NCBI GenBank assembly: GCA_001515955.1
Contig: LOES01000070.1
Location: forward strand, 1-59,361
Origin: Clostridia bacterium BRH_c25
Lineage (GTDB): Bacteria > Bacillota_A > Clostridia > Lutisporales > Lutisporaceae
Direction: 5' to 3'
Length of the DNA: 59,361 nt
The notes under the pieces were generated by a model. That model saw only the letters and a list, made by a program, of their open reading frames with translations, had not been told where the DNA came from and made no database searches. Shown here one piece after another: positions 1 through 59,361 of this stretch. The first letter of the stretch is position 1. Every line of letters starts with the position of its first letter. The position numbers were made by a program, and so were the translations under genes.

Positions 1-126
1 CAGTCGCTAGTCGCTAGACTCTAGTCACTAGATTAGGGCAGGGCTTCGAAGGCTGATCTAAACCTATGCCCAAAAGGAATACCTGAAAATCTAGAGACTA
101 GTGACTCGTGACTAGCGACTAATAAC
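1..126. repeat. Imperfect inverted-repeat element with TAGTCGCTAG-like arms
   Basis: The left arm (about 2-34) and right arm (about 89-124) are imperfect reverse complements made of overlapping words such as AGTCGCTAGTC and TCACTAG. The interior (35-88) carries GATCTAAACC and AAAAGGAATACC. A similar interior occurs in the element at 45985-46096, and the AAGGAATAC word also occurs (reverse strand) near 7730. No ORF is present. It is probably a non-coding dispersed repeat or MITE-like unit; the left edge may continue outside the window. Confidence 0.55.
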
Positions 127-221
127 TCTGTCTTATTTAAGACGCATTTTTATATAAATGCGATGAAATGTTTAAATAGTGAAATCATATAAAATTATTA
201 TAAAAATTAAGGACTAATTAA

Positions 222-250
222 TTGACGCGTATTTAGAATTAATATATACT
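222..250 (+). promoter_or_regulatory. Sigma-A promoter of the iolN operon, copy 1 of a twin promoter
   Basis: The -35 box TTGACG (222-227) and the -10 box TATACT (245-250) are separated by exactly 17 bases. The flank AATTAATTGACGCG and the spacer end AATTAATA are repeated almost base for base at 6763-6791 before iolO. Identity beyond the boxes suggests that a shared regulator binds over the -35 region and spacer. The rest of 127-414 is AT-rich with no other feature I can support. Confidence 0.75.
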
Positions 251-414
251 GAATATGTAAGGATTAACTATTTAACTATACATTCTTACTAAAAAAATAT
301 TTGATAAAACAATAGGTTTCTAAAAGAGCTTAAATGTTAAACATTTCAATTAATAAAATTACTACATTAAAGCAATCAAACAAGAATAAGCAATTATTTA
401 AGGGGGAAATGAAG

Positions 415-1374
415 ATGTCAAAGTGGCAAATACCTGCTAAAGGCGGGCACATGGAAAACAACACAGGTGTATATTATCAGAACATGACAACAATACAGGT
501 AAAGGAACGTTTGAAGAAAAACGACGTTATATTGATACCGGTAGGCTCTACTGAGAATCATGGGCCAAGTGCGCCTTATGGTGAAGATACTTTTCTGGAT
601 ACAAGGCTTTGTGAGCAGGTGGCATCGGCTACCGGCTGTACAGTAGCTCAACCTATATGGTACGGGTCGCATCCATACCATCACTTGGGCATGCCGGGCA
701 CAATCATGATTCCGGAAGAAACTCTGGCTGATTACCTGTGCTATGTGTTTGCGGGGTTTTGGAATGCAGGCTTTAGAAAAATGATTGTAGTCAACGGACA
801 TGGACAGGATTATGTTATCCCATTGGCAATCCATAAGTTCGGGAAAAAATTCCAGGTTCCCGGTATTGTTTTATATTGCCATTTCTGGAATGCAGCCAAG
901 GAGCTTCTGAATACCAAAGAAGCCGGAGGACCATTTGATACACCCTTTATCCATGCTGATGAATGTGAACAGTCCTACTCCCTCGCATTATTCCCGGAGC
1001 TATGCAACCAGGCAGAGGCTGTGGAAACAAAGCCGGCACCTATGCTGCCCCCGGGACACATCAACAATTCAGCAGAAACGGGGGATGGTCCGATCAAGTG
1101 GTATAACGCATATGGTTCCGTAGGTATGGAATGTATCTGTACGCCGGAAGGTGTTATCGGAAACGCAAAGCTGGCGGATGCAGAAAAAGCACGGGAAGGT
1201 GTAGAACGTATATTGGACTACCTTGAAAAGCTGGTAAATGACATTATCACAAAATATCCGGCAGGAGAACTGCCGCCCATCGAGCTGGTAACACAAAGAA
1301 ACCGTGAGGATATTGAAGCTGTAATCAAAGGGCCCTTTAACGGTGGAAGACACATTTATACATTAACCTATTAA
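415..1374 (+). CDS. iolN: Creatininase-family hydrolase, likely 3-dehydro-scyllo-inosose hydrolase
   Basis: This is probably the ring-opening hydrolase that converts the diketo-inositol made by IolM into 5-keto-L-gluconate in the Thermotoga-type inositol pathway. The 319-aa protein has the creatininase metal-site pattern: E47 and H49 in GSTENHG, D58 in GEDTF, a HPYHH segment, NGHGQ and a later HADECE acid. From memory, the start (WQIP, HMENNTGVYYQNMT) closely resembles the T. maritima IolN family rather than creatininase itself. The ATG at 415 is chosen because AGGGGG at 401-406 lies 8 bases upstream; the longer frame back to 334 lacks a ribosome site. It is the first gene of an iolN-adh-iolM-iolI operon. 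Confidence 0.85.
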   Translation: MSKWQIPAKGGHMENNTGVYYQNMTTIQVKERLKKNDVILIPVGSTENHGPSAPYGEDTFLDTRLCEQVASATGCTVAQPIWYGSHPYHHLGMPGTIMIPEETLADYLCYVFAGFWNAGFRKMIVVNGHGQDYVIPLAIHKFGKKFQVPGIVLYCHFWNAAKELLNTKEAGGPFDTPFIHADECEQSYSLALFPELCNQAEAVETKPAPMLPPGHINNSAETGDGPIKWYNAYGSVGMECICTPEGVIGNAKLADAEKAREGVERILDYLEKLVNDIITKYPAGELPPIELVTQRNREDIEAVIKGPFNGGRHIYTLTY

Positions 1375-1395
1375 TATATAAGGGAGGAAAAGAAA

Positions 1396-2454
1396 ATGAA
1401 GGCTAAGATTGCGTTTATGTATGGACCTGGTGATTTAAGAATCCAAGAAGTGGAGCTTCCGGCATTAAAACCTGATCAAGTGCTTATAAAACTAAAAGCA
1501 TGCGGCATTTGCGGCTCTGATGTTGAATGCTTTGAAGGAAAGTCAGATGAAGGGCGTTATGATATAGCACCCTATACTCCCGGACATGAATGGGCAGGGC
1601 AGGCAGTTGCAGTGGGAAGCGAAGTTACATCGGTTGCTGTCGGCAACAAAGTAGTTGGAGACTGTGTACTTGCCTGTGGAAAATGTGCAAATTGCAAAGA
1701 AGGAAAAATGCCTTCGGCTTGCCTTAACATGAGGGAGATAGGCTTCCGCCCTGACTCACCCGGAGGATTTGGGGAGTATATGATTCTTGAAGAACAGTAC
1801 ACACATGTTATACCGGATGATTGGGATTACGAGCTTGGAGCATGGGTTGAAACCTTTAATGTCGGTTACTGGGGAGTATGGGGCAATGGCTGCAGCCCCG
1901 ATGCATCAGATGATGTTGCAATAATCGGAGGCGGACCGATAGGCTTGACTGCAGCTATGACATGCAAGACATCGGGAGCCAGGGTAATATTGATAGACCC
2001 TATAGCATCAAGACGTGAGAACGCGTTGAAATATGGTGCGGATATATGCATTGATCCTACAAGCTGTAATTTGGAAGAAGAGATAAAGCGTTTGACTGAC
2101 GGCCGTGGTCCTTCGGTAGTAATTGAATGCTCCGGGAATGATGCGGGAATAGCATCGTTGTTTGATATTGCAGGACATAACTGCCGTGTTGGATTAGTAG
2201 GACATTCAATAGGAAGAAAAGTAGCTGTTGAAATAGGGAAGACTATTTGGAAGACACTTAAAATATCAGGCTCAGGAGGGACCAAGACCTGGTTCCCGAA
2301 AACAATCAGATTCATGTCTGCGATTAAGGACAGGTATGATTTTGCGGCATTGAACACACATCACTTTAATTTCAAAGACCTGGACAAAGCAATGGATATG
2401 GCATGTCACCACAAGGATATTGCCAGAAAGGTCATGCTGACATTTGATGAGTAA
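1396..2454 (+). CDS. Zinc-dependent medium-chain alcohol/polyol dehydrogenase
   Basis: This is an NAD(P)-dependent polyol dehydrogenase of the sorbitol/threonine dehydrogenase superfamily. It shows the catalytic zinc segment GICGSD (C39), GHE (H64-E65), the four structural-zinc cysteines in C-x2-C-x2-C-x7-C spacing near residues 95-110, and a Rossmann GGGPIG motif near 178. Its length of 352 aa is normal. It sits 21 bases after iolN with GGGAGG upstream. In context it probably oxidises an inositol isomer or an inosose, but the exact substrate cannot be read from the sequence. It could be a second inosose dehydrogenase alongside iolM. Confidence 0.8.
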   Translation: MKAKIAFMYGPGDLRIQEVELPALKPDQVLIKLKACGICGSDVECFEGKSDEGRYDIAPYTPGHEWAGQAVAVGSEVTSVAVGNKVVGDCVLACGKCANCKEGKMPSACLNMREIGFRPDSPGGFGEYMILEEQYTHVIPDDWDYELGAWVETFNVGYWGVWGNGCSPDASDDVAIIGGGPIGLTAAMTCKTSGARVILIDPIASRRENALKYGADICIDPTSCNLEEEIKRLTDGRGPSVVIECSGNDAGIASLFDIAGHNCRVGLVGHSIGRKVAVEIGKTIWKTLKISGSGGTKTWFPKTIRFMSAIKDRYDFAALNTHHFNFKDLDKAMDMACHHKDIARKVMLTFDE

Positions 2455-2515
2455 TTGTTGCCCAATGTAAATGCTAACTATCCGGGTGACAAAATAATTA
2501 TATGGAGGGAATACA

Positions 2516-3697
2516 ATGAGGGCATTTTATGTTGAGGCCGACTGGGAACCAAAGCCGGGATACAAGCTTTCAAAACGTGAAAGCGACACCAGAAGATCAG
2601 CAAGAGGAAATTCAATATGGAAAAATCTGCGTGCCGCCGTAGTTGACCGGCCCATGCCGGAGATCAAGCCTGATGAAGTATTGCTAAAAGTTGGCGCGGC
2701 AGGTATTTGCGGTACCGATGCCCACCTTCTTCAATTGGATGCAGATGGATATACAAAGTACGACGGACATTCCAAATATCCTATTACTACCGGGCATGAA
2801 TTCGCCGGTGAAGTTGTAGAAATCGGGAAAAATGTTACCTCACTTAAGGTTAGTGACCTTGTAAGTGTTGAATCAATGAACTGGTGCGGCGAATGTGATG
2901 CTTGCCGTATGGGAATGTTCAACCAGTGCCAGAATTTGGAGGAACCTGGCTTGACCTTCGATGGAGGTTTTGCGGAGTATGTTGCAGTAAAGGCAAAATA
3001 TTGTTATTTACTAAATGATATTGTTGAGCTGTATAAAGACAAAATGTCGGCTTTTGAGCTTGGTGCAATGATTGAACCAACAGGTGTTGCATATAATGGA
3101 CTATTTGTCCGCGGCGGGGGTGTCAGACCAGGGGGACATGTAGTTGTATTCGGGGCCGGTCCTGTCGGGCTTGCGGCAGTTGCGCTTATGAAAACAAGTG
3201 GTGCTGCAAAATTGATTTGTTTTGAAACAACAGCAGAGCGTAGACAGCTTGCATTAAATATGGGAGCAGATTATGTATTTGATCCTATAAAGCTTTCAAA
3301 TGATAAAGTTGATGCGGCGGAAATGCTGATGGATCTGACAAAAGGCAGGGGTATCTCATTATTTGCTGAGTGTTCCGGTGCGACAAATGCAACCTACCCT
3401 GTAATGCAGGGGTCCCTGGCAATAGGCGGGAAAACGGTGCAAATCGGCCATACAATTGGAAAAACAAGCATTGACATGTACTCGTATCAATTTAAGGCAG
3501 GCATGATAAGCGGTTCCAACGGACAATCAGGACAAGGTATTTACAGTGATGTAATTGCTTTAATAGCAAGTGGCCGTATAGATATGCGCAAAATGGTTAC
3601 CGGTCGTGTACATCTTGAAAATATAATGCAGGGTATGGAGCAAGCAGGCAACAGAACTGCAGGCAAGGTTCTTGTAAGTACGCTGTATGACAAATAG
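2516..3697 (+). CDS. iolM: Zinc-dependent dehydrogenase, likely scyllo-inosose 3-dehydrogenase
   Basis: At 393 aa it is longer than an ordinary MDR alcohol dehydrogenase. An N-terminal extension (EADWEPKPGYKL) is a feature I associate with Thermotoga IolM, which oxidises scyllo-inosose to a diketo-inositol. Visible motifs are GICGTDAH, TTGHEFAGEV, the structural-zinc C-x2-C-x2-C-x7-C in the WCGECDAC segment, and a GAGPVG dinucleotide fold. GGAGGG precedes the ATG. The position between iolN and iolI fits the pathway order. Distinguishing it from a generic L-iditol or threonine dehydrogenase rests on the extension and the neighbours. Confidence 0.75.
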   Translation: MRAFYVEADWEPKPGYKLSKRESDTRRSARGNSIWKNLRAAVVDRPMPEIKPDEVLLKVGAAGICGTDAHLLQLDADGYTKYDGHSKYPITTGHEFAGEVVEIGKNVTSLKVSDLVSVESMNWCGECDACRMGMFNQCQNLEEPGLTFDGGFAEYVAVKAKYCYLLNDIVELYKDKMSAFELGAMIEPTGVAYNGLFVRGGGVRPGGHVVVFGAGPVGLAAVALMKTSGAAKLICFETTAERRQLALNMGADYVFDPIKLSNDKVDAAEMLMDLTKGRGISLFAECSGATNATYPVMQGSLAIGGKTVQIGHTIGKTSIDMYSYQFKAGMISGSNGQSGQGIYSDVIALIASGRIDMRKMVTGRVHLENIMQGMEQAGNRTAGKVLVSTLYDK

Positions 3698-3736
3698 AAA
3701 GCTGAATGGTTTATCTTTATAGAGAGGGGTATGCCA

Positions 3737-4597
3737 ATGATGAAAATCGGATTTAATGAAGCAACTGCAATGAGAAAGTCTGATTTGTCTACTGACTTGT
3801 TATTAACCGAAAAATACGGGTATGATTATATTGAAATCAGGCTGGACATGTTGAAGGATTATCTGAAAAACCATAGCATTGAAGATTTAGTCAGTTTCTT
3901 TTCAAAAAGTAAAGTAAAACCATATGCTTTAAATTCAATAGAAAATATCAACTTTTGCAGTGATAAGGAACACTCAGATGTTATGAGTCTGATGGAATGG
4001 GCATGCTCAGTTGCACAAAAAATCAATAATCCGTACATTATAATAGTTCCGACCATAGATGAAAAGGTTAAAAAGTACAGTATCGGGGAAACGGAAGAAG
4101 ATTCAATAAAGATGCTGAATGAACTGGCGGATGTTGGTGAGCGTTATGGGGTTAAGCTCGCTTTTGAGCCTATAGGCTCTCACCATTGTGCTGTAAAAAG
4201 CATGGCGCAGTGTTGGGATATAGTAAGGAAAGTTAATAGAGACAGTGTCGGGATTGCTGTTGATGCTTTTAACCTATATCTGTATAGGGCTCTTGAGGAT
4301 CTTGATGACATTCATAAGGTTGATTCGAATAAGTTGTTTGTTTTCCATATTGATGACAGTGAAGAGTTGCCCCTTGAGAAGCTCGATCACTGTAACAGGT
4401 TATGGCCTGGAGATGGTGCAATACCTTTGGATAAACTCATCGGAGCACTAAAGCAAAAAGGCTTTGACAGTATAGCATCTGTTGAACTTTTTAGACCTGA
4501 ATATTGGGAGCTTACACCAGAGGAAGCCATAAAGACGGGCAAGGAAAAAACTGCCTCAGTATTAGAAAAATTCTATAATAACACAACAATAAAATGA
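3737..4597 (+). CDS. iolI: Inosose isomerase, IolI type (TIM barrel)
   Basis: This AP-endonuclease-2 TIM-barrel isomerase interconverts inososes, bringing D-chiro-inositol into the myo-inositol route. It matches Bacillus IolI as I remember it: FNEAT near the start, EKYGYDYIEIR, and the C-terminal SVELFRPEYW followed by LTPEEAIKT. Metal ligands are the Glu, Asp, His and Glu residues in LAFEPIG, VDAF, FHIDD and SVELFRPE. ATGs occur at 3731, 3737 and 3740. GAGAGGGG at 3722-3729 best suits 3737, and the family start corresponds to 3740. It is the last gene of the iolN operon. Confidence 0.85.
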   Translation: MMKIGFNEATAMRKSDLSTDLLLTEKYGYDYIEIRLDMLKDYLKNHSIEDLVSFFSKSKVKPYALNSIENINFCSDKEHSDVMSLMEWACSVAQKINNPYIIIVPTIDEKVKKYSIGETEEDSIKMLNELADVGERYGVKLAFEPIGSHHCAVKSMAQCWDIVRKVNRDSVGIAVDAFNLYLYRALEDLDDIHKVDSNKLFVFHIDDSEELPLEKLDHCNRLWPGDGAIPLDKLIGALKQKGFDSIASVELFRPEYWELTPEEAIKTGKEKTASVLEKFYNNTTIK

Positions 4598-4601
4598 TTT
4601 A

Positions 4602-4739
4602 ATGGATTCCCCTCCAGCTATATATTTCGCAAAAAGCTTCCTTAGCTGCTATTGAATTCGCACTATATCCAATGAGAATACTTATGTGCGTTCAATATTG
4701 TGAAGTGTATAGGACTGAGGGGGAATCCATGTTTTTTTT
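4602..4739 (+). ncRNA. Candidate structured RNA: three-way junction ending in a T-tract
   Basis: A 13-base arm ATGGATTCCCCTC (4602-4614) pairs with GAGGGGGAATCCAT (4717-4730, one bulged G), directly followed by GTTTTTTTTG. Nested inside are helix CAGCTA/TAGCTG (4615-4620 with 4643-4648) and helix ATTGAATTCGCAC/GTGCGTTCAAT (4651-4663 with 4686-4696, two-base bulge). The layout resembles a riboswitch, an attenuator or an sRNA with its own terminator, between iolI and the chemoreceptor. I do not recognise the family. A small palindromic mobile element is the alternative. Confidence 0.5.
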
Positions 4740-4808
4740 GTGAAATTCTCAATTATCAACTCGAATCATGAGATTATTTTTAATTATTAAAAAGAGGGGA
4801 TGATTACA

Positions 4809-4898
4809 TTGAAGACTATTTTCGGGTTGTGCGGCATGAAATTTGTCGATGCCTGCATTAAAAGCAATGCACAGGGCAATGTTTGGGTAAATGTTTAA
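4809..4898 (+). CDS. Possible 29-residue peptide ORF upstream of the chemoreceptor
   Basis: A TTG codon at 4809 lies 9 bases after GAGGGG (4794-4799) and opens 29 codons ending in TAA at 4896. The peptide begins [12 protein letters not shown] and contains two Cys residues. The chemoreceptor starts 20 bases later with its own ribosome site. It could be a leader peptide, a small protein, or a remnant of an older start. There is no family recognition; coding status rests only on the ribosome site and position. Confidence 0.35.
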
Positions 4899-4918
4899 TA
4901 TGCAGAAAGGGGCAGACT

Positions 4919-6697
4919 ATGAAAAAGATTATCAAACTACCGAAGCTTAAATGGCACATTGGTGCTTTAAAAAACATAAGATTGCCAAAGTTAAAGTGGC
5001 ATATCGGTTCACTAAAAGCAAAATTTATTTTATGCTTTGTTGCTGTAATATTAGCTATGAGTGCAGTTAGTATAACAACCTTTCTTACTTTAAAATCTTC
5101 AATGGCAAAGCTTGATGATATGATACAGGCAACAATAATTACAAATGGAATAACAGGCCTGGCTGAGAACTCCCTTGACAGCTTGAGAAGTAATGTCATG
5201 GGTATAAAAAGTGATGACACTGATAAAAGCAACGAGAGCAGAAAGAAGCTGACAAAAGAACTTAAATCAATTGATGATAATATTTCGGCGCTGCAAAAAT
5301 CTGCCACGGATAAGAGTATCAGCGCAGCCCTTGAAGCACTAAAAAGGAAAGTGACTCAATTTAATGAGGATATAAATAAAGTAATTGAAGCCTCTGAAGT
5401 CCGCGATTTTGGGAATGCCGTTGAATTGATAGCTGAGGTCTCAAAAACCAATAATTTAATTAAAGCTAATGTTGATGTGCTTATTGCCGCAGAATTGAGC
5501 TACCATAGGGATTTAAAGTCGGAATTGAATGCACAGGCACAGGCGGCAGGGATTATTTTAATTTCTATAATTATTGCTATTGGCGTAATTAGTACGGTAG
5601 GAGCTGTGATATTCTCAAACAGCATAGCGGGCATGATCTCTAAAATTGCCCATTATTCACAGTGTGTTGCAGATGGAAACCTACAGCTGGAAAAAATAAA
5701 GGTCAAGTCAAATGACGATATTGCGGTTTTAGCAAATTCCTTCAATAGGATGATAGAAAATTTGCGTTCATTAATAAGCAAAATAGGTGAAAGCAGCAGT
5801 GATGTAGCTCATTCTGCAGACACACTTAAAAACAGCTCGGAACAAAGTACAAAGGCAATAGAACAGATTGCTGCTTCCATTCAATTGGTTTCGGAAGGCG
5901 CTTTGGAGCAGTTCGAGCAGTCGCAAAAGACAGTTACATTGGTTGATGATTTGTATAAAGGAAACAAAAATGTATATGAGAATGCGAATGGAGTACTTGT
6001 AACGTCTGAAAATGCTATAAGCTCTGCAAAGATCGGGAATGAAAAGGTGGGGTATCTGCTCAACCAGATCGGTGTTATTCAAGAGAAAATAGTTGCTACC
6101 CAAACTGTTACCGAGACGCTGAATACACGCTCAAAAGAGATTCAAAAAATTCTTGATGTAATTAACAATATTGCGTCACAAACCAACCTGCTGGCCTTAA
6201 ATGCAGCTATTGAAGCTGCTAGAGCCGGAGAGCACGGAAAAGGTTTTGCAGTTGTTGCGGATGAAATCCGCAAATTGGCGGAAGGATCTGCAATTGCAAC
6301 AAAGGAGATTGCAGAAATGTTGAAGGAGATGCAAAGTAAATCACAGCAGGTTGCTGACAGCATGTCTATTGGAGTAGAGGAGGTAAAGGAAGGTACTCAG
6401 ATGGCTCAGGATGCAAGGAAGGCCTTCGATGAGATTGTTTTCACCAGCGAGGCGGTAGATTCTCAGATTAAAGGAATTACAAATGAAATTGAAAAAATGG
6501 TTGAAGGAATAAATAAAGTTGAAGTTATGAGTAAGAATATATCTGATATTGCGAACCAATCCACTTCGGGAAGTCATGAAGTAGCGTCAGCAGTTGAAGA
6601 ACAGACTGCCAGCCTGGAGGAAATATCAGCTTCATCATCACTATTGTCGGATATGGCTGAAGAGCTTCGGACAATGATAAATCAGTTTAAGTTGTAA
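4919..6697 (+). CDS. Methyl-accepting chemotaxis protein
   Basis: This transmembrane chemoreceptor has 592 aa. After a short cytoplasmic N-terminus come a TM helix near residues 30-52, a helical extracytoplasmic sensor of about 160 residues, a second TM near 215-237, a HAMP domain, and a long coiled-coil signalling domain. The signalling domain contains the conserved hairpin tip ([22 protein letters not shown]). The ATG at 4919 is preferred over the in-frame one at 4883 because AGAAAGGGG lies just before it. The cytoplasmic N-terminus holds a near-exact tandem duplication (LPKLKWHIG twice, residues about 6-32), which is unusual. Its place inside the inositol locus suggests it senses inositol or a derivative. 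Confidence 0.9.
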
Positions 6698-6762
6698 TGT
6701 GTATTTATAAGAGGTTATACGGAACGAACGATAAAACAAACAAAAATTTCAGCGGCAATTAA

Positions 6763-6791
6763 TTGACGCGCCAGATAAATTAATATATACT
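6763..6791 (+). promoter_or_regulatory. Sigma-A promoter of iolO, copy 2 of the twin promoter
   Basis: TTGACG (6763-6768), a 17-base spacer and TATACT (6786-6791) repeat the iolN promoter at 222-250, including flanking AATTAATTGACGCG and spacer AATTAATA. The same promoter 6.5 kb apart within one catabolic locus points to coordinated control. Confidence 0.75.
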
Positions 6792-6857
6792 GTAATTAAT
6801 CCATTGTGTTTATATATGGTCTTGGTAATTCGAGAATAAGCTGGAGGTGAGAGGAAT

Positions 6858-7694
6858 ATGGAAAGAGTGCAATTGACAGATGGAAGTGTTAAAATTGCGG
6901 TATCTACAGCGGATTCTGCTCCGGATACTGCACCACTGCTGCTATTGGGAGACATATGTGATAACCTGGAAAAAGCACATAAGCTCGGATATTCTGCAAT
7001 AGAAGTGCATACAAGGGAGAATGCCGGCTTAAACTATGAAAAAATACTGGATACATGTAAAAAATCAGGCATGAGAATATCCGCAATAGTGACAGGAAGA
7101 CTGCATAACGAAGAGAGAGTAACATTAATAGACGATGATGCTGCAAAAGTAAAAATAGCCATGGACGGGTTAAAAAAATATATTGATATTGCCCAAATAT
7201 TACAAACAGACATAATCATTGGCTGGATAAGAGGCAGGCTGCCGGAGGGAAATAATAATGAGCTTTATGAAGAAAGGCTTGCTGATAACATAAAAACCTT
7301 GGCATTATATGCAATGGATAAAAATGTGAAGATACTTATAGAAGCTATAAACAGGTATGAGATTAATTTTCTTAATACGGGCAAGGAGATTTTTGACCTT
7401 ATCGAAAAGTATGAAATCCCAAACACCTTCGTTCACTTGGATACTTTCCACATGAATATTGAAGAAGATGATATAAACAGTACAATAAAGTACTGTGCCG
7501 GCAAACTGGGTTATATGCACTTGGCAGACAGCAACAGAAGATATCCGGGGGCGGGACACTTGGATTTTGTGAGTATTATGAAATCACTTGAAGACATCAA
7601 TTACCGGGGCTATGTGTCGGTAGAGTGCCTTCGAAAGCCAACTGGAGAAGAAGCGGCGCTGCGGGCTATTCAAAAAATTCAATCAATATACTAA
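6858..7694 (+). CDS. iolO: 5-keto-L-gluconate epimerase-like TIM-barrel protein
   Basis: This sugar isomerase/epimerase has 278 aa and the AP-endonuclease-2 fold. Segments INRYEINFLNT, DTFHMNIEED, HLADSNRRYPGAGH and GYVSVECL match what I recall of Thermotoga IolO, which converts 5-keto-L-gluconate to D-tagaturonate. The metal ligands (Glu, Asp, His, Glu) fall in ILIEAINRYE, HLDTFHMN, MHLADSN and VSVEC. A clean GGAGGTGAGAGG precedes the ATG. It has its own promoter, matching that of iolN. D-tagatose 3-epimerase relatives share the fold, so the exact epimer pair is inferred. Confidence 0.8.
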   Translation: MERVQLTDGSVKIAVSTADSAPDTAPLLLLGDICDNLEKAHKLGYSAIEVHTRENAGLNYEKILDTCKKSGMRISAIVTGRLHNEERVTLIDDDAAKVKIAMDGLKKYIDIAQILQTDIIIGWIRGRLPEGNNNELYEERLADNIKTLALYAMDKNVKILIEAINRYEINFLNTGKEIFDLIEKYEIPNTFVHLDTFHMNIEEDDINSTIKYCAGKLGYMHLADSNRRYPGAGHLDFVSIMKSLEDINYRGYVSVECLRKPTGEEAALRAIQKIQSIY

Positions 7695-7695
7695 A

Positions 7696-7795
7696 GATGC
7701 GAGATACGAGATTCGAGGAAAGCTCGGGTATTCCTTATAAGGTACAGGTACGGGTAACACTGAATACACGGATATTCCACGGTAACCTTTTATAT
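7696..7795. repeat. Degenerate intergenic repeat with GGTATTCCTTATAAGG core
   Basis: Just after iolO the words CGAGATACGAGATTCGAGG are followed by GGTATTCCTTATAAGGTAC and further GGTAAC/GGATATTCC words. The reverse complement of the core (CCTTATAAGGAATACC) matches the AAGGAATAC core of the elements at 1-126 and 45985-46096. No ORF is present. Confidence 0.4.
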
Positions 7796-7854
7796 ACTGT
7801 ATAGATACACTAGTGAATTATGAAGACTATTTAATTCAAACTGAAATCGCTGCC

Positions 7855-7883
7855 TTGACAATTGGCTCAATTCGTGATTAAAT
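7855..7883 (+). promoter_or_regulatory. Promoter of the XRE-cupin regulator
   Basis: Consensus TTGACA (7855-7860) is followed after 17 bases by TTAAAT (7878-7883), a weak -10. It lies 80 bases before the regulator start. Confidence 0.5.
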
Positions 7884-7964
7884 AAAGAATGATATTTGCA
7901 TATTTAATCTAGAATGAATTTATTACTACTATATGAACACTAATATTAGCATGGGGTGGTTAAT

Positions 7965-8609
7965 TTGGCAAATGGTAACGTCAAAGGCGATTTATCGATT
8001 TCACTGGGTAAACGCATTCGCGATCTTCGAAAGGAAAAGGGTTTGAAAATCGTCGATCTGGCAAGAATGACCGGTCTTACAGTAAGCATGATAAGTCAGG
8101 TTGAACGGGCTATTATTTCGCCTTCGATTGAGACGCTTAAAAAGATAGGGAATGCTATGGATACGCCGGTTGGTATTTTTTTTGAAGAGGTTGATCACTC
8201 AGCAAATCCTTCTGTTCAAGTAGTTCATAACAGTCAGATTATGGAGGGCATGCCTGCTGTCATTTTTCCGGACCAAAATCCGGTCGTTCATGAGCATCAG
8301 AGAAAAATGCTGTCACCTGGAAAGGGTATTCATTTTTATCTGCTGAATCCTAATTTGAACGGACCCATCGAGTTTATTTATAATGTTTATGATCCGGGCA
8401 GCAGTACGGGGGATAGCCTGTATTCCCATCCGGGAAGCGAATGCGGCCTCATACTTGAAGGGCAGCTTGTAATACAGATTAAGAACGATGTATATGTACT
8501 TGAAAAAGGAGACAGTATAACCTTTAATTCCTCTGACCCACATTCAAAGAAAAATGTAAGCGATAAGGTGTGTACTTGTGTTTGGGCCAATGTTCCACCG
8601 TGGTTTTAA
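7965..8609 (+). CDS. XRE-family regulator with C-terminal cupin sensor
   Basis: An N-terminal helix-turn-helix of the XRE/SinR type (GKRIRDLRKEKG, LTVSMISQVERAIISPSIETLKKI) is followed by a cupin barrel (SHPGSECGLILEGQLVIQI, DSITFNSSDPHSKKN). Such proteins usually bind a small ligand in the cupin and repress or activate adjacent catabolic genes. TTG at 7965 is chosen because GGGGTGGT (7953-7960) is then ideally spaced; a GTG at 7956 overlaps that site. It is followed by a strong terminator and is a good candidate regulator of the inositol locus, perhaps through the twin promoters. Confidence 0.85.
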   Translation: MANGNVKGDLSISLGKRIRDLRKEKGLKIVDLARMTGLTVSMISQVERAIISPSIETLKKIGNAMDTPVGIFFEEVDHSANPSVQVVHNSQIMEGMPAVIFPDQNPVVHEHQRKMLSPGKGIHFYLLNPNLNGPIEFIYNVYDPGSSTGDSLYSHPGSECGLILEGQLVIQIKNDVYVLEKGDSITFNSSDPHSKKNVSDKVCTCVWANVPPWF

Positions 8610-8624
8610 TTATATAAGTTTATC

Positions 8625-8655
8625 AAGCTTCGGCATGTTATGCCGGAGCTTTTTT
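8625..8655 (+). terminator. Rho-independent terminator after the XRE-cupin gene
   Basis: AAGCTTCGGCAT and ATGCCGGAGCTT pair around a GTT loop, followed by a run of T. Confidence 0.85.
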
Positions 8656-8938
8656 CGACTGCGCGTTGATGAGGCATTAATAGTTTGATATAGTTAAAAT
8701 TCAAAAAAATACTTAAAAATGAATTGTAACTGAAACAAAATAGCAAAGGAATATCGTGCTATTATGAGACTAATTAACTATTAATGATAATAATACAGTA
8801 TTTCTTTACATTGAATAAAATGCATTAATAACCTGTGATTACAGGATCTGAGTGTGTTAATGAAATAATATATTATAAAGGAAGAAAAATTTTGATGTAA
8901 CAATTCAAAATAGTATGGCATTATTTAAAAAGTCATGA

Positions 8939-8944
8939 TATAAT
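8939..8944 (+). promoter_or_regulatory. Probable extended -10 promoter for the ABC transporter operon
   Basis: TATAAT at 8939-8944 is preceded by TGA (an extended -10). A weak TGGCAT lies 17 bases upstream as a possible -35. Transcription from here would give a leader of about 360 bases containing the structured segment at 9076-9230. The stretch 8656-8930 is AT-rich with nothing else I can support. Confidence 0.45.
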
Positions 8945-9075
8945 TTAATTAACAATGATATTTGAATATCTAATTAATAATTGGAAAGAATTATTACATT
9001 TAAAATAAATTTTGTTTTTATACTTTCTTTTTACTGTCGGAAAATATCGATTGCATAAAAGCGGAAAAATATTAT

Positions 9076-9230
9076 AACGAGGCCCAAAGATGTCCTCTAC
9101 CTCTATAGGTGGCAGGTACCGAATTAGCTTTACAGGCGGTGAGAATATCCCCCGCCTCGTTGAAAGGCTGGTCGCAAGCAAAGCTTGCTGCTCGCCCATG
9201 CAACCCGGGTGTGTTGTAAGGTTATCTGCA
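9076..9230 (+). ncRNA. Candidate structured 5' leader (possible riboswitch)
   Basis: A GC-rich island sits in an AT-rich intergenic region. AACGAGGC (9076-9083) pairs perfectly with GCCTCGTT (9154-9161). Inside it ACCT/AGGT forms a short hairpin. Downstream are the hairpin GCAAGC-AAA-GCTTGC (9174-9188), flanking GGC/GCC, and a CAAC...GTTG helix near 9201-9216. It lies directly before the sugar-binding-protein gene in the sense direction. It does not match the TPP, cobalamin, SAM, glycine, c-di-GMP or purine riboswitch consensus sequences I know. A hairpin ATATCTGG/CCAGATAT (about 9263-9283) lies between it and the ribosome site. Confidence 0.5.
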
Positions 9231-9314
9231 ATATTTTGTTCATTATTTACTTTCGTATCCTAATATCTGGATAAGCCAGATATAAAGATAATTCAAATTA
9301 AGGGAGGAATAGCA

Positions 9315-10433
9315 ATGAAGTCTATGAAGAGAATCCTATCACTGGTACTGGCCCTGGTAATGATAACAGTTATAGCTGGTGCCTGCGCGCCGGCAAATAA
9401 CACAGAACCTCCGGCTGCAGAAGGTACCGAAGTAAAGGCTAAGGACATCAAAGATATAAAAATTGGTGTTTCAGTCGGTACACTTAAGCAGGAAAGATGG
9501 CAGCGTGAAGTTGAGATGTTCAAGACTTATGCGGATGAAAAAGGTTTTGAGCTTGTTGTTCAGTCAGCTGAGGATGATGCTCAGAAGCAGGCTTCTCAGG
9601 TTGAGAACCTTATAAGCCAGGGTATTGATGTTCTTATTATTCAATCCCTCGACGCAGAGGCATGTGCTCCTCTTGTTGATGCAGCTCACGAAGCTGGCAT
9701 TCCGGTTATCTCCTACGACAGATTCATTATGAATGCTGATCTTGACTATTACATTACATTTGACTCAGTAAAGGTTGGAGAAGTTCAGGCACAGTTTGTT
9801 GTGGACAAGGCTCCAAAGGGTAATTACATTTGGCTGAAGGGCGGCCCGGAAGACAACAACGCACACTTGGTTGCACAGGGTCACAAGAATATACTTCAAC
9901 CTTATATAGATAAGGGAGACATAAAGATAGTTCTTGAACAATGGTGTAAGGGTTGGGATCCTAACGAAGCTCTGAAGAATGCGGAAAACGGTCTTACATT
10001 AGCTAATAATGACATTCAGGGTGTTATTGCATCCAATGACGGTACAGCCGGTGGTGCTATTCAGGCTCTTACAGCTCAGGGGCTTGCAGGTAAGGTTCCG
10101 ATCGCAGGCCAGGATGCTGACCTCGCTGCTGCTCAGAGAATAGTCGAAGGCACACAGACCGGTACTGTTTACAAACCTCTTGCAAAGCTTAACGCAGCAG
10201 CTATCCAGCTTGCAGTTTCTCTTGCAATCGGCAAGGAAGCAAGCGATGCAGTAGATCCTGCATTAGGAACATGGACAAAGCTTGACAACAACTTCAAGCA
10301 GGTTGACACATTCTCAGTTGACGTTATGGCTATTGACAAAGATAACATCGTTGATATTCTTATCAATCAGGATAAGTTCCACAAATTAGAAGATGTATTC
10401 AAGAATGTTCCGAAGGATAAATGGCCTCAATAA
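9315..10433 (+). CDS. Sugar ABC transporter substrate-binding lipoprotein, XylF-like
   Basis: This extracellular sugar-binding lipoprotein has 372 aa, a signal peptide and a lipobox ending at the Cys in VIAGAC (residue 25). The type-I periplasmic binding fold resembles xylose-binding protein: SAEDDAQKQASQVENLI, SYDRFI, DYYITFDSVKVGE, ASNDGTAGGAIQAL and GQDADLAAAQRI. It is the first gene of a CUT2 importer. Position inside the inositol cluster suggests inositol as ligand, as in known CUT2 inositol importers (IbpA/IatA/IatP); xylose remains possible. GGGAGG precedes the ATG. Codon choice looks biased, consistent with high expression. Confidence 0.85.
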   Translation: MKSMKRILSLVLALVMITVIAGACAPANNTEPPAAEGTEVKAKDIKDIKIGVSVGTLKQERWQREVEMFKTYADEKGFELVVQSAEDDAQKQASQVENLISQGIDVLIIQSLDAEACAPLVDAAHEAGIPVISYDRFIMNADLDYYITFDSVKVGEVQAQFVVDKAPKGNYIWLKGGPEDNNAHLVAQGHKNILQPYIDKGDIKIVLEQWCKGWDPNEALKNAENGLTLANNDIQGVIASNDGTAGGAIQALTAQGLAGKVPIAGQDADLAAAQRIVEGTQTGTVYKPLAKLNAAAIQLAVSLAIGKEASDAVDPALGTWTKLDNNFKQVDTFSVDVMAIDKDNIVDILINQDKFHKLEDVFKNVPKDKWPQ

Positions 10434-10471
10434 GCGAATATATAATAGAATAAGATAGTAATAGTTTTGTC

Positions 10472-10514
10472 TGTAGATGGTGCGTGGATATTTTTCTTCC
10501 ATGCACCATCTACA
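10472..10514 (+). promoter_or_regulatory. Intercistronic hairpin between binding protein and ATPase
   Basis: TGTAGATGGTGC pairs with GCACCATCTACA, extended by TGGA/TCCA, around a short loop. No T-run follows. Such hairpins after binding-protein genes usually stabilise the upstream message and lower downstream expression. Confidence 0.7.
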
Positions 10515-10551
10515 CAACAAGCTTAATGTTCTTTTGTTGGGAGGTGGAAGA

Positions 10552-12090
10552 GTGCACGAATACTTGCTTCAGATGAAAAACATTTCAAAGGAATTTCCTG
10601 GTGTTAAAGCTTTGGATAATGTAAATTTTAATGTCATTAAGGGACAAATACATGCGCTGGTTGGCGAAAATGGTGCAGGGAAATCGACATTGATAAAAAT
10701 ATTATGTGGGATATATCCACATGGTACCTACGATGGGCAGATTGTCATTAATGGAGAGGAAAAAAAATTCAACAGCATCAGAGATGTTGAATACTCAGGT
10801 ATAGCATGCATTCACCAGGAATTGAATTTGGTGCCTGAGCTTAGTGTATGTGAAAACATATTTCTAAACAACAAGCCTGGCAAATACGGTATTGTAGATT
10901 TTAATCAGATGTACAAACGTACAAAGGAGTTACTCTTAAGCATTGGCTTGGATGTGGATTCCCGCAACGGGGTAGATCCCAATGAAAAGCTGAGGAATCT
11001 TGGAATAGGGCAAAAACAGCTGGTTGAGATTGCTAAAGCCCTATCAAGAGATATAGATTTGTTAATTTTGGATGAACCTACATCTGCTCTGACTGAGGCT
11101 GAAGTAGACATTCTTTTGGATATCCTTGATGGTTTGAGAAAGAAAGGTGTTACATGTATTTACATTTCACATCGTCTTGATGAGGTTATGAGAATTGCAG
11201 ATACAATAACTGTCTTAAGAGACGGACAGACTATTGAGACCCGTGAAAAAGCAAATATGGATAAAGAGACAATGATAAGCTTAATGGTCGGCCGTGAGCT
11301 CAAGAACATGTTTCCCAGGGTTGCCCACGAAAGAGGAGAGCTTGCCTTTGAGATAAAGGATTACAGTATAAGGCATCCTGACATCCCTGGAAAGATGCTG
11401 CTGGATAATGTCAGTCTAAAAGCTTACAAAGGTGAGATATTGGGTATTAGCGGCCTTATGGGAGCAGGAAGGACTGAATTATTCACATCCGTGTTCGGTG
11501 CATTTAGTGAGCCGGCTGAGGGTGAGGTTTTTATCGAAGGGAAAAAAGTTGAAATCAAAAATCCGGTAGATGCTTTGAATAATGGATTGTTTTTGCTGAC
11601 TGAAGATAGGAAAAAACTTGGGCTTAATCTTATTATGAGTGTTAAAGAGAATACTACACTTGCATCTCTAAAAAAGGTGTCCAATTTTGGGGTATTGGAT
11701 AATAACAAGGCGATTTTTGAAACAAACAAATATGTTGAAAATATAAAAATCAAAACACCAAACGTCGAGGCTTCGGTTAATACCTTAAGCGGCGGCAACC
11801 AGCAAAAAGTTGTAATTGCCAAAGCTTTAATGACTGAACCAAAGGTTATTATTCTTGATGAGCCGACACGAGGGATTGATGTCGGAGCAAAATATGAAAT
11901 ATATAAACTTATGAATCAACTGATAGATGAAGGTGTGACAGTAATTATGATTTCTTCTGAGATGGAAGAAATATTGGGTATGAGTGATAGAGTGTTGACG
12001 ATGTGCAACGGCAAGTTAAACTGCGAATTTGATATTTGCGAGGCGACTCAAGAGAAACTAATGCAAGCTTCGACAGGGAGTGATGATTAA
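10552..12090 (+). CDS. Sugar ABC transporter ATP-binding protein, XylG-like (two ABC domains)
   Basis: This 512-aa protein has two fused nucleotide-binding domains. The first has Walker A GENGAGKST, an LGIGQKQLVEIAKAL signature and LLILDEPTSAL Walker B. The second has a degenerate Walker A region (GLMGAGRTE), an LSGGNQQKVVIAKAL signature and VIILDEPTRGIDVG, typical of CUT2 sugar importers. GTG at 10552 follows GGAGGTGG (10540-10547), and the protein then begins like XylG (HEYLLQMKNISK). An upstream ATG at 10477 lies within the hairpin and is rejected as the start. Confidence 0.9.
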   Translation: MHEYLLQMKNISKEFPGVKALDNVNFNVIKGQIHALVGENGAGKSTLIKILCGIYPHGTYDGQIVINGEEKKFNSIRDVEYSGIACIHQELNLVPELSVCENIFLNNKPGKYGIVDFNQMYKRTKELLLSIGLDVDSRNGVDPNEKLRNLGIGQKQLVEIAKALSRDIDLLILDEPTSALTEAEVDILLDILDGLRKKGVTCIYISHRLDEVMRIADTITVLRDGQTIETREKANMDKETMISLMVGRELKNMFPRVAHERGELAFEIKDYSIRHPDIPGKMLLDNVSLKAYKGEILGISGLMGAGRTELFTSVFGAFSEPAEGEVFIEGKKVEIKNPVDALNNGLFLLTEDRKKLGLNLIMSVKENTTLASLKKVSNFGVLDNNKAIFETNKYVENIKIKTPNVEASVNTLSGGNQQKVVIAKALMTEPKVIILDEPTRGIDVGAKYEIYKLMNQLIDEGVTVIMISSEMEEILGMSDRVLTMCNGKLNCEFDICEATQEKLMQASTGSDD

Positions 12091-12092
12091 TT

Positions 12093-13265
12093 ATGGAAAA
12101 TCAGGTTTTGGAGAGAAAAAAGCTGTTCAGTACTGAAAAATTCAATGTAAGAACTTATACGATGATAGCGGCTCTTATCATTATGTGGATCGGATTCACA
12201 TATCTAACGGATGGTTTCTTTATTTCAGCAAGAAACATGTCAAACCTTGTACGTCAGATGGCAATCGTAGGGATAATGGGGACGAGCATGGTGCTTGTAA
12301 TCGTATCAGGAGGTATTGACCTTTCTGTAGGATCGGTAATGGGTTTCTTAGGCTGTATAGCAGCTGCACTTCAAGTATGGGGTGGAATGGGTACATTTGA
12401 AGTCATAGCGATATGTCTTGCTTCAGGCCTTTTAATTGGTCTTTTTCAAGGTGGCTTGATTGCATATACGGATGTGCCGCCATTTATTATAACTCTTGGA
12501 GGAAGTCTTGTGTTCAGGGGAGCAGTTCTAGCGGTTACAAGAGGTACCACCGTTGCCCCGCTGCAGAAGTCGCTGCTTTATTTCGGTCAGGCATATGTAA
12601 GCAATTTTGTAGGTATTATTATTGCGGTTGGTGCTGTATTGTTTCTGTTGTTGAACGAGCTTTCAAAACGAAAAGCAAAGAAAAAATATAATAGTCTGAC
12701 TGAGCCCATAGGAAGTATGGTAATTCGTTGGTTAGTCTTTAGTTCGATTATTTCTGCCTCCGTATTAGTACTTAACAGCTACAAAGGTATTCCTGTACCG
12801 GTTCTTCTAATGTTCATACTTGTTGTAATTTTTTCATTCATAGCTGAGAAGACAAACTTTGGACGCAGGATATATGCAATCGGCGGTAATATTGATGCTG
12901 CAAAGTATTCCGGAATAAATGTAAAGAAAAATATTGCCATGGTGTACTGTCTTAATGGATTAATGGCCGCGGTAGCCGGCTTGATTCTGGCAGCACGTCT
13001 GAATGCAGGAACTCCCCAGGCAGGTATAAATCTTGAATTGGATGCAATTGCTGCTGCAGTTATCGGTGGAACCAGCATGACAGGGGGTGTGGGTAGAGTT
13101 TCGGGTGCGATTCTTGGGGCCTTGATCATGGCTACTATTGACAACGGTATGAGTATGATGAACCTGGATGCTTACTGGCAGTATATGGTAAAAGGTGCAA
13201 TTTTGATAACTGCTGTATGGTTTGATATTAAAACAAAGAAGAATAGTACAAAATTCAAAAAATAG
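12093..13265 (+). CDS. Sugar ABC transporter permease, XylH-like
   Basis: This integral membrane permease of the BPD_transp_2 (CUT2) family has 390 aa and about ten hydrophobic helices. It has the family motif VSGGIDLSVGSVMG and the late GGTSMTGGVGRVSGAILGALI segment. It starts 2 bases after the ATPase stop. It completes the importer with the binding protein and ATPase, presumably for inositol. Confidence 0.9.
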   Translation: MENQVLERKKLFSTEKFNVRTYTMIAALIIMWIGFTYLTDGFFISARNMSNLVRQMAIVGIMGTSMVLVIVSGGIDLSVGSVMGFLGCIAAALQVWGGMGTFEVIAICLASGLLIGLFQGGLIAYTDVPPFIITLGGSLVFRGAVLAVTRGTTVAPLQKSLLYFGQAYVSNFVGIIIAVGAVLFLLLNELSKRKAKKKYNSLTEPIGSMVIRWLVFSSIISASVLVLNSYKGIPVPVLLMFILVVIFSFIAEKTNFGRRIYAIGGNIDAAKYSGINVKKNIAMVYCLNGLMAAVAGLILAARLNAGTPQAGINLELDAIAAAVIGGTSMTGGVGRVSGAILGALIMATIDNGMSMMNLDAYWQYMVKGAILITAVWFDIKTKKNSTKFKK

Positions 13266-13301
13266 TGATTAGACTCTTCTTTATTTGAAAGGAGAAACGA
13301 T

Positions 13302-14318
13302 ATGAAGGATAGAATTAGTGTAGGAATATTGGGTGCAGGGCGTATAGGCAGGCTGCATGCCGAAAATATTGCCTATGCTATGCCCGAAGTGAATATTGCG
13401 TCAATTGCTGATGTTTCATTAAATGATGAAATGAAAAAGTGGGCTGATGGAATTGGAGTAACCAAGCTCTATTCAGATCCGGATATGGTTATAAATGATA
13501 AAGCTATTGATGCTGTTCTGATATGTTCATCAACAAATACCCACGCAGATCTAATCGTTCAATGTGCAAGAGCAGGAAAGGATATTTTCTGTGAGAAGCC
13601 CATTGATTTTAATCTTGACAAAATCAATAAGGCCTTAATTGAGGTTGAAAAGGCCGGTGTTAAGCTGCAGGTTGGTTTTGTCAGAAGATTTGATCACAAC
13701 CATAAGAAAGTCAGGGATGTTGTTGCCTCCGGCTCTCTGGGAAAACCGCACATTATAAAGGTCACATCAAGAGATCCGGTACCACAGCCAATAGAGTATG
13801 TAAAGGTTTCGGGGGGCCTTTTTATGGATATGATGATCCATGACTTTGATATGGCCAGATACCTGTCGGGAAGCGAGGTTACCGAAGTCGCCGCTTATGG
13901 GAATGTGCTGATTGACGAGAGTCTCAACAGCATTGATGATATTGATACCGCTATCGTTATGCTTAAATTTGAAAACGGCAGCATCGGAGTCATCGATAAC
14001 AGCAGGCGTGCAGGCTATGGGTATGATCAAAGGACAGAGGTGCACTGTGACAAAGGCTGCGTCCAGGTTTCAAATGATGTTCCGAACTCTTCAATGATCA
14101 GCACAGCAGAGGGTGTCTTTCTGGAAAGGCCGCTGTGGTTCTTCCTCGAAAGATATAACAATGCCTTTATAAGTGAAATCAAGGCATTTGCAGATGCGGT
14201 CAAGAATGATAAAGAGACGCTGGTCGGCAGCATTGACGGACTCATGCCGGTAAAGATCGCAATTGCGGCGAAAAAGTCCTTGAAGGAAGGCCGCTCAGTG
14301 AAGATATCAGAAATATAG
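13302..14318 (+). CDS. iolG: Inositol 2-dehydrogenase (Gfo/Idh/MocA family)
   Basis: This NAD-dependent oxidoreductase converts myo-inositol to scyllo-inosose. The 338-aa protein has the Rossmann motif GAGRIGRLHA (residues 11-20), catalytic Lys99 in CEKP, and the D176/H180 pair in MDMMIHDFDMA. These correspond in spacing to the Lys-Asp-His set of Bacillus IolG. GAAAGGAG precedes the ATG. It follows the ABC transporter by 36 bases and provides the first step feeding IolM. Confidence 0.85.
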   Translation: MKDRISVGILGAGRIGRLHAENIAYAMPEVNIASIADVSLNDEMKKWADGIGVTKLYSDPDMVINDKAIDAVLICSSTNTHADLIVQCARAGKDIFCEKPIDFNLDKINKALIEVEKAGVKLQVGFVRRFDHNHKKVRDVVASGSLGKPHIIKVTSRDPVPQPIEYVKVSGGLFMDMMIHDFDMARYLSGSEVTEVAAYGNVLIDESLNSIDDIDTAIVMLKFENGSIGVIDNSRRAGYGYDQRTEVHCDKGCVQVSNDVPNSSMISTAEGVFLERPLWFFLERYNNAFISEIKAFADAVKNDKETLVGSIDGLMPVKIAIAAKKSLKEGRSVKISEI

Positions 14319-14525
14319 CCTATAATTGATTTACCGAGAAGCCGTTATGTTTGTAATACAGATAATGGTTGCCAAATATGCAGTTGAAGTGGGAGTAACC
14401 TCATGTTATACATACGATCTACCCGTGGTAGGTCAGCATAATGTCGAGGTAATTTCCACTTTTTGTTTTAAAACGGATATTTTAGTGATAATATTAAGGA
14501 GACAAGTAAGTAAAGGAGAAGAGAA

Positions 14526-15698
14526 ATGACAATACAAGAAGAATCTTTAAAACTGCACAAAAAATGGAAAGGGAAGATTGAGGTTATTAGCACTGTACCG
14601 GTAGCCTCAAAATACGATTTATCGACAGCATATACCCCGGGAGTTGCGGAGCCTTGCCTTGCGATACAGAAGAATGCAGACCTGTCCTATGAACTGACAA
14701 GGCGCTGGAATTTAGTTGCGGTCGTAACCGACGGCACTGCTGTATTAGGCCTTGGAGATATCGGGCCAGAATCGGCAATGCCGGTTATGGAAGGCAAATG
14801 TGTCCTCTTCAAGACCTTTGGTGATGTTGATGCCTTTCCCCTTTGCATCCGATCCAAGGAAGTCGGCGACATCGTCAATACAGTAAAGCTTTTGGCCGGA
14901 AGCTTTGGTGGTGTCAACCTGGAGGATATTTCAGCCCCAAGGTGCTTTGAAATCGAAAGAAGGCTAAAAGCGGAATGTGATATTCCGATTTTTCACGATG
15001 ACCAGCATGGTACGGCAGTGGTTGTTCTTGCTGCCATGATTAATGCCTTGAAATTAGTCAAAAAGGGTATAAAAGATATTGAAGTGGTGGTCAACGGCTC
15101 AGGTGCTGCCGGTATAGCCATTACCAAGCTTTTGATGAGTATGGGACTAAAGAAGGTCATTCTCTGTGATACAAAAGGCGCCATTTATGAAGGCAGAGAA
15201 AATCTCAATGACGAAAAGATACTTATGGCTGGAATTTCCAATCTGGAGAAGAAGAAGGGAAGTCTGGCAGATGTGCTTACCGGCGCTGATGTGTTTATCG
15301 GCGTATCGGCTCCCGGAATGGTTACACCGGACATGGTGAAATCCATGGCGAAGGATGCAATTGTTTTTGCAATGGCCAATCCGGTGCCGGAAATCATGCC
15401 GGAGCTTGCAAAAGAAGCAGGGGCAAAGGTAGTTGGCACAGGTCGTTCCGACTTTGCAAACCAGATCAATAATGTCCTGGCTTTCCCGGGTATTTTCAGA
15501 GGAGCTCTGGATGTAAGAGCAAAGGATATCAATGATGAAATGAAAATTGCGGCTGCCGAAGCTCTGGCAGGGTTGGTCAGTGATGATGAGCTTAATGAAG
15601 AATACATCCTCCCGCTGCCCTTTGACCAGAGAGTGGGCAAGTCGGTGGCGGAAGCCGTGGCAAAAGCCGCAAAAGCATCGGGAGCAGCAAGGCTGTAA
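14526..15698 (+). CDS. NAD(P)-dependent malic enzyme
   Basis: Catalyses L-malate + NAD(P) to pyruvate + CO2. The 390-aa protein is the short bacterial type. It shows TAYTPGVAEPC, VVTDGTAVLGLGDIGP, the metal/active-site HDDQHGTAVVV segment, the Rossmann VNGSGAAGIAITK and MANPVPEIMPE. AAAGGAGAAGAG precedes the ATG. The 207 bases after iolG hold a GATCTACC/GGTAGGTC hairpin (about 14419-14437) and a TGATAAT -10-like sequence, so the malic enzyme group may have its own promoter. Its stop overlaps the frame of the next gene. Malate produced by the proposed downstream module would be its substrate. Confidence 0.9.
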   Translation: MTIQEESLKLHKKWKGKIEVISTVPVASKYDLSTAYTPGVAEPCLAIQKNADLSYELTRRWNLVAVVTDGTAVLGLGDIGPESAMPVMEGKCVLFKTFGDVDAFPLCIRSKEVGDIVNTVKLLAGSFGGVNLEDISAPRCFEIERRLKAECDIPIFHDDQHGTAVVVLAAMINALKLVKKGIKDIEVVVNGSGAAGIAITKLLMSMGLKKVILCDTKGAIYEGRENLNDEKILMAGISNLEKKKGSLADVLTGADVFIGVSAPGMVTPDMVKSMAKDAIVFAMANPVPEIMPELAKEAGAKVVGTGRSDFANQINNVLAFPGIFRGALDVRAKDINDEMKIAAAEALAGLVSDDELNEEYILPLPFDQRVGKSVAEAVAKAAKASGAARL

Positions 15699-15718
15699 TG
15701 ATCGGAGGAGGTAACGGA

Positions 15719-16966
15719 ATGCAAGTTACGTTGGGCTTTGGAAAACAGAATGTGGAGCTTGATATTAAGGATGAAAACCTGCTGGGCATATTGATGCCCA
15801 ATGAGGTTGAAGCTTTAAAGACCGGACAGGATGAAGTCAGGCGGGCAATGGAAAACCCCATTTCTTCCGCCAGGCTCAAGGATGTCGTGAAAGCAGGGGA
15901 AAAGGTTGCGATTATAACCAGCGACATTACAAGACCCATGCCCGGTAAAATCGTGCTGCCGGTGGTGCTGGAAGAGTTGAACCAAGCAGGAGTGGCCGAT
16001 TCGGACATACAAGTGATATTCGCATTGGGCAGCCACCGCAAGCATACGGTGGAGGAAATGAAATACCTGGTTGGAGAAACGGTATATGAGCGGGTGGAGT
16101 GTATCGATCTGGATGTCGATGACTGTGTAGATTTGGGTATTACTACCTGCGGCACCCCGGTCAGTGTATTCAGACCGGTTGTTGAAGCAGACCGAAGAAT
16201 CTGTCTGGGCAATATAGAATATCACTACTTTGCAGGCTACAGCGGCGGTGCAAAAGCCATCCTGCCCGGGGTCTGCACCAGGGATGCCATCCAGAAAAAC
16301 CACAGTATGATGGTCAGGGATGAGGCTAAAGCAGGAGCCATTGAGGACAATCCGGTCCGTAAGGATATCGACGAGGTGGCGGATTTGATAGCTATCGATT
16401 TTATTGTCAATGTGGTGCTGAATGAAAAGAAGACCATTATCAAGGCTGTTGCAGGGCATTACATTGATGCACACAGAGAAGGCTGCCGGTTCCTGGATAA
16501 ATTGTATAAGGTACGGATGCCGGAGGCTGCCGACATCGTATTGGTATCGGCAGGGGGATATCCGAAGGATATCAATTTGTATCAGGCGCAAAAAGCACTT
16601 GATAATGCAAAACACGCAGTCAGGGATGGGGGTATCATCATTCTGGCGGCCTCTTGCAAGGAAGGCCTGGGTGAGCATGTGTTCGAGCAATGGATGACGA
16701 CTTCCGCTTCATCAGAGGAGATGATTGCAAACATACAAAAGAATTTTGTGTTGGGCGGCCATAAGGCGGCAGCTATTGGAATGGTGCTGAAGAAAGCAAA
16801 GGTATTTCTTGTATCCGATTTGGATGAGGCTTTTGTAAAGAGCATTTTCCTTGAACCGTATAACAGCGTAGATAAGGCTTTGGACAGTGCCTTCGAAGCA
16901 TTGGGCAGTGACGCAAAAGTAATTGTTATGCCTTACGGCGGATCAACATTGCCTTTTGTAGGATAA
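15719..16966 (+). CDS. LarA-family nickel-dependent 2-hydroxyacid racemase/epimerase
   Basis: This is a homologue of lactate racemase LarA, which uses a nickel-pincer nucleotide bound covalently to a Lys. In the 415-aa form, H106, H169, K179 and H195 are visible in GSHRKH, EYHYFAGYSGGAK and QKNHSMM. The K-to-H spacing of 16 and H-to-K spacing of 10 equal those of LarA (H174, K184, H200). GGAGGAGG (about 15705-15712) selects the ATG at 15719 over 15698. Adjacency to malic enzyme makes malate racemisation the first guess; lactate, tartrate or a sugar acid are alternatives. The cofactor genes larB, larC and larE are not in the window. Confidence 0.8.
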   Translation: MQVTLGFGKQNVELDIKDENLLGILMPNEVEALKTGQDEVRRAMENPISSARLKDVVKAGEKVAIITSDITRPMPGKIVLPVVLEELNQAGVADSDIQVIFALGSHRKHTVEEMKYLVGETVYERVECIDLDVDDCVDLGITTCGTPVSVFRPVVEADRRICLGNIEYHYFAGYSGGAKAILPGVCTRDAIQKNHSMMVRDEAKAGAIEDNPVRKDIDEVADLIAIDFIVNVVLNEKKTIIKAVAGHYIDAHREGCRFLDKLYKVRMPEAADIVLVSAGGYPKDINLYQAQKALDNAKHAVRDGGIIILAASCKEGLGEHVFEQWMTTSASSEEMIANIQKNFVLGGHKAAAIGMVLKKAKVFLVSDLDEAFVKSIFLEPYNSVDKALDSAFEALGSDAKVIVMPYGGSTLPFVG

Positions 16967-17023
16967 TTCTACCGGTCTAGGAAAATGTAACTATTATAAA
17001 TTAGAAATTCAGGAGGGAAAATA

Positions 17024-18046
17024 ATGATTAAAGTAGGCGTAGCAGGTTACGGTGTCATAGGTCAGAGATTGGCCGACGGTGTCGCATTACAGAAGGATAT
17101 GCAGCTGGTAGGGATTGCAGATGTATCCCCGACACTGGCAGTCAGAGCATTAAAAGAAAAGGGCATGCCGTATAATTTGTATCTGGCAGCTCCCGACAAT
17201 AAGGCACAGTTCGATGAACTGGGTATCCCGATATCAGGAACAATGGAGGAATTGGTTCAGAGCGTTGACATTATGCTGGATGCTACCAGTGCGGGTGTAG
17301 GCGCAAAGAACAAGGAGCTTTATGCAAAGCTCGGCAAGAAAGCAATATTCCAGGGTGGAGAAAAGAACAGCGTCGCAGATGTATTCTTCCATGGTTATGC
17401 AAACTATGAGCAGGGTCTCAATAAGCAGTTTCTGAAGCTGACCTCCTGCAATACGACAGGTTTGATCCGGTCGGTTGATTGTCTTGACAGAGCTTATGGA
17501 ATTGAAAGAGTTGCTATTACAATTATCAGAAGAGTGGCTGACCCCGGAGACTATCACAGAGGCTTGACCAACGCACTGCAGATTGACAAAGCACCCAGCC
17601 ACCAGGCTGTGGACCTTATGTCCATCATGCCCCATGTAAATGCTACCGGCATACTTGTACACACGCCGGTTACACACGGTCATATTATCACAGTTGTTGC
17701 AACAGGGAAGAATAAGATCACAAAAGAAATGGCCCTGGAAGCTTTCGGAGGTCATGACAGAATCAGAATAGTCAGAATAGCCGATGGTTTCTTAGGTAAT
17801 GCATCACTCTTCAGATATGCAAGAGATCTGGGCAATCCAAGAGGTGACATGTATGAAATCGCATTATGGGAAGAATCTATTGTTGAAACCGGTAATGATA
17901 TCATGTATGCCATCAATATTCCGCAGGAATCCGTTACCATCCCCGAAACAATGGACGGAATCCGTGCTGCAATGGGGATGCAGGCAGACAGATTGGCCGG
18001 TGTAGGGGAAACAAATAAATATCTGGGGCTGGGAAAATGGAAGTAA
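17024..18046 (+). CDS. Archaeal-type (type II) glyceraldehyde-3-phosphate dehydrogenase homologue
   Basis: A phosphorylating aldehyde dehydrogenase of 340 aa, related to archaeal GAPDH rather than bacterial GapA. It has the N-terminal nucleotide fold VAGYGVIGQRLADGV, the catalytic Cys142 in SCNTTGL, and WEESI plus PQESVTIPE near the end. Compared with archaeal enzymes as I remember them, the DDKTGP-like phosphate region reads DYHRGL, and SHH reads SHQ. The aldehyde bound may therefore differ from glyceraldehyde 3-phosphate. GGAGGG precedes the ATG. It overlaps the kinase gene by 10 bases, indicating tight coupling. Confidence 0.8.
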   Translation: MIKVGVAGYGVIGQRLADGVALQKDMQLVGIADVSPTLAVRALKEKGMPYNLYLAAPDNKAQFDELGIPISGTMEELVQSVDIMLDATSAGVGAKNKELYAKLGKKAIFQGGEKNSVADVFFHGYANYEQGLNKQFLKLTSCNTTGLIRSVDCLDRAYGIERVAITIIRRVADPGDYHRGLTNALQIDKAPSHQAVDLMSIMPHVNATGILVHTPVTHGHIITVVATGKNKITKEMALEAFGGHDRIRIVRIADGFLGNASLFRYARDLGNPRGDMYEIALWEESIVETGNDIMYAINIPQESVTIPETMDGIRAAMGMQADRLAGVGETNKYLGLGKWK

Positions 18047-19296
18047 AGAGTACCATCCGTATCAGAGCTATTGATGAATTTGATTATAATGACAAGACGG
18101 TGCTTTTGAGGCCGGACATCAACTCCCCTATTGACCCGGCAACCAGGAAGATCGCCAATTACAATCGGATCAAGGCCAGTATACCGACAATCCGGGATAT
18201 ACTGGACAAAGGCGCCAAGCTGGCTATTATCGCTCATCAGGGAGACACTCTGGATTATCAGAATCTGATACCGATGCATGAGCATGCCGAGAAGCTTTCT
18301 GCATATCTGGGAAAGGAAGTCAGATATATCGACGATGTATGCGGACCGGCAGCACAGGCTGCCGTCAAGGCACTAAAGCCGGGAGAGGCAATACTCCTTG
18401 GTAACCTCCGTTATCTGTGTGAAGAAATATCCACCTTTGAAAACGCCGTCAAGCTGAAGGCGGAAGAAATGTTGGATACCTACCTGATCAGAAGTCTGGC
18501 ACCACTTTTTGACTATTATGTCAATGATGCTTTTGCAGCAGCACACAGGAATGCACCTTCCATGGTTGCTTTCCAGGAGCTTCTGCTTACAGCAGGCGGC
18601 AGGCAGCTGATGGAGGAGTACGGTGCTTTGTCAACTGTAATGAAGGCACCAAGGTCGCCCTCGGTGTTTGTACTGGGCGGTGCCAAGATATCCGATGCCT
18701 TCGGAATGATGAAGCAGGTGCTGCAGAACGGAACTGCAGATAAGATCCTGGCCTGCGGCATAACCGGCGAGATCATGCTTTGGGCAATGGGCAGACAGCT
18801 TGGCAGCAAAAAGGAAAGGTTCCTGAAGGATAAGGAGCTGCACCTCTTTGTAGAGCCGGCAAAGGAGTATCTGAAGGAATATCCCGGCAAGATTGAGGTG
18901 CCGGTGGATCTGGCTTATGAGAAGGACGGCACGAGAGTGGAAATACCGGTGGAAGAGCTGCCAAGGGAAGAAGTATATATGGATATTGGCACAAGGACTA
19001 TTGAGAAATACAGAAAAATCCTCAATGAGGCAGGAACAATTTTTGTCAACGGTCCTGCCGGCGTCTATGAAAACAAGATATTTGAAGCAGGTACAAAGGA
19101 AATATGGAATGCCATAGCAGAAGCACCGGGATACTCCGTAATCGGAGGCGGTGACACAGTCAATGCGGCGTCCAGGTTTATTGATCTAAGCAGAATAAGC
19201 TACGTCTGCACAGCAGGCGGAGCCATGGTCAGGTTCCTGTCAGGCAAAAAACTGCCGTTGATTGAAGCGATGGAAAAAGCCTATGAAAAAAAATAA
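18037..19296 (+). CDS. Archaeal-type phosphoglycerate kinase homologue with altered substrate site
   Basis: This two-domain kinase of 419 aa would transfer phosphate from an acyl phosphate to ADP. LLRPDINSPIDP (R25, D27, N29), the Arg in YNRIKASIPTI, LLGNLRY, VNDAFAAAHRNAPS and the nucleotide-domain GGGDTVNAA are clear and archaeal in style. The segment that is SHLGRP in PGK (archaeal AHQ-x-R) reads AHQGDT here: H67 is kept but the phosphate-binding Arg is Asp70. That loss suggests a substrate other than 3-phosphoglycerate. It overlaps the GAPDH homologue and precedes transketolase. Confidence 0.75.
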   Translation: MEVKSTIRIRAIDEFDYNDKTVLLRPDINSPIDPATRKIANYNRIKASIPTIRDILDKGAKLAIIAHQGDTLDYQNLIPMHEHAEKLSAYLGKEVRYIDDVCGPAAQAAVKALKPGEAILLGNLRYLCEEISTFENAVKLKAEEMLDTYLIRSLAPLFDYYVNDAFAAAHRNAPSMVAFQELLLTAGGRQLMEEYGALSTVMKAPRSPSVFVLGGAKISDAFGMMKQVLQNGTADKILACGITGEIMLWAMGRQLGSKKERFLKDKELHLFVEPAKEYLKEYPGKIEVPVDLAYEKDGTRVEIPVEELPREEVYMDIGTRTIEKYRKILNEAGTIFVNGPAGVYENKIFEAGTKEIWNAIAEAPGYSVIGGGDTVNAASRFIDLSRISYVCTAGGAMVRFLSGKKLPLIEAMEKAYEKK

Positions 19297-19316
19297 ATGG
19301 ATGAGAAGTGATATAT

Positions 19317-20153
19317 ATGAATGAGAAAATGAAAAAAGAACTTGAAAAATTCGCAGCCAGGATCAGGCTTGAAACAATGAAGGAATTCAGAGCCCTGGGC
19401 TTTGGACATGTAGGCGGATCAATGTCTATAATAGATACATTGGCAGTTCTGTATGGTGAAGTGATGAATATTGACCCGGAAGCTCCCAGGTGGGATGACA
19501 GGGATTGGCTGGTGGTGTCTAAAGGGCATGCAGGTCCGGCAGTATATGCAACACTGGCACTTAAGGGCTATTTCCCTTTAGAAGAGCTTTTGACCTTGAA
19601 CAAGCCGGGCACGAATCTTCCAAGCCACTGTGACAGGAATAAAACGGTAGGAATAGATATGACCACCGGTTCCCTTGGCCAGGGAGTATCTACAGCAATA
19701 GGAGCAGCACTGGGCAACCGTCTGGATAAGAAAGCAAACTATACTTACCTGATAATCGGTGACGGAGAGTGTGATGAAGGACAGGTATGGGAAGGGGCAT
19801 TATTTGCAGCACACCAGAAGCTTGATAATCTGATTGCCTTTGTAGATGAAAACAAGAAGCAATTGGACGGTTACACCAAGGATGTAAATGATCTTGGGGA
19901 TATTAAAGCAAAATTCGAATCCTTCCATTGGCATGCACAGAGAGTAGATGGTGCGGATGTTGAACAAATCTACAATGCTATACAGGAAGCAAAAAATACA
20001 AAGGGAAAACCATCTGTAATAGTATTGGATACAATTAAGGGGAAAGGCTGCTATTTTGCTGAGAATGCAGAGGCCAATCACCATATGGTCATAGAAGCAT
20101 CTCAGGCAGATAAGGCTATAGAAGAGCTGGAACGCAAGGTGGTGGAATTATGA
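19317..20153 (+). CDS. Transketolase, N-terminal (thiamine-diphosphate) subunit
   Basis: The N-terminal half of a split transketolase, 278 aa from ATG 19317. A GTG at 19308 is in frame but less likely. It has the substrate/ThDP His segments FGHVGGS and SKGHAGPA, the TGSLGQG motif and the ThDP-binding GDGECDEGQVWE...DNKKQ-like region (ENKKQLDG). It pairs with the next gene to transfer C2 ketol units between ketose and aldose. The two genes overlap by 4 bases (ATGA), so they are translationally coupled. Confidence 0.9.
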   Translation: MNEKMKKELEKFAARIRLETMKEFRALGFGHVGGSMSIIDTLAVLYGEVMNIDPEAPRWDDRDWLVVSKGHAGPAVYATLALKGYFPLEELLTLNKPGTNLPSHCDRNKTVGIDMTTGSLGQGVSTAIGAALGNRLDKKANYTYLIIGDGECDEGQVWEGALFAAHQKLDNLIAFVDENKKQLDGYTKDVNDLGDIKAKFESFHWHAQRVDGADVEQIYNAIQEAKNTKGKPSVIVLDTIKGKGCYFAENAEANHHMVIEASQADKAIEELERKVVEL

Positions 20154-21121
20154 GTATAAAGATAGCCAAAGAAAATGTAAAAGAAGCTGCAGCAATGAGA
20201 GATGTGTACTGCCAGACTCTTATGGAAATGGCCAAGGAGGATGACAGCATAGTTGTACTTGATGCTGATTTGATGAGCTCAATGGGTATGGTTAAGTTTT
20301 GGAAGGCATATCCTGAAAGGACCTTCAATTGCGGCATACAGGAAGCAAACATGATTGGGGTTGCAGCCGGCTTATCGGCAACCGGAAAAGTTCCATATGC
20401 CCATTCTTTCGGACCTTTTGCATCAAGAAGATGCTTTGATCAGGTGTTTATGTCCTGTGCATATGCAAAGCTTAACGTAAAAATAATAGGAAGCGATCCC
20501 GGAGTAACAGCAGCATTCAATGGCGGTACTCACATGCCTCTTGAAGATATTGGTATAATGAGAAACATTCCGGAAATGACAATTCTGGAGCCGGTTGACA
20601 CAGTTATGCTCAGTGATCTGGTAAAACAGGTGTCAGATATTTATGGGGTATTCTATATAAGACTGCTCAGGAAAAATGCCGTAAAAATATATGAAGAAGG
20701 CTCAAGCTTTGAAATAGGCAAGGCGGTAACACTGCGTGAAGGCAAGGATGCTGCTATAATCGCAACCGGAATAATGGTTGCGGAAGCTCTTAAAGCTGCC
20801 GGAATCCTTGCAGAAAAAGGCATATCGGTAAAAGTGGTAAATATGTTCACATTGAAACCGATTGATAAGGATGCAGTAATTGCCTGTGCAAAGGAAACAG
20901 GGGCGGTAGTAACTGCAGAAAACCACAATATAATAAACGGCCTTGGTTCGGCAGTTGCTGAAGTGTTGTCTGAGAATGTTCCTGTGCCTTTAGAAAGAGT
21001 GGGAGTGCAGGATGTATTTGGTGAAGTTGGTCCTGAAGACTACTTGAAAGAAAAATTCGGACTGACTGCAGAGAATATAGTAGAAAAGGTAAAAAAAGCA
21101 ATTGCAAGAAAGTTAAAGTGA
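20150..21121 (+). CDS. Transketolase, C-terminal (pyrimidine-binding) subunit
   Basis: The C-terminal half of the split transketolase, 323 aa. It has the pyrimidine-binding domain with catalytic Glu in FNCGIQEANMIGVAAGL, the HSFGPFASRRCFDQV motif and a C-terminal transketolase fold (VTAENHNIINGLGSAVAE). As the last gene before a terminator, it closes the malic enzyme-larA-gapdh-pgk-tkt group. Its donor substrate in this context is proposed to be an inositol-derived keto-acid sugar. Confidence 0.9.
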   Translation: MSIKIAKENVKEAAAMRDVYCQTLMEMAKEDDSIVVLDADLMSSMGMVKFWKAYPERTFNCGIQEANMIGVAAGLSATGKVPYAHSFGPFASRRCFDQVFMSCAYAKLNVKIIGSDPGVTAAFNGGTHMPLEDIGIMRNIPEMTILEPVDTVMLSDLVKQVSDIYGVFYIRLLRKNAVKIYEEGSSFEIGKAVTLREGKDAAIIATGIMVAEALKAAGILAEKGISVKVVNMFTLKPIDKDAVIACAKETGAVVTAENHNIINGLGSAVAEVLSENVPVPLERVGVQDVFGEVGPEDYLKEKFGLTAENIVEKVKKAIARKLK

Positions 21122-21143
21122 ATAAAATTGCAGTAATTCTAAA

Positions 21144-21170
21144 AAGCAGCCGGTTACGGCTGCTTTCTTG
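21144..21170 (+). terminator. Terminator closing the inositol/transketolase locus
   Basis: AAGCAGCCG and CGGCTGCTT pair around GTTA, followed by TTCTTGCTT. Confidence 0.8.
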
Positions 21171-21203
21171 CTTAAGCTTGAATCTGAGTTTAATTATTAA
21201 TTG

Positions 21204-21231
21204 TTGATTAAGCAAAAAAAAGATGTATACT
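21204..21231 (+). promoter_or_regulatory. Promoter of the TetR-RND group
   Basis: TTGATT (21204-21209) and TATACT (21226-21231) are 16 bases apart. The -10 overlaps the near-palindrome ATACTATAAGTAT, a possible TetR operator. Confidence 0.45.
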
Positions 21232-21336
21232 ATAAGTATGTCAGTACTACGGTATATTAAGGCAGCAACTGTTTCTATACTGGTAATGCTGAAATGAGAG
21301 ATGTAAGCTGAGATTAATGATTAATACGGAGGGTAT

Positions 21337-22014
21337 ATGTGGATTTCTAAAGAAGGGGACGTAAGAAAACGGGAATTTCTCGATGCTGCACTGGAGATAT
21401 TCTATGAAAAAGGATATGAGAAGACTACGATAAATGACATCCTGGCCAAAGTAGGAGTGACAAAAGGCTCGTTTTATTACTATTTCAAATCCAAGGAGGA
21501 TATTTTCAAGGAATTGGCATTGCAGCAGGCGGAAAGGATTGTTTCCATAGTGGAAAGCATATGTGCCGGTATGGAAACAGGTGCTGTGGAGAAGTTCAAC
21601 AGTATTATTCACGAGATATATGAAATAAAAATAGAAAATATCAGCAGTGCAATAAAAAGTAATAAAATGATGACAAGCGAGGAAAACAGCCTGTTGTCAG
21701 GCAAGATCATTGAGAATGTAATGGGAAGGGCAAAACCTCTATACACAGGTCTGATCAAACAGGGAGTGGATGAGGGAGTATTTGATACGGTATACCTTGA
21801 GGAATCGGCTGAAATGTACATATATCTTGTAAACCGGTTGAAGGAATCAATCATGAGAATGCTTGTGAGCAATGAATCAAAACCCATGGGTTTTGAGGAT
21901 ATTGGAAGAAATGTATTGTTTTATGAGGACTTGATTAATAAAATGCTCGGTACGAAGAAAGCCAGGATAGACTTGTCGGAACCCGTTCTTAGATATATTA
22001 ATACAATCAAATAA
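21337..22014 (+). CDS. TetR/AcrR-family transcriptional regulator
   Basis: A 225-aa repressor with the N-terminal TetR HTH: LDAALEIFYEKGYEKTTIND, then VTKGSFYYYFKSKEDIF (residues about 12-55), and a divergent ligand domain. GGAGGG lies before the ATG. It is followed by a terminator (22030-22071) and then the RND pump, which it probably represses. Confidence 0.88.
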   Translation: MWISKEGDVRKREFLDAALEIFYEKGYEKTTINDILAKVGVTKGSFYYYFKSKEDIFKELALQQAERIVSIVESICAGMETGAVEKFNSIIHEIYEIKIENISSAIKSNKMMTSEENSLLSGKIIENVMGRAKPLYTGLIKQGVDEGVFDTVYLEESAEMYIYLVNRLKESIMRMLVSNESKPMGFEDIGRNVLFYEDLINKMLGTKKARIDLSEPVLRYINTIK

Positions 22015-22029
22015 ATATAATAGATAAAC

Positions 22030-22071
22030 AGTCAATAAATGTGAAATTAAGCTTTATTGACTTTTCTTTTT
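22030..22071 (+). terminator. Terminator after tetR
   Basis: AGTCAATAAA and TTTATTGACT pair, followed by TTTCTTTTT. Some read-through would feed the RND genes. Confidence 0.7.
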
Positions 22072-22198
22072 GCCATGAGACATGGAGACGGAGGCATCAT
22101 GGTTAGATTAGAATTTGATTAGAATTTCTGAACCATCAGACTTATTTCAAAATATTGCGTACTTTTTCATGAATGCAGAAAGAGAGGTGGTCAAAAAC

Positions 22199-25100
22199 AT
22201 GATACAGGACAAAAAAAACGGGACGGATGTAATCTTGGAACTACAAGATCAATATAATTTCCTAGGGAAATGGGCTTCCTTCTTTATTAAAAGACACCGG
22301 CTGATTTACCTGATTATTTTGATGCTTATTATTTGGGGTGTTACAGCTTATAATGAGCTTCCCAGAGAAGTCAATCCAAAAGTCGTCATTCCTTATGGAA
22401 TGGTGCTAACGACATACAATGGGGCTTCACCGGAGGAAGTAGAATTTCTTGTAACCAACAAGCTTGAGAAAAAGCTTGATGAATTGGAGAATGTCAAAAA
22501 TATGAGCTCCAGCTCCGGATTAGGGTATTCTATGGTCTTTATAGAATTCGAGACGGGTGTCGACATGGATGAGATGATACAAAAGGTTCGTGATAAGGTT
22601 GCAGCCGTTCAGCCTGATCTGCCGGATGGTGCTGACATACCGGAGGTTTCGGATTTTAAGACCAATAATACACCTATTATGATTATCAATCTGGCAGGTG
22701 AATATGATTTTGCCCAGCTTAAAAAGACGGCTGAAAAGATTAAGGATGAACTGGAGAAAATCAATCATGTTTCCGATGTTGAGATAATCGGCGGGCTGGA
22801 GAGGGAAATCAAAATAACAGTTGATCCACAGAAGCTTGCTGTCTACAATCTGTCACTTGACCAGATCAGTGCAGCGATCTCACAATCCAATATCAACTTC
22901 CCAGGCGGGAACATAACCTTGGACAATAAGCAGTACAACATTAGAACGGTAGGGCAGTATATTGAGGCGGAGCAGCTTAAGCATGTTATTGTTTCTTATA
23001 TCGACAGCAGCCCGCTGCTTTTGGGTGATATTGCAAAAGTTGAAGACGGATACAAGGATGCTGAATCTTATTCCAGGATGGCAGTGGAGCTTGGAAGTGA
23101 CAAGCCGGGAACTCAAAAGACAGTTGCTTTATCCGTTAAGAAAAAAGAAGCCGGCGATGTCATTAAAATCAGCAAGGATATTAGAAACATGCTGGAAAGC
23201 AAAAAAGGCATTGTGTATCCCGAGAACCTCCAAGTGGAAATCAGCGGAGATACCTCCGTTTATGTACAGGATGAACTGGGTACCGTAATCAATAATGCGC
23301 AATCCGGATTATTTCTTGTTATCATGGTGCTTTTCCTGTTTATAGGCCTCAGGGAATCCATTATAGTTTCCTTCGTCATTCCCCTCGCTATTCTGTCAAC
23401 TCTGGGTTTGATGAATGTATCCGGGATTACCTTTAATACGGTATCGTTGTTTTCACTCGTTTTGTCAGTGGGTATGCTGGTGGACAACGGTGTTGTCATC
23501 ATGGAGAATATCGACCGGCTCCGGCTTATGGGTGTGGATTCTGAATTGGCGGCAGAAGCTGGGACCAATCAAATAGCACCTGCTGTTGCTTCTTCGACGT
23601 TAACAACTCTGGCGGCATTTTTTCCACTTATACTGACGGCAGGGATTATGGGAGATTTTATAAGAGATATCCCGAAGGTTGTTATATTTGCGCTGAGTGC
23701 ATCGTTGTTCATTGCACTGACAGTAACACCCATCCTCAGCTCAAGGCTTCTCAAACAGCAGCATAGCTCCCGTAAGAAAAAAGAGCATCCTTACATCAAG
23801 AAATATGGTAAAATGCTGTCCATAATTATTGTGTTTATTCTAGGGATGTACTCCTTTAAATACAGCAATACCGGAGCCTTTGAGTTTGGTATTTTGTCAT
23901 GGCTGTTCGGTATTGTATTTGCGGTATTGATGTATCTTAAGCTATACCGAAGCAGGAAGGATAATAAGCATCCTTTGATCGATTGGTATGGAGAAAAATT
24001 ATACTGGATTCTCAGCAGCAGGAAAAGGAAGCTTGTGGTTATAGGTATTTCAATTATTTTGTTTGTTTCCAGCATGCTGCTTATACCCCTTGGAATATTG
24101 AAGGTCGAAATGTTCGGAGCAACAGATAGTACACGTTTGTATATAGATATAAATGCGCCAAAGGGAACTACCCTGGAAAGTACATCAGTCCTTGCGGAGG
24201 AAGTTGAAAAAAGACTCTTTAAGTATACTGAAATAAAGAGCTTCGTATCCAATATCGGAGCATATGGTGCAGACAGCTTAAATGATTTTTCTGCTAACTC
24301 GGGAAGTACACCCAATTTAGCGAGGATTACTATAGACTTGTATGAGAAGGATTATAGGGAAAAGACCAGCATGCAGCTGGCTGAAGAGTTCAGGGAAATG
24401 CTGAAGAACATCCCCGGTGCGGAAATTAAGGTACAAGAGCTGGTAACGGGTCCTCCTACCGGCACGCCGATATATATCCGTATCAAAGGGGAGAATCTGG
24501 AGGATTTAAAACAGGTTGCGAAGGAATATGCCCTAAGATTGGAAGCCATTCAGGGTACAAGGGATATTGAGGATGGAATCAATATTGGTGCCCCGGAGCT
24601 TCAGGTTCGGGTAAACAAGGCGAAAGCTGCTGCTTTAGGGCTCAACGATATGACCATTGCATTTGGTGTGAGAAACGCCATTTACGGTTTGACAGCGACA
24701 ACCTTCAGAAGTAACCAGGACGAGATTGATGTGGTCATAAGGACGACGAAAGAACGATTGAAGACTGTTGAAGATATAAGGAATCTTTACTTTTACTCAC
24801 GCAGCGGGCAGGCGGTTCCATTTTCACAAGTAGCGGAAATTGTTGATAGTGAGAGCCTTAATGCCATCAGGCATGAAGACATGAAAAGACTTATTTCCGT
24901 GTCGGCAAATATTGATACCAATATAACGGCAGGAGAAGTGCTTGAGGCATTTAAGAAGGCAGTATCGGATTATCCCCTGCCCGAAGGTGTAATCATCGAG
25001 TATGGCGGTGAGATGGAAGATATGGAGGAAAGCTTCACTGATATGTTCACCAATATGATAATTGCAGCGATTTTGGTTTATCTCATACTGGCGACGCAGT

Positions 25101-25555
25101 TTAACTCGCTGTCACAGCCGCTGATCATATTGTTTACCGTACCACTTGCTTTGATAGGAGTTATGCCGGGATTGGCCATTACAGGCCATAAATTCGACTT
25201 CCTGGCTTTTATAGGGGTTGTTGCTTTAGTCGGAATAGCTGTTAATAATGCCATTGTTTTGGTGGATTATATCAATTACTTAAGAAAAAAAGGCTATTCG
25301 GTGATTGATGCTGTTAAAGAGACTGGGATCACACGGTTCAAGCCGGTTATGGCTACCACTATTACAACTATTGGCGGAATATTGCCCATGACTTTAAAGC
25401 AGCCTTTCTTTGCTTCCATGGGTTATGGACTGATGTTCGGGCTTAGTGTGTCGACGCTGTTAACACTTGTCGTAATACCGGTTCTATATACAATAATTGA
25501 TAGAGCTAAAGAAATAGGGAGCGGATTTTTATCCAAAAAGGAGATGAATTTATGA
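22199..25555 (+). CDS. RND-family efflux transporter (HAE1/AcrB type)
   Basis: A proton-driven inner-membrane efflux pump, 1118 aa from ATG 22199. AGAGAGGTGG (22181-22190) supports this start over the TTG at 22115. It has twelve predicted helices in the RND arrangement, two large porter loops, the SVGMLVDNGVVIMENIDR segment in the first half and VGIAVNNAIVLVDYINYLR in the second. The loop between the halves is extended by two extra hydrophobic helices near residues 535-590. The adaptor gene overlaps by 4 bases. No outer-membrane channel gene is present, as expected in a Gram-positive. Confidence 0.92.
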   Translation: MIQDKKNGTDVILELQDQYNFLGKWASFFIKRHRLIYLIILMLIIWGVTAYNELPREVNPKVVIPYGMVLTTYNGASPEEVEFLVTNKLEKKLDELENVKNMSSSSGLGYSMVFIEFETGVDMDEMIQKVRDKVAAVQPDLPDGADIPEVSDFKTNNTPIMIINLAGEYDFAQLKKTAEKIKDELEKINHVSDVEIIGGLEREIKITVDPQKLAVYNLSLDQISAAISQSNINFPGGNITLDNKQYNIRTVGQYIEAEQLKHVIVSYIDSSPLLLGDIAKVEDGYKDAESYSRMAVELGSDKPGTQKTVALSVKKKEAGDVIKISKDIRNMLESKKGIVYPENLQVEISGDTSVYVQDELGTVINNAQSGLFLVIMVLFLFIGLRESIIVSFVIPLAILSTLGLMNVSGITFNTVSLFSLVLSVGMLVDNGVVIMENIDRLRLMGVDSELAAEAGTNQIAPAVASSTLTTLAAFFPLILTAGIMGDFIRDIPKVVIFALSASLFIALTVTPILSSRLLKQQHSSRKKKEHPYIKKYGKMLSIIIVFILGMYSFKYSNTGAFEFGILSWLFGIVFAVLMYLKLYRSRKDNKHPLIDWYGEKLYWILSSRKRKLVVIGISIILFVSSMLLIPLGILKVEMFGATDSTRLYIDINAPKGTTLESTSVLAEEVEKRLFKYTEIKSFVSNIGAYGADSLNDFSANSGSTPNLARITIDLYEKDYREKTSMQLAEEFREMLKNIPGAEIKVQELVTGPPTGTPIYIRIKGENLEDLKQVAKEYALRLEAIQGTRDIEDGINIGAPELQVRVNKAKAAALGLNDMTIAFGVRNAIYGLTATTFRSNQDEIDVVIRTTKERLKTVEDIRNLYFYSRSGQAVPFSQVAEIVDSESLNAIRHEDMKRLISVSANIDTNITAGEVLEAFKKAVSDYPLPEGVIIEYGGEMEDMEESFTDMFTNMIIAAILVYLILATQFNSLSQPLIILFTVPLALIGVMPGLAITGHKFDFLAFIGVVALVGIAVNNAIVLVDYINYLRKKGYSVIDAVKETGITRFKPVMATTITTIGGILPMTLKQPFFASMGYGLMFGLSVSTLLTLVVIPVLYTIIDRAKEIGSGFLSKKEMNL

Positions 25556-26793
25556 AAAAGCTTTTAGTGCTGATATTGATTCCGGTTTTTCTATTCGCAG
25601 GCTGTGCAAAAAAAGATGTGCCTGCATCAGGAACATCGGAAGAGAAGATAAAGTATGTAAAAACAACTGAAGTAAAGACAATGGATTTCGGGAATAAACT
25701 GGTCCTTCCCGGAAAAATACAGCCTAAAGAAAGTGCGCTTGTAACTGCGAAGGTTAGTGGAACGGTGCTGACAGTCAAGGCAGATATGGGTAGTCGGGTC
25801 AAGCTGGGAGATCTGCTTTGTAAAATAGATGACACGGTTTACGAACTGCAATATGAAAAGGCTGCTGCAGGGTTAAAAAACGCTCAGATTACCTTGGAGC
25901 GGCTTAAGGACTACGGTAAGGACAGCAAATTGGGTCCGCAGCAGATAGAACTTGCACGGACACAATATAATACCGCGAAGATAAACTATGATTCAAGTGA
26001 AAAAGAGTATTACCGGACAAAAAGCTTATACGATTCATCGGTCATATCCCAAGCTGAATTTGAACAATGGGAATCTCAGTATAACCTGATAAAAGAGCAG
26101 TTTGAAAGTGCAAAATCCAATCTGTCTCAGGTAGAAAGGAATCATGGGTTTGATGTACAGGGCGCGGAAATTGCATTGAAAATAGCCCAAAATGACTATC
26201 AGATGGCAAAGGAAAATTACAATGATACCTCCGTACTTTCTCCTATTTCGGGAATCGTGGTAAGCCGAAGTGCTTCTGTAGGTGAAAATGCTGCACCGGG
26301 AACTCCGGTATTTTCAGTCGTAAATCTAGACACTGTCTATCTGGAGAGCGGTGTTTCGGAACAAAGCATCGGGAGCTTGAAGGAGGGGCAGGAGGTAGCT
26401 GTCACAATCGATGCATTATCGGGTCATTCCTTTGTCGGTAAACTTACAAATATAAGTCCTGCTTTGGATGAGAAAACCAGTACTTATCCGGTAAAAGTGG
26501 AAATTGAGAACAAGGATAACCTCATAAAAGCAGGAATGTTTGGCACGATGGAGATTGTCACCGATTCCCACAAAAATGCTTTGGCAATACCTAAGGAAGC
26601 AGTGCTCCAGGAAAGCGGCAGCTATTATGCATTTGTTGCCAAGTCTGGGAAGGCAGTAAAAAGAGCAATCAAACTAGGCTTTTCCGAAAAAGAATATTAC
26701 GAAGTTCTTCAAGGCCTTGAAACAGGAGAACAGATCGTTATAGTCGGGAATGGCGATTTGAAGGATGGAGAAAAAGTAGAAATTAAGAATTAG
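25552..26793 (+). CDS. RND periplasmic-adaptor-type lipoprotein (HlyD/MFP family)
   Basis: A 413-aa membrane-fusion-type lipoprotein with a lipobox (FLFAGC, Cys21). It has a split biotinyl-lipoyl domain (LPGKIQPKESALVTAKVSGTV and DTSVLSPISGIVVSR), a central coiled-coil hairpin (about residues 95-215), a beta-barrel, and a membrane-proximal domain. It starts in a 4-base overlap (ATGA) with the pump. It probably binds the RND pump on the outer face of the membrane. Confidence 0.9.
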   Translation: MKKLLVLILIPVFLFAGCAKKDVPASGTSEEKIKYVKTTEVKTMDFGNKLVLPGKIQPKESALVTAKVSGTVLTVKADMGSRVKLGDLLCKIDDTVYELQYEKAAAGLKNAQITLERLKDYGKDSKLGPQQIELARTQYNTAKINYDSSEKEYYRTKSLYDSSVISQAEFEQWESQYNLIKEQFESAKSNLSQVERNHGFDVQGAEIALKIAQNDYQMAKENYNDTSVLSPISGIVVSRSASVGENAAPGTPVFSVVNLDTVYLESGVSEQSIGSLKEGQEVAVTIDALSGHSFVGKLTNISPALDEKTSTYPVKVEIENKDNLIKAGMFGTMEIVTDSHKNALAIPKEAVLQESGSYYAFVAKSGKAVKRAIKLGFSEKEYYEVLQGLETGEQIVIVGNGDLKDGEKVEIKN

Positions 26794-26853
26794 AAGATTA
26801 TTTATGCTTTGAATATGTGGACGAAACTTGAAAAACAGGTATGAATGATCACC

Positions 26854-26897
26854 AAGCAAGGGACACGGGGATGAACTGAACCTGTGTCCTTTGCTTA
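26854..26897 (+). terminator. Hairpin after the RND operon
   Basis: AAGCAAGGGACACGGG pairs imperfectly with CCTGTGTCCTTTGCTT. No T-run follows, so termination is uncertain. Confidence 0.5.
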
Positions 26898-27028
26898 ACT
26901 ATAAAAAAGATGCAAATTAATTTAATAAAGGTCGTATATTATTGGGAAAACTACTGAGGAATGTAAAAACTTTTGTGCGTTCAATCCGGCTATAGAAAGA
27001 AAAAACTAATTATTAAGGAGTGGATTTG

Positions 27029-27571
27029 ATGTTAGAAGAAATCGATAAATTGCCATATAAAGTAGTCAAGGATTTAGAAATGGATATCAAAGCTTTAAAA
27101 GTGTATCTTGTGCAGGATTTCGATTTAAAGCTATTGCGCCGGATAGTCAGTTTTGGACTCAATATTTTTGGAGAGCTGGGTATGGATGAATGGGGGCTTG
27201 TCCCCCAAATCAGACATGGGAATGTATATATATTAAAGAAAGAAGGAAAAAAGGAAATAATCGGGTTGGCTATATTAATGCGTGATTGGGAGGATTTTTA
27301 CAAGGCTTACTTATTTGACTATGCAATTGCCGAAGAATTCAGAGGACACGGTTTTGGTTATGAATTCATGAAGATAATTATTGAGAATTTAGCAGAACAG
27401 GGTTTTGACAAGCTTAGTTTAACAGTGGATGTAGAAAATAAATCTGCTATCAAGCTCTATCAGGATAAGATAGGCTTTGAATCCATTTTATTAAAAACCG
27501 ATGAATATGGGAAAGGGCATGACCGCTATATCATGGAACTGGATTTATTAGAATTTTTAGAAAAAAAATGA
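27029..27571 (+). CDS. GNAT-family N-acetyltransferase
   Basis: A 180-aa acyl-CoA-dependent acetyltransferase. The acetyl-CoA-binding motif lies in IAEEFRGHGFGYEFMKIII (R/Q-x-x-G-x-G/A type), and the fold's last strands appear in LTVDVENKSAIKLYQDKIGFE. AAGGAG at 27015-27020 selects ATG 27029 over the GTG at 27020. The acceptor substrate is unknown. It is a stand-alone gene. Confidence 0.8.
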   Translation: MLEEIDKLPYKVVKDLEMDIKALKVYLVQDFDLKLLRRIVSFGLNIFGELGMDEWGLVPQIRHGNVYILKKEGKKEIIGLAILMRDWEDFYKAYLFDYAIAEEFRGHGFGYEFMKIIIENLAEQGFDKLSLTVDVENKSAIKLYQDKIGFESILLKTDEYGKGHDRYIMELDLLEFLEKK

Positions 27572-27683
27572 AATTGGGAATACATTTGGAAACCGCTATG
27601 CTGCTAAAAAGTATATCAAATGGAACCAAAGATACACTGTCTCCGTCTATTAATCACAAAGAGATTTTTCAGGAGGCAGCAAC

Positions 27684-28607
27684 ATGAAGAGACCATTATT
27701 GCTTGTACTTGCTTTATTGTTAAGTGTATCTCTGTTCAGTTGTACGAGTACAGAGAATCAGGCTCAGTTGAATGAAGAGGGGCAGCAGAAAACAGACGAA
27801 TTTGATAGGGAGACAGCTGCAGCTCTGGTTGAGAGCTTTGGCAGCAAACTGCAATCAGTGTCACTGCAAGCCCCAAAAGATATTGTGGAAAAGAGAATGC
27901 AAGAAAATTACAGTGATTTTGTGTCGGAAGCACTTCTTGCCCAATGGATAAATGATCCTATTAATGCTCCGGGGAGGCTGACTTCAAGTCCATGGCCAGA
28001 CCGCATAGAAATTCTAACCATCGGGGAATTACCGGAATATGCATACGAAGTTAAAGGTGAAATAATTGAAATAACCGGTACTGAAAATGCTAGGGGCAGG
28101 ATTGCTGCAAAAAGGCCTATTACACTTGTAATAAAGGAAATCGGCAATGGTTGGCTTATTGACGGTGTTACCCTTGGTGCTTATGAGGAAACCGGCCCGG
28201 TTGTCTACAATAATACTCAATACGGCTTTGATTTTTCCTTGCCGGAGAGTTGGAAAGACCATAGGATAGTAAATGACAAATGGGAGGGAATCTCTCAAAA
28301 GAACCCGGAAAGCGGCAAGACTGCTGAAACCGGTCCGGTAATTAGCATCAGACATCCCCAATGGACTTCTCAAAGCCCACGACAGGATATTCCAATAATG
28401 ATATTCACACTTGCCCAATGGAATTTACTGCAGCAGGGAGAGTTCCATATAGGTGCGGCACCTGTCGGGCCAAGGGAGCTTGCCCGTAATACAAACTATG
28501 TTTTTGCACTTCCGGCCCGTTACAACTATGCATTTCCCACAGGATTTGAAGAAGTGGAAGATATTCTGGAAAGCAATCCTCTTAAACCAACCGAAGATAA
28601 ACAATAA
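27684..28607 (+). CDS. Lipoprotein of unknown function
   Basis: A 307-aa protein with a signal peptide and a lipobox ending at Cys20 (SLFSCTS). The middle (residues about 35-165) looks like an NTF2-like fold segment (WINDPINAPGRLTSSPWPDRIEI). The C-terminal part begins YNNTQYGFDFSLPESWK, a motif common in small secreted PsbP-like domains. AGGAGG precedes the ATG and a terminator follows. I do not recognise a specific function. Confidence 0.6.
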   Translation: MKRPLLLVLALLLSVSLFSCTSTENQAQLNEEGQQKTDEFDRETAAALVESFGSKLQSVSLQAPKDIVEKRMQENYSDFVSEALLAQWINDPINAPGRLTSSPWPDRIEILTIGELPEYAYEVKGEIIEITGTENARGRIAAKRPITLVIKEIGNGWLIDGVTLGAYEETGPVVYNNTQYGFDFSLPESWKDHRIVNDKWEGISQKNPESGKTAETGPVISIRHPQWTSQSPRQDIPIMIFTLAQWNLLQQGEFHIGAAPVGPRELARNTNYVFALPARYNYAFPTGFEEVEDILESNPLKPTEDKQ

Positions 28608-28618
28608 ATAATCTGCAC

Positions 28619-28661
28619 AGAGGAAAGAGGTCAATTTGAACTGACTTCTTTCCTCTTTTTT
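28619..28661 (+). terminator. Terminator after the lipoprotein gene
   Basis: AGAGGAAAGAGGTCA pairs with TGACTTCTTTCCTCT, followed by TTTTT. Confidence 0.85.
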
Positions 28662-28691
28662 GTATAAGTTCTTTGAGTGAATAAATAAATC

Positions 28692-28720
28692 TTGACAATA
28701 TGACTGGGCAGTCATATAAT
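28692..28720 (+). promoter_or_regulatory. Consensus promoter with operator filling the spacer
   Basis: TTGACA (28692-28697) and TATAAT (28715-28720) are 17 bases apart. The perfect palindrome-like TGACTGGGCAGTCA (28701-28714) occupies the spacer. Two further copies, TGACTACCCAGTCA, lie at 28736-28749 and 28790-28803, the last just before the tetR ribosome site. This is a strong case for TetR autoregulation. Confidence 0.85.
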
Positions 28721-28825
28721 GATATTAATACAACATGACTACCCAGTCACATCCCTTTAGGGATAATTGAATTTTTTTTACACACAATATGACTACCCAG
28801 TCACCAAAGGAGGAATAAAATATCT

Positions 28826-29455
28826 ATGCCAAAGCAAACATTTTTTAATTTACCGGAAGAAAGAAGAAATAAGATTGTGGAAACAGCCACTGATGAGTTT
28901 TCCCAGAATAGCTTTGTAAATGCAAGTATTTCAAAAATTGCTGAGAAGGCCGGTGTCGCTAAAGGAAGCATGTACCAATATTTCGAAAATAAAAAAGACT
29001 TGTACAAATATGTTCTGGGAATCTCAGCCTCAAAAAAGCAGGAGTATTTGATGGATTGCCTGGGCAATCTTGAGCATTTATATTTTATAGATATTATTAA
29101 GGAGCTATATGTAAAAGGTCTGGAGTTTGCAAGTGATAATCCTAAATTTGCAGGTATAGCAAATAACTTCATTAAGGAAAGTGACATAAAGTTTAAAGAG
29201 GAAATAATGGGAACGAATATTGAAAAAAGCAATCAGTTTTTTGAGCTATTGATTGATAAGGCAAAGGAGAAAGGTGAGGTAAATCCCAATATAGATACGA
29301 AGGTTGGAGCATATATCATAACAAATTTAAATATTTCTATCCTGGATTATCTGCTTAGCTATATGAAATATGAGGAAGTATTACAGGATAAAAATGAGCT
29401 TATGGATAAGGTTGATAAAATGTTATTCATTGTTGAGAATGGCTTCAAAAAATAG
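28826..29455 (+). CDS. TetR-family regulator of the downstream ABC exporter
   Basis: A 209-aa regulator with an N-terminal HTH (VNASISKIAEKAGVAKGSMYQYFENKKDLY, residues about 30-60). It is preceded by AGGAGG and by three TGACT-N4-AGTCA operators. Downstream genes (small membrane peptide, ABC ATPase and two permeases) follow without a terminator, so the protein most likely represses its own operon until an exported compound binds. Confidence 0.88.
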   Translation: MPKQTFFNLPEERRNKIVETATDEFSQNSFVNASISKIAEKAGVAKGSMYQYFENKKDLYKYVLGISASKKQEYLMDCLGNLEHLYFIDIIKELYVKGLEFASDNPKFAGIANNFIKESDIKFKEEIMGTNIEKSNQFFELLIDKAKEKGEVNPNIDTKVGAYIITNLNISILDYLLSYMKYEEVLQDKNELMDKVDKMLFIVENGFKK

Positions 29456-29474
29456 AAGGAAGGAGGTGAAGGAC

Positions 29475-29597
29475 ATGCCATTATGGGGATGGATCGTTTT
29501 GGGTATTGTATTGACGGCAATCATGCTGCCAATTAAGCTTAAAATTCTAAAGAAAATGACTCAAAGGAAAAACAACACTATGGATGACGAAGAGTAA
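29475..29597 (+). CDS. 40-residue single-helix membrane peptide
   Basis: ATG 29475 follows an excellent AGGAGGTGAAGG (29461-29472). The 40-aa product has one hydrophobic helix (WGWIVLGIVLTAIMLP, residues 4-19) and then a basic, polar tail ending DDEE. It lies between the TetR gene and the ABC ATPase. It may be a small regulatory or assembly subunit of the exporter; no family is recognised. Confidence 0.65.
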   Translation: MPLWGWIVLGIVLTAIMLPIKLKILKKMTQRKNNTMDDEE

Positions 29598-29613
29598 TGA
29601 ATGGAGGCAAAAT

Positions 29614-30468
29614 ATGATCAAGGTTGAAAATTTGTATCATTCCTATTCTAATGATGAAAATTATGCTGTAAAGGATGTAAGCTTTGAAATAAGCAAGGGT
29701 GAGATTTTTGGCTTTTTAGGCCCTAGCGGGGCCGGAAAATCGACGACACAGAAAATTCTTACCGGCCTTCTGCCTATACAAAAAGGGCAGTGCTTCATTG
29801 ATAATAAGGATATTAAGAAGAGTACAAGAGACCTGTTTAATTCAATAGGTGTTTCCTTTGAAATGCCGAATGTGTATAGAAAGCTTACAGGGGTAGAAAA
29901 TCTGAGGTTTTATAGTGAAATGTTCAATGTGCCTACGGCAGACCCGTTAAAGCTTTTGAAAATGGTCGGATTGGAAACGGCAGCCAATAAAAAAGCAGGT
30001 GATTATTCAAAAGGCATGCTTCAGCGGTTGGTATTCACCAGGTCAATGATAAATAATCCTAAAATATGGTTTCTGGATGAGCCTACCTCCGGACTTGATC
30101 CTACTACCACAAGTGTTATAAAGGATATAATAAAGGAGAAACAGCAGCAGGGCACCACTGTCTTTTTAACTACCCACAATATGCATATTGCAGAAGAATT
30201 GTGTGATAGGGTTGCATTTATCACAAATGGGAGGATAAGTGCTATAGATTCTCCAAGAAGCTTAAAGCTAAAATATGGAGAAAGCTTTGTGAATATTGAA
30301 TATAGAGAAGGTGGCGCTTTAAAGAAGGAGCTATTGTCCTTAACAGATGAAAAACATAAACAGCGTATTAATGAACTTGTTTCAAAGGCAAAGATAGAAA
30401 CCATGCATACCCAGGAAGCCACTCTGGAGCAAATCTTCATAAAGATAACCGGCAAGGAGCTGAAATAG
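29614..30468 (+). CDS. ABC exporter ATP-binding protein
   Basis: A 284-aa nucleotide-binding protein with Walker A GPSGAGKST, Q-loop region, signature YSKGMLQRL (C-motif variant SKGMLQ), Walker B WFLDEPTSGLDP and the H-loop TTHN. ATGGAGGC precedes ATG 29614; an in-frame start at 29584 lies inside the previous gene and is rejected. With the next two permeases it forms a drug- or lipid-type exporter of the ABC-2 class. Confidence 0.9.
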   Translation: MIKVENLYHSYSNDENYAVKDVSFEISKGEIFGFLGPSGAGKSTTQKILTGLLPIQKGQCFIDNKDIKKSTRDLFNSIGVSFEMPNVYRKLTGVENLRFYSEMFNVPTADPLKLLKMVGLETAANKKAGDYSKGMLQRLVFTRSMINNPKIWFLDEPTSGLDPTTTSVIKDIIKEKQQQGTTVFLTTHNMHIAEELCDRVAFITNGRISAIDSPRSLKLKYGESFVNIEYREGGALKKELLSLTDEKHKQRINELVSKAKIETMHTQEATLEQIFIKITGKELK

Positions 30469-30469
30469 T

Positions 30470-31513
30470 ATGAAACGGTTGTTAGGACTCCTAAAAAAGG
30501 ACTTCAAGATCGCCTTCAGGAATTTCTTTTTCCTGATTGTTGTATTCGTTGCAGCTATATTGATATTTGTTACTAATTCCTTAATACCGGAACAAGTGAA
30601 CATGGATACCAGAATGCTTTACGCGGTTGAAGGTGAGCAGTCAAAGGAAACCCTGCAAATTGCCCAGCTTCTTGAGAAGCAGGGCGGGAGCCGGAGAGTG
30701 GCAGGAAAAGATGAGATCATAAAGGGGATAGAAGCAGATAAAGAAGCGGTCGGTCTGGTTATTAAACAAAACCAGAATAAACCTGTCTTTGAATTCATCC
30801 TGCAGGGATATGAGAATGAGCAGAGTAAAAATGCATTTGTCCTGTCCCTTGAGTCCATGTTGAATCTGGATCAACTAAATAATCCTGATATTGAAACTGT
30901 AGTTTTAAAGCAAGAAATTAATTATGGAAAAATTCCTTTTAACAAGAGCTTTGTCCCCCTCATGATTTTGAATGAACCGGTGATGCTGGGCTTCATATTC
31001 CTTGCAACTCTGATATTTATGGAAAAAGATGAAGGGACAATAAAAGCTTACATGGTTTCTCCGGGTAGAATAGCAGAATATTTGTGGTCTAAAGTGATAT
31101 TAATAGTTACACTAGGTATACTGTCTACTGTATTGATTACTGTATTTACAATGGGATCCGAAGCAAATTGGTTCATGTTGATAAGCATTACAATAGCAGG
31201 CAGTTTATTTAGTTCTACAGTTGCCATGTTTGTAGCAAGCTTTTTTGATAATATATCAAAGGCTATGATATGGGTCCTGGGGATCAGCTTATTGCTTACA
31301 GCGCCTATGATTTCATATTTTATGCCGAGCTTTGCTCCAAGAGTTTTGACAATTATTCCGACTTACAGTCTTATGTTTGCCATAAGAGAAGCAATTTTTC
31401 CGGGTACAAATACAGCCATATTTTACGAAAGCATGGCGGTGTTGCTTATAGTCAGCGCCGTGCTGTTCAGTTTATCCGTTTTATCCTATAAGCGCAGTTT
31501 GTTAAGGGATTAG
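30470..31513 (+). CDS. ABC-2-type exporter permease (first)
   Basis: A 347-aa protein with one N-terminal TM helix (about residues 18-38), a large extracytoplasmic loop (about 45-160), and five or six helices in the C-terminal half. This is the ABC-2 export permease layout. It starts 1 base after the ATPase stop. Heterodimer formation with the next permease is likely. The substrate is unknown; fluoroquinolone-exporter-like permeases have this architecture. Confidence 0.8.
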   Translation: MKRLLGLLKKDFKIAFRNFFFLIVVFVAAILIFVTNSLIPEQVNMDTRMLYAVEGEQSKETLQIAQLLEKQGGSRRVAGKDEIIKGIEADKEAVGLVIKQNQNKPVFEFILQGYENEQSKNAFVLSLESMLNLDQLNNPDIETVVLKQEINYGKIPFNKSFVPLMILNEPVMLGFIFLATLIFMEKDEGTIKAYMVSPGRIAEYLWSKVILIVTLGILSTVLITVFTMGSEANWFMLISITIAGSLFSSTVAMFVASFFDNISKAMIWVLGISLLLTAPMISYFMPSFAPRVLTIIPTYSLMFAIREAIFPGTNTAIFYESMAVLLIVSAVLFSLSVLSYKRSLLRD

Positions 31514-31528
31514 GGAGGTGCTATCTAA

Positions 31529-32524
31529 GTGAAAAGAATCTTATCCATTTTTAAAAGAGATGTAAAAAGCGGGGCAAGGGATTTTCTCCTGCTGTATATC
31601 ATTCTGGCTCCGGTAATAATAGCTATTGGCTTACGCTTCTTTATTCCCAGTGTAAATGCCATATCCTTTCAATTTGCCCTGGATGAGAAATTAAATTCTG
31701 AAGTATTTGAGGCCTTTGACAGATATGGTAAAGTGGAGGCTCTAAAGGGAAGGTCTGCTATAGAAGACAGAGTCAATAAAATAGATGATATCGTAGGGAT
31801 TACAGAAAATGCAGCCGGAAAATATACCGTTGTATTAGAAGGAAATGAAAAGGAAAGTTCAAGGTATATAGCACAGCAAATACTGAATAAGCTTGAAGGA
31901 AAAACTACCGGTATTGCTGCAAGCTTCAGTGACATTGGAGCAAGAATGTCCTCTGTTGCGGTCTACGGTACCAGCGCATTGATAGTATTGGCAATTATAC
32001 TGTCGGGTATGGTCATAGGGTTGAATATTGTTGAAGAGAAGGAATCACAGACAATGAGTGCCCTAAGTGTCAGCCCTATGAGAAGAATGGAATTCATTCT
32101 GGGAAAAAGCCTTATAGGATTGTTGCTTCCTGTTGCGGAAACCATTATTGTCCTATGGGCAGCAGGTATTACGGATATAAACCTTGTGATGATCCTCGCA
32201 ATGACCGTTGCCAGCTCTTTGGTCGCCATCATCATGGGCTTCCTCATGGGAGTTCTGAGCAGCAATCAAATAGCAGCCATAGCCAATATGAAGTTTTTGT
32301 TGCTTATTGTATCCGCATCCTTTATAGGTGCTGTCGTCCTGCCAGAAAACCTGCAGGTGTTCTTGTACTGGTCCCCGATGTACTGGAGCACGATAGGGCT
32401 GACAGAGATTGTTGTGAATAGTGCCGGCTGGGGTAATATTCTCCAATATACCTTATGGATTATTGCTTTGACGATTATTATATTCTTTATCTTTAGAAGA
32501 AAAATAGTAAAAGGATTGACTTAA
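31529..32524 (+). CDS. ABC-2-type exporter permease (second)
   Basis: A 331-aa protein with an N-terminal TM helix, an extracytoplasmic domain, and a cluster of hydrophobic helices from about residue 145. The EEKESQTMSALSVSPM segment is typical of ABC-2 permeases (the E-loop before TM helices). GTG 31529 follows GGGAGGTG. It is the last gene of the TetR-controlled exporter operon. Confidence 0.8.
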   Translation: MKRILSIFKRDVKSGARDFLLLYIILAPVIIAIGLRFFIPSVNAISFQFALDEKLNSEVFEAFDRYGKVEALKGRSAIEDRVNKIDDIVGITENAAGKYTVVLEGNEKESSRYIAQQILNKLEGKTTGIAASFSDIGARMSSVAVYGTSALIVLAIILSGMVIGLNIVEEKESQTMSALSVSPMRRMEFILGKSLIGLLLPVAETIIVLWAAGITDINLVMILAMTVASSLVAIIMGFLMGVLSSNQIAAIANMKFLLLIVSASFIGAVVLPENLQVFLYWSPMYWSTIGLTEIVVNSAGWGNILQYTLWIIALTIIIFFIFRRKIVKGLT

Positions 32525-32550
32525 CTGCATGGTGGGATTTTCTTATATCT

Positions 32551-32586
32551 CAACTGCCGTGCAGCTATAATGACCGCACGGCAGTT
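32551..32586. terminator. Hairpin between convergent exporter and nitroreductase genes
   Basis: CAACTGCCGTGC (32551-32562) and GCACGGCAGTTG (32575-32586) are exact complements with a 12-base loop. No T-run occurs on either side. It is probably a bidirectional stop or mRNA end. Confidence 0.5.
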
Positions 32587-32603
32587 GACTTGCTGATGCC
32601 GGA

Positions 32604-33236
32604 TTACCATTTGTTAATATGGACAACATCCTTCAGTTCTTTTTTGATTTGTGTAAGAGCAGGCTCCTTTTGCGGATATCCGAAGGGTATAAAGGTGGCA
32701 ATCTCAATATTGTCCGGCATTCCCAGTATATTTTTTATCCTGTCGGTTCTGAAAGGAACCATAGTTACACCATAGAGACCTTCCGCCGCCATAGCCAGCA
32801 GAATATTTTCTATGACCAGCCAGGCAGAAGCGAAATTATTAAGGTTGTAGAGGCTTTCGCATTCCTGCAGCTTCCTGTTCATCCCGAAGCATACAAGGAG
32901 TATTTCAGGGGCAGTCAGCAGCAGCCTTTCCTGGATAGGGACCGAATAGGAGTATACTTGTCTCTGATTCTCATCATGCATATTGGCAAGCAAAGAGTCC
33001 AGGTATTGCCGGTCCGATTTTCGGTTGATGGCTCCGCTGTTCTCCAGGATATCCTTTCTAACTCCTTCATCCCTCAGGAGAATGTAGTGCCATTCCCGCA
33101 TATGATTGTGACTGGGCGCCTTCAAGCCGCATTCAAGTATCCTGTCGAGCTTTTCCTGCTCAATGCTCTGAGCTTTGAAATTCCTGACACTCCGGCGTTT
33201 TTCTACCACGGTATAAAAGCTTTCAGAATTATTCAT
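32604..33236 (-). CDS. Nitroreductase-family protein
   Basis: A 210-aa FMN-dependent nitroreductase-fold protein. The start EKRRSVRNF contains the FMN-phosphate Arg-Ser-x-Arg motif. APSHNHMREWHYIL and the late GMPDNIEIATFIPFGYP are family features. Its substrate could be nitroaromatics, quinones or flavin-type electron acceptors. A TTAGAACTCTAA palindrome lies between it and the marR gene upstream. Confidence 0.85.
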   Translation of the reverse strand: MNNSESFYTVVEKRRSVRNFKAQSIEQEKLDRILECGLKAPSHNHMREWHYILLRDEGVRKDILENSGAINRKSDRQYLDSLLANMHDENQRQVYSYSVPIQERLLLTAPEILLVCFGMNRKLQECESLYNLNNFASAWLVIENILLAMAAEGLYGVTMVPFRTDRIKNILGMPDNIEIATFIPFGYPQKEPALTQIKKELKDVVHINKW

Positions 33237-33264
33237 TTTAATACCTCCTAATTATAATAAATTT

Positions 33265-33280
33265 GATTAGAACTCTAATC
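33265..33280. promoter_or_regulatory. MarR-type operator upstream of the nitroreductase
   Basis: The perfect palindrome GATTAGAACTCTAATC lies 29 bases upstream of the nitroreductase start. The related palindrome TTAGAGTTCTAA sits upstream of marR at 33757-33778. Confidence 0.7.
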
Positions 33281-33295
33281 ATATATGTAAAAAAA

Positions 33296-33742
33296 TTATC
33301 CCTGATTATCTGCATTTGTCTTTATGTGAGACAGTACTTTGGTTAACAGGACATCCAGCTGGTTCCTTTCCTCTTCGGTGAGGCATTGGAGCGGGTCGTA
33401 GCGGGTCATGTCCTCCCGGCCAGAAGCACCTTTCAGGGAAGCAAGCTTCTGTTTTCCCTCCCCAGTAATGTAAATCCTGACCATCTTGGCATTTTCCGCA
33501 TCTTGTTCCCTCCTGATCCATTTCATCCGTTCCATGTTCTTGATGATGACCGTTGCTGTAGGCCGGTCACAAAAAAGCATATCGGCGATATTGGAAGGAT
33601 AGAGATATTCCTTTTTTGCCAGCTGGCTCAATACATATTGCTGCTTCAGGGTTATCTTATGGGGGACCAGTTCCTTTTGAAGGGCTCGCTTCCATGTAAG
33701 GAACACTATACCCAGCTTTGATATTAAAAGCAGTTTACTCAT
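33296..33742 (-). CDS. MarR-family transcriptional regulator
   Basis: A 148-aa winged-helix regulator: ITLKQQYVLSQLAKKEYLYPSNIADML (helices 2-3), recognition helix region CDRPTATVIIKNMERMKWI, and the wing DAENAKMVRIYIT. It lies upstream of the nitroreductase on the same strand, and each gene has a matching palindrome before it. It is probably an autorepressor that also controls the nitroreductase in response to a phenolic or redox compound. Confidence 0.88.
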   Translation of the reverse strand: MSKLLLISKLGIVFLTWKRALQKELVPHKITLKQQYVLSQLAKKEYLYPSNIADMLFCDRPTATVIIKNMERMKWIRREQDAENAKMVRIYITGEGKQKLASLKGASGREDMTRYDPLQCLTEEERNQLDVLLTKVLSHIKTNADNQG

Positions 33743-33756
33743 AGCAATCCTCGCTT

Positions 33757-33778
33757 TATAGTTAGAGTTCTAACTATA
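33757..33778. promoter_or_regulatory. Operator upstream of marR
   Basis: TATAGTTAGAGTTCTAACTATA is a perfect 22-base palindrome, 15 bases upstream of the marR start. Its core TTAGA-N2-TCTAA is shared with the site at 33265-33280. Confidence 0.75.
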
Positions 33779-33851
33779 ATATAGATAATTGTATTTGTTA
33801 TGTCAAGAGGTATTTCATTAAAATTTTGTTGATGTGTGAAATAAGTGCCTG

Positions 33852-33912
33852 GGGTATGTTATTAATCATGACCACCTGTTTATGGGTGATCATGATTACA
33901 GAGAATATACCC
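33852..33912 (+). promoter_or_regulatory. Nested inverted repeat upstream of the MATE gene
   Basis: An outer GGGTAT/ATACCC encloses ATCATGACCACC and GGGTGATCATGAT. It could be an operator or an RNA hairpin. A TATAAT (33942-33947) lies between it and the gene. Confidence 0.45.
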
Positions 33913-33979
33913 ATAACTTATTATATTATGTTAAATTATGTTATAATATTTAGTGTTGCTAGATTATTTGGAAAGAAGA

Positions 33980-35392
33980 ATGAAAATGATAGATGGGGTA
34001 TGTAAAAAAGATGAAAAAGCAAATAAATTAAATACATGGTTAAAAAACTCCACAAGAGCTGATGTGGTTAGCATTGCATGGCCTGTTCTTGTGGAGCTTC
34101 TTCTGGGAGCACTTTTTGGTATGATAGACATGATTATGCTTGGAAGATTAAGTGATAATTCACTGGCAGCCGCTTCCGTTGCTGCAGTAGGCATGACAAA
34201 CCAGCCTTTGTTTGTAGGGTTATCTCTTGTTCAGGCTTTAAATGTAGGTGGAACAGCCATGGTTGCCAGATATCTGGGTGCTGGCCGCAATGATAGAATA
34301 GAAAGCACTTTAAAGCATGTAATGCTATTAAGCTTGGTAATGCTGGCAATTCCTTTATCCACATTAGGAATAATTTTTACAGATTCCATAATGAAGTTTA
34401 TGGGAGCACAGGCAGATACCTTGCAAGCAGGCAGGGACTACTTCAGAATCATTATGGTGGGATTCATCTTCCAGTCCTTTAATTTATCAATATCCGCAGC
34501 ATTAAGGGGTATTGGTGAAACCAAAACACCTATGAAGATAAATCTGAAGGTGAATTTTCTGAATGTTGTCGGTAACGCACTTCTTATATACGGCTTGCTG
34601 GGATTTCCCAGGCTTGGTATTACCGGAGCAGGTATATCTACTGCTTTATCCAATGCAATTGCAAGTATATTTTTATTCAGATACATTTTAAAAGGTAAAA
34701 GTATTATTAAGTTTAATATCCGAAAGTCCTTCAGTTTCGATAAAGACATAATATACAATCTGGTGAAGATAGGTATGCCTGCGTCATTGGAACAAATGGT
34801 TTTAAGAACAGGTGTACTTTTATTCGCAAAAACAGTTGCAGGGCTAGGAACGGTCATTTTTGCAGCACACCAAATATCACTTAGTATATTGAGCCTTTCC
34901 TTTCAGCCGGGTCAAGCTTTCGGAATAGCGGCTTCCTCACTGGTTGGAAGAAGCTTGGGGGCTTGCGAGTTCTCAAAAGCTGAAGCCTATGCAAAGGAGA
35001 CTAGAAGGATCGGTTCAATGATATCTACTTTTATGGCTGTTATATTCTTCTTCTTTGGACCACATATTGTGGGATTATACTCAAATGATCCCACAATTAT
35101 TGAAAGTGCTTCTATAGCTTTGAAGATAATAGCATTTGTTCAGCCTTTTCAGTCGTCTCAGCTTATATTAGCGGGGGGATTAAGAGGAGCAGGAGATACT
35201 TTCTGGCCATTGGCAGGCACCTTTGTCGGAATATTATTAATCAGAGTTGTATTGGCATATATATTTGTCAATATACTTGGATATGAATTGACAGGGGCAT
35301 GGATAGCAGTGTTTATCGATCAGTTTGTCAGATGGCTGTTCGTATACGTCAGGTTCAGAACAGGAAAGTGGAAGCATATTAAAATAAGATAG
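33980..35392 (+). CDS. MATE-family multidrug/Na+ efflux protein
   Basis: An integral membrane antiporter, about 470 aa, with the twelve-helix MATE layout in two similar halves. PVLVELLLGALFGMIDMIMLGRL and the second-half IGMPASLEQMVLRTG are typical family segments. GGAAAG at 33971-33976 suits ATG 33980 or 33986; an upstream GTG at 33953 has no ribosome site. The substrate is unknown, probably cationic drugs or toxic metabolites. Confidence 0.88.
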   Translation: MKMIDGVCKKDEKANKLNTWLKNSTRADVVSIAWPVLVELLLGALFGMIDMIMLGRLSDNSLAAASVAAVGMTNQPLFVGLSLVQALNVGGTAMVARYLGAGRNDRIESTLKHVMLLSLVMLAIPLSTLGIIFTDSIMKFMGAQADTLQAGRDYFRIIMVGFIFQSFNLSISAALRGIGETKTPMKINLKVNFLNVVGNALLIYGLLGFPRLGITGAGISTALSNAIASIFLFRYILKGKSIIKFNIRKSFSFDKDIIYNLVKIGMPASLEQMVLRTGVLLFAKTVAGLGTVIFAAHQISLSILSLSFQPGQAFGIAASSLVGRSLGACEFSKAEAYAKETRRIGSMISTFMAVIFFFFGPHIVGLYSNDPTIIESASIALKIIAFVQPFQSSQLILAGGLRGAGDTFWPLAGTFVGILLIRVVLAYIFVNILGYELTGAWIAVFIDQFVRWLFVYVRFRTGKWKHIKIR

Positions 35393-35516
35393 ATGCAAAC
35401 AATACACCGATTTTACATACTTTTCACATAATTTCAACACTTTTATTCCAAAATCTCTTTTTATAATAAGATTGTAAGTTCTACAAAAAGAACAAAATAA
35501 AAAGGAGAGATGAAAC

Positions 35517-36041
35517 ATGAAAAAAATAATAACAATGCTTTTAGTCGGTCTATTGGTTTTAAGCAGCTCTATGGCTGTTTTTGCAGAGGAGCCTGGGGAT
35601 ACTCTGACGGAAAACTTTCTTGAGGAAGAACAGCATGCAACAGCAAGCAGATTTGGAATGAGGGGATTAAAGGAATTTACAGAGGAAATACACCAAATTA
35701 ACACCTTAAGAATAGAAAGAAATCAGCTCAGGGCACAGGTAATTGAAAAGCAGGATCAATTGATTGACCTTTATATCAATGCAAGAGGAACTGGAAATAA
35801 GGAAGCTTTAGAGGCGGCAAAGGAAGAAAGACAACAAATAAAAGTAATAAATGATGAAATGAAGGTACTTTATGAACAAGCTGCAGTAACGAGAAAAGCA
35901 TTCAGAGAAGCGGTGAAAAGCAACGATATGGAAAAAGCCAATACAGAGATTGAAAAGCTTATAGGTATTCACAGTCACATCAATGGCAAAAAAGAAGAGA
36001 AAATTGAATTGCTGGATAATATTATCGATATACTTTCATAA
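35517..36041 (+). CDS. Secreted helical protein, Spy/CpxP-like
   Basis: A 174-aa protein with a signal peptide (cleavage likely after VFAEE-proximal AFA-type site, residue about 23). The mature part is almost entirely charged amphipathic helix (about residues 50-170) rich in E, K, Q and R, resembling Spy/CpxP chaperone-like helical hairpins. AAGGAGAG precedes the ATG. The two-component system that follows may sense envelope stress and control this gene, as CpxP/CpxRA do; this parallel is inference. Confidence 0.65.
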   Translation: MKKIITMLLVGLLVLSSSMAVFAEEPGDTLTENFLEEEQHATASRFGMRGLKEFTEEIHQINTLRIERNQLRAQVIEKQDQLIDLYINARGTGNKEALEAAKEERQQIKVINDEMKVLYEQAAVTRKAFREAVKSNDMEKANTEIEKLIGIHSHINGKKEEKIELLDNIIDILS

Positions 36042-36052
36042 CTCTTTACCTT

Positions 36053-36090
36053 ATAAGGCGGATACTTATTAACAGTTATCCGCCTTATTA
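36053..36090 (+). terminator. Terminator after the secreted helical protein gene
   Basis: TAAGGCGGATA pairs with TATCCGCCTTA, followed by TTATTTCT. Confidence 0.75.
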
Positions 36091-36166
36091 TTTCTAATAA
36101 CAAAGACAATGAAAATAGTCCATGGAAACGGATTAATGATATAATTGAAATACGGAGGTGAATCTC

Positions 36167-36844
36167 ATGAAACATATTTTTGTAGTAGATGATGAGCGAA
36201 ATATACGGGATTTAATTCGTAAATATCTGGAAAAGGAGGGTTTCTTGGTTACTGTTTTTGAAAATGCACAAAATGTAGTAAGTGAAATCAATCGCTTGAA
36301 GCCTGATTTACTGGTGCTGGATATAATGATGCCTGGCGGTGATGGTTTGGAATTGTGTAAAGAAATTCGAAAACGCATAGAGATTCCCATCGTGTTTGTA
36401 TCTGCCCGGGATGAGGAGCTTGATAGGATTTTGGGATTGGAGCTGGGTGCGGATGATTATCTCTCAAAGCCTTTTAGTCCTCGTGAATTGGTGGTTCGAA
36501 TAAAAAATATAATGAGAAGATTGGAAAAAAGCAGCCAGGTCAAAGCTGAGGCACTGATTGTAAAAGACATCAAGGTTGAGTGTAACAGAAGGTATATAGA
36601 AAAGGATGGTACAGAACTGAAGCTCACAACGAAGGAATATGACCTGCTGGAGTTTATGATCAGGAATAAATGCATGCCTTTCACAAGAGAACAGCTGCTG
36701 GAGAAGGTATGGGGATATGACTACCTTGGAGATATACGGGTAATTGATGATTTGGTCAAAAGGTTACGTAAGAAGCTGGCTGAGGTGGAGTCTGTCCTGG
36801 AGATCACAACTGTATGGGGATATGGGTATCGGATAGATGATTAA
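36167..36844 (+). CDS. OmpR/PhoB-family response regulator
   Basis: A 225-aa protein with a receiver domain. It has the acidic pair in VVDDERN, the phospho-acceptor Asp in LLVLDIMMPGGDG, the Thr/Ser switch in VFVSARDEE and Lys in YLSKPFSPREL. The winged-helix DNA-binding domain ends in VWGYGYRIDD. ACGGAGGTG (36153-36160) selects ATG 36167 over the GTG at 36158. It overlaps the kinase gene downstream and probably controls the adjacent secreted protein. Confidence 0.92.
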   Translation: MKHIFVVDDERNIRDLIRKYLEKEGFLVTVFENAQNVVSEINRLKPDLLVLDIMMPGGDGLELCKEIRKRIEIPIVFVSARDEELDRILGLELGADDYLSKPFSPRELVVRIKNIMRRLEKSSQVKAEALIVKDIKVECNRRYIEKDGTELKLTTKEYDLLEFMIRNKCMPFTREQLLEKVWGYDYLGDIRVIDDLVKRLRKKLAEVESVLEITTVWGYGYRIDD

Positions 36845-38183
36845 AATGAGGATTGGCAAAAAACTATTACTTACCTATTTCATCCTCCTATTTACTGTTT
36901 TCATTGTTACGGGTATCACCTTCAGGGTATTGCTTCAAAGATACCTGATCAGTGAAGCCAGGGTAGTATTGAGGACAGAAGCCCAGGCCATAGCCAGCAC
37001 TCTAGAGAAAATACCGATATTCGACGGAGAAATCAGACCGAATCTTTTAGCGAAACGAGAAATGCGTATTCGCGGGCAATTTATAGATTCAAAGGTAGTT
37101 GTTTTAAATAATAACAGGAAGGTCGTTTATAATAATTTAGAAGGAACTGATAGGAAAGTAATGCAGGCCCTCGTCGATAACAATAAATTAATAGCCAGAG
37201 AATACGTTACAGAGCAGGTACCTATCCTCTCGAAAAAAGGTGAGGTAAAAGGGCACGTTTTTCTATTTACTAAGATACATGATCTCAATAGGATTAACAG
37301 GTTAATGAATAGAACCCAGATTCTTAGCTTGATTATGGGTGGAGCTATTGCTGTGATTTTAGGCATGATTTTTCTAAGAGGACTGACCAAACCCATTCGA
37401 AAGTTAGAGCATTATATGACCAATTTTTCTTTCAAGGATAACCAACAAGAACTGAAAATTGAAACCGGTGATGAAATAGAGGAACTGGCAGAGTGCTTTT
37501 CAGCCATGGTTCATAAGTTAAAAAGGTATGATGTGCAGCAAAAGACATTCCTTCAGAATACTTCCCATGAATTGAAAACTCCTTTAATGTCAATACAGGG
37601 TTATGCAGAAGCCATTAAAGATGGGATTGTTGAGGGAAAGGAAGTTCAGGAAAGCCTAGATGTTATTATTGATGAAAGTAAGCGGTTGAAGACAATTGTA
37701 GATGAAATGATTTATCTGGCTAAATTGGATAATGTGGAAGAGACGTTTTATTTTGAAACAGTTAGCCTCCGGGAAATTATTAATCAGAGCGTGAAAAGTG
37801 TTAAAGCTCTGGCTGATGCAGCAGGTATAGACCTTAAAGTAGAAGGAGATTGCTCCTGTGAAGGATATTTTGATAAAGAAAAGCTAACGAGAGCTGTCAT
37901 TAATATACTCAGCAATGGGATACGATATGCTGAGGAAGAAATTACAATGAACTGGAAAGCTCATGATAATCATATTGAAATTATTATAATGGATGATGGA
38001 AAGGGCTTTCAAAACGGGGAAGAAAATAAAGTATTTGAACGATTCTATAAAGGTGAAAAAGGTGGAACTGGTATAGGTTTAGCCATTACTAAGGCTATAG
38101 TGACTGGTCACAATGGCCGGATCGAAGCCTATAATGCTTTACCCAATGGGGCTGCTTTTAAGATTATACTCCCCAGGATGTAA
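36837..38183 (+). CDS. Membrane sensor histidine kinase
   Basis: A 448-aa kinase with two TM helices (about residues 8-30 and 160-180) flanking an extracytoplasmic sensor. It has a HAMP linker, a HisKA domain with phospho-acceptor His in NTSHELKTPL, and an HATPase_c domain with N box (NILSNGIRYA), G1 (DDGKGF) and G2 (GTGIGLAI). Its start overlaps the response regulator stop. It is the partner of that regulator. Confidence 0.92.
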   Translation: MIKMRIGKKLLLTYFILLFTVFIVTGITFRVLLQRYLISEARVVLRTEAQAIASTLEKIPIFDGEIRPNLLAKREMRIRGQFIDSKVVVLNNNRKVVYNNLEGTDRKVMQALVDNNKLIAREYVTEQVPILSKKGEVKGHVFLFTKIHDLNRINRLMNRTQILSLIMGGAIAVILGMIFLRGLTKPIRKLEHYMTNFSFKDNQQELKIETGDEIEELAECFSAMVHKLKRYDVQQKTFLQNTSHELKTPLMSIQGYAEAIKDGIVEGKEVQESLDVIIDESKRLKTIVDEMIYLAKLDNVEETFYFETVSLREIINQSVKSVKALADAAGIDLKVEGDCSCEGYFDKEKLTRAVINILSNGIRYAEEEITMNWKAHDNHIEIIIMDDGKGFQNGEENKVFERFYKGEKGGTGIGLAITKAIVTGHNGRIEAYNALPNGAAFKIILPRM

Positions 38184-38195
38184 AAGAAAAAATAT

Positions 38196-38233
38196 GCCGA
38201 TCAAGGTAGAAATGCACTTTGATCGGCTTTTTT
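38196..38233 (+). terminator. Terminator after the histidine kinase
   Basis: GCCGATCAAGGT pairs with ACTTTGATCGGC, followed by a T-run. Confidence 0.85.
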
Positions 38234-38303
38234 AAATTAAAAAGCAAGAGGAGCTGATAGTATCAACAGTATAAATTGGGGGATATTACTCTAGTGCTAC
38301 GTA

Positions 38304-38352
38304 TTGACATCGAGTGTTAGAAGAACTATAATAGATTTAGTAAATTACTAAA
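38304..38352 (+). promoter_or_regulatory. Consensus promoter followed by a palindromic operator
   Basis: Perfect TTGACA (38304-38309), a 17-base spacer and perfect TATAAT (38327-38332) are followed by the palindrome TTTAGTAA-A-TTACTAAA (38336-38352) and a further half-repeat, ACTAAATTACTAAAT. This indicates tight repression of an otherwise strong promoter. The repressor is not identified. Confidence 0.75.
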
Positions 38353-38417
38353 CTAATAAATCACTAAATTACTAAATAAATAATTTGGGAATTATAAATT
38401 TATAGGAGGTAAAAACA

Positions 38418-38897
38418 ATGAAAATACCAACGACTTTAAAGCATAAGCCGGTTATTGTATCTGACAACTATGAAAATGTTGACGGCAGATATGCTTATAA
38501 TACTGATGCAAAGGGCCTTTCCTTGGGGTTGGCTCAATGGAATGACCGGGGCAAGGTGGATATTTCAGCCAAGGTGTGGAGGCACACAGGTGAAAAATGG
38601 TCCAGGCAGTCTGAGGAATTGCCGCTTCACCGTGTGCTTGATCTGGCAATTCTTGTTTGCAGGGCAAAGCTTCATTTCAGAGAGGCTTACAGGCATGAGA
38701 AATTGTATGATGCGGAAAACCCGGTTATTGACAGAGTGGGATTACAGGGTGATGCAATGACAGTGGCCGTATGTACCGACAATGAAAAGCTTGATGAGGA
38801 TATTAGACTGTTCAGTCAGGCTCTCAGTAATGATGATGAGCTTATTGGCGAGCGTTTGAGCACCTTATCAAGGATATTGAAAGAGATGGGATATTAA
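38418..38897 (+). CDS. Conserved small protein, probably DUF6530 family
   Basis: A 159-aa soluble protein without signal or TM segments. LSLGLAQWNDRGKVDISAKVWRHTGEKWSRQSEELP is a distinctive conserved-looking stretch that I associate with DUF6530. The function is unknown. GGAGG precedes the ATG. The strong, operator-controlled promoter upstream suggests inducible expression. Confidence 0.6.
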   Translation: MKIPTTLKHKPVIVSDNYENVDGRYAYNTDAKGLSLGLAQWNDRGKVDISAKVWRHTGEKWSRQSEELPLHRVLDLAILVCRAKLHFREAYRHEKLYDAENPVIDRVGLQGDAMTVAVCTDNEKLDEDIRLFSQALSNDDELIGERLSTLSRILKEMGY

Positions 38898-38945
38898 CAG
38901 TATATATTGGATTGTAGATAAAGAGGTAAAAAAAGAAGGTGATAT

Positions 38946-39305
38946 ATGATGGATAGAAAAAAGGAATTAAAACAGCAGTATAAACAAATGAAACCCCAGA
39001 TGGGAATATTTATAATCCGTTCAAAAGTCAATAATAAGTGTTACATTCAAGCTACCCAGGATTTAAGAGGCGTGATGAATGGAGCCGAAGTCAGACTTGG
39101 AGCAGGTATGCATCCTAACAAGGAGCTGCAAAAGGAATGGAAGGAATTTGGTTCGGGGAATTTTACGATTGAAATTCTCGAGAATCTTGAATATGACAAG
39201 GACGAATCGAAAACCGATTATACAGAAGACTTGGCTTTACTGCAAATGATCTGGGAGGAAAAACTGGTTAAGAAAAATATGGAGCTTTACAGAAAAAACC
39301 TCTAA
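38946..39305 (+). CDS. GIY-YIG-like nuclease-family small protein
   Basis: A 119-aa protein. The segment MGIFIIRSKVNNKCYIQATQDL resembles a degenerate GIY-YIG start, and FGSGNFTIEILENL followed by LLQMIWEEKL fits the rest of that fold in short Firmicute proteins. The canonical GIY and YIG tripeptides are altered, so nuclease activity is uncertain. ATGATG at 38946 follows GAAGGTGA. It may be co-transcribed with the preceding gene. Confidence 0.55.
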   Translation: MMDRKKELKQQYKQMKPQMGIFIIRSKVNNKCYIQATQDLRGVMNGAEVRLGAGMHPNKELQKEWKEFGSGNFTIEILENLEYDKDESKTDYTEDLALLQMIWEEKLVKKNMELYRKNL

Positions 39306-39367
39306 TGAAACATTATCATAAATAAGATGTGGGAAAGGAATTTGAAGTGGGTGTCATGAAGAGGCAA

Positions 39368-39397
39368 TTGCTTTGATAATAAGAAAAATGGTATAAT
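39368..39397 (+). promoter_or_regulatory. Promoter of the 59-residue winged-helix gene
   Basis: TTGCTT (39368-39373), an 18-base spacer and TATAAT (39392-39397) lie 34 bases before the ATG. Confidence 0.6.
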
Positions 39398-39431
39398 AAT
39401 AACACTTTAAATCAAAAAAGGAGGATAAAAA

Positions 39432-39611
39432 ATGGATAATTACGAGGTAATAATGGACTTTTTCAGCAAGGCCGAAAAGCCGGTCAGCGCAGGACAAATC
39501 GCAACTGCAACCGGTATAGACAGGAAAGAGGTCGACAAAGTAATGAAAATGCTTAAAAAAGAGGAAAAAATAGTTTCTCCGAAAGTTTGTTTTTGGGAAA
39601 TCAAAAAATAG
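39432..39611 (+). CDS. 59-residue winged-helix-like protein
   Basis: This small gene has AAGGAGG before ATG 39432 and TAG at 39609-39611. The product (MDNYEVIMDFFSKAEKP, then SAGQIATATGIDRKEVDKVM and MLKKEEKIVSP) has the helix-turn-helix-wing rhythm of short MarR/ArsR-like DNA-binding folds and ends VCFWEIKK. A strong terminator follows. Its promoter, ribosome site and terminator mark it as a true single-gene unit; the function is probably regulatory. Confidence 0.75.
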   Translation: MDNYEVIMDFFSKAEKPVSAGQIATATGIDRKEVDKVMKMLKKEEKIVSPKVCFWEIKK

Positions 39612-39620
39612 TAATAGAGC

Positions 39621-39662
39621 AAATGAACTGCAGCCATATGGCTGCAGTTCATTTGTTTTTTT
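39621..39662 (+). terminator. Strong terminator after the winged-helix gene
   Basis: A perfect 15-bp stem (AAATGAACTGCAGCC with its complement) and ATAT loop are followed by G and a T-run. Confidence 0.9.
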
Positions 39663-39683
39663 AGCGGTTTTCGAAGTTTATAG

Positions 39684-39725
39684 TTGACAGTGAATTAGAA
39701 ATTTTATATAATGAGTATAAACTCA
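39684..39725 (+). promoter_or_regulatory. Promoter and operator of a TetR gene
   Basis: TTGACA (39684-39689), a 17-base spacer and TATAAT (39707-39712) are followed immediately by the palindrome TGAGTATAAACTCA (39712-39725) and another TGAGT. This is probably a TetR autoregulatory site. Confidence 0.75.
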
Positions 39726-39742
39726 ATGAGTAAGGAGTCAAA

Positions 39743-40336
39743 ATGATGCCGGATACACAAAGACGAAAGCAAAAGCTTCAAACAAGGGAGCATCTTATCG
39801 AAGTGGCATTGTATCAACTTGCAAAAGGCGGTTTAGTGGCTACGCGTACTTCGGATATTGCAAATGCGGCAAAAGTAGCCCATGGGACTATATTTGCGCA
39901 TTTTCCAACACGTGAGATTCTTTTAGATGCAGTAATTGATGAGTTTGGTATGCGTATTACCAAGCGGCTTCATGAGCTGGTCAGCAGTAATTGCGGGATG
40001 AAGGAGCTTCTTGAGGCCCATCTGAGAGGCATTGGTGAATATGAGGCTTTTTATACCAGATTGGTTTCAGAAGGGCATTTGCTTCATGAAAGTGCCCGCA
40101 ATTCTTTGATCATGATACAGTCGGCTATTTCTTTTCACCTGATTCAAGCAGCCGAAGGTGAAATGGAAGCCTGTAAAATACGTAGAATGCCTGTTAATTT
40201 GTTATTTAATACCTGGATCGGATTGATCCATTATTATCTCATCAATGGAGATTTGTTTGCACCTGATGGTTCAGTGCTGGAAAGATATAGCGGACAGCTG
40301 GTGGAGCATTATATGAATCTGATCAGAAAAGATTGA
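39743..40336 (+). CDS. TetR-family transcriptional regulator
   Basis: A 197-aa regulator with an N-terminal HTH: LIEVALYQLAKGGLVATRTSDIANAAKVAHGTIFAHFPTRE, residues about 18-58. AAGGAG lies before ATGATG (39743). A perfect promoter with an overlapping palindrome precedes it. The downstream zinc-ribbon and TfoX-like genes are close and may be co-transcribed. The ligand is unknown. Confidence 0.85.
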   Translation: MMPDTQRRKQKLQTREHLIEVALYQLAKGGLVATRTSDIANAAKVAHGTIFAHFPTREILLDAVIDEFGMRITKRLHELVSSNCGMKELLEAHLRGIGEYEAFYTRLVSEGHLLHESARNSLIMIQSAISFHLIQAAEGEMEACKIRRMPVNLLFNTWIGLIHYYLINGDLFAPDGSVLERYSGQLVEHYMNLIRKD

Positions 40337-40354
40337 AGAAAGGGGTTGTTTGGG

Positions 40355-40591
40355 ATGAAGATGTGTATAGCTTGTGGAATGCCAATGAAAACTCAGAAGG
40401 ATTTTGCTATGGGTGATGAGAAAAGAGATTATTGCATTTACTGCGCAAGGCCTGATGGTACAATGCAGTCCTATGAGGAAAAGCTGGAGTCTATGACCGG
40501 ATTTATTGTAAAGACTCAAGGCTTGGATGAAAAAGCGGCACAGAACGCAGCAAAGGGAATGCTGGCTAAGCTTCCGGCATGGAAGGTTTGA
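40355..40591 (+). CDS. Small zinc-ribbon protein
   Basis: A 78-aa protein. The N-terminus MKMCIACGMPM and DYCIYCARPDG give two CxxC pairs that would bind one zinc (putative zinc-ribbon domain), followed by a helical tail (SYEEKLESMTGFIVKTQGLD). AAAGGGG upstream suits ATG 40355. The TfoX-like gene starts 8 bases after its stop. The function is unknown, perhaps nucleic-acid or protein binding. Confidence 0.7.
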   Translation: MKMCIACGMPMKTQKDFAMGDEKRDYCIYCARPDGTMQSYEEKLESMTGFIVKTQGLDEKAAQNAAKGMLAKLPAWKV

Positions 40592-40598
40592 TTATACT

Positions 40599-40868
40599 AT
40601 GGTAAGGCTTAGTGGACTGCCCAATATAGGCAGTATAATGGAAAAACGCCTTATGGACGTTGGGATTAATGATGTTGAAGTATTAGTGAAAGCTGGAAGT
40701 AAAGAAGCGTTTATTAGGCTGTATTTACACGAAGGGGATACCTGACTAAGTGCGCTATGTGGCCTGGAAGGCGCAATTCAAGGTATAAGATGGCACTATT
40801 TGAGTAATGAAATAAAAGAAGATTTGAAAAAGTTTTTTGACTCTATTGTAAATAAGTGCGGGGCATGA
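40599..40868 (+). CDS. TfoX C-terminal-domain protein with in-frame UGA at the conserved Cys
   Basis: ATG 40599 opens a TfoX C-terminal-like domain: LSGLPNIGSIMEKRLMDVGI, KAGSKEAFIRLYLHEGDT, then TGA (40743-40745). The same frame continues without damage: LSALCGLEGAIQGIRWHYLS, then NEIKEDLKKFFDSIV, to a second TGA at 40866-40868 inside a terminator stem. In the family as I know it, the position of the first TGA is a conserved Cys before the LeGAIqGirWH stretch. The gene is therefore either a selenoprotein (89 residues with Sec49), a readthrough gene, or a fresh nonsense pseudogene. A hairpin with UGGAA loop (40765-40769) lies 19 bases after the UGA. Confidence 0.7.
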
Positions 40869-40895
40869 CGTTTAGTCGTACCCCGCACTTTATTA
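40854..40895 (+). terminator. Terminator overlapping the end of the TfoX-like frame
   Basis: AAGTGCGGGG (40854-40863) pairs with CCCCGCACTT (40881-40890), followed by TATTATT. Confidence 0.8.
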
Positions 40896-40922
40896 TTCAT
40901 ATTGTCTATTGTAAATATAAGA

Positions 40923-40951
40923 TATATTATATATAATGTATATATAATATA
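40923..40951. promoter_or_regulatory. Long palindromic operator before marR
   Basis: TATATTATATATA and TATATATAATATA are exact reverse complements separated by ATG. The site overlaps the AT-rich -10 region, 17 bases before the marR start. Confidence 0.65.
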
Positions 40952-40968
40952 CTTTATGGAGGATTATC

Positions 40969-41421
40969 ATGGAGGTAACTGAGTTCAAGAATATAGTCTG
41001 GGATTATACAAGGAAAATTGCAGAAAGTATGAATTGCATATTCAGTCCTGTAAGTGATAATCATGGGCTGACAATGATGCAGACCAGAATTCTCATGGAA
41101 TTACATCAGAATGGAACTCATACAATAGGGAGCCTGGCAGATAGTACCTGTGTTGCTGGAGCCAATGTTTCTGCCATGTGCAAGAAGCTTGAAGGTCAGG
41201 GCCTATTGGAACGTGCAAGAAACCGGGAGGATGAGAGAGTGGTCCGGGTGGTGCTCACAAAGCTGGGTAAAGAGACTGTGACCGAGATAGACAGATTGTG
41301 TAATGACAAGATCAAACAGCATTTAATAAATGAGAAAGAAGAGACCTTTGAGGATATTATACTGGGATTACAGAAGTTAAATGAGTTATTGCAAAGAATA
41401 AACTGTGTTGAAAAAAAATAA
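40969..41421 (+). CDS. MarR-family transcriptional regulator
   Basis: A 150-aa winged-helix regulator: LTMMQTRILMELHQNGTHTIGSLADST, recognition segment GANVSAMCKKLEGQGLLER and wing DERVVRVVLTKLG. TGGAGG precedes the ATG. A perfect 13+13 palindrome overlaps its promoter. It lies 30 bases upstream of an ftsH gene with no terminator between, so it may control that protease and the cardiolipin synthase. Cys residues in the HTH (STC, MCKK) might make it redox-sensitive, which is speculative. Confidence 0.88.
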   Translation: MEVTEFKNIVWDYTRKIAESMNCIFSPVSDNHGLTMMQTRILMELHQNGTHTIGSLADSTCVAGANVSAMCKKLEGQGLLERARNREDERVVRVVLTKLGKETVTEIDRLCNDKIKQHLINEKEETFEDIILGLQKLNELLQRINCVEKK

Positions 41422-41451
41422 ATTCAAATTTGATAAACGGAGAGAATTAAT

Positions 41452-43266
41452 ATGAAGGAAGAAAAGAACCCTAAAAAGCCAATTATATATTTTTATGTTG
41501 TTACATTGATTATTGTACTGATGTTAAATGCCTTTGTCTTTCCAGCCATGTTGAAGCAGCAGATCACACAGGTAGACTATGGCACATTTCTGACACAAAT
41601 TGAAAAGGGCAAAGTAAAAGCTGTTGAAATACAAGAAAACCAAATCGCATTTACTGAGCTTGATGAAACAGGCAGTGAGAACATATTTGTGACAGGCCGT
41701 GTGGATGATCCCGAGCTTGTCAATCGCCTGCATTCTGCCCAGGTTAAGTTTTCCAAGGTTATACCAAAAGAAAATTCACCTTTACTGAATTTTATTTTGT
41801 CATGGATACTTCCAATTATTATCTTTATAGGAATCGGACAGTTATTGACGAACTCCATGCAGAAAAGAATGGGCGGAAACGCTATGACCTTTGGGAAGAG
41901 CAACGCCAAAGTATATGTCGAAGCGCAGACCGGCAAAACCTTTTCGGATGTGGCAGGGCAGGATGAAGCAAAGGAAGCTTTAACTGAAATAGTGGATTTT
42001 ATGCATAATCCGGCGAAATACAAGGAGATTGGGGCAATCATGCCAAAGGGTGCACTGCTTGTAGGACCTCCCGGTACTGGTAAAACACTTCTTGCAAAGG
42101 CTGTGGCAGGGGAATCAAAGGTGCCGTTTTTCTCAATTTCAGGTTCTGAGTTTGTAGAGATGTTTGTGGGCATGGGCGCGGCAAGAGTGCGTGATCTTTT
42201 TAAACAAGCCCAGGCAAAGGCCCCATGTATCGTATTTATAGATGAAATTGATACTATTGGTAAGAAACGTGATAACGGAGGGATTGGCGGTAATGATGAG
42301 AGGGAGCAGACATTAAATCAATTATTGACTGAAATGGATGGTTTTAATGGAGAAAAGGGCGTAGTAATCCTTGCAGCGACAAATAGACCCGATTCTCTTG
42401 ACAAGGCTTTGCTCCGCCCCGGAAGGTTTGACCGCCGTATTCCTGTAGAGTTGCCGGATCTTGCAGGACGTGAGGCTATTTTAAAGGTACATTCAAAGAA
42501 AATAAAGCTGGGCAAGGATATAGATTTTAATGAAATAGCAAGAGCAACCTCAGGTGCATCAGGTGCTGAGCTTGCGAATATAATAAATGAGGGGGCCTTG
42601 AGAGCGGTAAAGTGTGGACGCAAATATGTGGAGCAGATTGATCTCGAGGAAGCTGTGGAGGTTGTAATTGCAGGGTATCAGAAAAAAGGTGCAGTTATAT
42701 CTCCAAAAGAAAAGCAAATTATTGCTTACCATGAAATAGGCCATGCCATTGTTGCTGCAAAGCAGACTGAATCTGCACCGGTGCACAAGATTACAATAAT
42801 ACCCCGTACTTCGGGAGCATTAGGCTATACCATGCAGGTATCGGAAAGTGAAAATGTGTTGATGACGAAGGAAGAGGCACTTAATAAAATCGCTACCTTT
42901 ACCGGTGGCCGTGCTGCAGAGGAGCTGGTTTTCGGGACCTATACCTCAGGTGCAGCCAATGATATTGAACAGGCTACAAAAATTGCAAGGGCTATGGTAA
43001 CCCGTCTGGGTATGAGCAAGGCCTTTGACATGATGGCCCTGGAGACATTGTCCAATCCATATCTCGGAGGAGATCCTTCCGCGACCTGTTCTTCGGAAAC
43101 AGCAGCGAAGATTGACGGAGAAGTATTAGCTATTATTAAGAATGCCCATGAAAGAGCAATTAATATATTGAAAGATAATATGGATAAGCTTCACTTGTTA
43201 TCCTCACATCTTTTGGAAAAGGAAACTGTAACCGGCGATGAATTTATGAGAATATTGGCAAGCTGA
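41452..43266 (+). CDS. ftsH: ATP-dependent zinc metalloprotease FtsH
   Basis: A membrane-anchored AAA+ protease of 604 aa. TM helices lie at about 10-32 and 112-133. Walker A GPPGTGKT is at 205-212, Walker [10 protein letters not shown] follows, and the SRH is [21 protein letters not shown]. The zinc site is HEIGH (427-431) with a later acidic ligand. The usual HEAGH reads HEIGH here. It degrades membrane and regulatory proteins. Its setting behind a MarR gene, not beside tilS/hpt as usual in Firmicutes, suggests it is an accessory, inducible paralogue. Confidence 0.92.
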
Positions 43267-43294
43267 CAAAACTAACAGCATGCGAGAGGTGTTT

Positions 43295-44830
43295 ATGAAA
43301 AAACTGATAAGGGTACTGATCAGCAGAGCTTTTTTAGTTGGAGCAGCCATATTGATTCAGGCTTTAGCATTAATAATAGTAATATGGAAATTTACTAGTT
43401 TTTTTGTATATTTCTATTCCATCTGTGCATTGCTCAGTGTCCTGGCTGTGCTTTGGATTCTGAACGGCAGGAGCTATCCTGCCTATAAGCTTGCATGGAT
43501 CATTCCTATTATGGTTTTCCCTATCTTTGGAGGGTTGTTTTATCTGATGCTGGGAGGGAACAAATCCAGCAAAAGAAATAAACAGAAGATGTGGGAGATC
43601 AGTAAGCAGATGAGAGATTCTCTTGGTCAGGATCAGGGGATATTGCAACAGCTTGAACAGGAAAACAGGGGTGCTGCCAATCAAACAAAATATATTGAGA
43701 GATACTCAGCCTGCCCTGTTTATACCAATACGACGACAGAATATCTGACACCCGGCGAGAAAAAATTTGAGATTTTGCTGGAGGAATTGAAAAAAGCAGA
43801 GCACTATATTTTTCTTGAATACTATATTATCCAGGAAGGGATTATGTGGAATGCTATTTTGGAAATTCTGAAGGAAAAAGTAAAACAGGGTGTAGAGGTG
43901 CGTGTTATCTATGATGATGTAGGTTGTCTGCTTACTTTACCTTTCGGATATGACAGGAAGCTGGAGAAAATGGGAATCAAATGCAGTGTGTTTAATCCCT
44001 TTATGCCTGTTATGACTGTCCGGCTGAATAACCGTGATCACCGGAAGATTGCTGTAATAGACGGACATACGGGTTTTACCGGAGGTATCAACCTTGCAGA
44101 CGAATATATCAATGCTTACGAAAAATATGGCTACTGGAAGGACTCCTCCATAGTTATTCGCGGTGATGCAGTATGGAGTCTGACGGTTATGTTCCTCTCA
44201 ATGTGGAATTACCTCAGAAATACCGATGAGAACTATACGGCATTTAAGCCGTCTTCCAGGAATACCGGGCATTTTACCACCGACGGTTATATACAACCCT
44301 TTGCTGACAGCCCTCTTGATGACGAGGCTGTAAGTCAATCTGTCTATCTGAATCTGATTGGTAAAGCTGAGCGGTATGTTTATATAACTACACCATACCT
44401 GATTCTTGATAATGAAATGACCACAGTTTTATGCCTGGCAGCAAAGAGGGGAGTAGACGTCCGTATCATAACCCCTCATATTCCCGATAAATGGTATGTT
44501 CATTCAGTATCACGCTCTAATTATGAAATATTGATAGAAAGTGAAGTTTCCATTTATGAATATACACCTGGTTTTATTCATTCGAAAACCTTTGTAGTAG
44601 ATGATATGTTTGCTGTAGTCGGAACGATTAACCTGGATTATCGCAGTCTGTACCTGCATTTCGAATGTGGTGTCTGGCTGTACAATACAAAAAGTGTATC
44701 AGAAGTAAAAGAGGATTATCTTCTTACACTGGAAACCTGTCAGATAATTACTTATGAGTGCTGCAAAAGCACTAAATGGTATAGAAAACTGGGCAGATTG
44801 GTCCTCAGATTATTAGCCCCGCTGATGTAA
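43295..44830 (+). CDS. cls: Cardiolipin synthase (phospholipase D family)
   Basis: A 511-aa protein with two N-terminal TM helices (about residues 8-55) and two HKD catalytic motifs: NNRDHRKIAVIDG and IHSKTFVVDD-x-FAVVGTINLDYRS. It joins two phosphatidylglycerols to cardiolipin at the membrane. GCGAGAGGTG selects ATG 43295 over 43280. It follows ftsH by 28 bases, so a MarR-ftsH-cls envelope-stress operon is likely. Confidence 0.92.
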   Translation: MKKLIRVLISRAFLVGAAILIQALALIIVIWKFTSFFVYFYSICALLSVLAVLWILNGRSYPAYKLAWIIPIMVFPIFGGLFYLMLGGNKSSKRNKQKMWEISKQMRDSLGQDQGILQQLEQENRGAANQTKYIERYSACPVYTNTTTEYLTPGEKKFEILLEELKKAEHYIFLEYYIIQEGIMWNAILEILKEKVKQGVEVRVIYDDVGCLLTLPFGYDRKLEKMGIKCSVFNPFMPVMTVRLNNRDHRKIAVIDGHTGFTGGINLADEYINAYEKYGYWKDSSIVIRGDAVWSLTVMFLSMWNYLRNTDENYTAFKPSSRNTGHFTTDGYIQPFADSPLDDEAVSQSVYLNLIGKAERYVYITTPYLILDNEMTTVLCLAAKRGVDVRIITPHIPDKWYVHSVSRSNYEILIESEVSIYEYTPGFIHSKTFVVDDMFAVVGTINLDYRSLYLHFECGVWLYNTKSVSEVKEDYLLTLETCQIITYECCKSTKWYRKLGRLVLRLLAPLM

Positions 44831-44856
44831 GGGGGCAGGTTTGGCAAGTCATATGC

Positions 44857-45957
44857 TTATGTTTTTCCAAGGAACTCTTCCAGCGTAATATTCCTGCTTG
44901 CTATTTCAAGTGCTGCACTCTTTCCCACATAGCGGATATGCCAAGGTTCAAATTGATAGCCGGTGATATTTTCCCTACCCTTGGGATAACGGACTATAAA
45001 TCCATACCCCGGTGCATTCTCCTTCAGCCACTTTCCTTCACGGGTCTGTGCATAAGACTGGGTAAGAGTGTAGTTTACTGATGGGCTGCTAATATCCATT
45101 GCCAGCCCGGTCTGATGTTCACTTTGCCCGGGTCTTGCACTGAACTGGTTGGCTGCAACTGCAGAGCCATATTTGCTGGTATTGGATGTAAAAATAGCAC
45201 TTTGACGTTCATAAGAACGATAGCCTGAGATAGCAGTCAGCTTTATGCCCTCCTGTCCGGCTTTTGCAAAAAGGGCTTCAAGGGCTTCGGCAGCCTCCGG
45301 TGTCATCCTTGTTTTGGATTTATTCGAGGATGGTACATTTGGAGCTGTCAGGTTTTTGGGAGTATAACCTGCAGGAAGACTGTGGGTTTTATTGACAAGT
45401 ACCAAGTTATTTGTTGTTGTGACTGGGGGCCTGGATGTATTATTACCTTTCTGTTCTTTGGTTCTAAGCTTTTGCCCGGGATATATCGTATCACTTATCA
45501 AGTTGTTCAGCAGCTTCAATTGATCTACAGTTGTTCCTGCTTTACCTGCGATACGGTATAAAGTATCACCGGATTTAACAGTATATGTTGCATTGGGTTT
45601 CAAATGTACCTTTCTTGCGGGAGGAACTGATGAGGTATAGGCATTAACCGGGCCGTATGCAATAGATGCAACAAGTAGGGAACCAAGCATTATATTGACG
45701 GTATCTATTTTAATACCGCGGCAATTTTCATTTATATAGTTTTTGATATAATTCAGAGAATCTTTTTGCAGCTCTTTTCTTTTACTGTCAAGCATGCTGA
45801 AAAAGTCTTCGGCAAATTCGCTTGTTTGCTTGTCAGCGTATAGGACCAAGGTGTATCCATCATTGGTTCTTATCAATTCATGACGTGAGAATATCTCCAT
45901 TTGATATACCAGCTTTCTATTATTTCTAGAGTAAACAGAATGCTTAAACGAATACAT
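44857..45957 (-). CDS. LysM-domain D-alanyl-D-alanine carboxypeptidase (VanY-type)
   Basis: A 366-aa protein. An N-terminal cytoplasmic segment of about 90 residues is followed by one TM (IMLGSLLVASIAYGPVNAY). Then comes a LysM domain (YTVKSGDTLYRIAG...IYPGQKL) and a Pro/Thr linker. The C-terminal peptidase_M15B domain has zinc-site motifs: SGYRSYERQ, SEHQTGLAMDIS and EPWHIRYVG. It trims cell-wall peptides outside the membrane. The start is uncertain; an in-frame ATG 19 codons later is possible and neither has a strong ribosome site. Confidence 0.85.
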   Translation of the reverse strand: MYSFKHSVYSRNNRKLVYQMEIFSRHELIRTNDGYTLVLYADKQTSEFAEDFFSMLDSKRKELQKDSLNYIKNYINENCRGIKIDTVNIMLGSLLVASIAYGPVNAYTSSVPPARKVHLKPNATYTVKSGDTLYRIAGKAGTTVDQLKLLNNLISDTIYPGQKLRTKEQKGNNTSRPPVTTTNNLVLVNKTHSLPAGYTPKNLTAPNVPSSNKSKTRMTPEAAEALEALFAKAGQEGIKLTAISGYRSYERQSAIFTSNTSKYGSAVAANQFSARPGQSEHQTGLAMDISSPSVNYTLTQSYAQTREGKWLKENAPGYGFIVRYPKGRENITGYQFEPWHIRYVGKSAALEIASRNITLEEFLGKT

Positions 45958-45984
45958 GCAATGTGCCTACTAAAAAGTAATGAG

Positions 45985-46096
45985 AATGTCATCCTGAGCA
46001 TAGTGAAGGATCTAAGACCCTAAAGGAATACTTATGAATATTTGTCCGGGTCATACTCATAGGTATAAGATTCTTCGCTTCGCTCGGAATGACATA
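45985..46096. repeat. Dispersed inverted repeat with TGTCATYCYGAG arms
   Basis: The left arm GAATGTCATCCTGAGCATAG (from 45985, continuing to GGATCT) and the reverse complement of the right arm (TGTCATTCCGAGCGAAGCG...) match closely. This arm type is a repeat seen across many bacteria. The interior has GATCTAAGACC, AAAGGAATAC and a further AGGTATAAG segment. No coding potential. It occupies most of the 320-base gap between the carboxypeptidase and luxE. Confidence 0.65.
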
Positions 46097-46277
46097 AGCA
46101 AGTCGTTGAAGCTAATTTTGCATTATTTAATAGTAAGTACACTAATTTGTATTTTTAGCATTTTACTAAAGCTTATACCTTCATGATCAAGTCAGAGAGA
46201 AGTCAAAAAAAACAAATATGTGCAAATAACTTCGAATTATTATAAAATGAAAGAAGCATGGAAAAGGGGGAGAGGGG

Positions 46278-47396
46278 ATGACAGCAAGGGAGAAGTTGTT
46301 TTCTTATAACAAAATCTATGATCATAAAGGCAGCGAAGCATTATTTTTGCAGGCGATGAGAGAATCCATCGAGCACCATCGCACTCATTGCGGGTTTTAT
46401 GAGAAGCTACTGGAAGAACGTGGTTTTTGTATTGATAATATTGAGTCGGTAAAGGATTGTGCAAAGATACCGGTAATTCCTGCACACTTTTTTAAACACC
46501 ACGAAGTGCTCAGTGTAAAAAAAGAAGAGATTGAGGTTCATGCCACATCCTCAGGCACACAAGGGCAAAAAAGCCAGATATTTCTCGATAATGAGACAAT
46601 AAGACTGGGTACCAGAATGGCCGTTAATGCTATGAAGCATCATGGATTCATTTCGATAATTCCTGCGAACTATCTTATTTTAGGTTATGAACCCAAAGAA
46701 GGCAATGATATGGGAAATGTTAAGGTTGCGCTTGGGATGACACGCTTTGCTCCGGCGAAAGAGAAAGTATTCGCATTAAGAGCCATAGGGGACCGTTATG
46801 AAATCAATTATTTCGGAATAATAGATGCCTTTCACCGGTATGGCAGGCAGAAGCTGCCGGTGAGAATCCTTGGCTTTCCTTCGTATTTGTATATGCTTTT
46901 GGAAATGATGAAGGAATCAGGAATGAAACCATTGAAACTGAATAAAAAATCTCTGGTTCTTACAGGCGGTGGCTGGAAGAAATTCGATGAAATGATGGTA
47001 GATAAAAAGGAATTATATAGCCTGGTTGAGGAATTCCTTGGTATTCCGGCTGAAAATTGCCGTGATTTTTATAGTGCGGTAGAGCACAGTGTTGCTTATC
47101 CGGAATGCAAAAATCACCACATGCATGTGCCTATTTGGAGCAGGGTAATTATACGCGATGTGAAATCCTTGGAACCTCTGGGCTTTGATGAACCCGGGTT
47201 TCTGAGCTTTATCAGTCCATTGGTTTCCTCGGTATCGGTGTCATCCATAGTTATGGGAGATATGGCTGTGTTAAGAGAAGGCAAAGGCTGCGGCTGTGGG
47301 ATCGATACTCCTTATTTTGAAATCCTTGGAAGGGCAGGGGCGGTGAAAGTAAGAAGCTGTGCTGTTGCTGCTTCTGAGTATATGAAGGGAGAGTAA
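46278..47396 (+). CDS. luxE: LuxE-like acyl-protein synthetase
   Basis: A 372-aa protein of the LuxE / acyl-protein synthetase family, which activates fatty acids with ATP and hands them to the partner reductase as a thioester. Visible family segments are IPVIPAHFFKHHEVLS, the adenylate-type P-loop ATSSGTQGQKSQIFLD, GFPSYLYMLLEMM, LTGGGWKKF and FYSAVEHSVAYPEC. GGGGAGAGGGG precedes the ATG. The luxC gene starts 1 base after its stop. No luciferase genes are nearby, so the aldehyde has another use. Confidence 0.85.
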   Translation: MTAREKLFSYNKIYDHKGSEALFLQAMRESIEHHRTHCGFYEKLLEERGFCIDNIESVKDCAKIPVIPAHFFKHHEVLSVKKEEIEVHATSSGTQGQKSQIFLDNETIRLGTRMAVNAMKHHGFISIIPANYLILGYEPKEGNDMGNVKVALGMTRFAPAKEKVFALRAIGDRYEINYFGIIDAFHRYGRQKLPVRILGFPSYLYMLLEMMKESGMKPLKLNKKSLVLTGGGWKKFDEMMVDKKELYSLVEEFLGIPAENCRDFYSAVEHSVAYPECKNHHMHVPIWSRVIIRDVKSLEPLGFDEPGFLSFISPLVSSVSVSSIVMGDMAVLREGKGCGCGIDTPYFEILGRAGAVKVRSCAVAASEYMKGE

Positions 47397-47397
47397 A

Positions 47398-48696
47398 ATG
47401 GATAACATTTTCAGAGGGGAGCCTGTTCTTAAAGAGGATTTTATCAATAGGCTCAATGAATTAGGGAAAATAATTCAAGAGGATTTGTTGCTTGAGCCGC
47501 TGCTGCCGGAGGTAGTGATTGAAGCGGCACATACCTTGGCAAAGGATATCAACCAACAGGCGGTTGCTGCACAGCTTGTTGAACTGGGAGTGCCCAAATG
47601 GGCGTCGGAAGAGTATGTCAGAGTAACTGTAGATAGCTTGAAAAGGGATGCTCTGCTAAAAAAAGTACATATTGAATTAGGCGAAGATCCTTTTACGTGG
47701 AAACAAGTCGGCGAGGGGATAGAAGAAAAGGGGCATCCTCTTGGAGTAATCATGCATATTGGTGCAGGAAACACTCTGGGGCTTTCTGCCTTTAGTGTTA
47801 TAGAAGGACTTTTGACTGGAAATATAAACATCTTGAAGCTGCCTGAGAACGAAGGGGGATTGTCAGCCAAGCTGCTAATGGAATTAATTAATATAGAACC
47901 CCGGTTAAAGCCTTATATCTACGTACTTGATGTATCTTCAAAGAATAGTGAAGTCATCAGTAAACTTGTTGAAGTGGCAAATGCGGTTGTGGTATGGGGT
48001 TCGGATGAAGCGATTAGTGCCGTCAGACAGCTTGCTCCGCCATCATTGCCGATTATTGAGTGGGGACACCGCCTGAGCTTTGCATATTTTGCAGAAGAAG
48101 AAAAGAATGAAGAAGCTTTGCATGGCCTGGCATTGGATATATGCCTGACTGACCAGCTTTACTGCAGCTCGCCCCAATGTGTTTTTTACGAGACAGATAA
48201 TTCTGAAGAGCTTGACAATTTTGCGGACAGATTGGCAAGGCATGTTGAAGCTGCAGCCGGACAATACCCGCCAGCAGCCAGACTGGTAAATGTACAGGCA
48301 CAAATCACCTGGATTCATGAGCTTGTCAGGATGGAGGAAATACTAAAGGAAAAAAGGTTGATTACAAATGAGCAAAAACAATATAGTGTTATGGTAGATT
48401 ATACTGCTGAATTGAAAGCTTCTCCTCTTTTTCGCAATATTTGGGTAATGCCCATAAAACGGGAGAAAATATTGGGCTTGTTAAGAGTTCATAAGGGTTA
48501 TTTGCAAACAGTGGGATTAAGTTGTAACAATAAAGATTTCAATGAGCTGTCCGGCATTTTCTATGCAGCAGGTATCAACCGGATCACAACCTGCGGGAAT
48601 ATGTCGACAAATTATACCGGTGAGCCTCATGACGGTATTTATGCCTTGGGAAGGTATATAAGGAAAGTAAATAAAAGGTTCAATAATGGGAGATAA
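47398..48696 (+). CDS. luxC: LuxC-like acyl-CoA/acyl-protein reductase
   Basis: A 432-aa NADPH-dependent reductase of the LuxC family, an aldehyde-dehydrogenase relative that reduces a bound acyl group to fatty aldehyde. Family marks are GVIMHIGAGNTLGLSAFSVIEGLLTGN, VVWGSDEAISAVRQLAPP, and the catalytic Cys region DICLTDQLYCSSPQCVF. It pairs with the preceding LuxE protein in a fatty-acid reductase complex. A terminator follows. Confidence 0.85.
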   Translation: MDNIFRGEPVLKEDFINRLNELGKIIQEDLLLEPLLPEVVIEAAHTLAKDINQQAVAAQLVELGVPKWASEEYVRVTVDSLKRDALLKKVHIELGEDPFTWKQVGEGIEEKGHPLGVIMHIGAGNTLGLSAFSVIEGLLTGNINILKLPENEGGLSAKLLMELINIEPRLKPYIYVLDVSSKNSEVISKLVEVANAVVVWGSDEAISAVRQLAPPSLPIIEWGHRLSFAYFAEEEKNEEALHGLALDICLTDQLYCSSPQCVFYETDNSEELDNFADRLARHVEAAAGQYPPAARLVNVQAQITWIHELVRMEEILKEKRLITNEQKQYSVMVDYTAELKASPLFRNIWVMPIKREKILGLLRVHKGYLQTVGLSCNNKDFNELSGIFYAAGINRITTCGNMSTNYTGEPHDGIYALGRYIRKVNKRFNNGR

Positions 48697-48720
48697 GGGA
48701 CAAAGGATGTCCCTTTTTTT
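48695..48720 (+). terminator. Terminator after luxC
   Basis: AAGGGACA and TGTCCCTT pair around AAGGA, followed by a T-run. The convergent kinase gene ends just beyond. Confidence 0.85.
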
Positions 48721-48724
48721 CAGC

Positions 48725-49972
48725 CTATTGACGATTGCTGCGGGGCAGTTCAACAATGAAGGTGGTACCTTCATTTATATTGCTTTTCGCAGAGATCTTT
48801 CCACCATGCTGTTCAATGATGGATTTGGCTATGGACAGACCAAGGCCGTAGCCTCCGCTTTTCCTTGTCCGGGATTTATCGGTGCGATAAAATCTATCAA
48901 ATATTTTATTTATTTGTTCTTCAGAGATTCCTTCTCCGGTATTGGCCACAGACAAGGAAATGTTATTGTTGTTCTTCTTTAGGGCAATACTTACCATCCC
49001 TTTGCTGGAAGCATATTTCACAGCATTGTCCAGTAATATCATAACAACCTGCTTAAGCTGTTCACTGTTGCCATGAAATATCAGGCTTGACTCAACATCG
49101 TATTTGAATGTCAAGTTATTTTCGAAAATCACAGCTTCCATTGTTAAAATCACATTTTCCACAGTCTCACTCAAATCAAAATCAGAATATATCATTCCGG
49201 CATCAGAGTAATCCAATTGTGTCAGATACAAAAGTTCGCCGGTTAGTTTGGCCATCCTTTCCACCTCGGATTTAATATAGTGAAGCCATTTTGACTGGCT
49301 GTTTATGTTTGCATCTCCATTGGACAGCAGAACATCAACATTTGTATTGATAACGGTCAGTGGAGTTTTCAGCTCGTGGGACGCATCGGCAATAAACTGC
49401 TTTTGCTTGTCAAAGGCCTCCTTAACAGGTTTTATTGCTTTGTTGGCAAAGAATCTGCTGATGAAAAATATAAAAATCAACATGACAGACGCTACAACCA
49501 GGAAAGTATAAACAAGATTTGTCAGAATCCCTTGCCGGGGGGTTATATCCAGAAATGCAAGTCTGTAACCGTCCGGAGCCGGCTTTATTATGAATGCCCA
49601 ATAGTTACCATCAAGCTTTATTTCTCCGGTACGGGTATTTTGAGATACTGCATTGTTTTTTGCGGTATCATAGAACTCTTCATCCATATCAAATATTGAT
49701 GAGATAAATAGAGTGTTCCAATTGCTGTCAGTTAATATGGTGAAGGAGACCGAACGCTCCCTGGGCGGCGCATTATCAAAGCTTGGCTGCGGCTGTCCCG
49801 GAATTATGTCTGGTTTGCGGTTGAATTCTGATATTCTGTTCAATTCCATATTGATATTGTCATGAACATTTTTATAAGTTATAAGGTAGATAGAAGAAAA
49901 AGCAAATAGCATCATTACAGAAATGATTATCAGGTTGAGAATAAGAAACCTGTTCCTAAGCTTGGTAAACAC
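48725..49972 (-). CDS. Membrane sensor histidine kinase
   Basis: A 415-aa kinase. TM helices lie at about 8-30 and 150-172 around an extracytoplasmic domain. Its HisKA motif is DASHELKTPL, with N box LLDNAVKYA, G1 NTGEGI and G2 GYGLGLSIAK. It has no separate HAMP domain that I can recognise. It starts at the stop of the response regulator, so the two are translationally coupled. Its operon diverges from the VTC/DUF4956/CotH genes. Confidence 0.9.
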   Translation of the reverse strand: MFTKLRNRFLILNLIIISVMMLFAFSSIYLITYKNVHDNINMELNRISEFNRKPDIIPGQPQPSFDNAPPRERSVSFTILTDSNWNTLFISSIFDMDEEFYDTAKNNAVSQNTRTGEIKLDGNYWAFIIKPAPDGYRLAFLDITPRQGILTNLVYTFLVVASVMLIFIFFISRFFANKAIKPVKEAFDKQKQFIADASHELKTPLTVINTNVDVLLSNGDANINSQSKWLHYIKSEVERMAKLTGELLYLTQLDYSDAGMIYSDFDLSETVENVILTMEAVIFENNLTFKYDVESSLIFHGNSEQLKQVVMILLDNAVKYASSKGMVSIALKKNNNNISLSVANTGEGISEEQINKIFDRFYRTDKSRTRKSGGYGLGLSIAKSIIEQHGGKISAKSNINEGTTFIVELPRSNRQ

Positions 49973-50649
49973 TAATCTTTTACCTCCAATACATAGCCTA
50001 TTCCGCGAATGGTATTGATAGATACTATTGAATCCAGGAATAGTAGCTTTTTTCTTAAAAAAGAAATATAGACTTCCACATGATTGTATTCAACTTCGGA
50101 ATCAAAGCCCCATATCTTTTCAATTATCAATTCTTTGGATGTAACTGCGTTTTTTCTCAAAATAAGAAGCTCCAGCAATTCACTTTCCTTTAGAATAAGC
50201 TTCACATCCTTGCTGCCTTTTGACAGCTTGAGAGTTGACGGGGCTAATTCGATATCTCCATATTGTAAAGTATTATCCGGTAAAACTTCACTCTTGCGTC
50301 TTGACAAGGCTCGTATTCTTGCCAGCAGTTCTTCTGTTGCAAAGGGTTTTGCCAAATAATCATCGGCACCGCTGTCAAGACCGGCAACTTTGTCGGAGAT
50401 GTCCCCTTTGGCTGTAAGAAGTATGACAGGTGTAGAAATACCTTCTTTTCTTATATTCTTCAGTATACTTATGCCATCCATTTCAGGCAGCATTATGTCC
50501 AGGACTATCAAGTCATAAATACCGCTCAAAGCATTATCCAATCCGGATTCTCCATCGTTGACCGAATCAACGGTATAATTATTCTTCCTTAATATCTGGG
50601 TTAAAGCTTCTGCAAGATGGAGTTCATCTTCCACAATCAATATTCTCAT
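49972..50649 (-). CDS. OmpR/PhoB-family response regulator
   Basis: A 225-aa protein with receiver residues in IVEDELH, LIVLDIMLPEMDG, ILLTAKGD and YLAKPFATEEL, and a winged-helix output domain ending INTIRGIGYVLEV. On the minus strand GGGGG lies 7 bases before ATG 50649; a TTG two codons earlier is less suitable. It probably binds the paired 11-base repeats between itself and the divergent VTC gene. Confidence 0.92.
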   Translation of the reverse strand: MRILIVEDELHLAEALTQILRKNNYTVDSVNDGESGLDNALSGIYDLIVLDIMLPEMDGISILKNIRKEGISTPVILLTAKGDISDKVAGLDSGADDYLAKPFATEELLARIRALSRRKSEVLPDNTLQYGDIELAPSTLKLSKGSKDVKLILKESELLELLILRKNAVTSKELIIEKIWGFDSEVEYNHVEVYISFLRKKLLFLDSIVSINTIRGIGYVLEVKD

Positions 50650-50697
50650 AGTCAAACCCCCGCTATGGATCTTTTAATCATATTATAACATAGGCAA

Positions 50698-50758
50698 CCT
50701 TTAATAAACCTTAAATAATAACGGGTGAAATAATTATAACATTTAAGATTTGTTTAAG
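50698..50758. promoter_or_regulatory. Two mirrored pairs of 11-base direct repeats
   Basis: CCTTTAA (50698) and CCTTAAA (50709) are 11 bases apart. TTTAAG (50742) and TTTAAG (50753) are also 11 bases apart and in the opposite orientation. Such one-helical-turn direct repeats are the usual sites for OmpR/PhoB regulators, and here they face both divergent genes. Confidence 0.55.
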
Positions 50759-50824
50759 GTTTGAATTATAAAATGAATTCAACGAAACAGAAAAGAGAAG
50801 TTTAAGACAAAAGAGGTGATTTAA

Positions 50825-51628
50825 ATGTCAGTAGAAGTTTTCAACAGATATGAGAAGAAGTTTTTACTCAACACAGCTGCATATCAGGGTGTTTGCGGCA
50901 AATTGCCGGATTATATGGAGCTTGATGAATACAATAAGACCCATGGGTTTTATACGATAAGCAATATATATTACGACACGAAGGATGATTATCTGATCAG
51001 AAGCTCCCTGTCCAAGCCCAAGTACAAAGAAAAGCTTCGCCTAAGAGCATATGGTGTACCTGACAGCAATGGGAAAGTGTTCATGGAGATCAAGAAGAAG
51101 TTTGACGGGCTTGTTAATAAAAGGAGAACAGCTCTAAGGCTGGGGGAGGCATATGCTTTTGTAAGCACCGGTATAAAGCCGGAATTTAAAGATTATATGA
51201 ATAAACAGGTTCTTAATGAAATTGAGTATATGCTGAAAATATACGAGCTTGAACCAAAGCTTTACCTGGCTTATGACAGAAAGGCACTGTTCAGCAGAGA
51301 AAACCGCGGTCTGAGAATTACCTTTGATAGAAATATCAGAACCAGAAGATACGATTTGAAGCTTGAAGACGGAGATTATGGAGAGCCTTTATTGGAGGAT
51401 GAGCAGTGGCTTATGGAAATCAAAGCGGAAAACAGCATCCCATTATGGTTGTCAAAGCTGCTTTCTGAATATAAAGTTTTTAGCACAAGCTTTTCAAAAT
51501 ACGGCACGGAATACCGGAACATCATACAGGAGAACAGAAAATTGAAAGGGGAGCGAAATATATGTTCGAAGCAATATTCAACACAGCCGCAGATAGCACA
51601 GCAATATCGCTGGCAAGCGCAATATTGA
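50825..51628 (+). CDS. VTC-domain (polyphosphate polymerase-like) protein
   Basis: A 267-aa cytoplasmic protein of the VTC/CYTH tunnel fold. It has NRYEKKFLL at the start, YDTKDDYLIRSSLSKPKYKEKLRLRAYG, FMEIKKKFDGLVNKRR, RITFDRNIRTRR and LMEIKAE, supplying the basic and acidic residues lining a triphosphate tunnel. By analogy with Vtc4 it may make polyphosphate from ATP. AGAGGTGA precedes the ATG. It overlaps the DUF4956 gene by 67 bases, longer than usual. Confidence 0.8.
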   Translation: MSVEVFNRYEKKFLLNTAAYQGVCGKLPDYMELDEYNKTHGFYTISNIYYDTKDDYLIRSSLSKPKYKEKLRLRAYGVPDSNGKVFMEIKKKFDGLVNKRRTALRLGEAYAFVSTGIKPEFKDYMNKQVLNEIEYMLKIYELEPKLYLAYDRKALFSRENRGLRITFDRNIRTRRYDLKLEDGDYGEPLLEDEQWLMEIKAENSIPLWLSKLLSEYKVFSTSFSKYGTEYRNIIQENRKLKGERNICSKQYSTQPQIAQQYRWQAQY

Positions 51629-52248
51629 CAATAATAGTATCCTTTATCCTGGGTGGGCTTATAAGTCTGACTTATATGAAAACCTGCAGTAAAAACGGGT
51701 ACAACCGGAACTTTTCTCTTACATTGGTTATGGTACCTATGGTTATTGCATTGATCATACTTTTGATAGGCAGTAATGTAGCAAGGGCATTCAGCCTTGC
51801 AGGGGCTTTCTCGATCATTAGATTCAGAAGTGCACCTGGGGATCCGAAGGATATTGCCTATGTGCTTTTTACAATGGCAGCAGGGCTTGCTTGCGGAGTG
51901 GGATATTTTTCATATGCCATATTGTTTACAGTTGTTCTTTGTCTGCTGATGGTTATACTGAATTTCTTCAACTATGGAGTAACAAGCACCTCAAAGAAGC
52001 AGCTCAAAATAGCAATACCGGAAGATTTGGATTATGAGGGAGCCTTTGATGATGTGTTTGAGAAATTTACTACCGGCTATGTACTGAATAAGGTTAAAAC
52101 TACAAATCTGGGCAGTCTCTATGAGCTTGTTTATACAGTAACCATGAAAAATGAAACAAGTCAAAAAGAATTGCTTGACACACTAAGGTGCAGGAACGGC
52201 AATCTGAACATTACATTGTCAATGTGTGCCGAATCGGAAGAATATTAA
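51562..52248 (+). CDS. DUF4956 membrane protein
   Basis: A 228-aa protein with four or five N-terminal TM helices (to about residue 135), a GAFSIIRFRSAPGDPKDIAYVLF signature between helices, and a cytoplasmic C-terminal domain. This is the DUF4956 family, regularly next to VTC and CotH genes. It may be a membrane partner of the VTC enzyme. GGGGAG lies before ATG 51562, inside the end of the VTC gene. Confidence 0.85.
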   Translation: MFEAIFNTAADSTAISLASAILTIIVSFILGGLISLTYMKTCSKNGYNRNFSLTLVMVPMVIALIILLIGSNVARAFSLAGAFSIIRFRSAPGDPKDIAYVLFTMAAGLACGVGYFSYAILFTVVLCLLMVILNFFNYGVTSTSKKQLKIAIPEDLDYEGAFDDVFEKFTTGYVLNKVKTTNLGSLYELVYTVTMKNETSQKELLDTLRCRNGNLNITLSMCAESEEY

Positions 52249-52266
52249 AAAATGGAGGAGATTAAA

Positions 52267-53859
52267 ATGAACAATGGGAGAGTAAAGAAAACAATAGCTG
52301 TTGCACTTGTATGCGCACTTCTGACTGTAGCATCAATAGCCGGTTATATAGCAAATGCCGCCGGTTCATTGAACTCAGAAACATCAGTTGAAGGCTCAAA
52401 GGCTGCAGATAATGCGGCTAAAGGAAGCTCAGCCGGTTATGAAGCGATTTTTGAAAGGGACAGTGTTATCGATATCAAGGTCGAAATAGCTGAGGAAGAT
52501 TGGAAGAGCATCCTGGATGATCCCTTAGCCGAGGAATATAAAAGTGCAAACGTTACAGTAGATGGTGTAACTGTAGAGAATGCAGGCTTCAGGACAAAAG
52601 GCAACCTGACATTAAGATCTGTTGCAAACAGCGAATCGGACCGGTACAGCTTCAGAATCAAGCTGGATAAATATGTTGACGGGCAGACACTTCTTGGGCT
52701 TGATGAATTTGTTGTAAATAATATGTATTCAGATCCTTCCTATTTGCGTGAGTATCTAAGCTATGAAGCACTCAGGGAAATAGGTGCGGAAGTGCCGGAG
52801 GCAGTTTTCGCGAATATCTATATCAATGATGAGCTGTATGGTTTCTATCTATGTGTCGAAGCAGTAGATGACAGCTTCCTGGAAAGCAGCTTCGGCAATA
52901 ATAACGGTAACTTGTACAAACAGGAACAGGGCAGTACACTTCAATATGTTGAAGGCAGCAATTATGACAAAAGTGAGTTAAAGGTCGGAGATGATGAAAG
53001 CAAAACCGATCTGAAGGATTTTATCAGGATTCTGAATGAAATGCCGGAAGGCGGAAAAGGCGGCATTGAAGGTGTATTGGATGTAGACAGTGCATTAAAA
53101 TATATTGCAGTAAATACTGTTCTTGGTAATTATGACAGCTACAACGGGAACATGGCACAAAACTATTACCTGTATGGGCAGGATGGCAAATTTACTGTGA
53201 TTCCCTGGGACTATAACATGTCACTGGCCGGCTACGGAGGTGGAGGAGATGCTGCAACCATTCCGGTTGATGAACCTGTTATGGGGGTAAACATGGAGAA
53301 GCTTCCACTTATTGATAATCTGCTGGCAGTAGATGAGTACAAGGAAAAGTATCATGAATATATAAAGGAACTGCTAAGCTACCTGGAAGGCTTTGAAAAC
53401 AGAGTTGCAGAGCTGTCAAATATTATAAGACCTTATGTTGAAGCAGATCCGTCAAAATTTTATACAATGGAGCAATTTGAAGCAAGTATAAAATATTCTG
53501 AAACAAATACTGCAATAAATGCAGAAACAAAAACTGATGCTTCCGGGAATAATTCTGAAAGCATAAATAACAATGCAGCCAATGGACAGCAGCAGATGCC
53601 TCAGGATATGCCTCAAGGTATGCAGCCGCCACAAGATAGATTCGAAGGAGGCAACAGGCCTGAACCACAGGCAGGGGGAGCGGGTGATATGAAAGGTGGA
53701 CCCAAGGGAGGCATGGGAATGATGGGGAACTCAACTTCAATAATAAATTTTATAAGAGATAGAGTAGAAAATATTACAAAGCAGCTGAATGGAGAGCTTC
53801 CTACCACTGGGAATACAACCATGAACAATGACAGAGGAGGAATGAGGCCAGGGAAATAA
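52267..53859 (+). CDS. CotH-family (spore coat kinase-like) secreted protein
   Basis: A 530-aa protein with an N-terminal TM/signal segment (VALVCALLTVASIAGYIANAA). The CotH domain (residues about 55-330) has ERDSVIDIKVEIAEEDW, GFRTKGNLT, YEALREIGAEVP, INDELYGFYLCVE and the Asp-rich IPWDYNMS motif. The last 100 residues are low-complexity, rich in Gln, Gly, Met and Pro. The leading ATGGAGGAG at 52252 is the ribosome site, so ATG 52267 is the start. CotH proteins in spores are protein kinases. Here the surface-protein context with VTC/DUF4956 is typical of Clostridia. Confidence 0.85.
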   Translation: MNNGRVKKTIAVALVCALLTVASIAGYIANAAGSLNSETSVEGSKAADNAAKGSSAGYEAIFERDSVIDIKVEIAEEDWKSILDDPLAEEYKSANVTVDGVTVENAGFRTKGNLTLRSVANSESDRYSFRIKLDKYVDGQTLLGLDEFVVNNMYSDPSYLREYLSYEALREIGAEVPEAVFANIYINDELYGFYLCVEAVDDSFLESSFGNNNGNLYKQEQGSTLQYVEGSNYDKSELKVGDDESKTDLKDFIRILNEMPEGGKGGIEGVLDVDSALKYIAVNTVLGNYDSYNGNMAQNYYLYGQDGKFTVIPWDYNMSLAGYGGGGDAATIPVDEPVMGVNMEKLPLIDNLLAVDEYKEKYHEYIKELLSYLEGFENRVAELSNIIRPYVEADPSKFYTMEQFEASIKYSETNTAINAETKTDASGNNSESINNNAANGQQQMPQDMPQGMQPPQDRFEGGNRPEPQAGGAGDMKGGPKGGMGMMGNSTSIINFIRDRVENITKQLNGELPTTGNTTMNNDRGGMRPGK

Positions 53860-53893
53860 AAATATCCCGCAAGAAATTGCGGGATATTTTTAT
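53860..53893 (+). terminator. Terminator after the CotH gene
   Basis: A perfect 13-bp stem (AAATATCCCGCAA with its complement) with a GAAA tetraloop, followed by TTATT. Confidence 0.88.
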
Positions 53894-53967
53894 TGGTTCC
53901 GTATCGTTCTTCAACTGAATATATTGTATATAAAAGGGGTTAATGCCTCGGAGAGGTGAGGTTGAAG

Positions 53968-54867
53968 TTGGATTCATTAAAGCATATATCCAAAGTTTTC
54001 GAAACAGCGGAACAAATTACTTTTGATGATTCCTCCAGGATTGTTTTAATGAGTGATTGCCATAGGGGTGATGGGAGTTGGGCTGATGATTTTTCCAGGA
54101 ACCAGAATCTTTATTTTGCGGCCTTGACCCATTACTACAAAGAAAAATACACTTATATAGAAATTGGTGATGGGGATGAGCTTTGGGAAAATAGCAGATT
54201 TTCTGACATTAAGCAGATGCATAGTGATGTTTTCTGGCTGCTGTCCAAATTTTATAATGAAGGCAGGCTTTATTTGATTTTTGGCAATCATGATATGGTG
54301 AAAAAGGATAAAAGATTTGTAAAAAAAAATTTATATCAGTATTATAATGAGCCGAAGAGAAGGTATAATCCCCTATTTATAAATATAAAGTTTCATGAAG
54401 GGTTGGTTTTAAGGCATAAGACCACAGGTGACAAAATTTTTTTGATACATGGGCATCAAGTGGATTGTTTAAACTACCGGTTGTGGAAGTTAGCCAGATT
54501 TTTAGTCAGATATTTATGGAGGCCACTCACTACATTCGGAGTAAACGACCCAACCAGGGCAGCAAAAAATTACGATAAAAAAGAAGCAGTAGAAAAGATA
54601 CTTACTAAATGGGTAACAAGGGAAAAGCATATGCTAATTGCCGGGCATACCCATAGGCCTATGTTCCCCGAGGTAGGCGAGCCGACCTATTTCAATGATG
54701 GAAGCTGTGTCCATCCACGCTGTATAACAGCAATCGAAATATCAGAGGGACAAATCCTGCTTGTTAAATGGAACGTAAAAACAAAGAATGACGGCACATT
54801 GTTCATAGGCAGAGAAGTGCTTGCAGGACCAAGAAGGCTAAAGGAGTATTTTGAAACAAAGGGATAG
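53968..54867 (+). CDS. Metallophosphoesterase
   Basis: A 299-aa calcineurin-like phosphoesterase. Metal-site motifs run in order: MSDCHRGDG (D-x-H), GDGDE (GD), FGNHD (GNHD), IHGHQVD and AGHTHRP (GHTH). The arrangement resembles UDP-diacylglucosamine hydrolase relatives, but Clostridia lack that pathway, so the substrate is unknown. AGGTGA at 53954-53959 best fits a TTG start at 53968; GTG 53956 is within the site itself. Confidence 0.8.
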   Translation: MDSLKHISKVFETAEQITFDDSSRIVLMSDCHRGDGSWADDFSRNQNLYFAALTHYYKEKYTYIEIGDGDELWENSRFSDIKQMHSDVFWLLSKFYNEGRLYLIFGNHDMVKKDKRFVKKNLYQYYNEPKRRYNPLFINIKFHEGLVLRHKTTGDKIFLIHGHQVDCLNYRLWKLARFLVRYLWRPLTTFGVNDPTRAAKNYDKKEAVEKILTKWVTREKHMLIAGHTHRPMFPEVGEPTYFNDGSCVHPRCITAIEISEGQILLVKWNVKTKNDGTLFIGREVLAGPRRLKEYFETKG

Positions 54868-54932
54868 GTCCATAGTAACCATATGAAAATATTTGTATAG
54901 GACACAGGTAGAAAATTATCAGTCTCAAATAG

Positions 54933-54971
54933 GGCAAATGCCTGGTATAAGTGGTATACCGGGCATTTGCC
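54933..54971 (+). terminator. Strong hairpin after the metallophosphoesterase
   Basis: GGCAAATGCC-T-GGTATA pairs with TATACC-G-GGCATTTGCC (one mismatch). No T-run follows; it lies just before the htpG promoter. Confidence 0.55.
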
Positions 54972-54986
54972 ATGTTATTGTATGTA

Positions 54987-55015
54987 TTGACAAGTGGCTT
55001 CGAATATGATATATA
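54987..55015 (+). promoter_or_regulatory. Sigma-A promoter of htpG
   Basis: TTGACA (54987-54992), a 17-base spacer and TATATA (55010-55015). Confidence 0.75.
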
Positions 55016-55026
55016 AAAAATAAGGA

Positions 55027-55053
55027 TTAGCACTCAATGAACGAGAGTGCTAA
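55027..55053 (+). promoter_or_regulatory. CIRCE element (HrcA operator)
   Basis: TTAGCACTC-N9-GAGTGCTAA matches the CIRCE consensus perfectly, 11 bases after the -10. It predicts HrcA repression and heat induction of htpG. Confidence 0.95.
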
Positions 55054-55093
55054 TAAATATGTGCATATCATTTTTATGGAAGGAGAGATATAC

Positions 55094-56974
55094 TTGGCAA
55101 AAAAACAGTTTAAGGCAGAATCTAAAAGACTGCTGAATTTAATGATCAACTCAATTTACACTCATAGAGAGATTTTTCTCAGGGAGATTATATCAAATGC
55201 AAGTGATGCAATTGATAAGATTTATTACAGAACACTGACCGATGACTCTTTAAATTTCGATAGAGACAACTACTATATTAAAATAGTCCCTGACAAGACA
55301 AATAAAACATTGAGAATTTCCGACACAGGCATTGGAATGACAAAAGAAGAACTGGATGATAATCTTGGAGTCATTGCTAAAAGTGGATCTTTGACATTCA
55401 AAAAAGAAAACGAAATAAAAGATGGGTATGATATAATCGGGCAGTTTGGTGTAGGATTCTATTCCGCATTCATGGTAGCTGACAACGTTACTGTTATAAG
55501 TAAGGCCTTAGGCAGTGAAGAAGCCTATAAGTGGGAGTCCAAAGGGGCAGAAGGCTATACCATTGAACCCTGTGAAAAGGATACTGTCGGTACAGATATT
55601 ATATTGAAGCTTAAAGAGAACACAGAGGATGAGAAATTTGATGAGTATCTTGAGGAATATAGAATAAAAACAATTGTTAAGAAATACTCTGATTTTATTA
55701 GGTATCCGATTAAAATGGATATAACCGGAAGAAGACTTAAGGAAGGCAGTGAAGAAGAATACGAAGACTATACTGAAGAGCAGGTTGTGAACAGTATGGT
55801 TCCAATATGGAAAAAGAACAAGAACGAGCTTAAGCAGGAAGATTATGACAATTTCTATTCCGAGAAGCGTTATGGCTTTGACAAGCCATTAAAACATATA
55901 CATATAAGTGCAGATGGTGCTGTGAGCTATAATGCGATTTTATTCATTCCGGAAAAGATGCCCTTTGATTTCTACACAAAAGAATATGAAAAAGGCTTAG
56001 AGCTGTATTCAAACGGTGTTTTAATCATGAATAAGTGTGCAGACCTGCTGCCTGACTATTTCAGCTTTGTAAAAGGAATGGTTGATTCTGAGGATCTGTC
56101 TCTCAATATATCCAGAGAGATGCTGCAGCATGACAGGCAGTTGAAGCTTATTGCCAAAAACATCAAAAACAAAACAAAGAGTGAGTTGGAAAATTTATTA
56201 AAAAATGAAAGAGAAAAATATGAAGAGTTCTATGAAGCCTTCGGAAGACAATTGAAATACGGTATTTATAGTGACTTTGGGAGCAATAAAGAGATACTTC
56301 AGGACTTGCTGATGTTTTATTCATCAAAAGAAAAGAAGCCGGTAACTTTAGATGAATATGTCTCAAGGATGCCGGAGGGGCAGAAATATATTTATTATGC
56401 GTCAGGGGAATCAAATGAAAGAATCGAGAAGCTGCCGCAAACAGAACTTGTGTCCGATAAAGGCTATGAAATCTTGTACTTCACAGATGATGTAGACGAA
56501 TTTGCTATAAAAATGATAATGGCATATAAAGATAAGGAGTTCAAATCCGTATCAAGCAGCGATCTGGGTATAGAAATTGAAGAAAATGAGAATTTGCCCG
56601 GAGAGGACGAAAAAGATAATAAAGAACTGTTTGAGCATATGAAAAATATTTTATCAGGAAAGGTTAATGACGTAAGGGCATCAAAGAAATTGAAAAATCA
56701 TCCTGTATGCCTGTCCAACGATGGTGAGCTTACAATAGAGATGGAGAAAATATTAAACTCAATGCCCAATAATCAGAACATAAAAGCAGATAAGGTTCTG
56801 GAAATAAACATAAACCATGATATGTTCAAATCATTGAAGGATGCTTACGAAAGTGACAAAGACAAGCTGAAGCTGTTTACAGATTTATTGTATAATCAGG
56901 CTCTTCTTATTGAAGGTTTGCCGATAAATGATCCGGTAGAATTTACCAACAATATATGTAAAATAATGATATAA
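55094..56974 (+). CDS. htpG: Chaperone protein HtpG (Hsp90)
   Basis: An ATP-dependent homodimeric chaperone of 626 aa. GHKL ATPase motifs are [20 protein letters not shown] and [15 protein letters not shown]. The middle domain contains the catalytic Arg in LNISREMLQ, and a C-terminal dimerisation domain follows. TTG 55094 is the start: AAGGAGAG lies just before it, while the ATG at 55037 falls inside the CIRCE operator. Regulation is by HrcA from the perfect CIRCE box. The terminator at 56977 follows. Confidence 0.95.
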
Positions 56975-56976
56975 AA

Positions 56977-57007
56977 GAAAGGCTTCTCTAGGGAAGCCCT
57001 TTTTTTA
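56977..57007 (+). terminator. Terminator after htpG
   Basis: AAAGGCTTC pairs with GAAGCCCTTT (one bulge), followed by a T-run. Confidence 0.85.
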
Positions 57008-57133
57008 TCATTATTTTGGTAGGTTTGACAAATTTCGGATTATATATTATATTATAGTATTGGGAAAATTAATAATCTGTTAATGCATACAAGAATTTAT
57101 AACAAATTTTCTGTTTGCGATGGAGGAATTCTT

Positions 57134-58594
57134 ATGAATAACAATCTCAGGAACTCAGGAGTAGGTATTATAGGCAACATTCCATGGGGTACACACATTG
57201 GTCAGTTATATTCCTCAAAGGTAGACTTTTTTATTGTTGGAGCACCATATATTCAGTCAGGCTTAATGAATAATGAATTATGCATATGGATTTATTCTCA
57301 AAACACAAGCTATGAAGAAATAATAGATATTATAAGTGAACATGTAGAGGATATTGATACATTCCTTGTAAGCGGTCAATTAAAGATAATTCCATACACA
57401 GAATGGTATATAGAAGATAATAGCTTTAATGATGTCAGGGTAAACAGGCAGTGGAATGATCTTGTGAGATATGCTTTAGATAATGGGTTTGATGGCCTTA
57501 GAGCAATTGCAGATACATTCTGGTTGGGAAAAAGCTATTACAGAACTTTTTCACATTATGAGCATAATATTAACAAAATTATATCTGAATTGCCTTTCAT
57601 TGTGATTTGTCTTTATGATGCCAGTAAAGTGGATATATTTGAAGCTGCAGGAATAATTAAGAATCACAGTTATGTAATAGTCACACATGAAAATGACCTG
57701 GAGCTTATTAAGAATATAGAACTTCTTATTAAGGATAAACAATTGGAAGAAAGTGAAGAAAAGTATAAGAAGAGTAAAGAATTGTTAAACAATACTCTGG
57801 AATATGACAAAATGAAAACTGAGTTTTTTTCAAATATCTCTCATGAGTTGAAGACTCCTCTCAATGTTATTCTGGCTACCATTCAATTGTTGAAATCTCA
57901 AAAGAATCAAGCCTATCTAGGCATGAAAGAAAATAAATACCTAAAGATCATGCAGCAGAATTGCTATAGATTACTAAGACTTGTAAATAATCTTATAGAT
58001 ATAACAAAAATTGATTCAAATTATTACGAAATCAGGCTGCAAAATTATGATATTATCAGTCTGGTGGAAGGAATAACAATGTCTGTTGCTGAATATGCAA
58101 TGGATAAGGGTATTACCATCCTTTTCGATACCAACACCGAAGAAAAGGTAATGTCATGCGACCCTGACCAAATTGAACGGATTATTTTAAACCTTCTTTC
58201 AAATGCAATAAAATTCACGCCAAAAGGAGGTAACATTTGGGTGACTATTTTTGATCAAGGGGAAAAAATTGAGATAGCTATAAAAGATACAGGAATAGGT
58301 ATACCTCGGGATAAACAGGAATGCATATTTAATAGATTTCAGCAGGTAGATAAGTCATTGGCAAGACAATCTGAAGGAAGCGGCATAGGTTTATCTCTTG
58401 TAAAAGCTTTAGTTGAGAAGCATAATGGGAAAATTACTCTAAATAGCGAATTGGATAAAGGAAGCGAGTTTATTATAGAAATTCCATGCAATATTTTGAT
58501 AGGGCTAGAAAGTAAATCAAGTATTCAGCAGAATCATAGTGACCACAATTATGTTGAAAGAATCAGCGTAGAGTTTTCGGATATCTACTCATAA
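57134..58594 (+). CDS. MEDS-domain sensor histidine kinase
   Basis: A 486-aa soluble kinase with no TM helices. Residues about 10-190 form a MEDS (DcmR sensory) domain: PWGTHIGQLYSSKVDFF, ELCIWIYS, FDGLRAIADTFWLG and ELPFIVICLYD. A short coiled coil leads into HisKA (NISHELKTPL) and HATPase_c (NLLSNAIKFTP, DTGIGIP, GSGIGLSLVKAL). GGAGG selects ATG 57134 over 57083. No response regulator is adjacent. MEDS domains are thought to sense small, often one-carbon or hydrocarbon-related, ligands; the ligand is unknown here. Confidence 0.85.
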   Translation: MNNNLRNSGVGIIGNIPWGTHIGQLYSSKVDFFIVGAPYIQSGLMNNELCIWIYSQNTSYEEIIDIISEHVEDIDTFLVSGQLKIIPYTEWYIEDNSFNDVRVNRQWNDLVRYALDNGFDGLRAIADTFWLGKSYYRTFSHYEHNINKIISELPFIVICLYDASKVDIFEAAGIIKNHSYVIVTHENDLELIKNIELLIKDKQLEESEEKYKKSKELLNNTLEYDKMKTEFFSNISHELKTPLNVILATIQLLKSQKNQAYLGMKENKYLKIMQQNCYRLLRLVNNLIDITKIDSNYYEIRLQNYDIISLVEGITMSVAEYAMDKGITILFDTNTEEKVMSCDPDQIERIILNLLSNAIKFTPKGGNIWVTIFDQGEKIEIAIKDTGIGIPRDKQECIFNRFQQVDKSLARQSEGSGIGLSLVKALVEKHNGKITLNSELDKGSEFIIEIPCNILIGLESKSSIQQNHSDHNYVERISVEFSDIYS

Positions 58595-58672
58595 AGGGTT
58601 AAAGGGAGAAGAAACCGGTTCTCTTGTCTCTTTGAATTAGAAAGGGAATTTGAATATACAGAGAGGTGTAAT

Positions 58673-59092
58673 GTGAAAAAATATAGTTTTGTTTATAACA
58701 ACAAGGAGTATGAGCTTGGTGAGGATAATTGCAGCTATGTAATTAATGATGAAGAGCATCCTGTTGCAGGGATTGAAGGGCCTGACATAATAGAGCTGCT
58801 ATGCGGGCAGGAGACAGTTGATTTTGGAATAGAATATTATGACACACCCTGTCAAAACTGCCTGGCAGGTAAAAAAGAGAAAAGCAAGTATTTTAAATTT
58901 CTTGAATATCACTTTTTTATATTCACGAAGGAAGGCAGATATGTGATAAGCAATATATCAAAGGAATATGAGGATACTTCATTCAACAGGCTGGTAAAGA
59001 AAGGTATAGTCGACAACAGCTATGTTGCAAGTGTTGCAGTATGTGTTGAGTGCGGAGACTACTCGATAGAAATTGAGCAGTGTGATGTGTAG
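58673..59092 (+). CDS. Small Cys-pair protein of unknown function
   Basis: A 139-aa soluble protein starting at GTG 58673 after AGAGAGGTG. Two Cys pairs are visible: CQNC (about 61-64) and CVEC (about 123-126), probably binding one zinc or iron. The rest is mixed alpha/beta with many acidic residues. I do not recognise a family. It is followed by a bidirectional terminator. Confidence 0.6.
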   Translation: MKKYSFVYNNKEYELGEDNCSYVINDEEHPVAGIEGPDIIELLCGQETVDFGIEYYDTPCQNCLAGKKEKSKYFKFLEYHFFIFTKEGRYVISNISKEYEDTSFNRLVKKGIVDNSYVASVAVCVECGDYSIEIEQCDV

Positions 59093-59107
59093 CACGTATA
59101 TTATAAC

Positions 59108-59141
59108 AAAGCAGGATTACTTGCATAAGTAATCCTGCTTT
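59108..59141. terminator. Bidirectional terminator between convergent genes
   Basis: AAAGCAGGATTACTT and AAGTAATCCTGCTTT are exact complements with a GCAT loop. A- and T-rich ends allow termination in both directions. Confidence 0.85.
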
Positions 59142-59170
59142 AGCTTGTGCTGCATTAGGAAATATACTTG

Positions 59171-59361
59171 TTAAGCACTTATCTTCTTATTCTTGGAATT
59201 GCTCCCAAAGAATGTGTTTATTGTAGTTACGATTAATACAATCGCCAGTACAAAGAGGATTGAGGCGATAGATCCAATTATAAGATTTCCGCCTGCGAAG
59301 TTGTTTTTGGCCACCAGTACAAGTGCTGTAAGTGTTACTGCAAACATAAACACCATCGGTA
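59171..59361 (-). CDS. C-terminal end of a membrane protein, possibly CstA
   Basis: The frame is open to the window edge, so only the last 63 or so codons are present. Two hydrophobic helices (FMFAVTLTALVLVA and SIASILFVLAIVLIVTTI) and a short basic tail (SKNKKISA) are visible. The pattern resembles the end of carbon-starvation/peptide transporter CstA, but the fragment is too short to be sure. Confidence 0.4.
   Translation of the reverse strand, partial: PMVFMFAVTLTALVLVAKNNFAGGNLIIGSIASILFVLAIVLIVTTINTFFGSNSKNKKISA

Follow-up and report, generated by a model that had tools for sequence, protein, structure and literature searches.

A candidate transketolase route of inositol catabolism to malate in a six-gene set linked to iol genes

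Six adjacent genes in the window, the whole stretch of 59,361 nucleotides from Clostridia bacterium BRH_c25 that was analysed here, probably provide, as judged from sequence, a third means of cleaving 2-deoxy-5-keto-D-gluconate (DKG), and this one would make malate and ATP. The gene set looks like a new route for the breakdown of inositol and a counterpart of the sulfoquinovose transketolase pathway. The six ORFs occupy positions 14526–21121 on one strand, immediately downstream of iolG, with short or negative gaps between them, and the run is closed by a hairpin:

14526–15698, plus strand: malic enzyme (Pfam malic and Malic_M)
15698–16966, plus strand: LarA, nickel-dependent malate racemase of the LarAH6/Mar2 family (NF052593, 592.9 bits, cut-off 500)
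17024–18046, plus strand: GAPDH paralog of the archaeal type (type II), a candidate phosphorylating dehydrogenase of D-malic semialdehyde (NF003251, 405.5 bits, cut-off 185)
18037–19296, plus strand: PGK paralog of the archaeal type, a candidate D-malyl-phosphate kinase that would form ATP (Pfam PGK, 352 bits)
19308–20153, plus strand: transketolase N-terminal subunit (Pfam Transketolase_N)
20150–21121, plus strand: C-terminal subunit of transketolase, in which Asp takes the place of the phosphate-binding His (Pfam Transket_pyr and Transketolase_C; motif RSFDR versus RSFHR)
about 21144–21166, plus strand: hairpin terminator ending the run (from the sequence; 9-pair stem in the fold)

The first-pass annotation had described this run, from malic enzyme to split transketolase and terminator behind inositol genes, and every member was recovered at the positions listed. 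The top PDB match of LarA is the malate racemase Mar2 (6d6z, E = 1.5e-135), and that of the transketolase C-terminal half is the split transketolase 6yaj. The GAPDH has four PDB matches (2czc, 1cf2, 1b7g and 2yyy), all of which we take to be archaeal GAPDH structures, and the PGK is closest to 2cun, presumably an archaeal PGK (288 bits versus 187 for the runner-up). The hairpin folds with a z-score of -2.66, and two of 200 shuffled sequences fold equally well; a consensus terminator scan of the window did not list it.

DKG, to which IolG, IolE, IolD and IolB jointly lead, would enter the transketolase step unphosphorylated. It would mimic D-xylulose 5-phosphate in shape and stereochemistry, with CH2-COO- in place of CH2-O-PO3, and thus a specialised split transketolase could act on it and transfer the C2 ketol unit of DKG to glyceraldehyde 3-phosphate or another acceptor. 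The predicted products are xylulose 5-phosphate and a C4 compound, D-malic semialdehyde, which would resemble D-glyceraldehyde 3-phosphate in shape and which the GAPDH paralog would convert with NAD to an acyl phosphate. From this the PGK paralog would form D-malate and ATP, LarA would turn D-malate into L-malate, and malic enzyme would yield pyruvate and CO2. The 3R,4S configuration of DKG yields (R)-malate, and this prediction of D-malate would explain the presence of a racemase. The product chain to malate that had been proposed at first reading is thus backed, at the level of sequence and stereochemistry, by the clustered malate racemase and malic enzyme and also by the cluster of Clostridium ganghwense (L075), which carries a gene of the tartrate/D-malate dehydrogenase family (TIGR02089, 521.3, cut-off 470.4), a family that presumably includes D-malate dehydrogenases. 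Neither LarA nor malic enzyme was found in the L075 locus as analysed. For two cluster LarAs from records with spirochaete titles, LarAH6 is the best model, at scores (407–417) below its cut-off.

The association of this gene set with inositol genes was examined in the best 80 GAPDH loci. GAPDH and PGK are adjacent in 75 of them, 43 have LarA and 26 have malic enzyme; iolB, iolD or iolE was recognized in 47, and none of the three in 33. At the genome level, iolD was matched at E 1e-100 in 71 of 76 GAPDH-II genomes (over the cut-off in 69), and five (G043, G045, G047, G050 and G337) gave no match at that threshold. Among 245 genomes sampled evenly from a single class, GAPDH-II occurs in only eight, seven of which are among the 21 genomes with iolD (Fisher p = 9e-8). 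The first-pass annotation had named a lack of iol genes beside the group elsewhere as grounds for rejecting its reading; the link is instead strong, and it concerns specifically the DKG-forming iolB, iolD and iolE.

The expected absence of iolC was also borne out, since the classical gene scores over the cut-off in only 2 of 55 GAPDH-II genomes. One genome, G023, has both this gene set and iolC over the cut-off. Matches to the IolC model below the cut-off (up to 223 bits) exist in many GAPDH-II genomes, so that a divergent kinase may be encoded elsewhere in them. Among the 21 iolD genomes of the class sample, ten have iolC, five others have a transaldolase inside the iol cluster (gene order iolG-iolE-tal-iolD-iolB in L122–L125 and L127), and the remaining six have the present set; iolC was found in none of the seven iolD-positive GAPDH-II genomes versus 10 of the 14 other iolD genomes (p = 0.004). 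One of the ten iolC genes is a truncated copy scoring just under the cut-off.

Some copies of the module have no iol genes nearby (L030, L049, L051, L132, L133 and L143). Several of these lie beside other dehydrogenases and transporters, as in L133 (a TRAP-like transporter, named from sequence only) and L143 (an ABC transporter), and L030 and L132 have GAPDH, PGK, LarA and malic enzyme without transketolase. Such copies would fit a general device for carboxylated ketoses, for which inositol is one feed among several; this wider role is a possibility that we regard as somewhat doubtful, given iolD in 71 of the 76 GAPDH-II genomes, and it is compatible with the splitting of DKG.

In relatives' genomes, the GAPDH and PGK of the module are extra paralogs and not the main glycolytic copies: a canonical PGK exists beside the divergent copy in 28 of 29 genomes, and class I GAPDH is also present in 32 of 33, with G017 as the exception in both cases. 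The two proteins resemble archaeal type II GAPDH and archaeal-type PGK in fold and in the catalytic Cys (Cys142 in the window GAPDH), but they are additional copies, and the GAPDHs differ at 23 aligned positions, each invariant across three PDB chains and each with a change that is fixed in 95% or more of the 81 GAPDHs from the clusters. Among these changes, Lys33 is replaced by Asp in the window GAPDH. A residue change near the sugar-phosphate site of PGK was dropped as a diagnostic, since Asp occurs there in some canonical PGKs as well. The shared folds and Cys would equally suit ordinary glycolytic enzymes recruited to an inositol operon, where they would raise the flux from glyceraldehyde 3-phosphate. 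Moreover, the GAPDH–PGK pair lies away from iol genes in L005, L007 and other loci, and a phosphofructokinase gene (family c21) follows in four of the 80 loci (the name was checked in one of the four, L021: 373.9 bits, cut-off 371). Such a recruitment is nevertheless very unlikely, because nearly all tested genomes keep the canonical PGK and class I GAPDH, because the linked genes are those for malate racemase and malic enzyme, and because the searched genomes in which the pair is apart from iol genes nearly all have iolD, G047 being an exception.

The transketolase shares a residue change with a known system. In SqwGH of the sulfo-TK pathway (PMC11659671), a split transketolase moves C2 from an acidic unphosphorylated ketose to glyceraldehyde 3-phosphate, and the His that orients the phosphate is replaced by Asp. 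The corresponding residue is Asp in all 50 C-subunits checked here, whereas the two PDB chains used as controls both have His. SqwGH has the motif RAFDR, with Ala at the phosphate-Ser position, and the window has RSFDR; RAFDR was found in three of the 50. The sulfo-TK substrate is a sulfonate, whereas the one proposed here is a carboxylate, whose C4 product would be oxidised via an acyl phosphate to malate. In the relatives, the upper part to DKG would be shared with the classical iol pathway (IolG-E-D-B-C-J-A). The classical pathway, however, phosphorylates DKG by IolC and yields dihydroxyacetone phosphate and malonic semialdehyde, whereas here DKG would be split unphosphorylated into C2 and C4 (malate).

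Upstream of the six genes, the window contains the following genes, several of them for inositol catabolism:

334–1374, plus strand: iolN, 3-dehydro-scyllo-inosose hydrolase (NCBIfam NF041098, 536.5 bits, cut-off 245)
1396–2454, plus strand: zinc alcohol dehydrogenase, IolM paralog (198.5 bits with the NCBIfam model of IolM, short of the cut-off of 450)
2516–3697, plus strand: iolM, scyllo-inosose 3-dehydrogenase (NCBIfam NF041097, 540.8 bits, cut-off 450)
3731–4597, plus strand: xylose-isomerase-like TIM barrel protein (Pfam PF01261)
6858–7694, plus strand: IolO-like epimerase (NCBIfam NF041099, 242 bits, below cut-off 300)
9315–13265, plus strand: three genes of a xylF/G/H-like sugar ABC transporter that presumably imports inositol
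13302–14318, plus strand: iolG, inositol 2-dehydrogenase (TIGR04380, 452.2 bits, cut-off 355)

Homologs of the IolM paralog adjoin iolM/iolN in L012 and L079 (79–80% identity). The TIM barrel protein is possibly an inosose isomerase, a name that we infer; its homologs (45–53%) lie in or beside the iolB/D/E clusters of L012, L123, L124, L130 and L136. Genes of the xylG/H type are situated upstream of iol genes in L002 and other loci.

By tblastn at 1e-8, the window has no match to iolB, iolC, iolD, iolE, iolJ, transaldolase or MMSDH. Because iolM/N/O are present without iolB/D/E, the keto acid split in this organism may differ from DKG. The window resembles the inositol pathway of Thermotoga maritima (IolM/N/O), with iolM and iolN over the cut-offs and the IolO-like gene below (242/300). 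In Thermotoga the last steps of the route involve tagaturonate and KDG, whereas the transketolase–malate module lies downstream in the window. The window iolM/N/O may lead to 5-keto-L-gluconate or tagaturonate. If they have replaced iolB/D/E, the transketolase would cut 5-keto-L-gluconate, tagaturonate or fructuronate to tartaric semialdehyde, GAPDH and PGK would make tartrate, LarA would epimerise it, and malic enzyme or another enzyme would decarboxylate the product; related malate racemases do have a side activity on tartrate (PMC11770544). We consider this tartrate variant unlikely in the window's organism, since the module is 74–86% identical to that of L002, which directly follows iolB/D/E, and since, among the genomes searched, the three whose iolN resembles that of the window (at least 80%; G005, G025 and G294, the last outside the GAPDH-II search) all carry iolD. 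Within the order of G001, a window-like iolN (81%) was found in one of 33 genomes; it shares a 14.6-kb contig with iolM- and iolO-like genes, and this contig bears no GAPDH or transketolase. In that genome iolD is split over two frames (716.8, just over the cut-off), and malic enzyme accompanies iolD on a contig other than that of iolN.

The first-pass annotation had known of no described pathway with this set, and none was found in the open-licence full-text literature: among the matches listed, no paper on the breakdown of inositol connects transketolase with DKG, malic semialdehyde or D-malate. In PMC5808187, the one paper among them that mentions 2-deoxy-5-keto, transketolase and inositol together, transketolase appears only in a reference title. 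The Mar2 paper treats the in vivo roles of malate racemase as an open question (PMC7583248), whereas a pathway role is proposed here for a LarA that scores over the same family's cut-off.

Inositol is a plant-derived sugar alcohol, and phytate makes it a major source of carbon in guts and soils. Many carriers of the gene set come from animal guts, going by record titles. Cultured species with the cluster include Clostridium magnum, Flexilinea flocculi and Lucifera butyrica, none of which is known to be a pathogen. A large genome survey (PMC9430895) scores inositol use by iolB/C/D/E, three of the four being required, and ascribes a missing fourth gene possibly to incomplete sequence, assembly errors or frameshifts. 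It is likely that DKG in bacteria has three interchangeable routes (kinase/aldolase, transaldolase and transketolase), mirroring sulfoglycolysis. In the transketolase route, spread over Clostridia, Anaerolineae and spirochaetes, a carboxylate would replace phosphate through a mini-glycolysis (transketolase, GAPDH and PGK) to ATP and D-malate, and a nickel malate racemase would gain a cellular job. If this is true, a set of bacteria that lack iolC would have a complete inositol pathway whose products differ from the classical ones and which presumably gains more ATP when DKG is split; Mar2-type malate racemases would have a physiological role, and the GAPDH and PGK folds a new substrate.

Malic enzyme, LarA, GAPDH, PGK and transketolase genes had been described in the first-pass annotation as running in one direction behind inositol genes to a terminator, and this arrangement is borne out by the open reading frames of the window, the upstream iolG and a downstream hairpin:

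14526-21121, + strand: run of six genes, neighbours overlapping slightly or no more than 57 bases apart
about 21144-21166: hairpin of nine base pairs, 3' of the six-gene module

By family, these genes encode malic enzyme, a LarA from the LarAH6 family of malate racemases, type II GAPDH (GAPDH-II), PGK and a transketolase split over two genes; the nearest PDB match of the PGK is 2cun, an archaeal PGK. Leftward from the module lie iolG, a sugar ABC transporter, a helix-turn-helix regulator, an iolO-like gene and a chemoreceptor, and beyond the latter a TIM-barrel protein, iolM, an IolM-like dehydrogenase and iolN. Because iolN begins only 333 bases inside the left edge of the window, the inositol region may continue beyond it. 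Queries for iolB, iolC, iolD, iolE, iolJ, transaldolase and MMSDH (IolA-type dehydrogenase) found no match in the window. Three genes at 21337-26793 have no relation to the inositol genes: they encode a regulator of the TetR type, a large transporter that its sequence suggests is of the RND type, and an RND adaptor scoring above its cut-off. A weak match to LuxE-like acyl-protein ligase lies at 46278-47396 (106.7 bits versus a cut-off of 550).

Scanning one genome per species yielded 432 relatives of the GAPDH, and the loci of the best 80 of these 432 (76-86% identity; up to 21 kb each, many ending at a contig edge) were analysed. Beyond the window's query set, the commonest families in these 80 loci were iolE (41 loci), iolD (36) and iolB (31); representatives of the first two were over the cut-offs of the IolE and IolD models, and that of iolB was below (113, cut-off 205). 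At least one of the three was found in 47 of the 80 loci and all three in 24, transketolase genes in 39 (33 of them with iolB/D/E), LarA in 43 and malic enzyme in 26, while GAPDH and PGK adjoin in 75. The source titles include Clostridium, Caloramator, Lucifera, Desulfosporosinus, Flexilinea and other Anaerolineaceae, and Treponema and other Spirochaetaceae. Gene order is not constant, two examples being iolG-iolB-iolD-iolE-GAPDH-PGK-tkt-LarA in Flexilinea (L003; tkt, transketolase) and iolD/iolE followed by PGK-GAPDH-malic enzyme-LarA in Treponema (L018). The LarA and malic enzyme encoded at spirochaete-titled loci share just 31-42% identity with those of the window, and two of these LarAs have LarAH6 as their nearest model, with scores below its cut-off. 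Four of the 80 loci have a phosphofructokinase gene (family c21; one checked) 3' of LarA, in keeping with sugar phosphates built from C2 units. At two loci without transketolase (L030, L049), GAPDH-II, PGK and LarA adjoin 2-oxoacid dehydrogenase complex genes (E1 and lipoamide dehydrogenase families checked in L030, which also has malic enzyme; lipoamide dehydrogenase in L049). A protein of about 220 residues is encoded next to the GAPDH-PGK pair or close to it at L132:6948-7604, L051:9287-9955, L060:2-661 and L076:12290-12949, and no NCBIfam family matched those of L132 and L051.

The proposed co-occurrence with iol genes also holds genome-wide: at E 1e-100, iolD was present in 71 of 76 GAPDH-II genomes (46/50 plus 25/26 loci genomes; 69 over the cut-off) and in three of 14 control genomes. 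These 76 derive from the 80 loci, with L038 and L071 left out and L013 and L035 counted with L012 and L030, whose genomes they share according to record title. Where a locus has GAPDH and PGK only, the source genome mostly carries iolD elsewhere; the four such genomes fetched (L144-L151) have an iolB-iolD-iolE-iolG operon with no adjoining iolC and the transketolase pair apart, and G046 (L152) has iolG-iolB-iolD-iolE-malic enzyme-LarA together. Of the classical kinase and aldolase, IolC and IolJ, iolC was over the cut-off in just 2 of 55 genomes (G023 of 29, and G050, without iolD, of 26 further GAPDH-II genomes), and IolJ-like class II aldolases occur in two of the best-80 loci, L039 (46%) and L031 (31%). 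Sub-cut-off matches to the IolC model, which may include a divergent kinase, are common in GAPDH-II genomes, reaching 223 bits, and no ORF across the best-80 loci matched classical IolC at 1e-25.

An even sample of 245 genomes, spread across one class around Clostridium magnum (G010), contained iolD in 21 and the GAPDH in eight, seven of them with iolD; the eighth, G213, has two module copies (L132, L133). Among the 21, iolC was over the cut-off in nine and truncated beside iolD in a tenth (G107, 283), and the GAPDH is absent from all ten. With groups read post hoc and kinship ignored, two-sided Fisher tests gave p = 9e-8 for the association of GAPDH with iolD and p = 0.004 for its exclusion of iolC among the 21. 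Five of the remaining 11 (G087, G115, G132, G143 and G229), with iolC over the cut-off in none, combine, within an iolG-iolE-iolD-iolB cluster, a transaldolase homolog with an aldehyde dehydrogenase:

L122:5913-6986, transaldolase homolog
L123:6077-7150, transaldolase homolog
L124:6865-7941, transaldolase homolog
L125:9425-10498, transaldolase homolog
L127:6997-8070, transaldolase homolog

Those of L124 and L122 score under the cut-offs of the transaldolase models that they match. Of the aldehyde dehydrogenases, that of L122 passes the MMSDH cut-off, and the nearest model for those of L124 and L127 is acylating sulfoacetaldehyde dehydrogenase (602.6 and 593.5 versus 600). These clusters likely encode a transaldolase route from 2-deoxy-5-keto-gluconate (DKG, the product of IolG/IolE/IolD/IolB) to malonic semialdehyde. 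The iol cluster of the other six (G010, G019, G074, G080, G148 and G159) includes the transketolase-GAPDH-PGK set, part of which lies at a second locus in the case of G159. Beyond the five, transaldolase (at least 540 bits) is found in the iolC-bearing G205, and in none of these six; G229 has it plus a GAPDH-PGK pair away from its own iol genes (L128). In L133 and L143, transketolase-GAPDH-PGK-LarA-malic enzyme modules lie in fetched stretches without iol genes; their neighbours include other dehydrogenases and a transporter of TRAP-like or ABC type, and they are perhaps fed by a different carboxylated sugar.

The stereochemistry of a transketolase step on DKG was derived by script from Fischer projections. 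DKG was computed to be 3R,4S and, seen from the ketol end, to match D-xylulose 5-phosphate (3S,4R), with CH2COO- replacing CH2OPO3. Removal of C2 leaves (R)-3-hydroxy-4-oxobutanoate, a malic semialdehyde and an analogue of D-glyceraldehyde 3-phosphate; its computed oxidation product is (R)-malate, or D-malate. Since malic enzyme uses L-malate, a malate racemase would be needed, and LarA is present. In Clostridium ganghwense (L075), a tartrate/D-malate dehydrogenase family gene lies between iolD and iolE, and neither LarA nor malic enzyme was found in the fetched locus.

In 28 of 29 genomes a single canonical PGK (480-596 bits) is accompanied by one or two divergent PGKs (330-394 bits), and class I GAPDH is over the cut-off in 32 of 33; G017 has the divergent PGK alone and is the class I exception. 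The GAPDH family (81 sequences, window included) differs at 23 positions identical across three PDB chains, and the catalytic Cys is kept in the window. One of the 23 changes, Lys33 to Asp, would favour NAD. All 50 transketolase C-subunits, window included, have Asp at the phosphate-orienting His position, which is His in 6yaj and 4kxu, the two PDB chains forming the whole comparison set. Sulfofructose transketolase carries this substitution too (PMC11659671).

For the window's organism, a variant is possible in which transketolase cuts an iolM/N/O-derived keto acid to give tartrate. The modules of the window and L002 share 74-86% identity; in L002, iolB-iolD-iolE lie between transporter and iolG, a slot that is empty in the window, with iolM/N/O upstream instead. 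Window-like iolN (at least 80%) occurs in just G005 and G025 among 56 GAPDH-II genomes, both with iolD, and G294 is a third genome with both genes; two further GAPDH-II genomes have iolN relatives at 37-40%. From the likeness to L002 and the joint presence of iolN and iolD in these three genomes, iolB/D/E would be expected elsewhere in the window's genome.

In short, the gene set itself is real, and the DKG branch put forward in the first-pass annotation is its best-supported reading, on comparative genomics and chemistry. This branch would work like the sulfoquinovose transketolase pathway, yet is not classed as a member of it, and would spend no ATP on DKG while gaining one at PGK.
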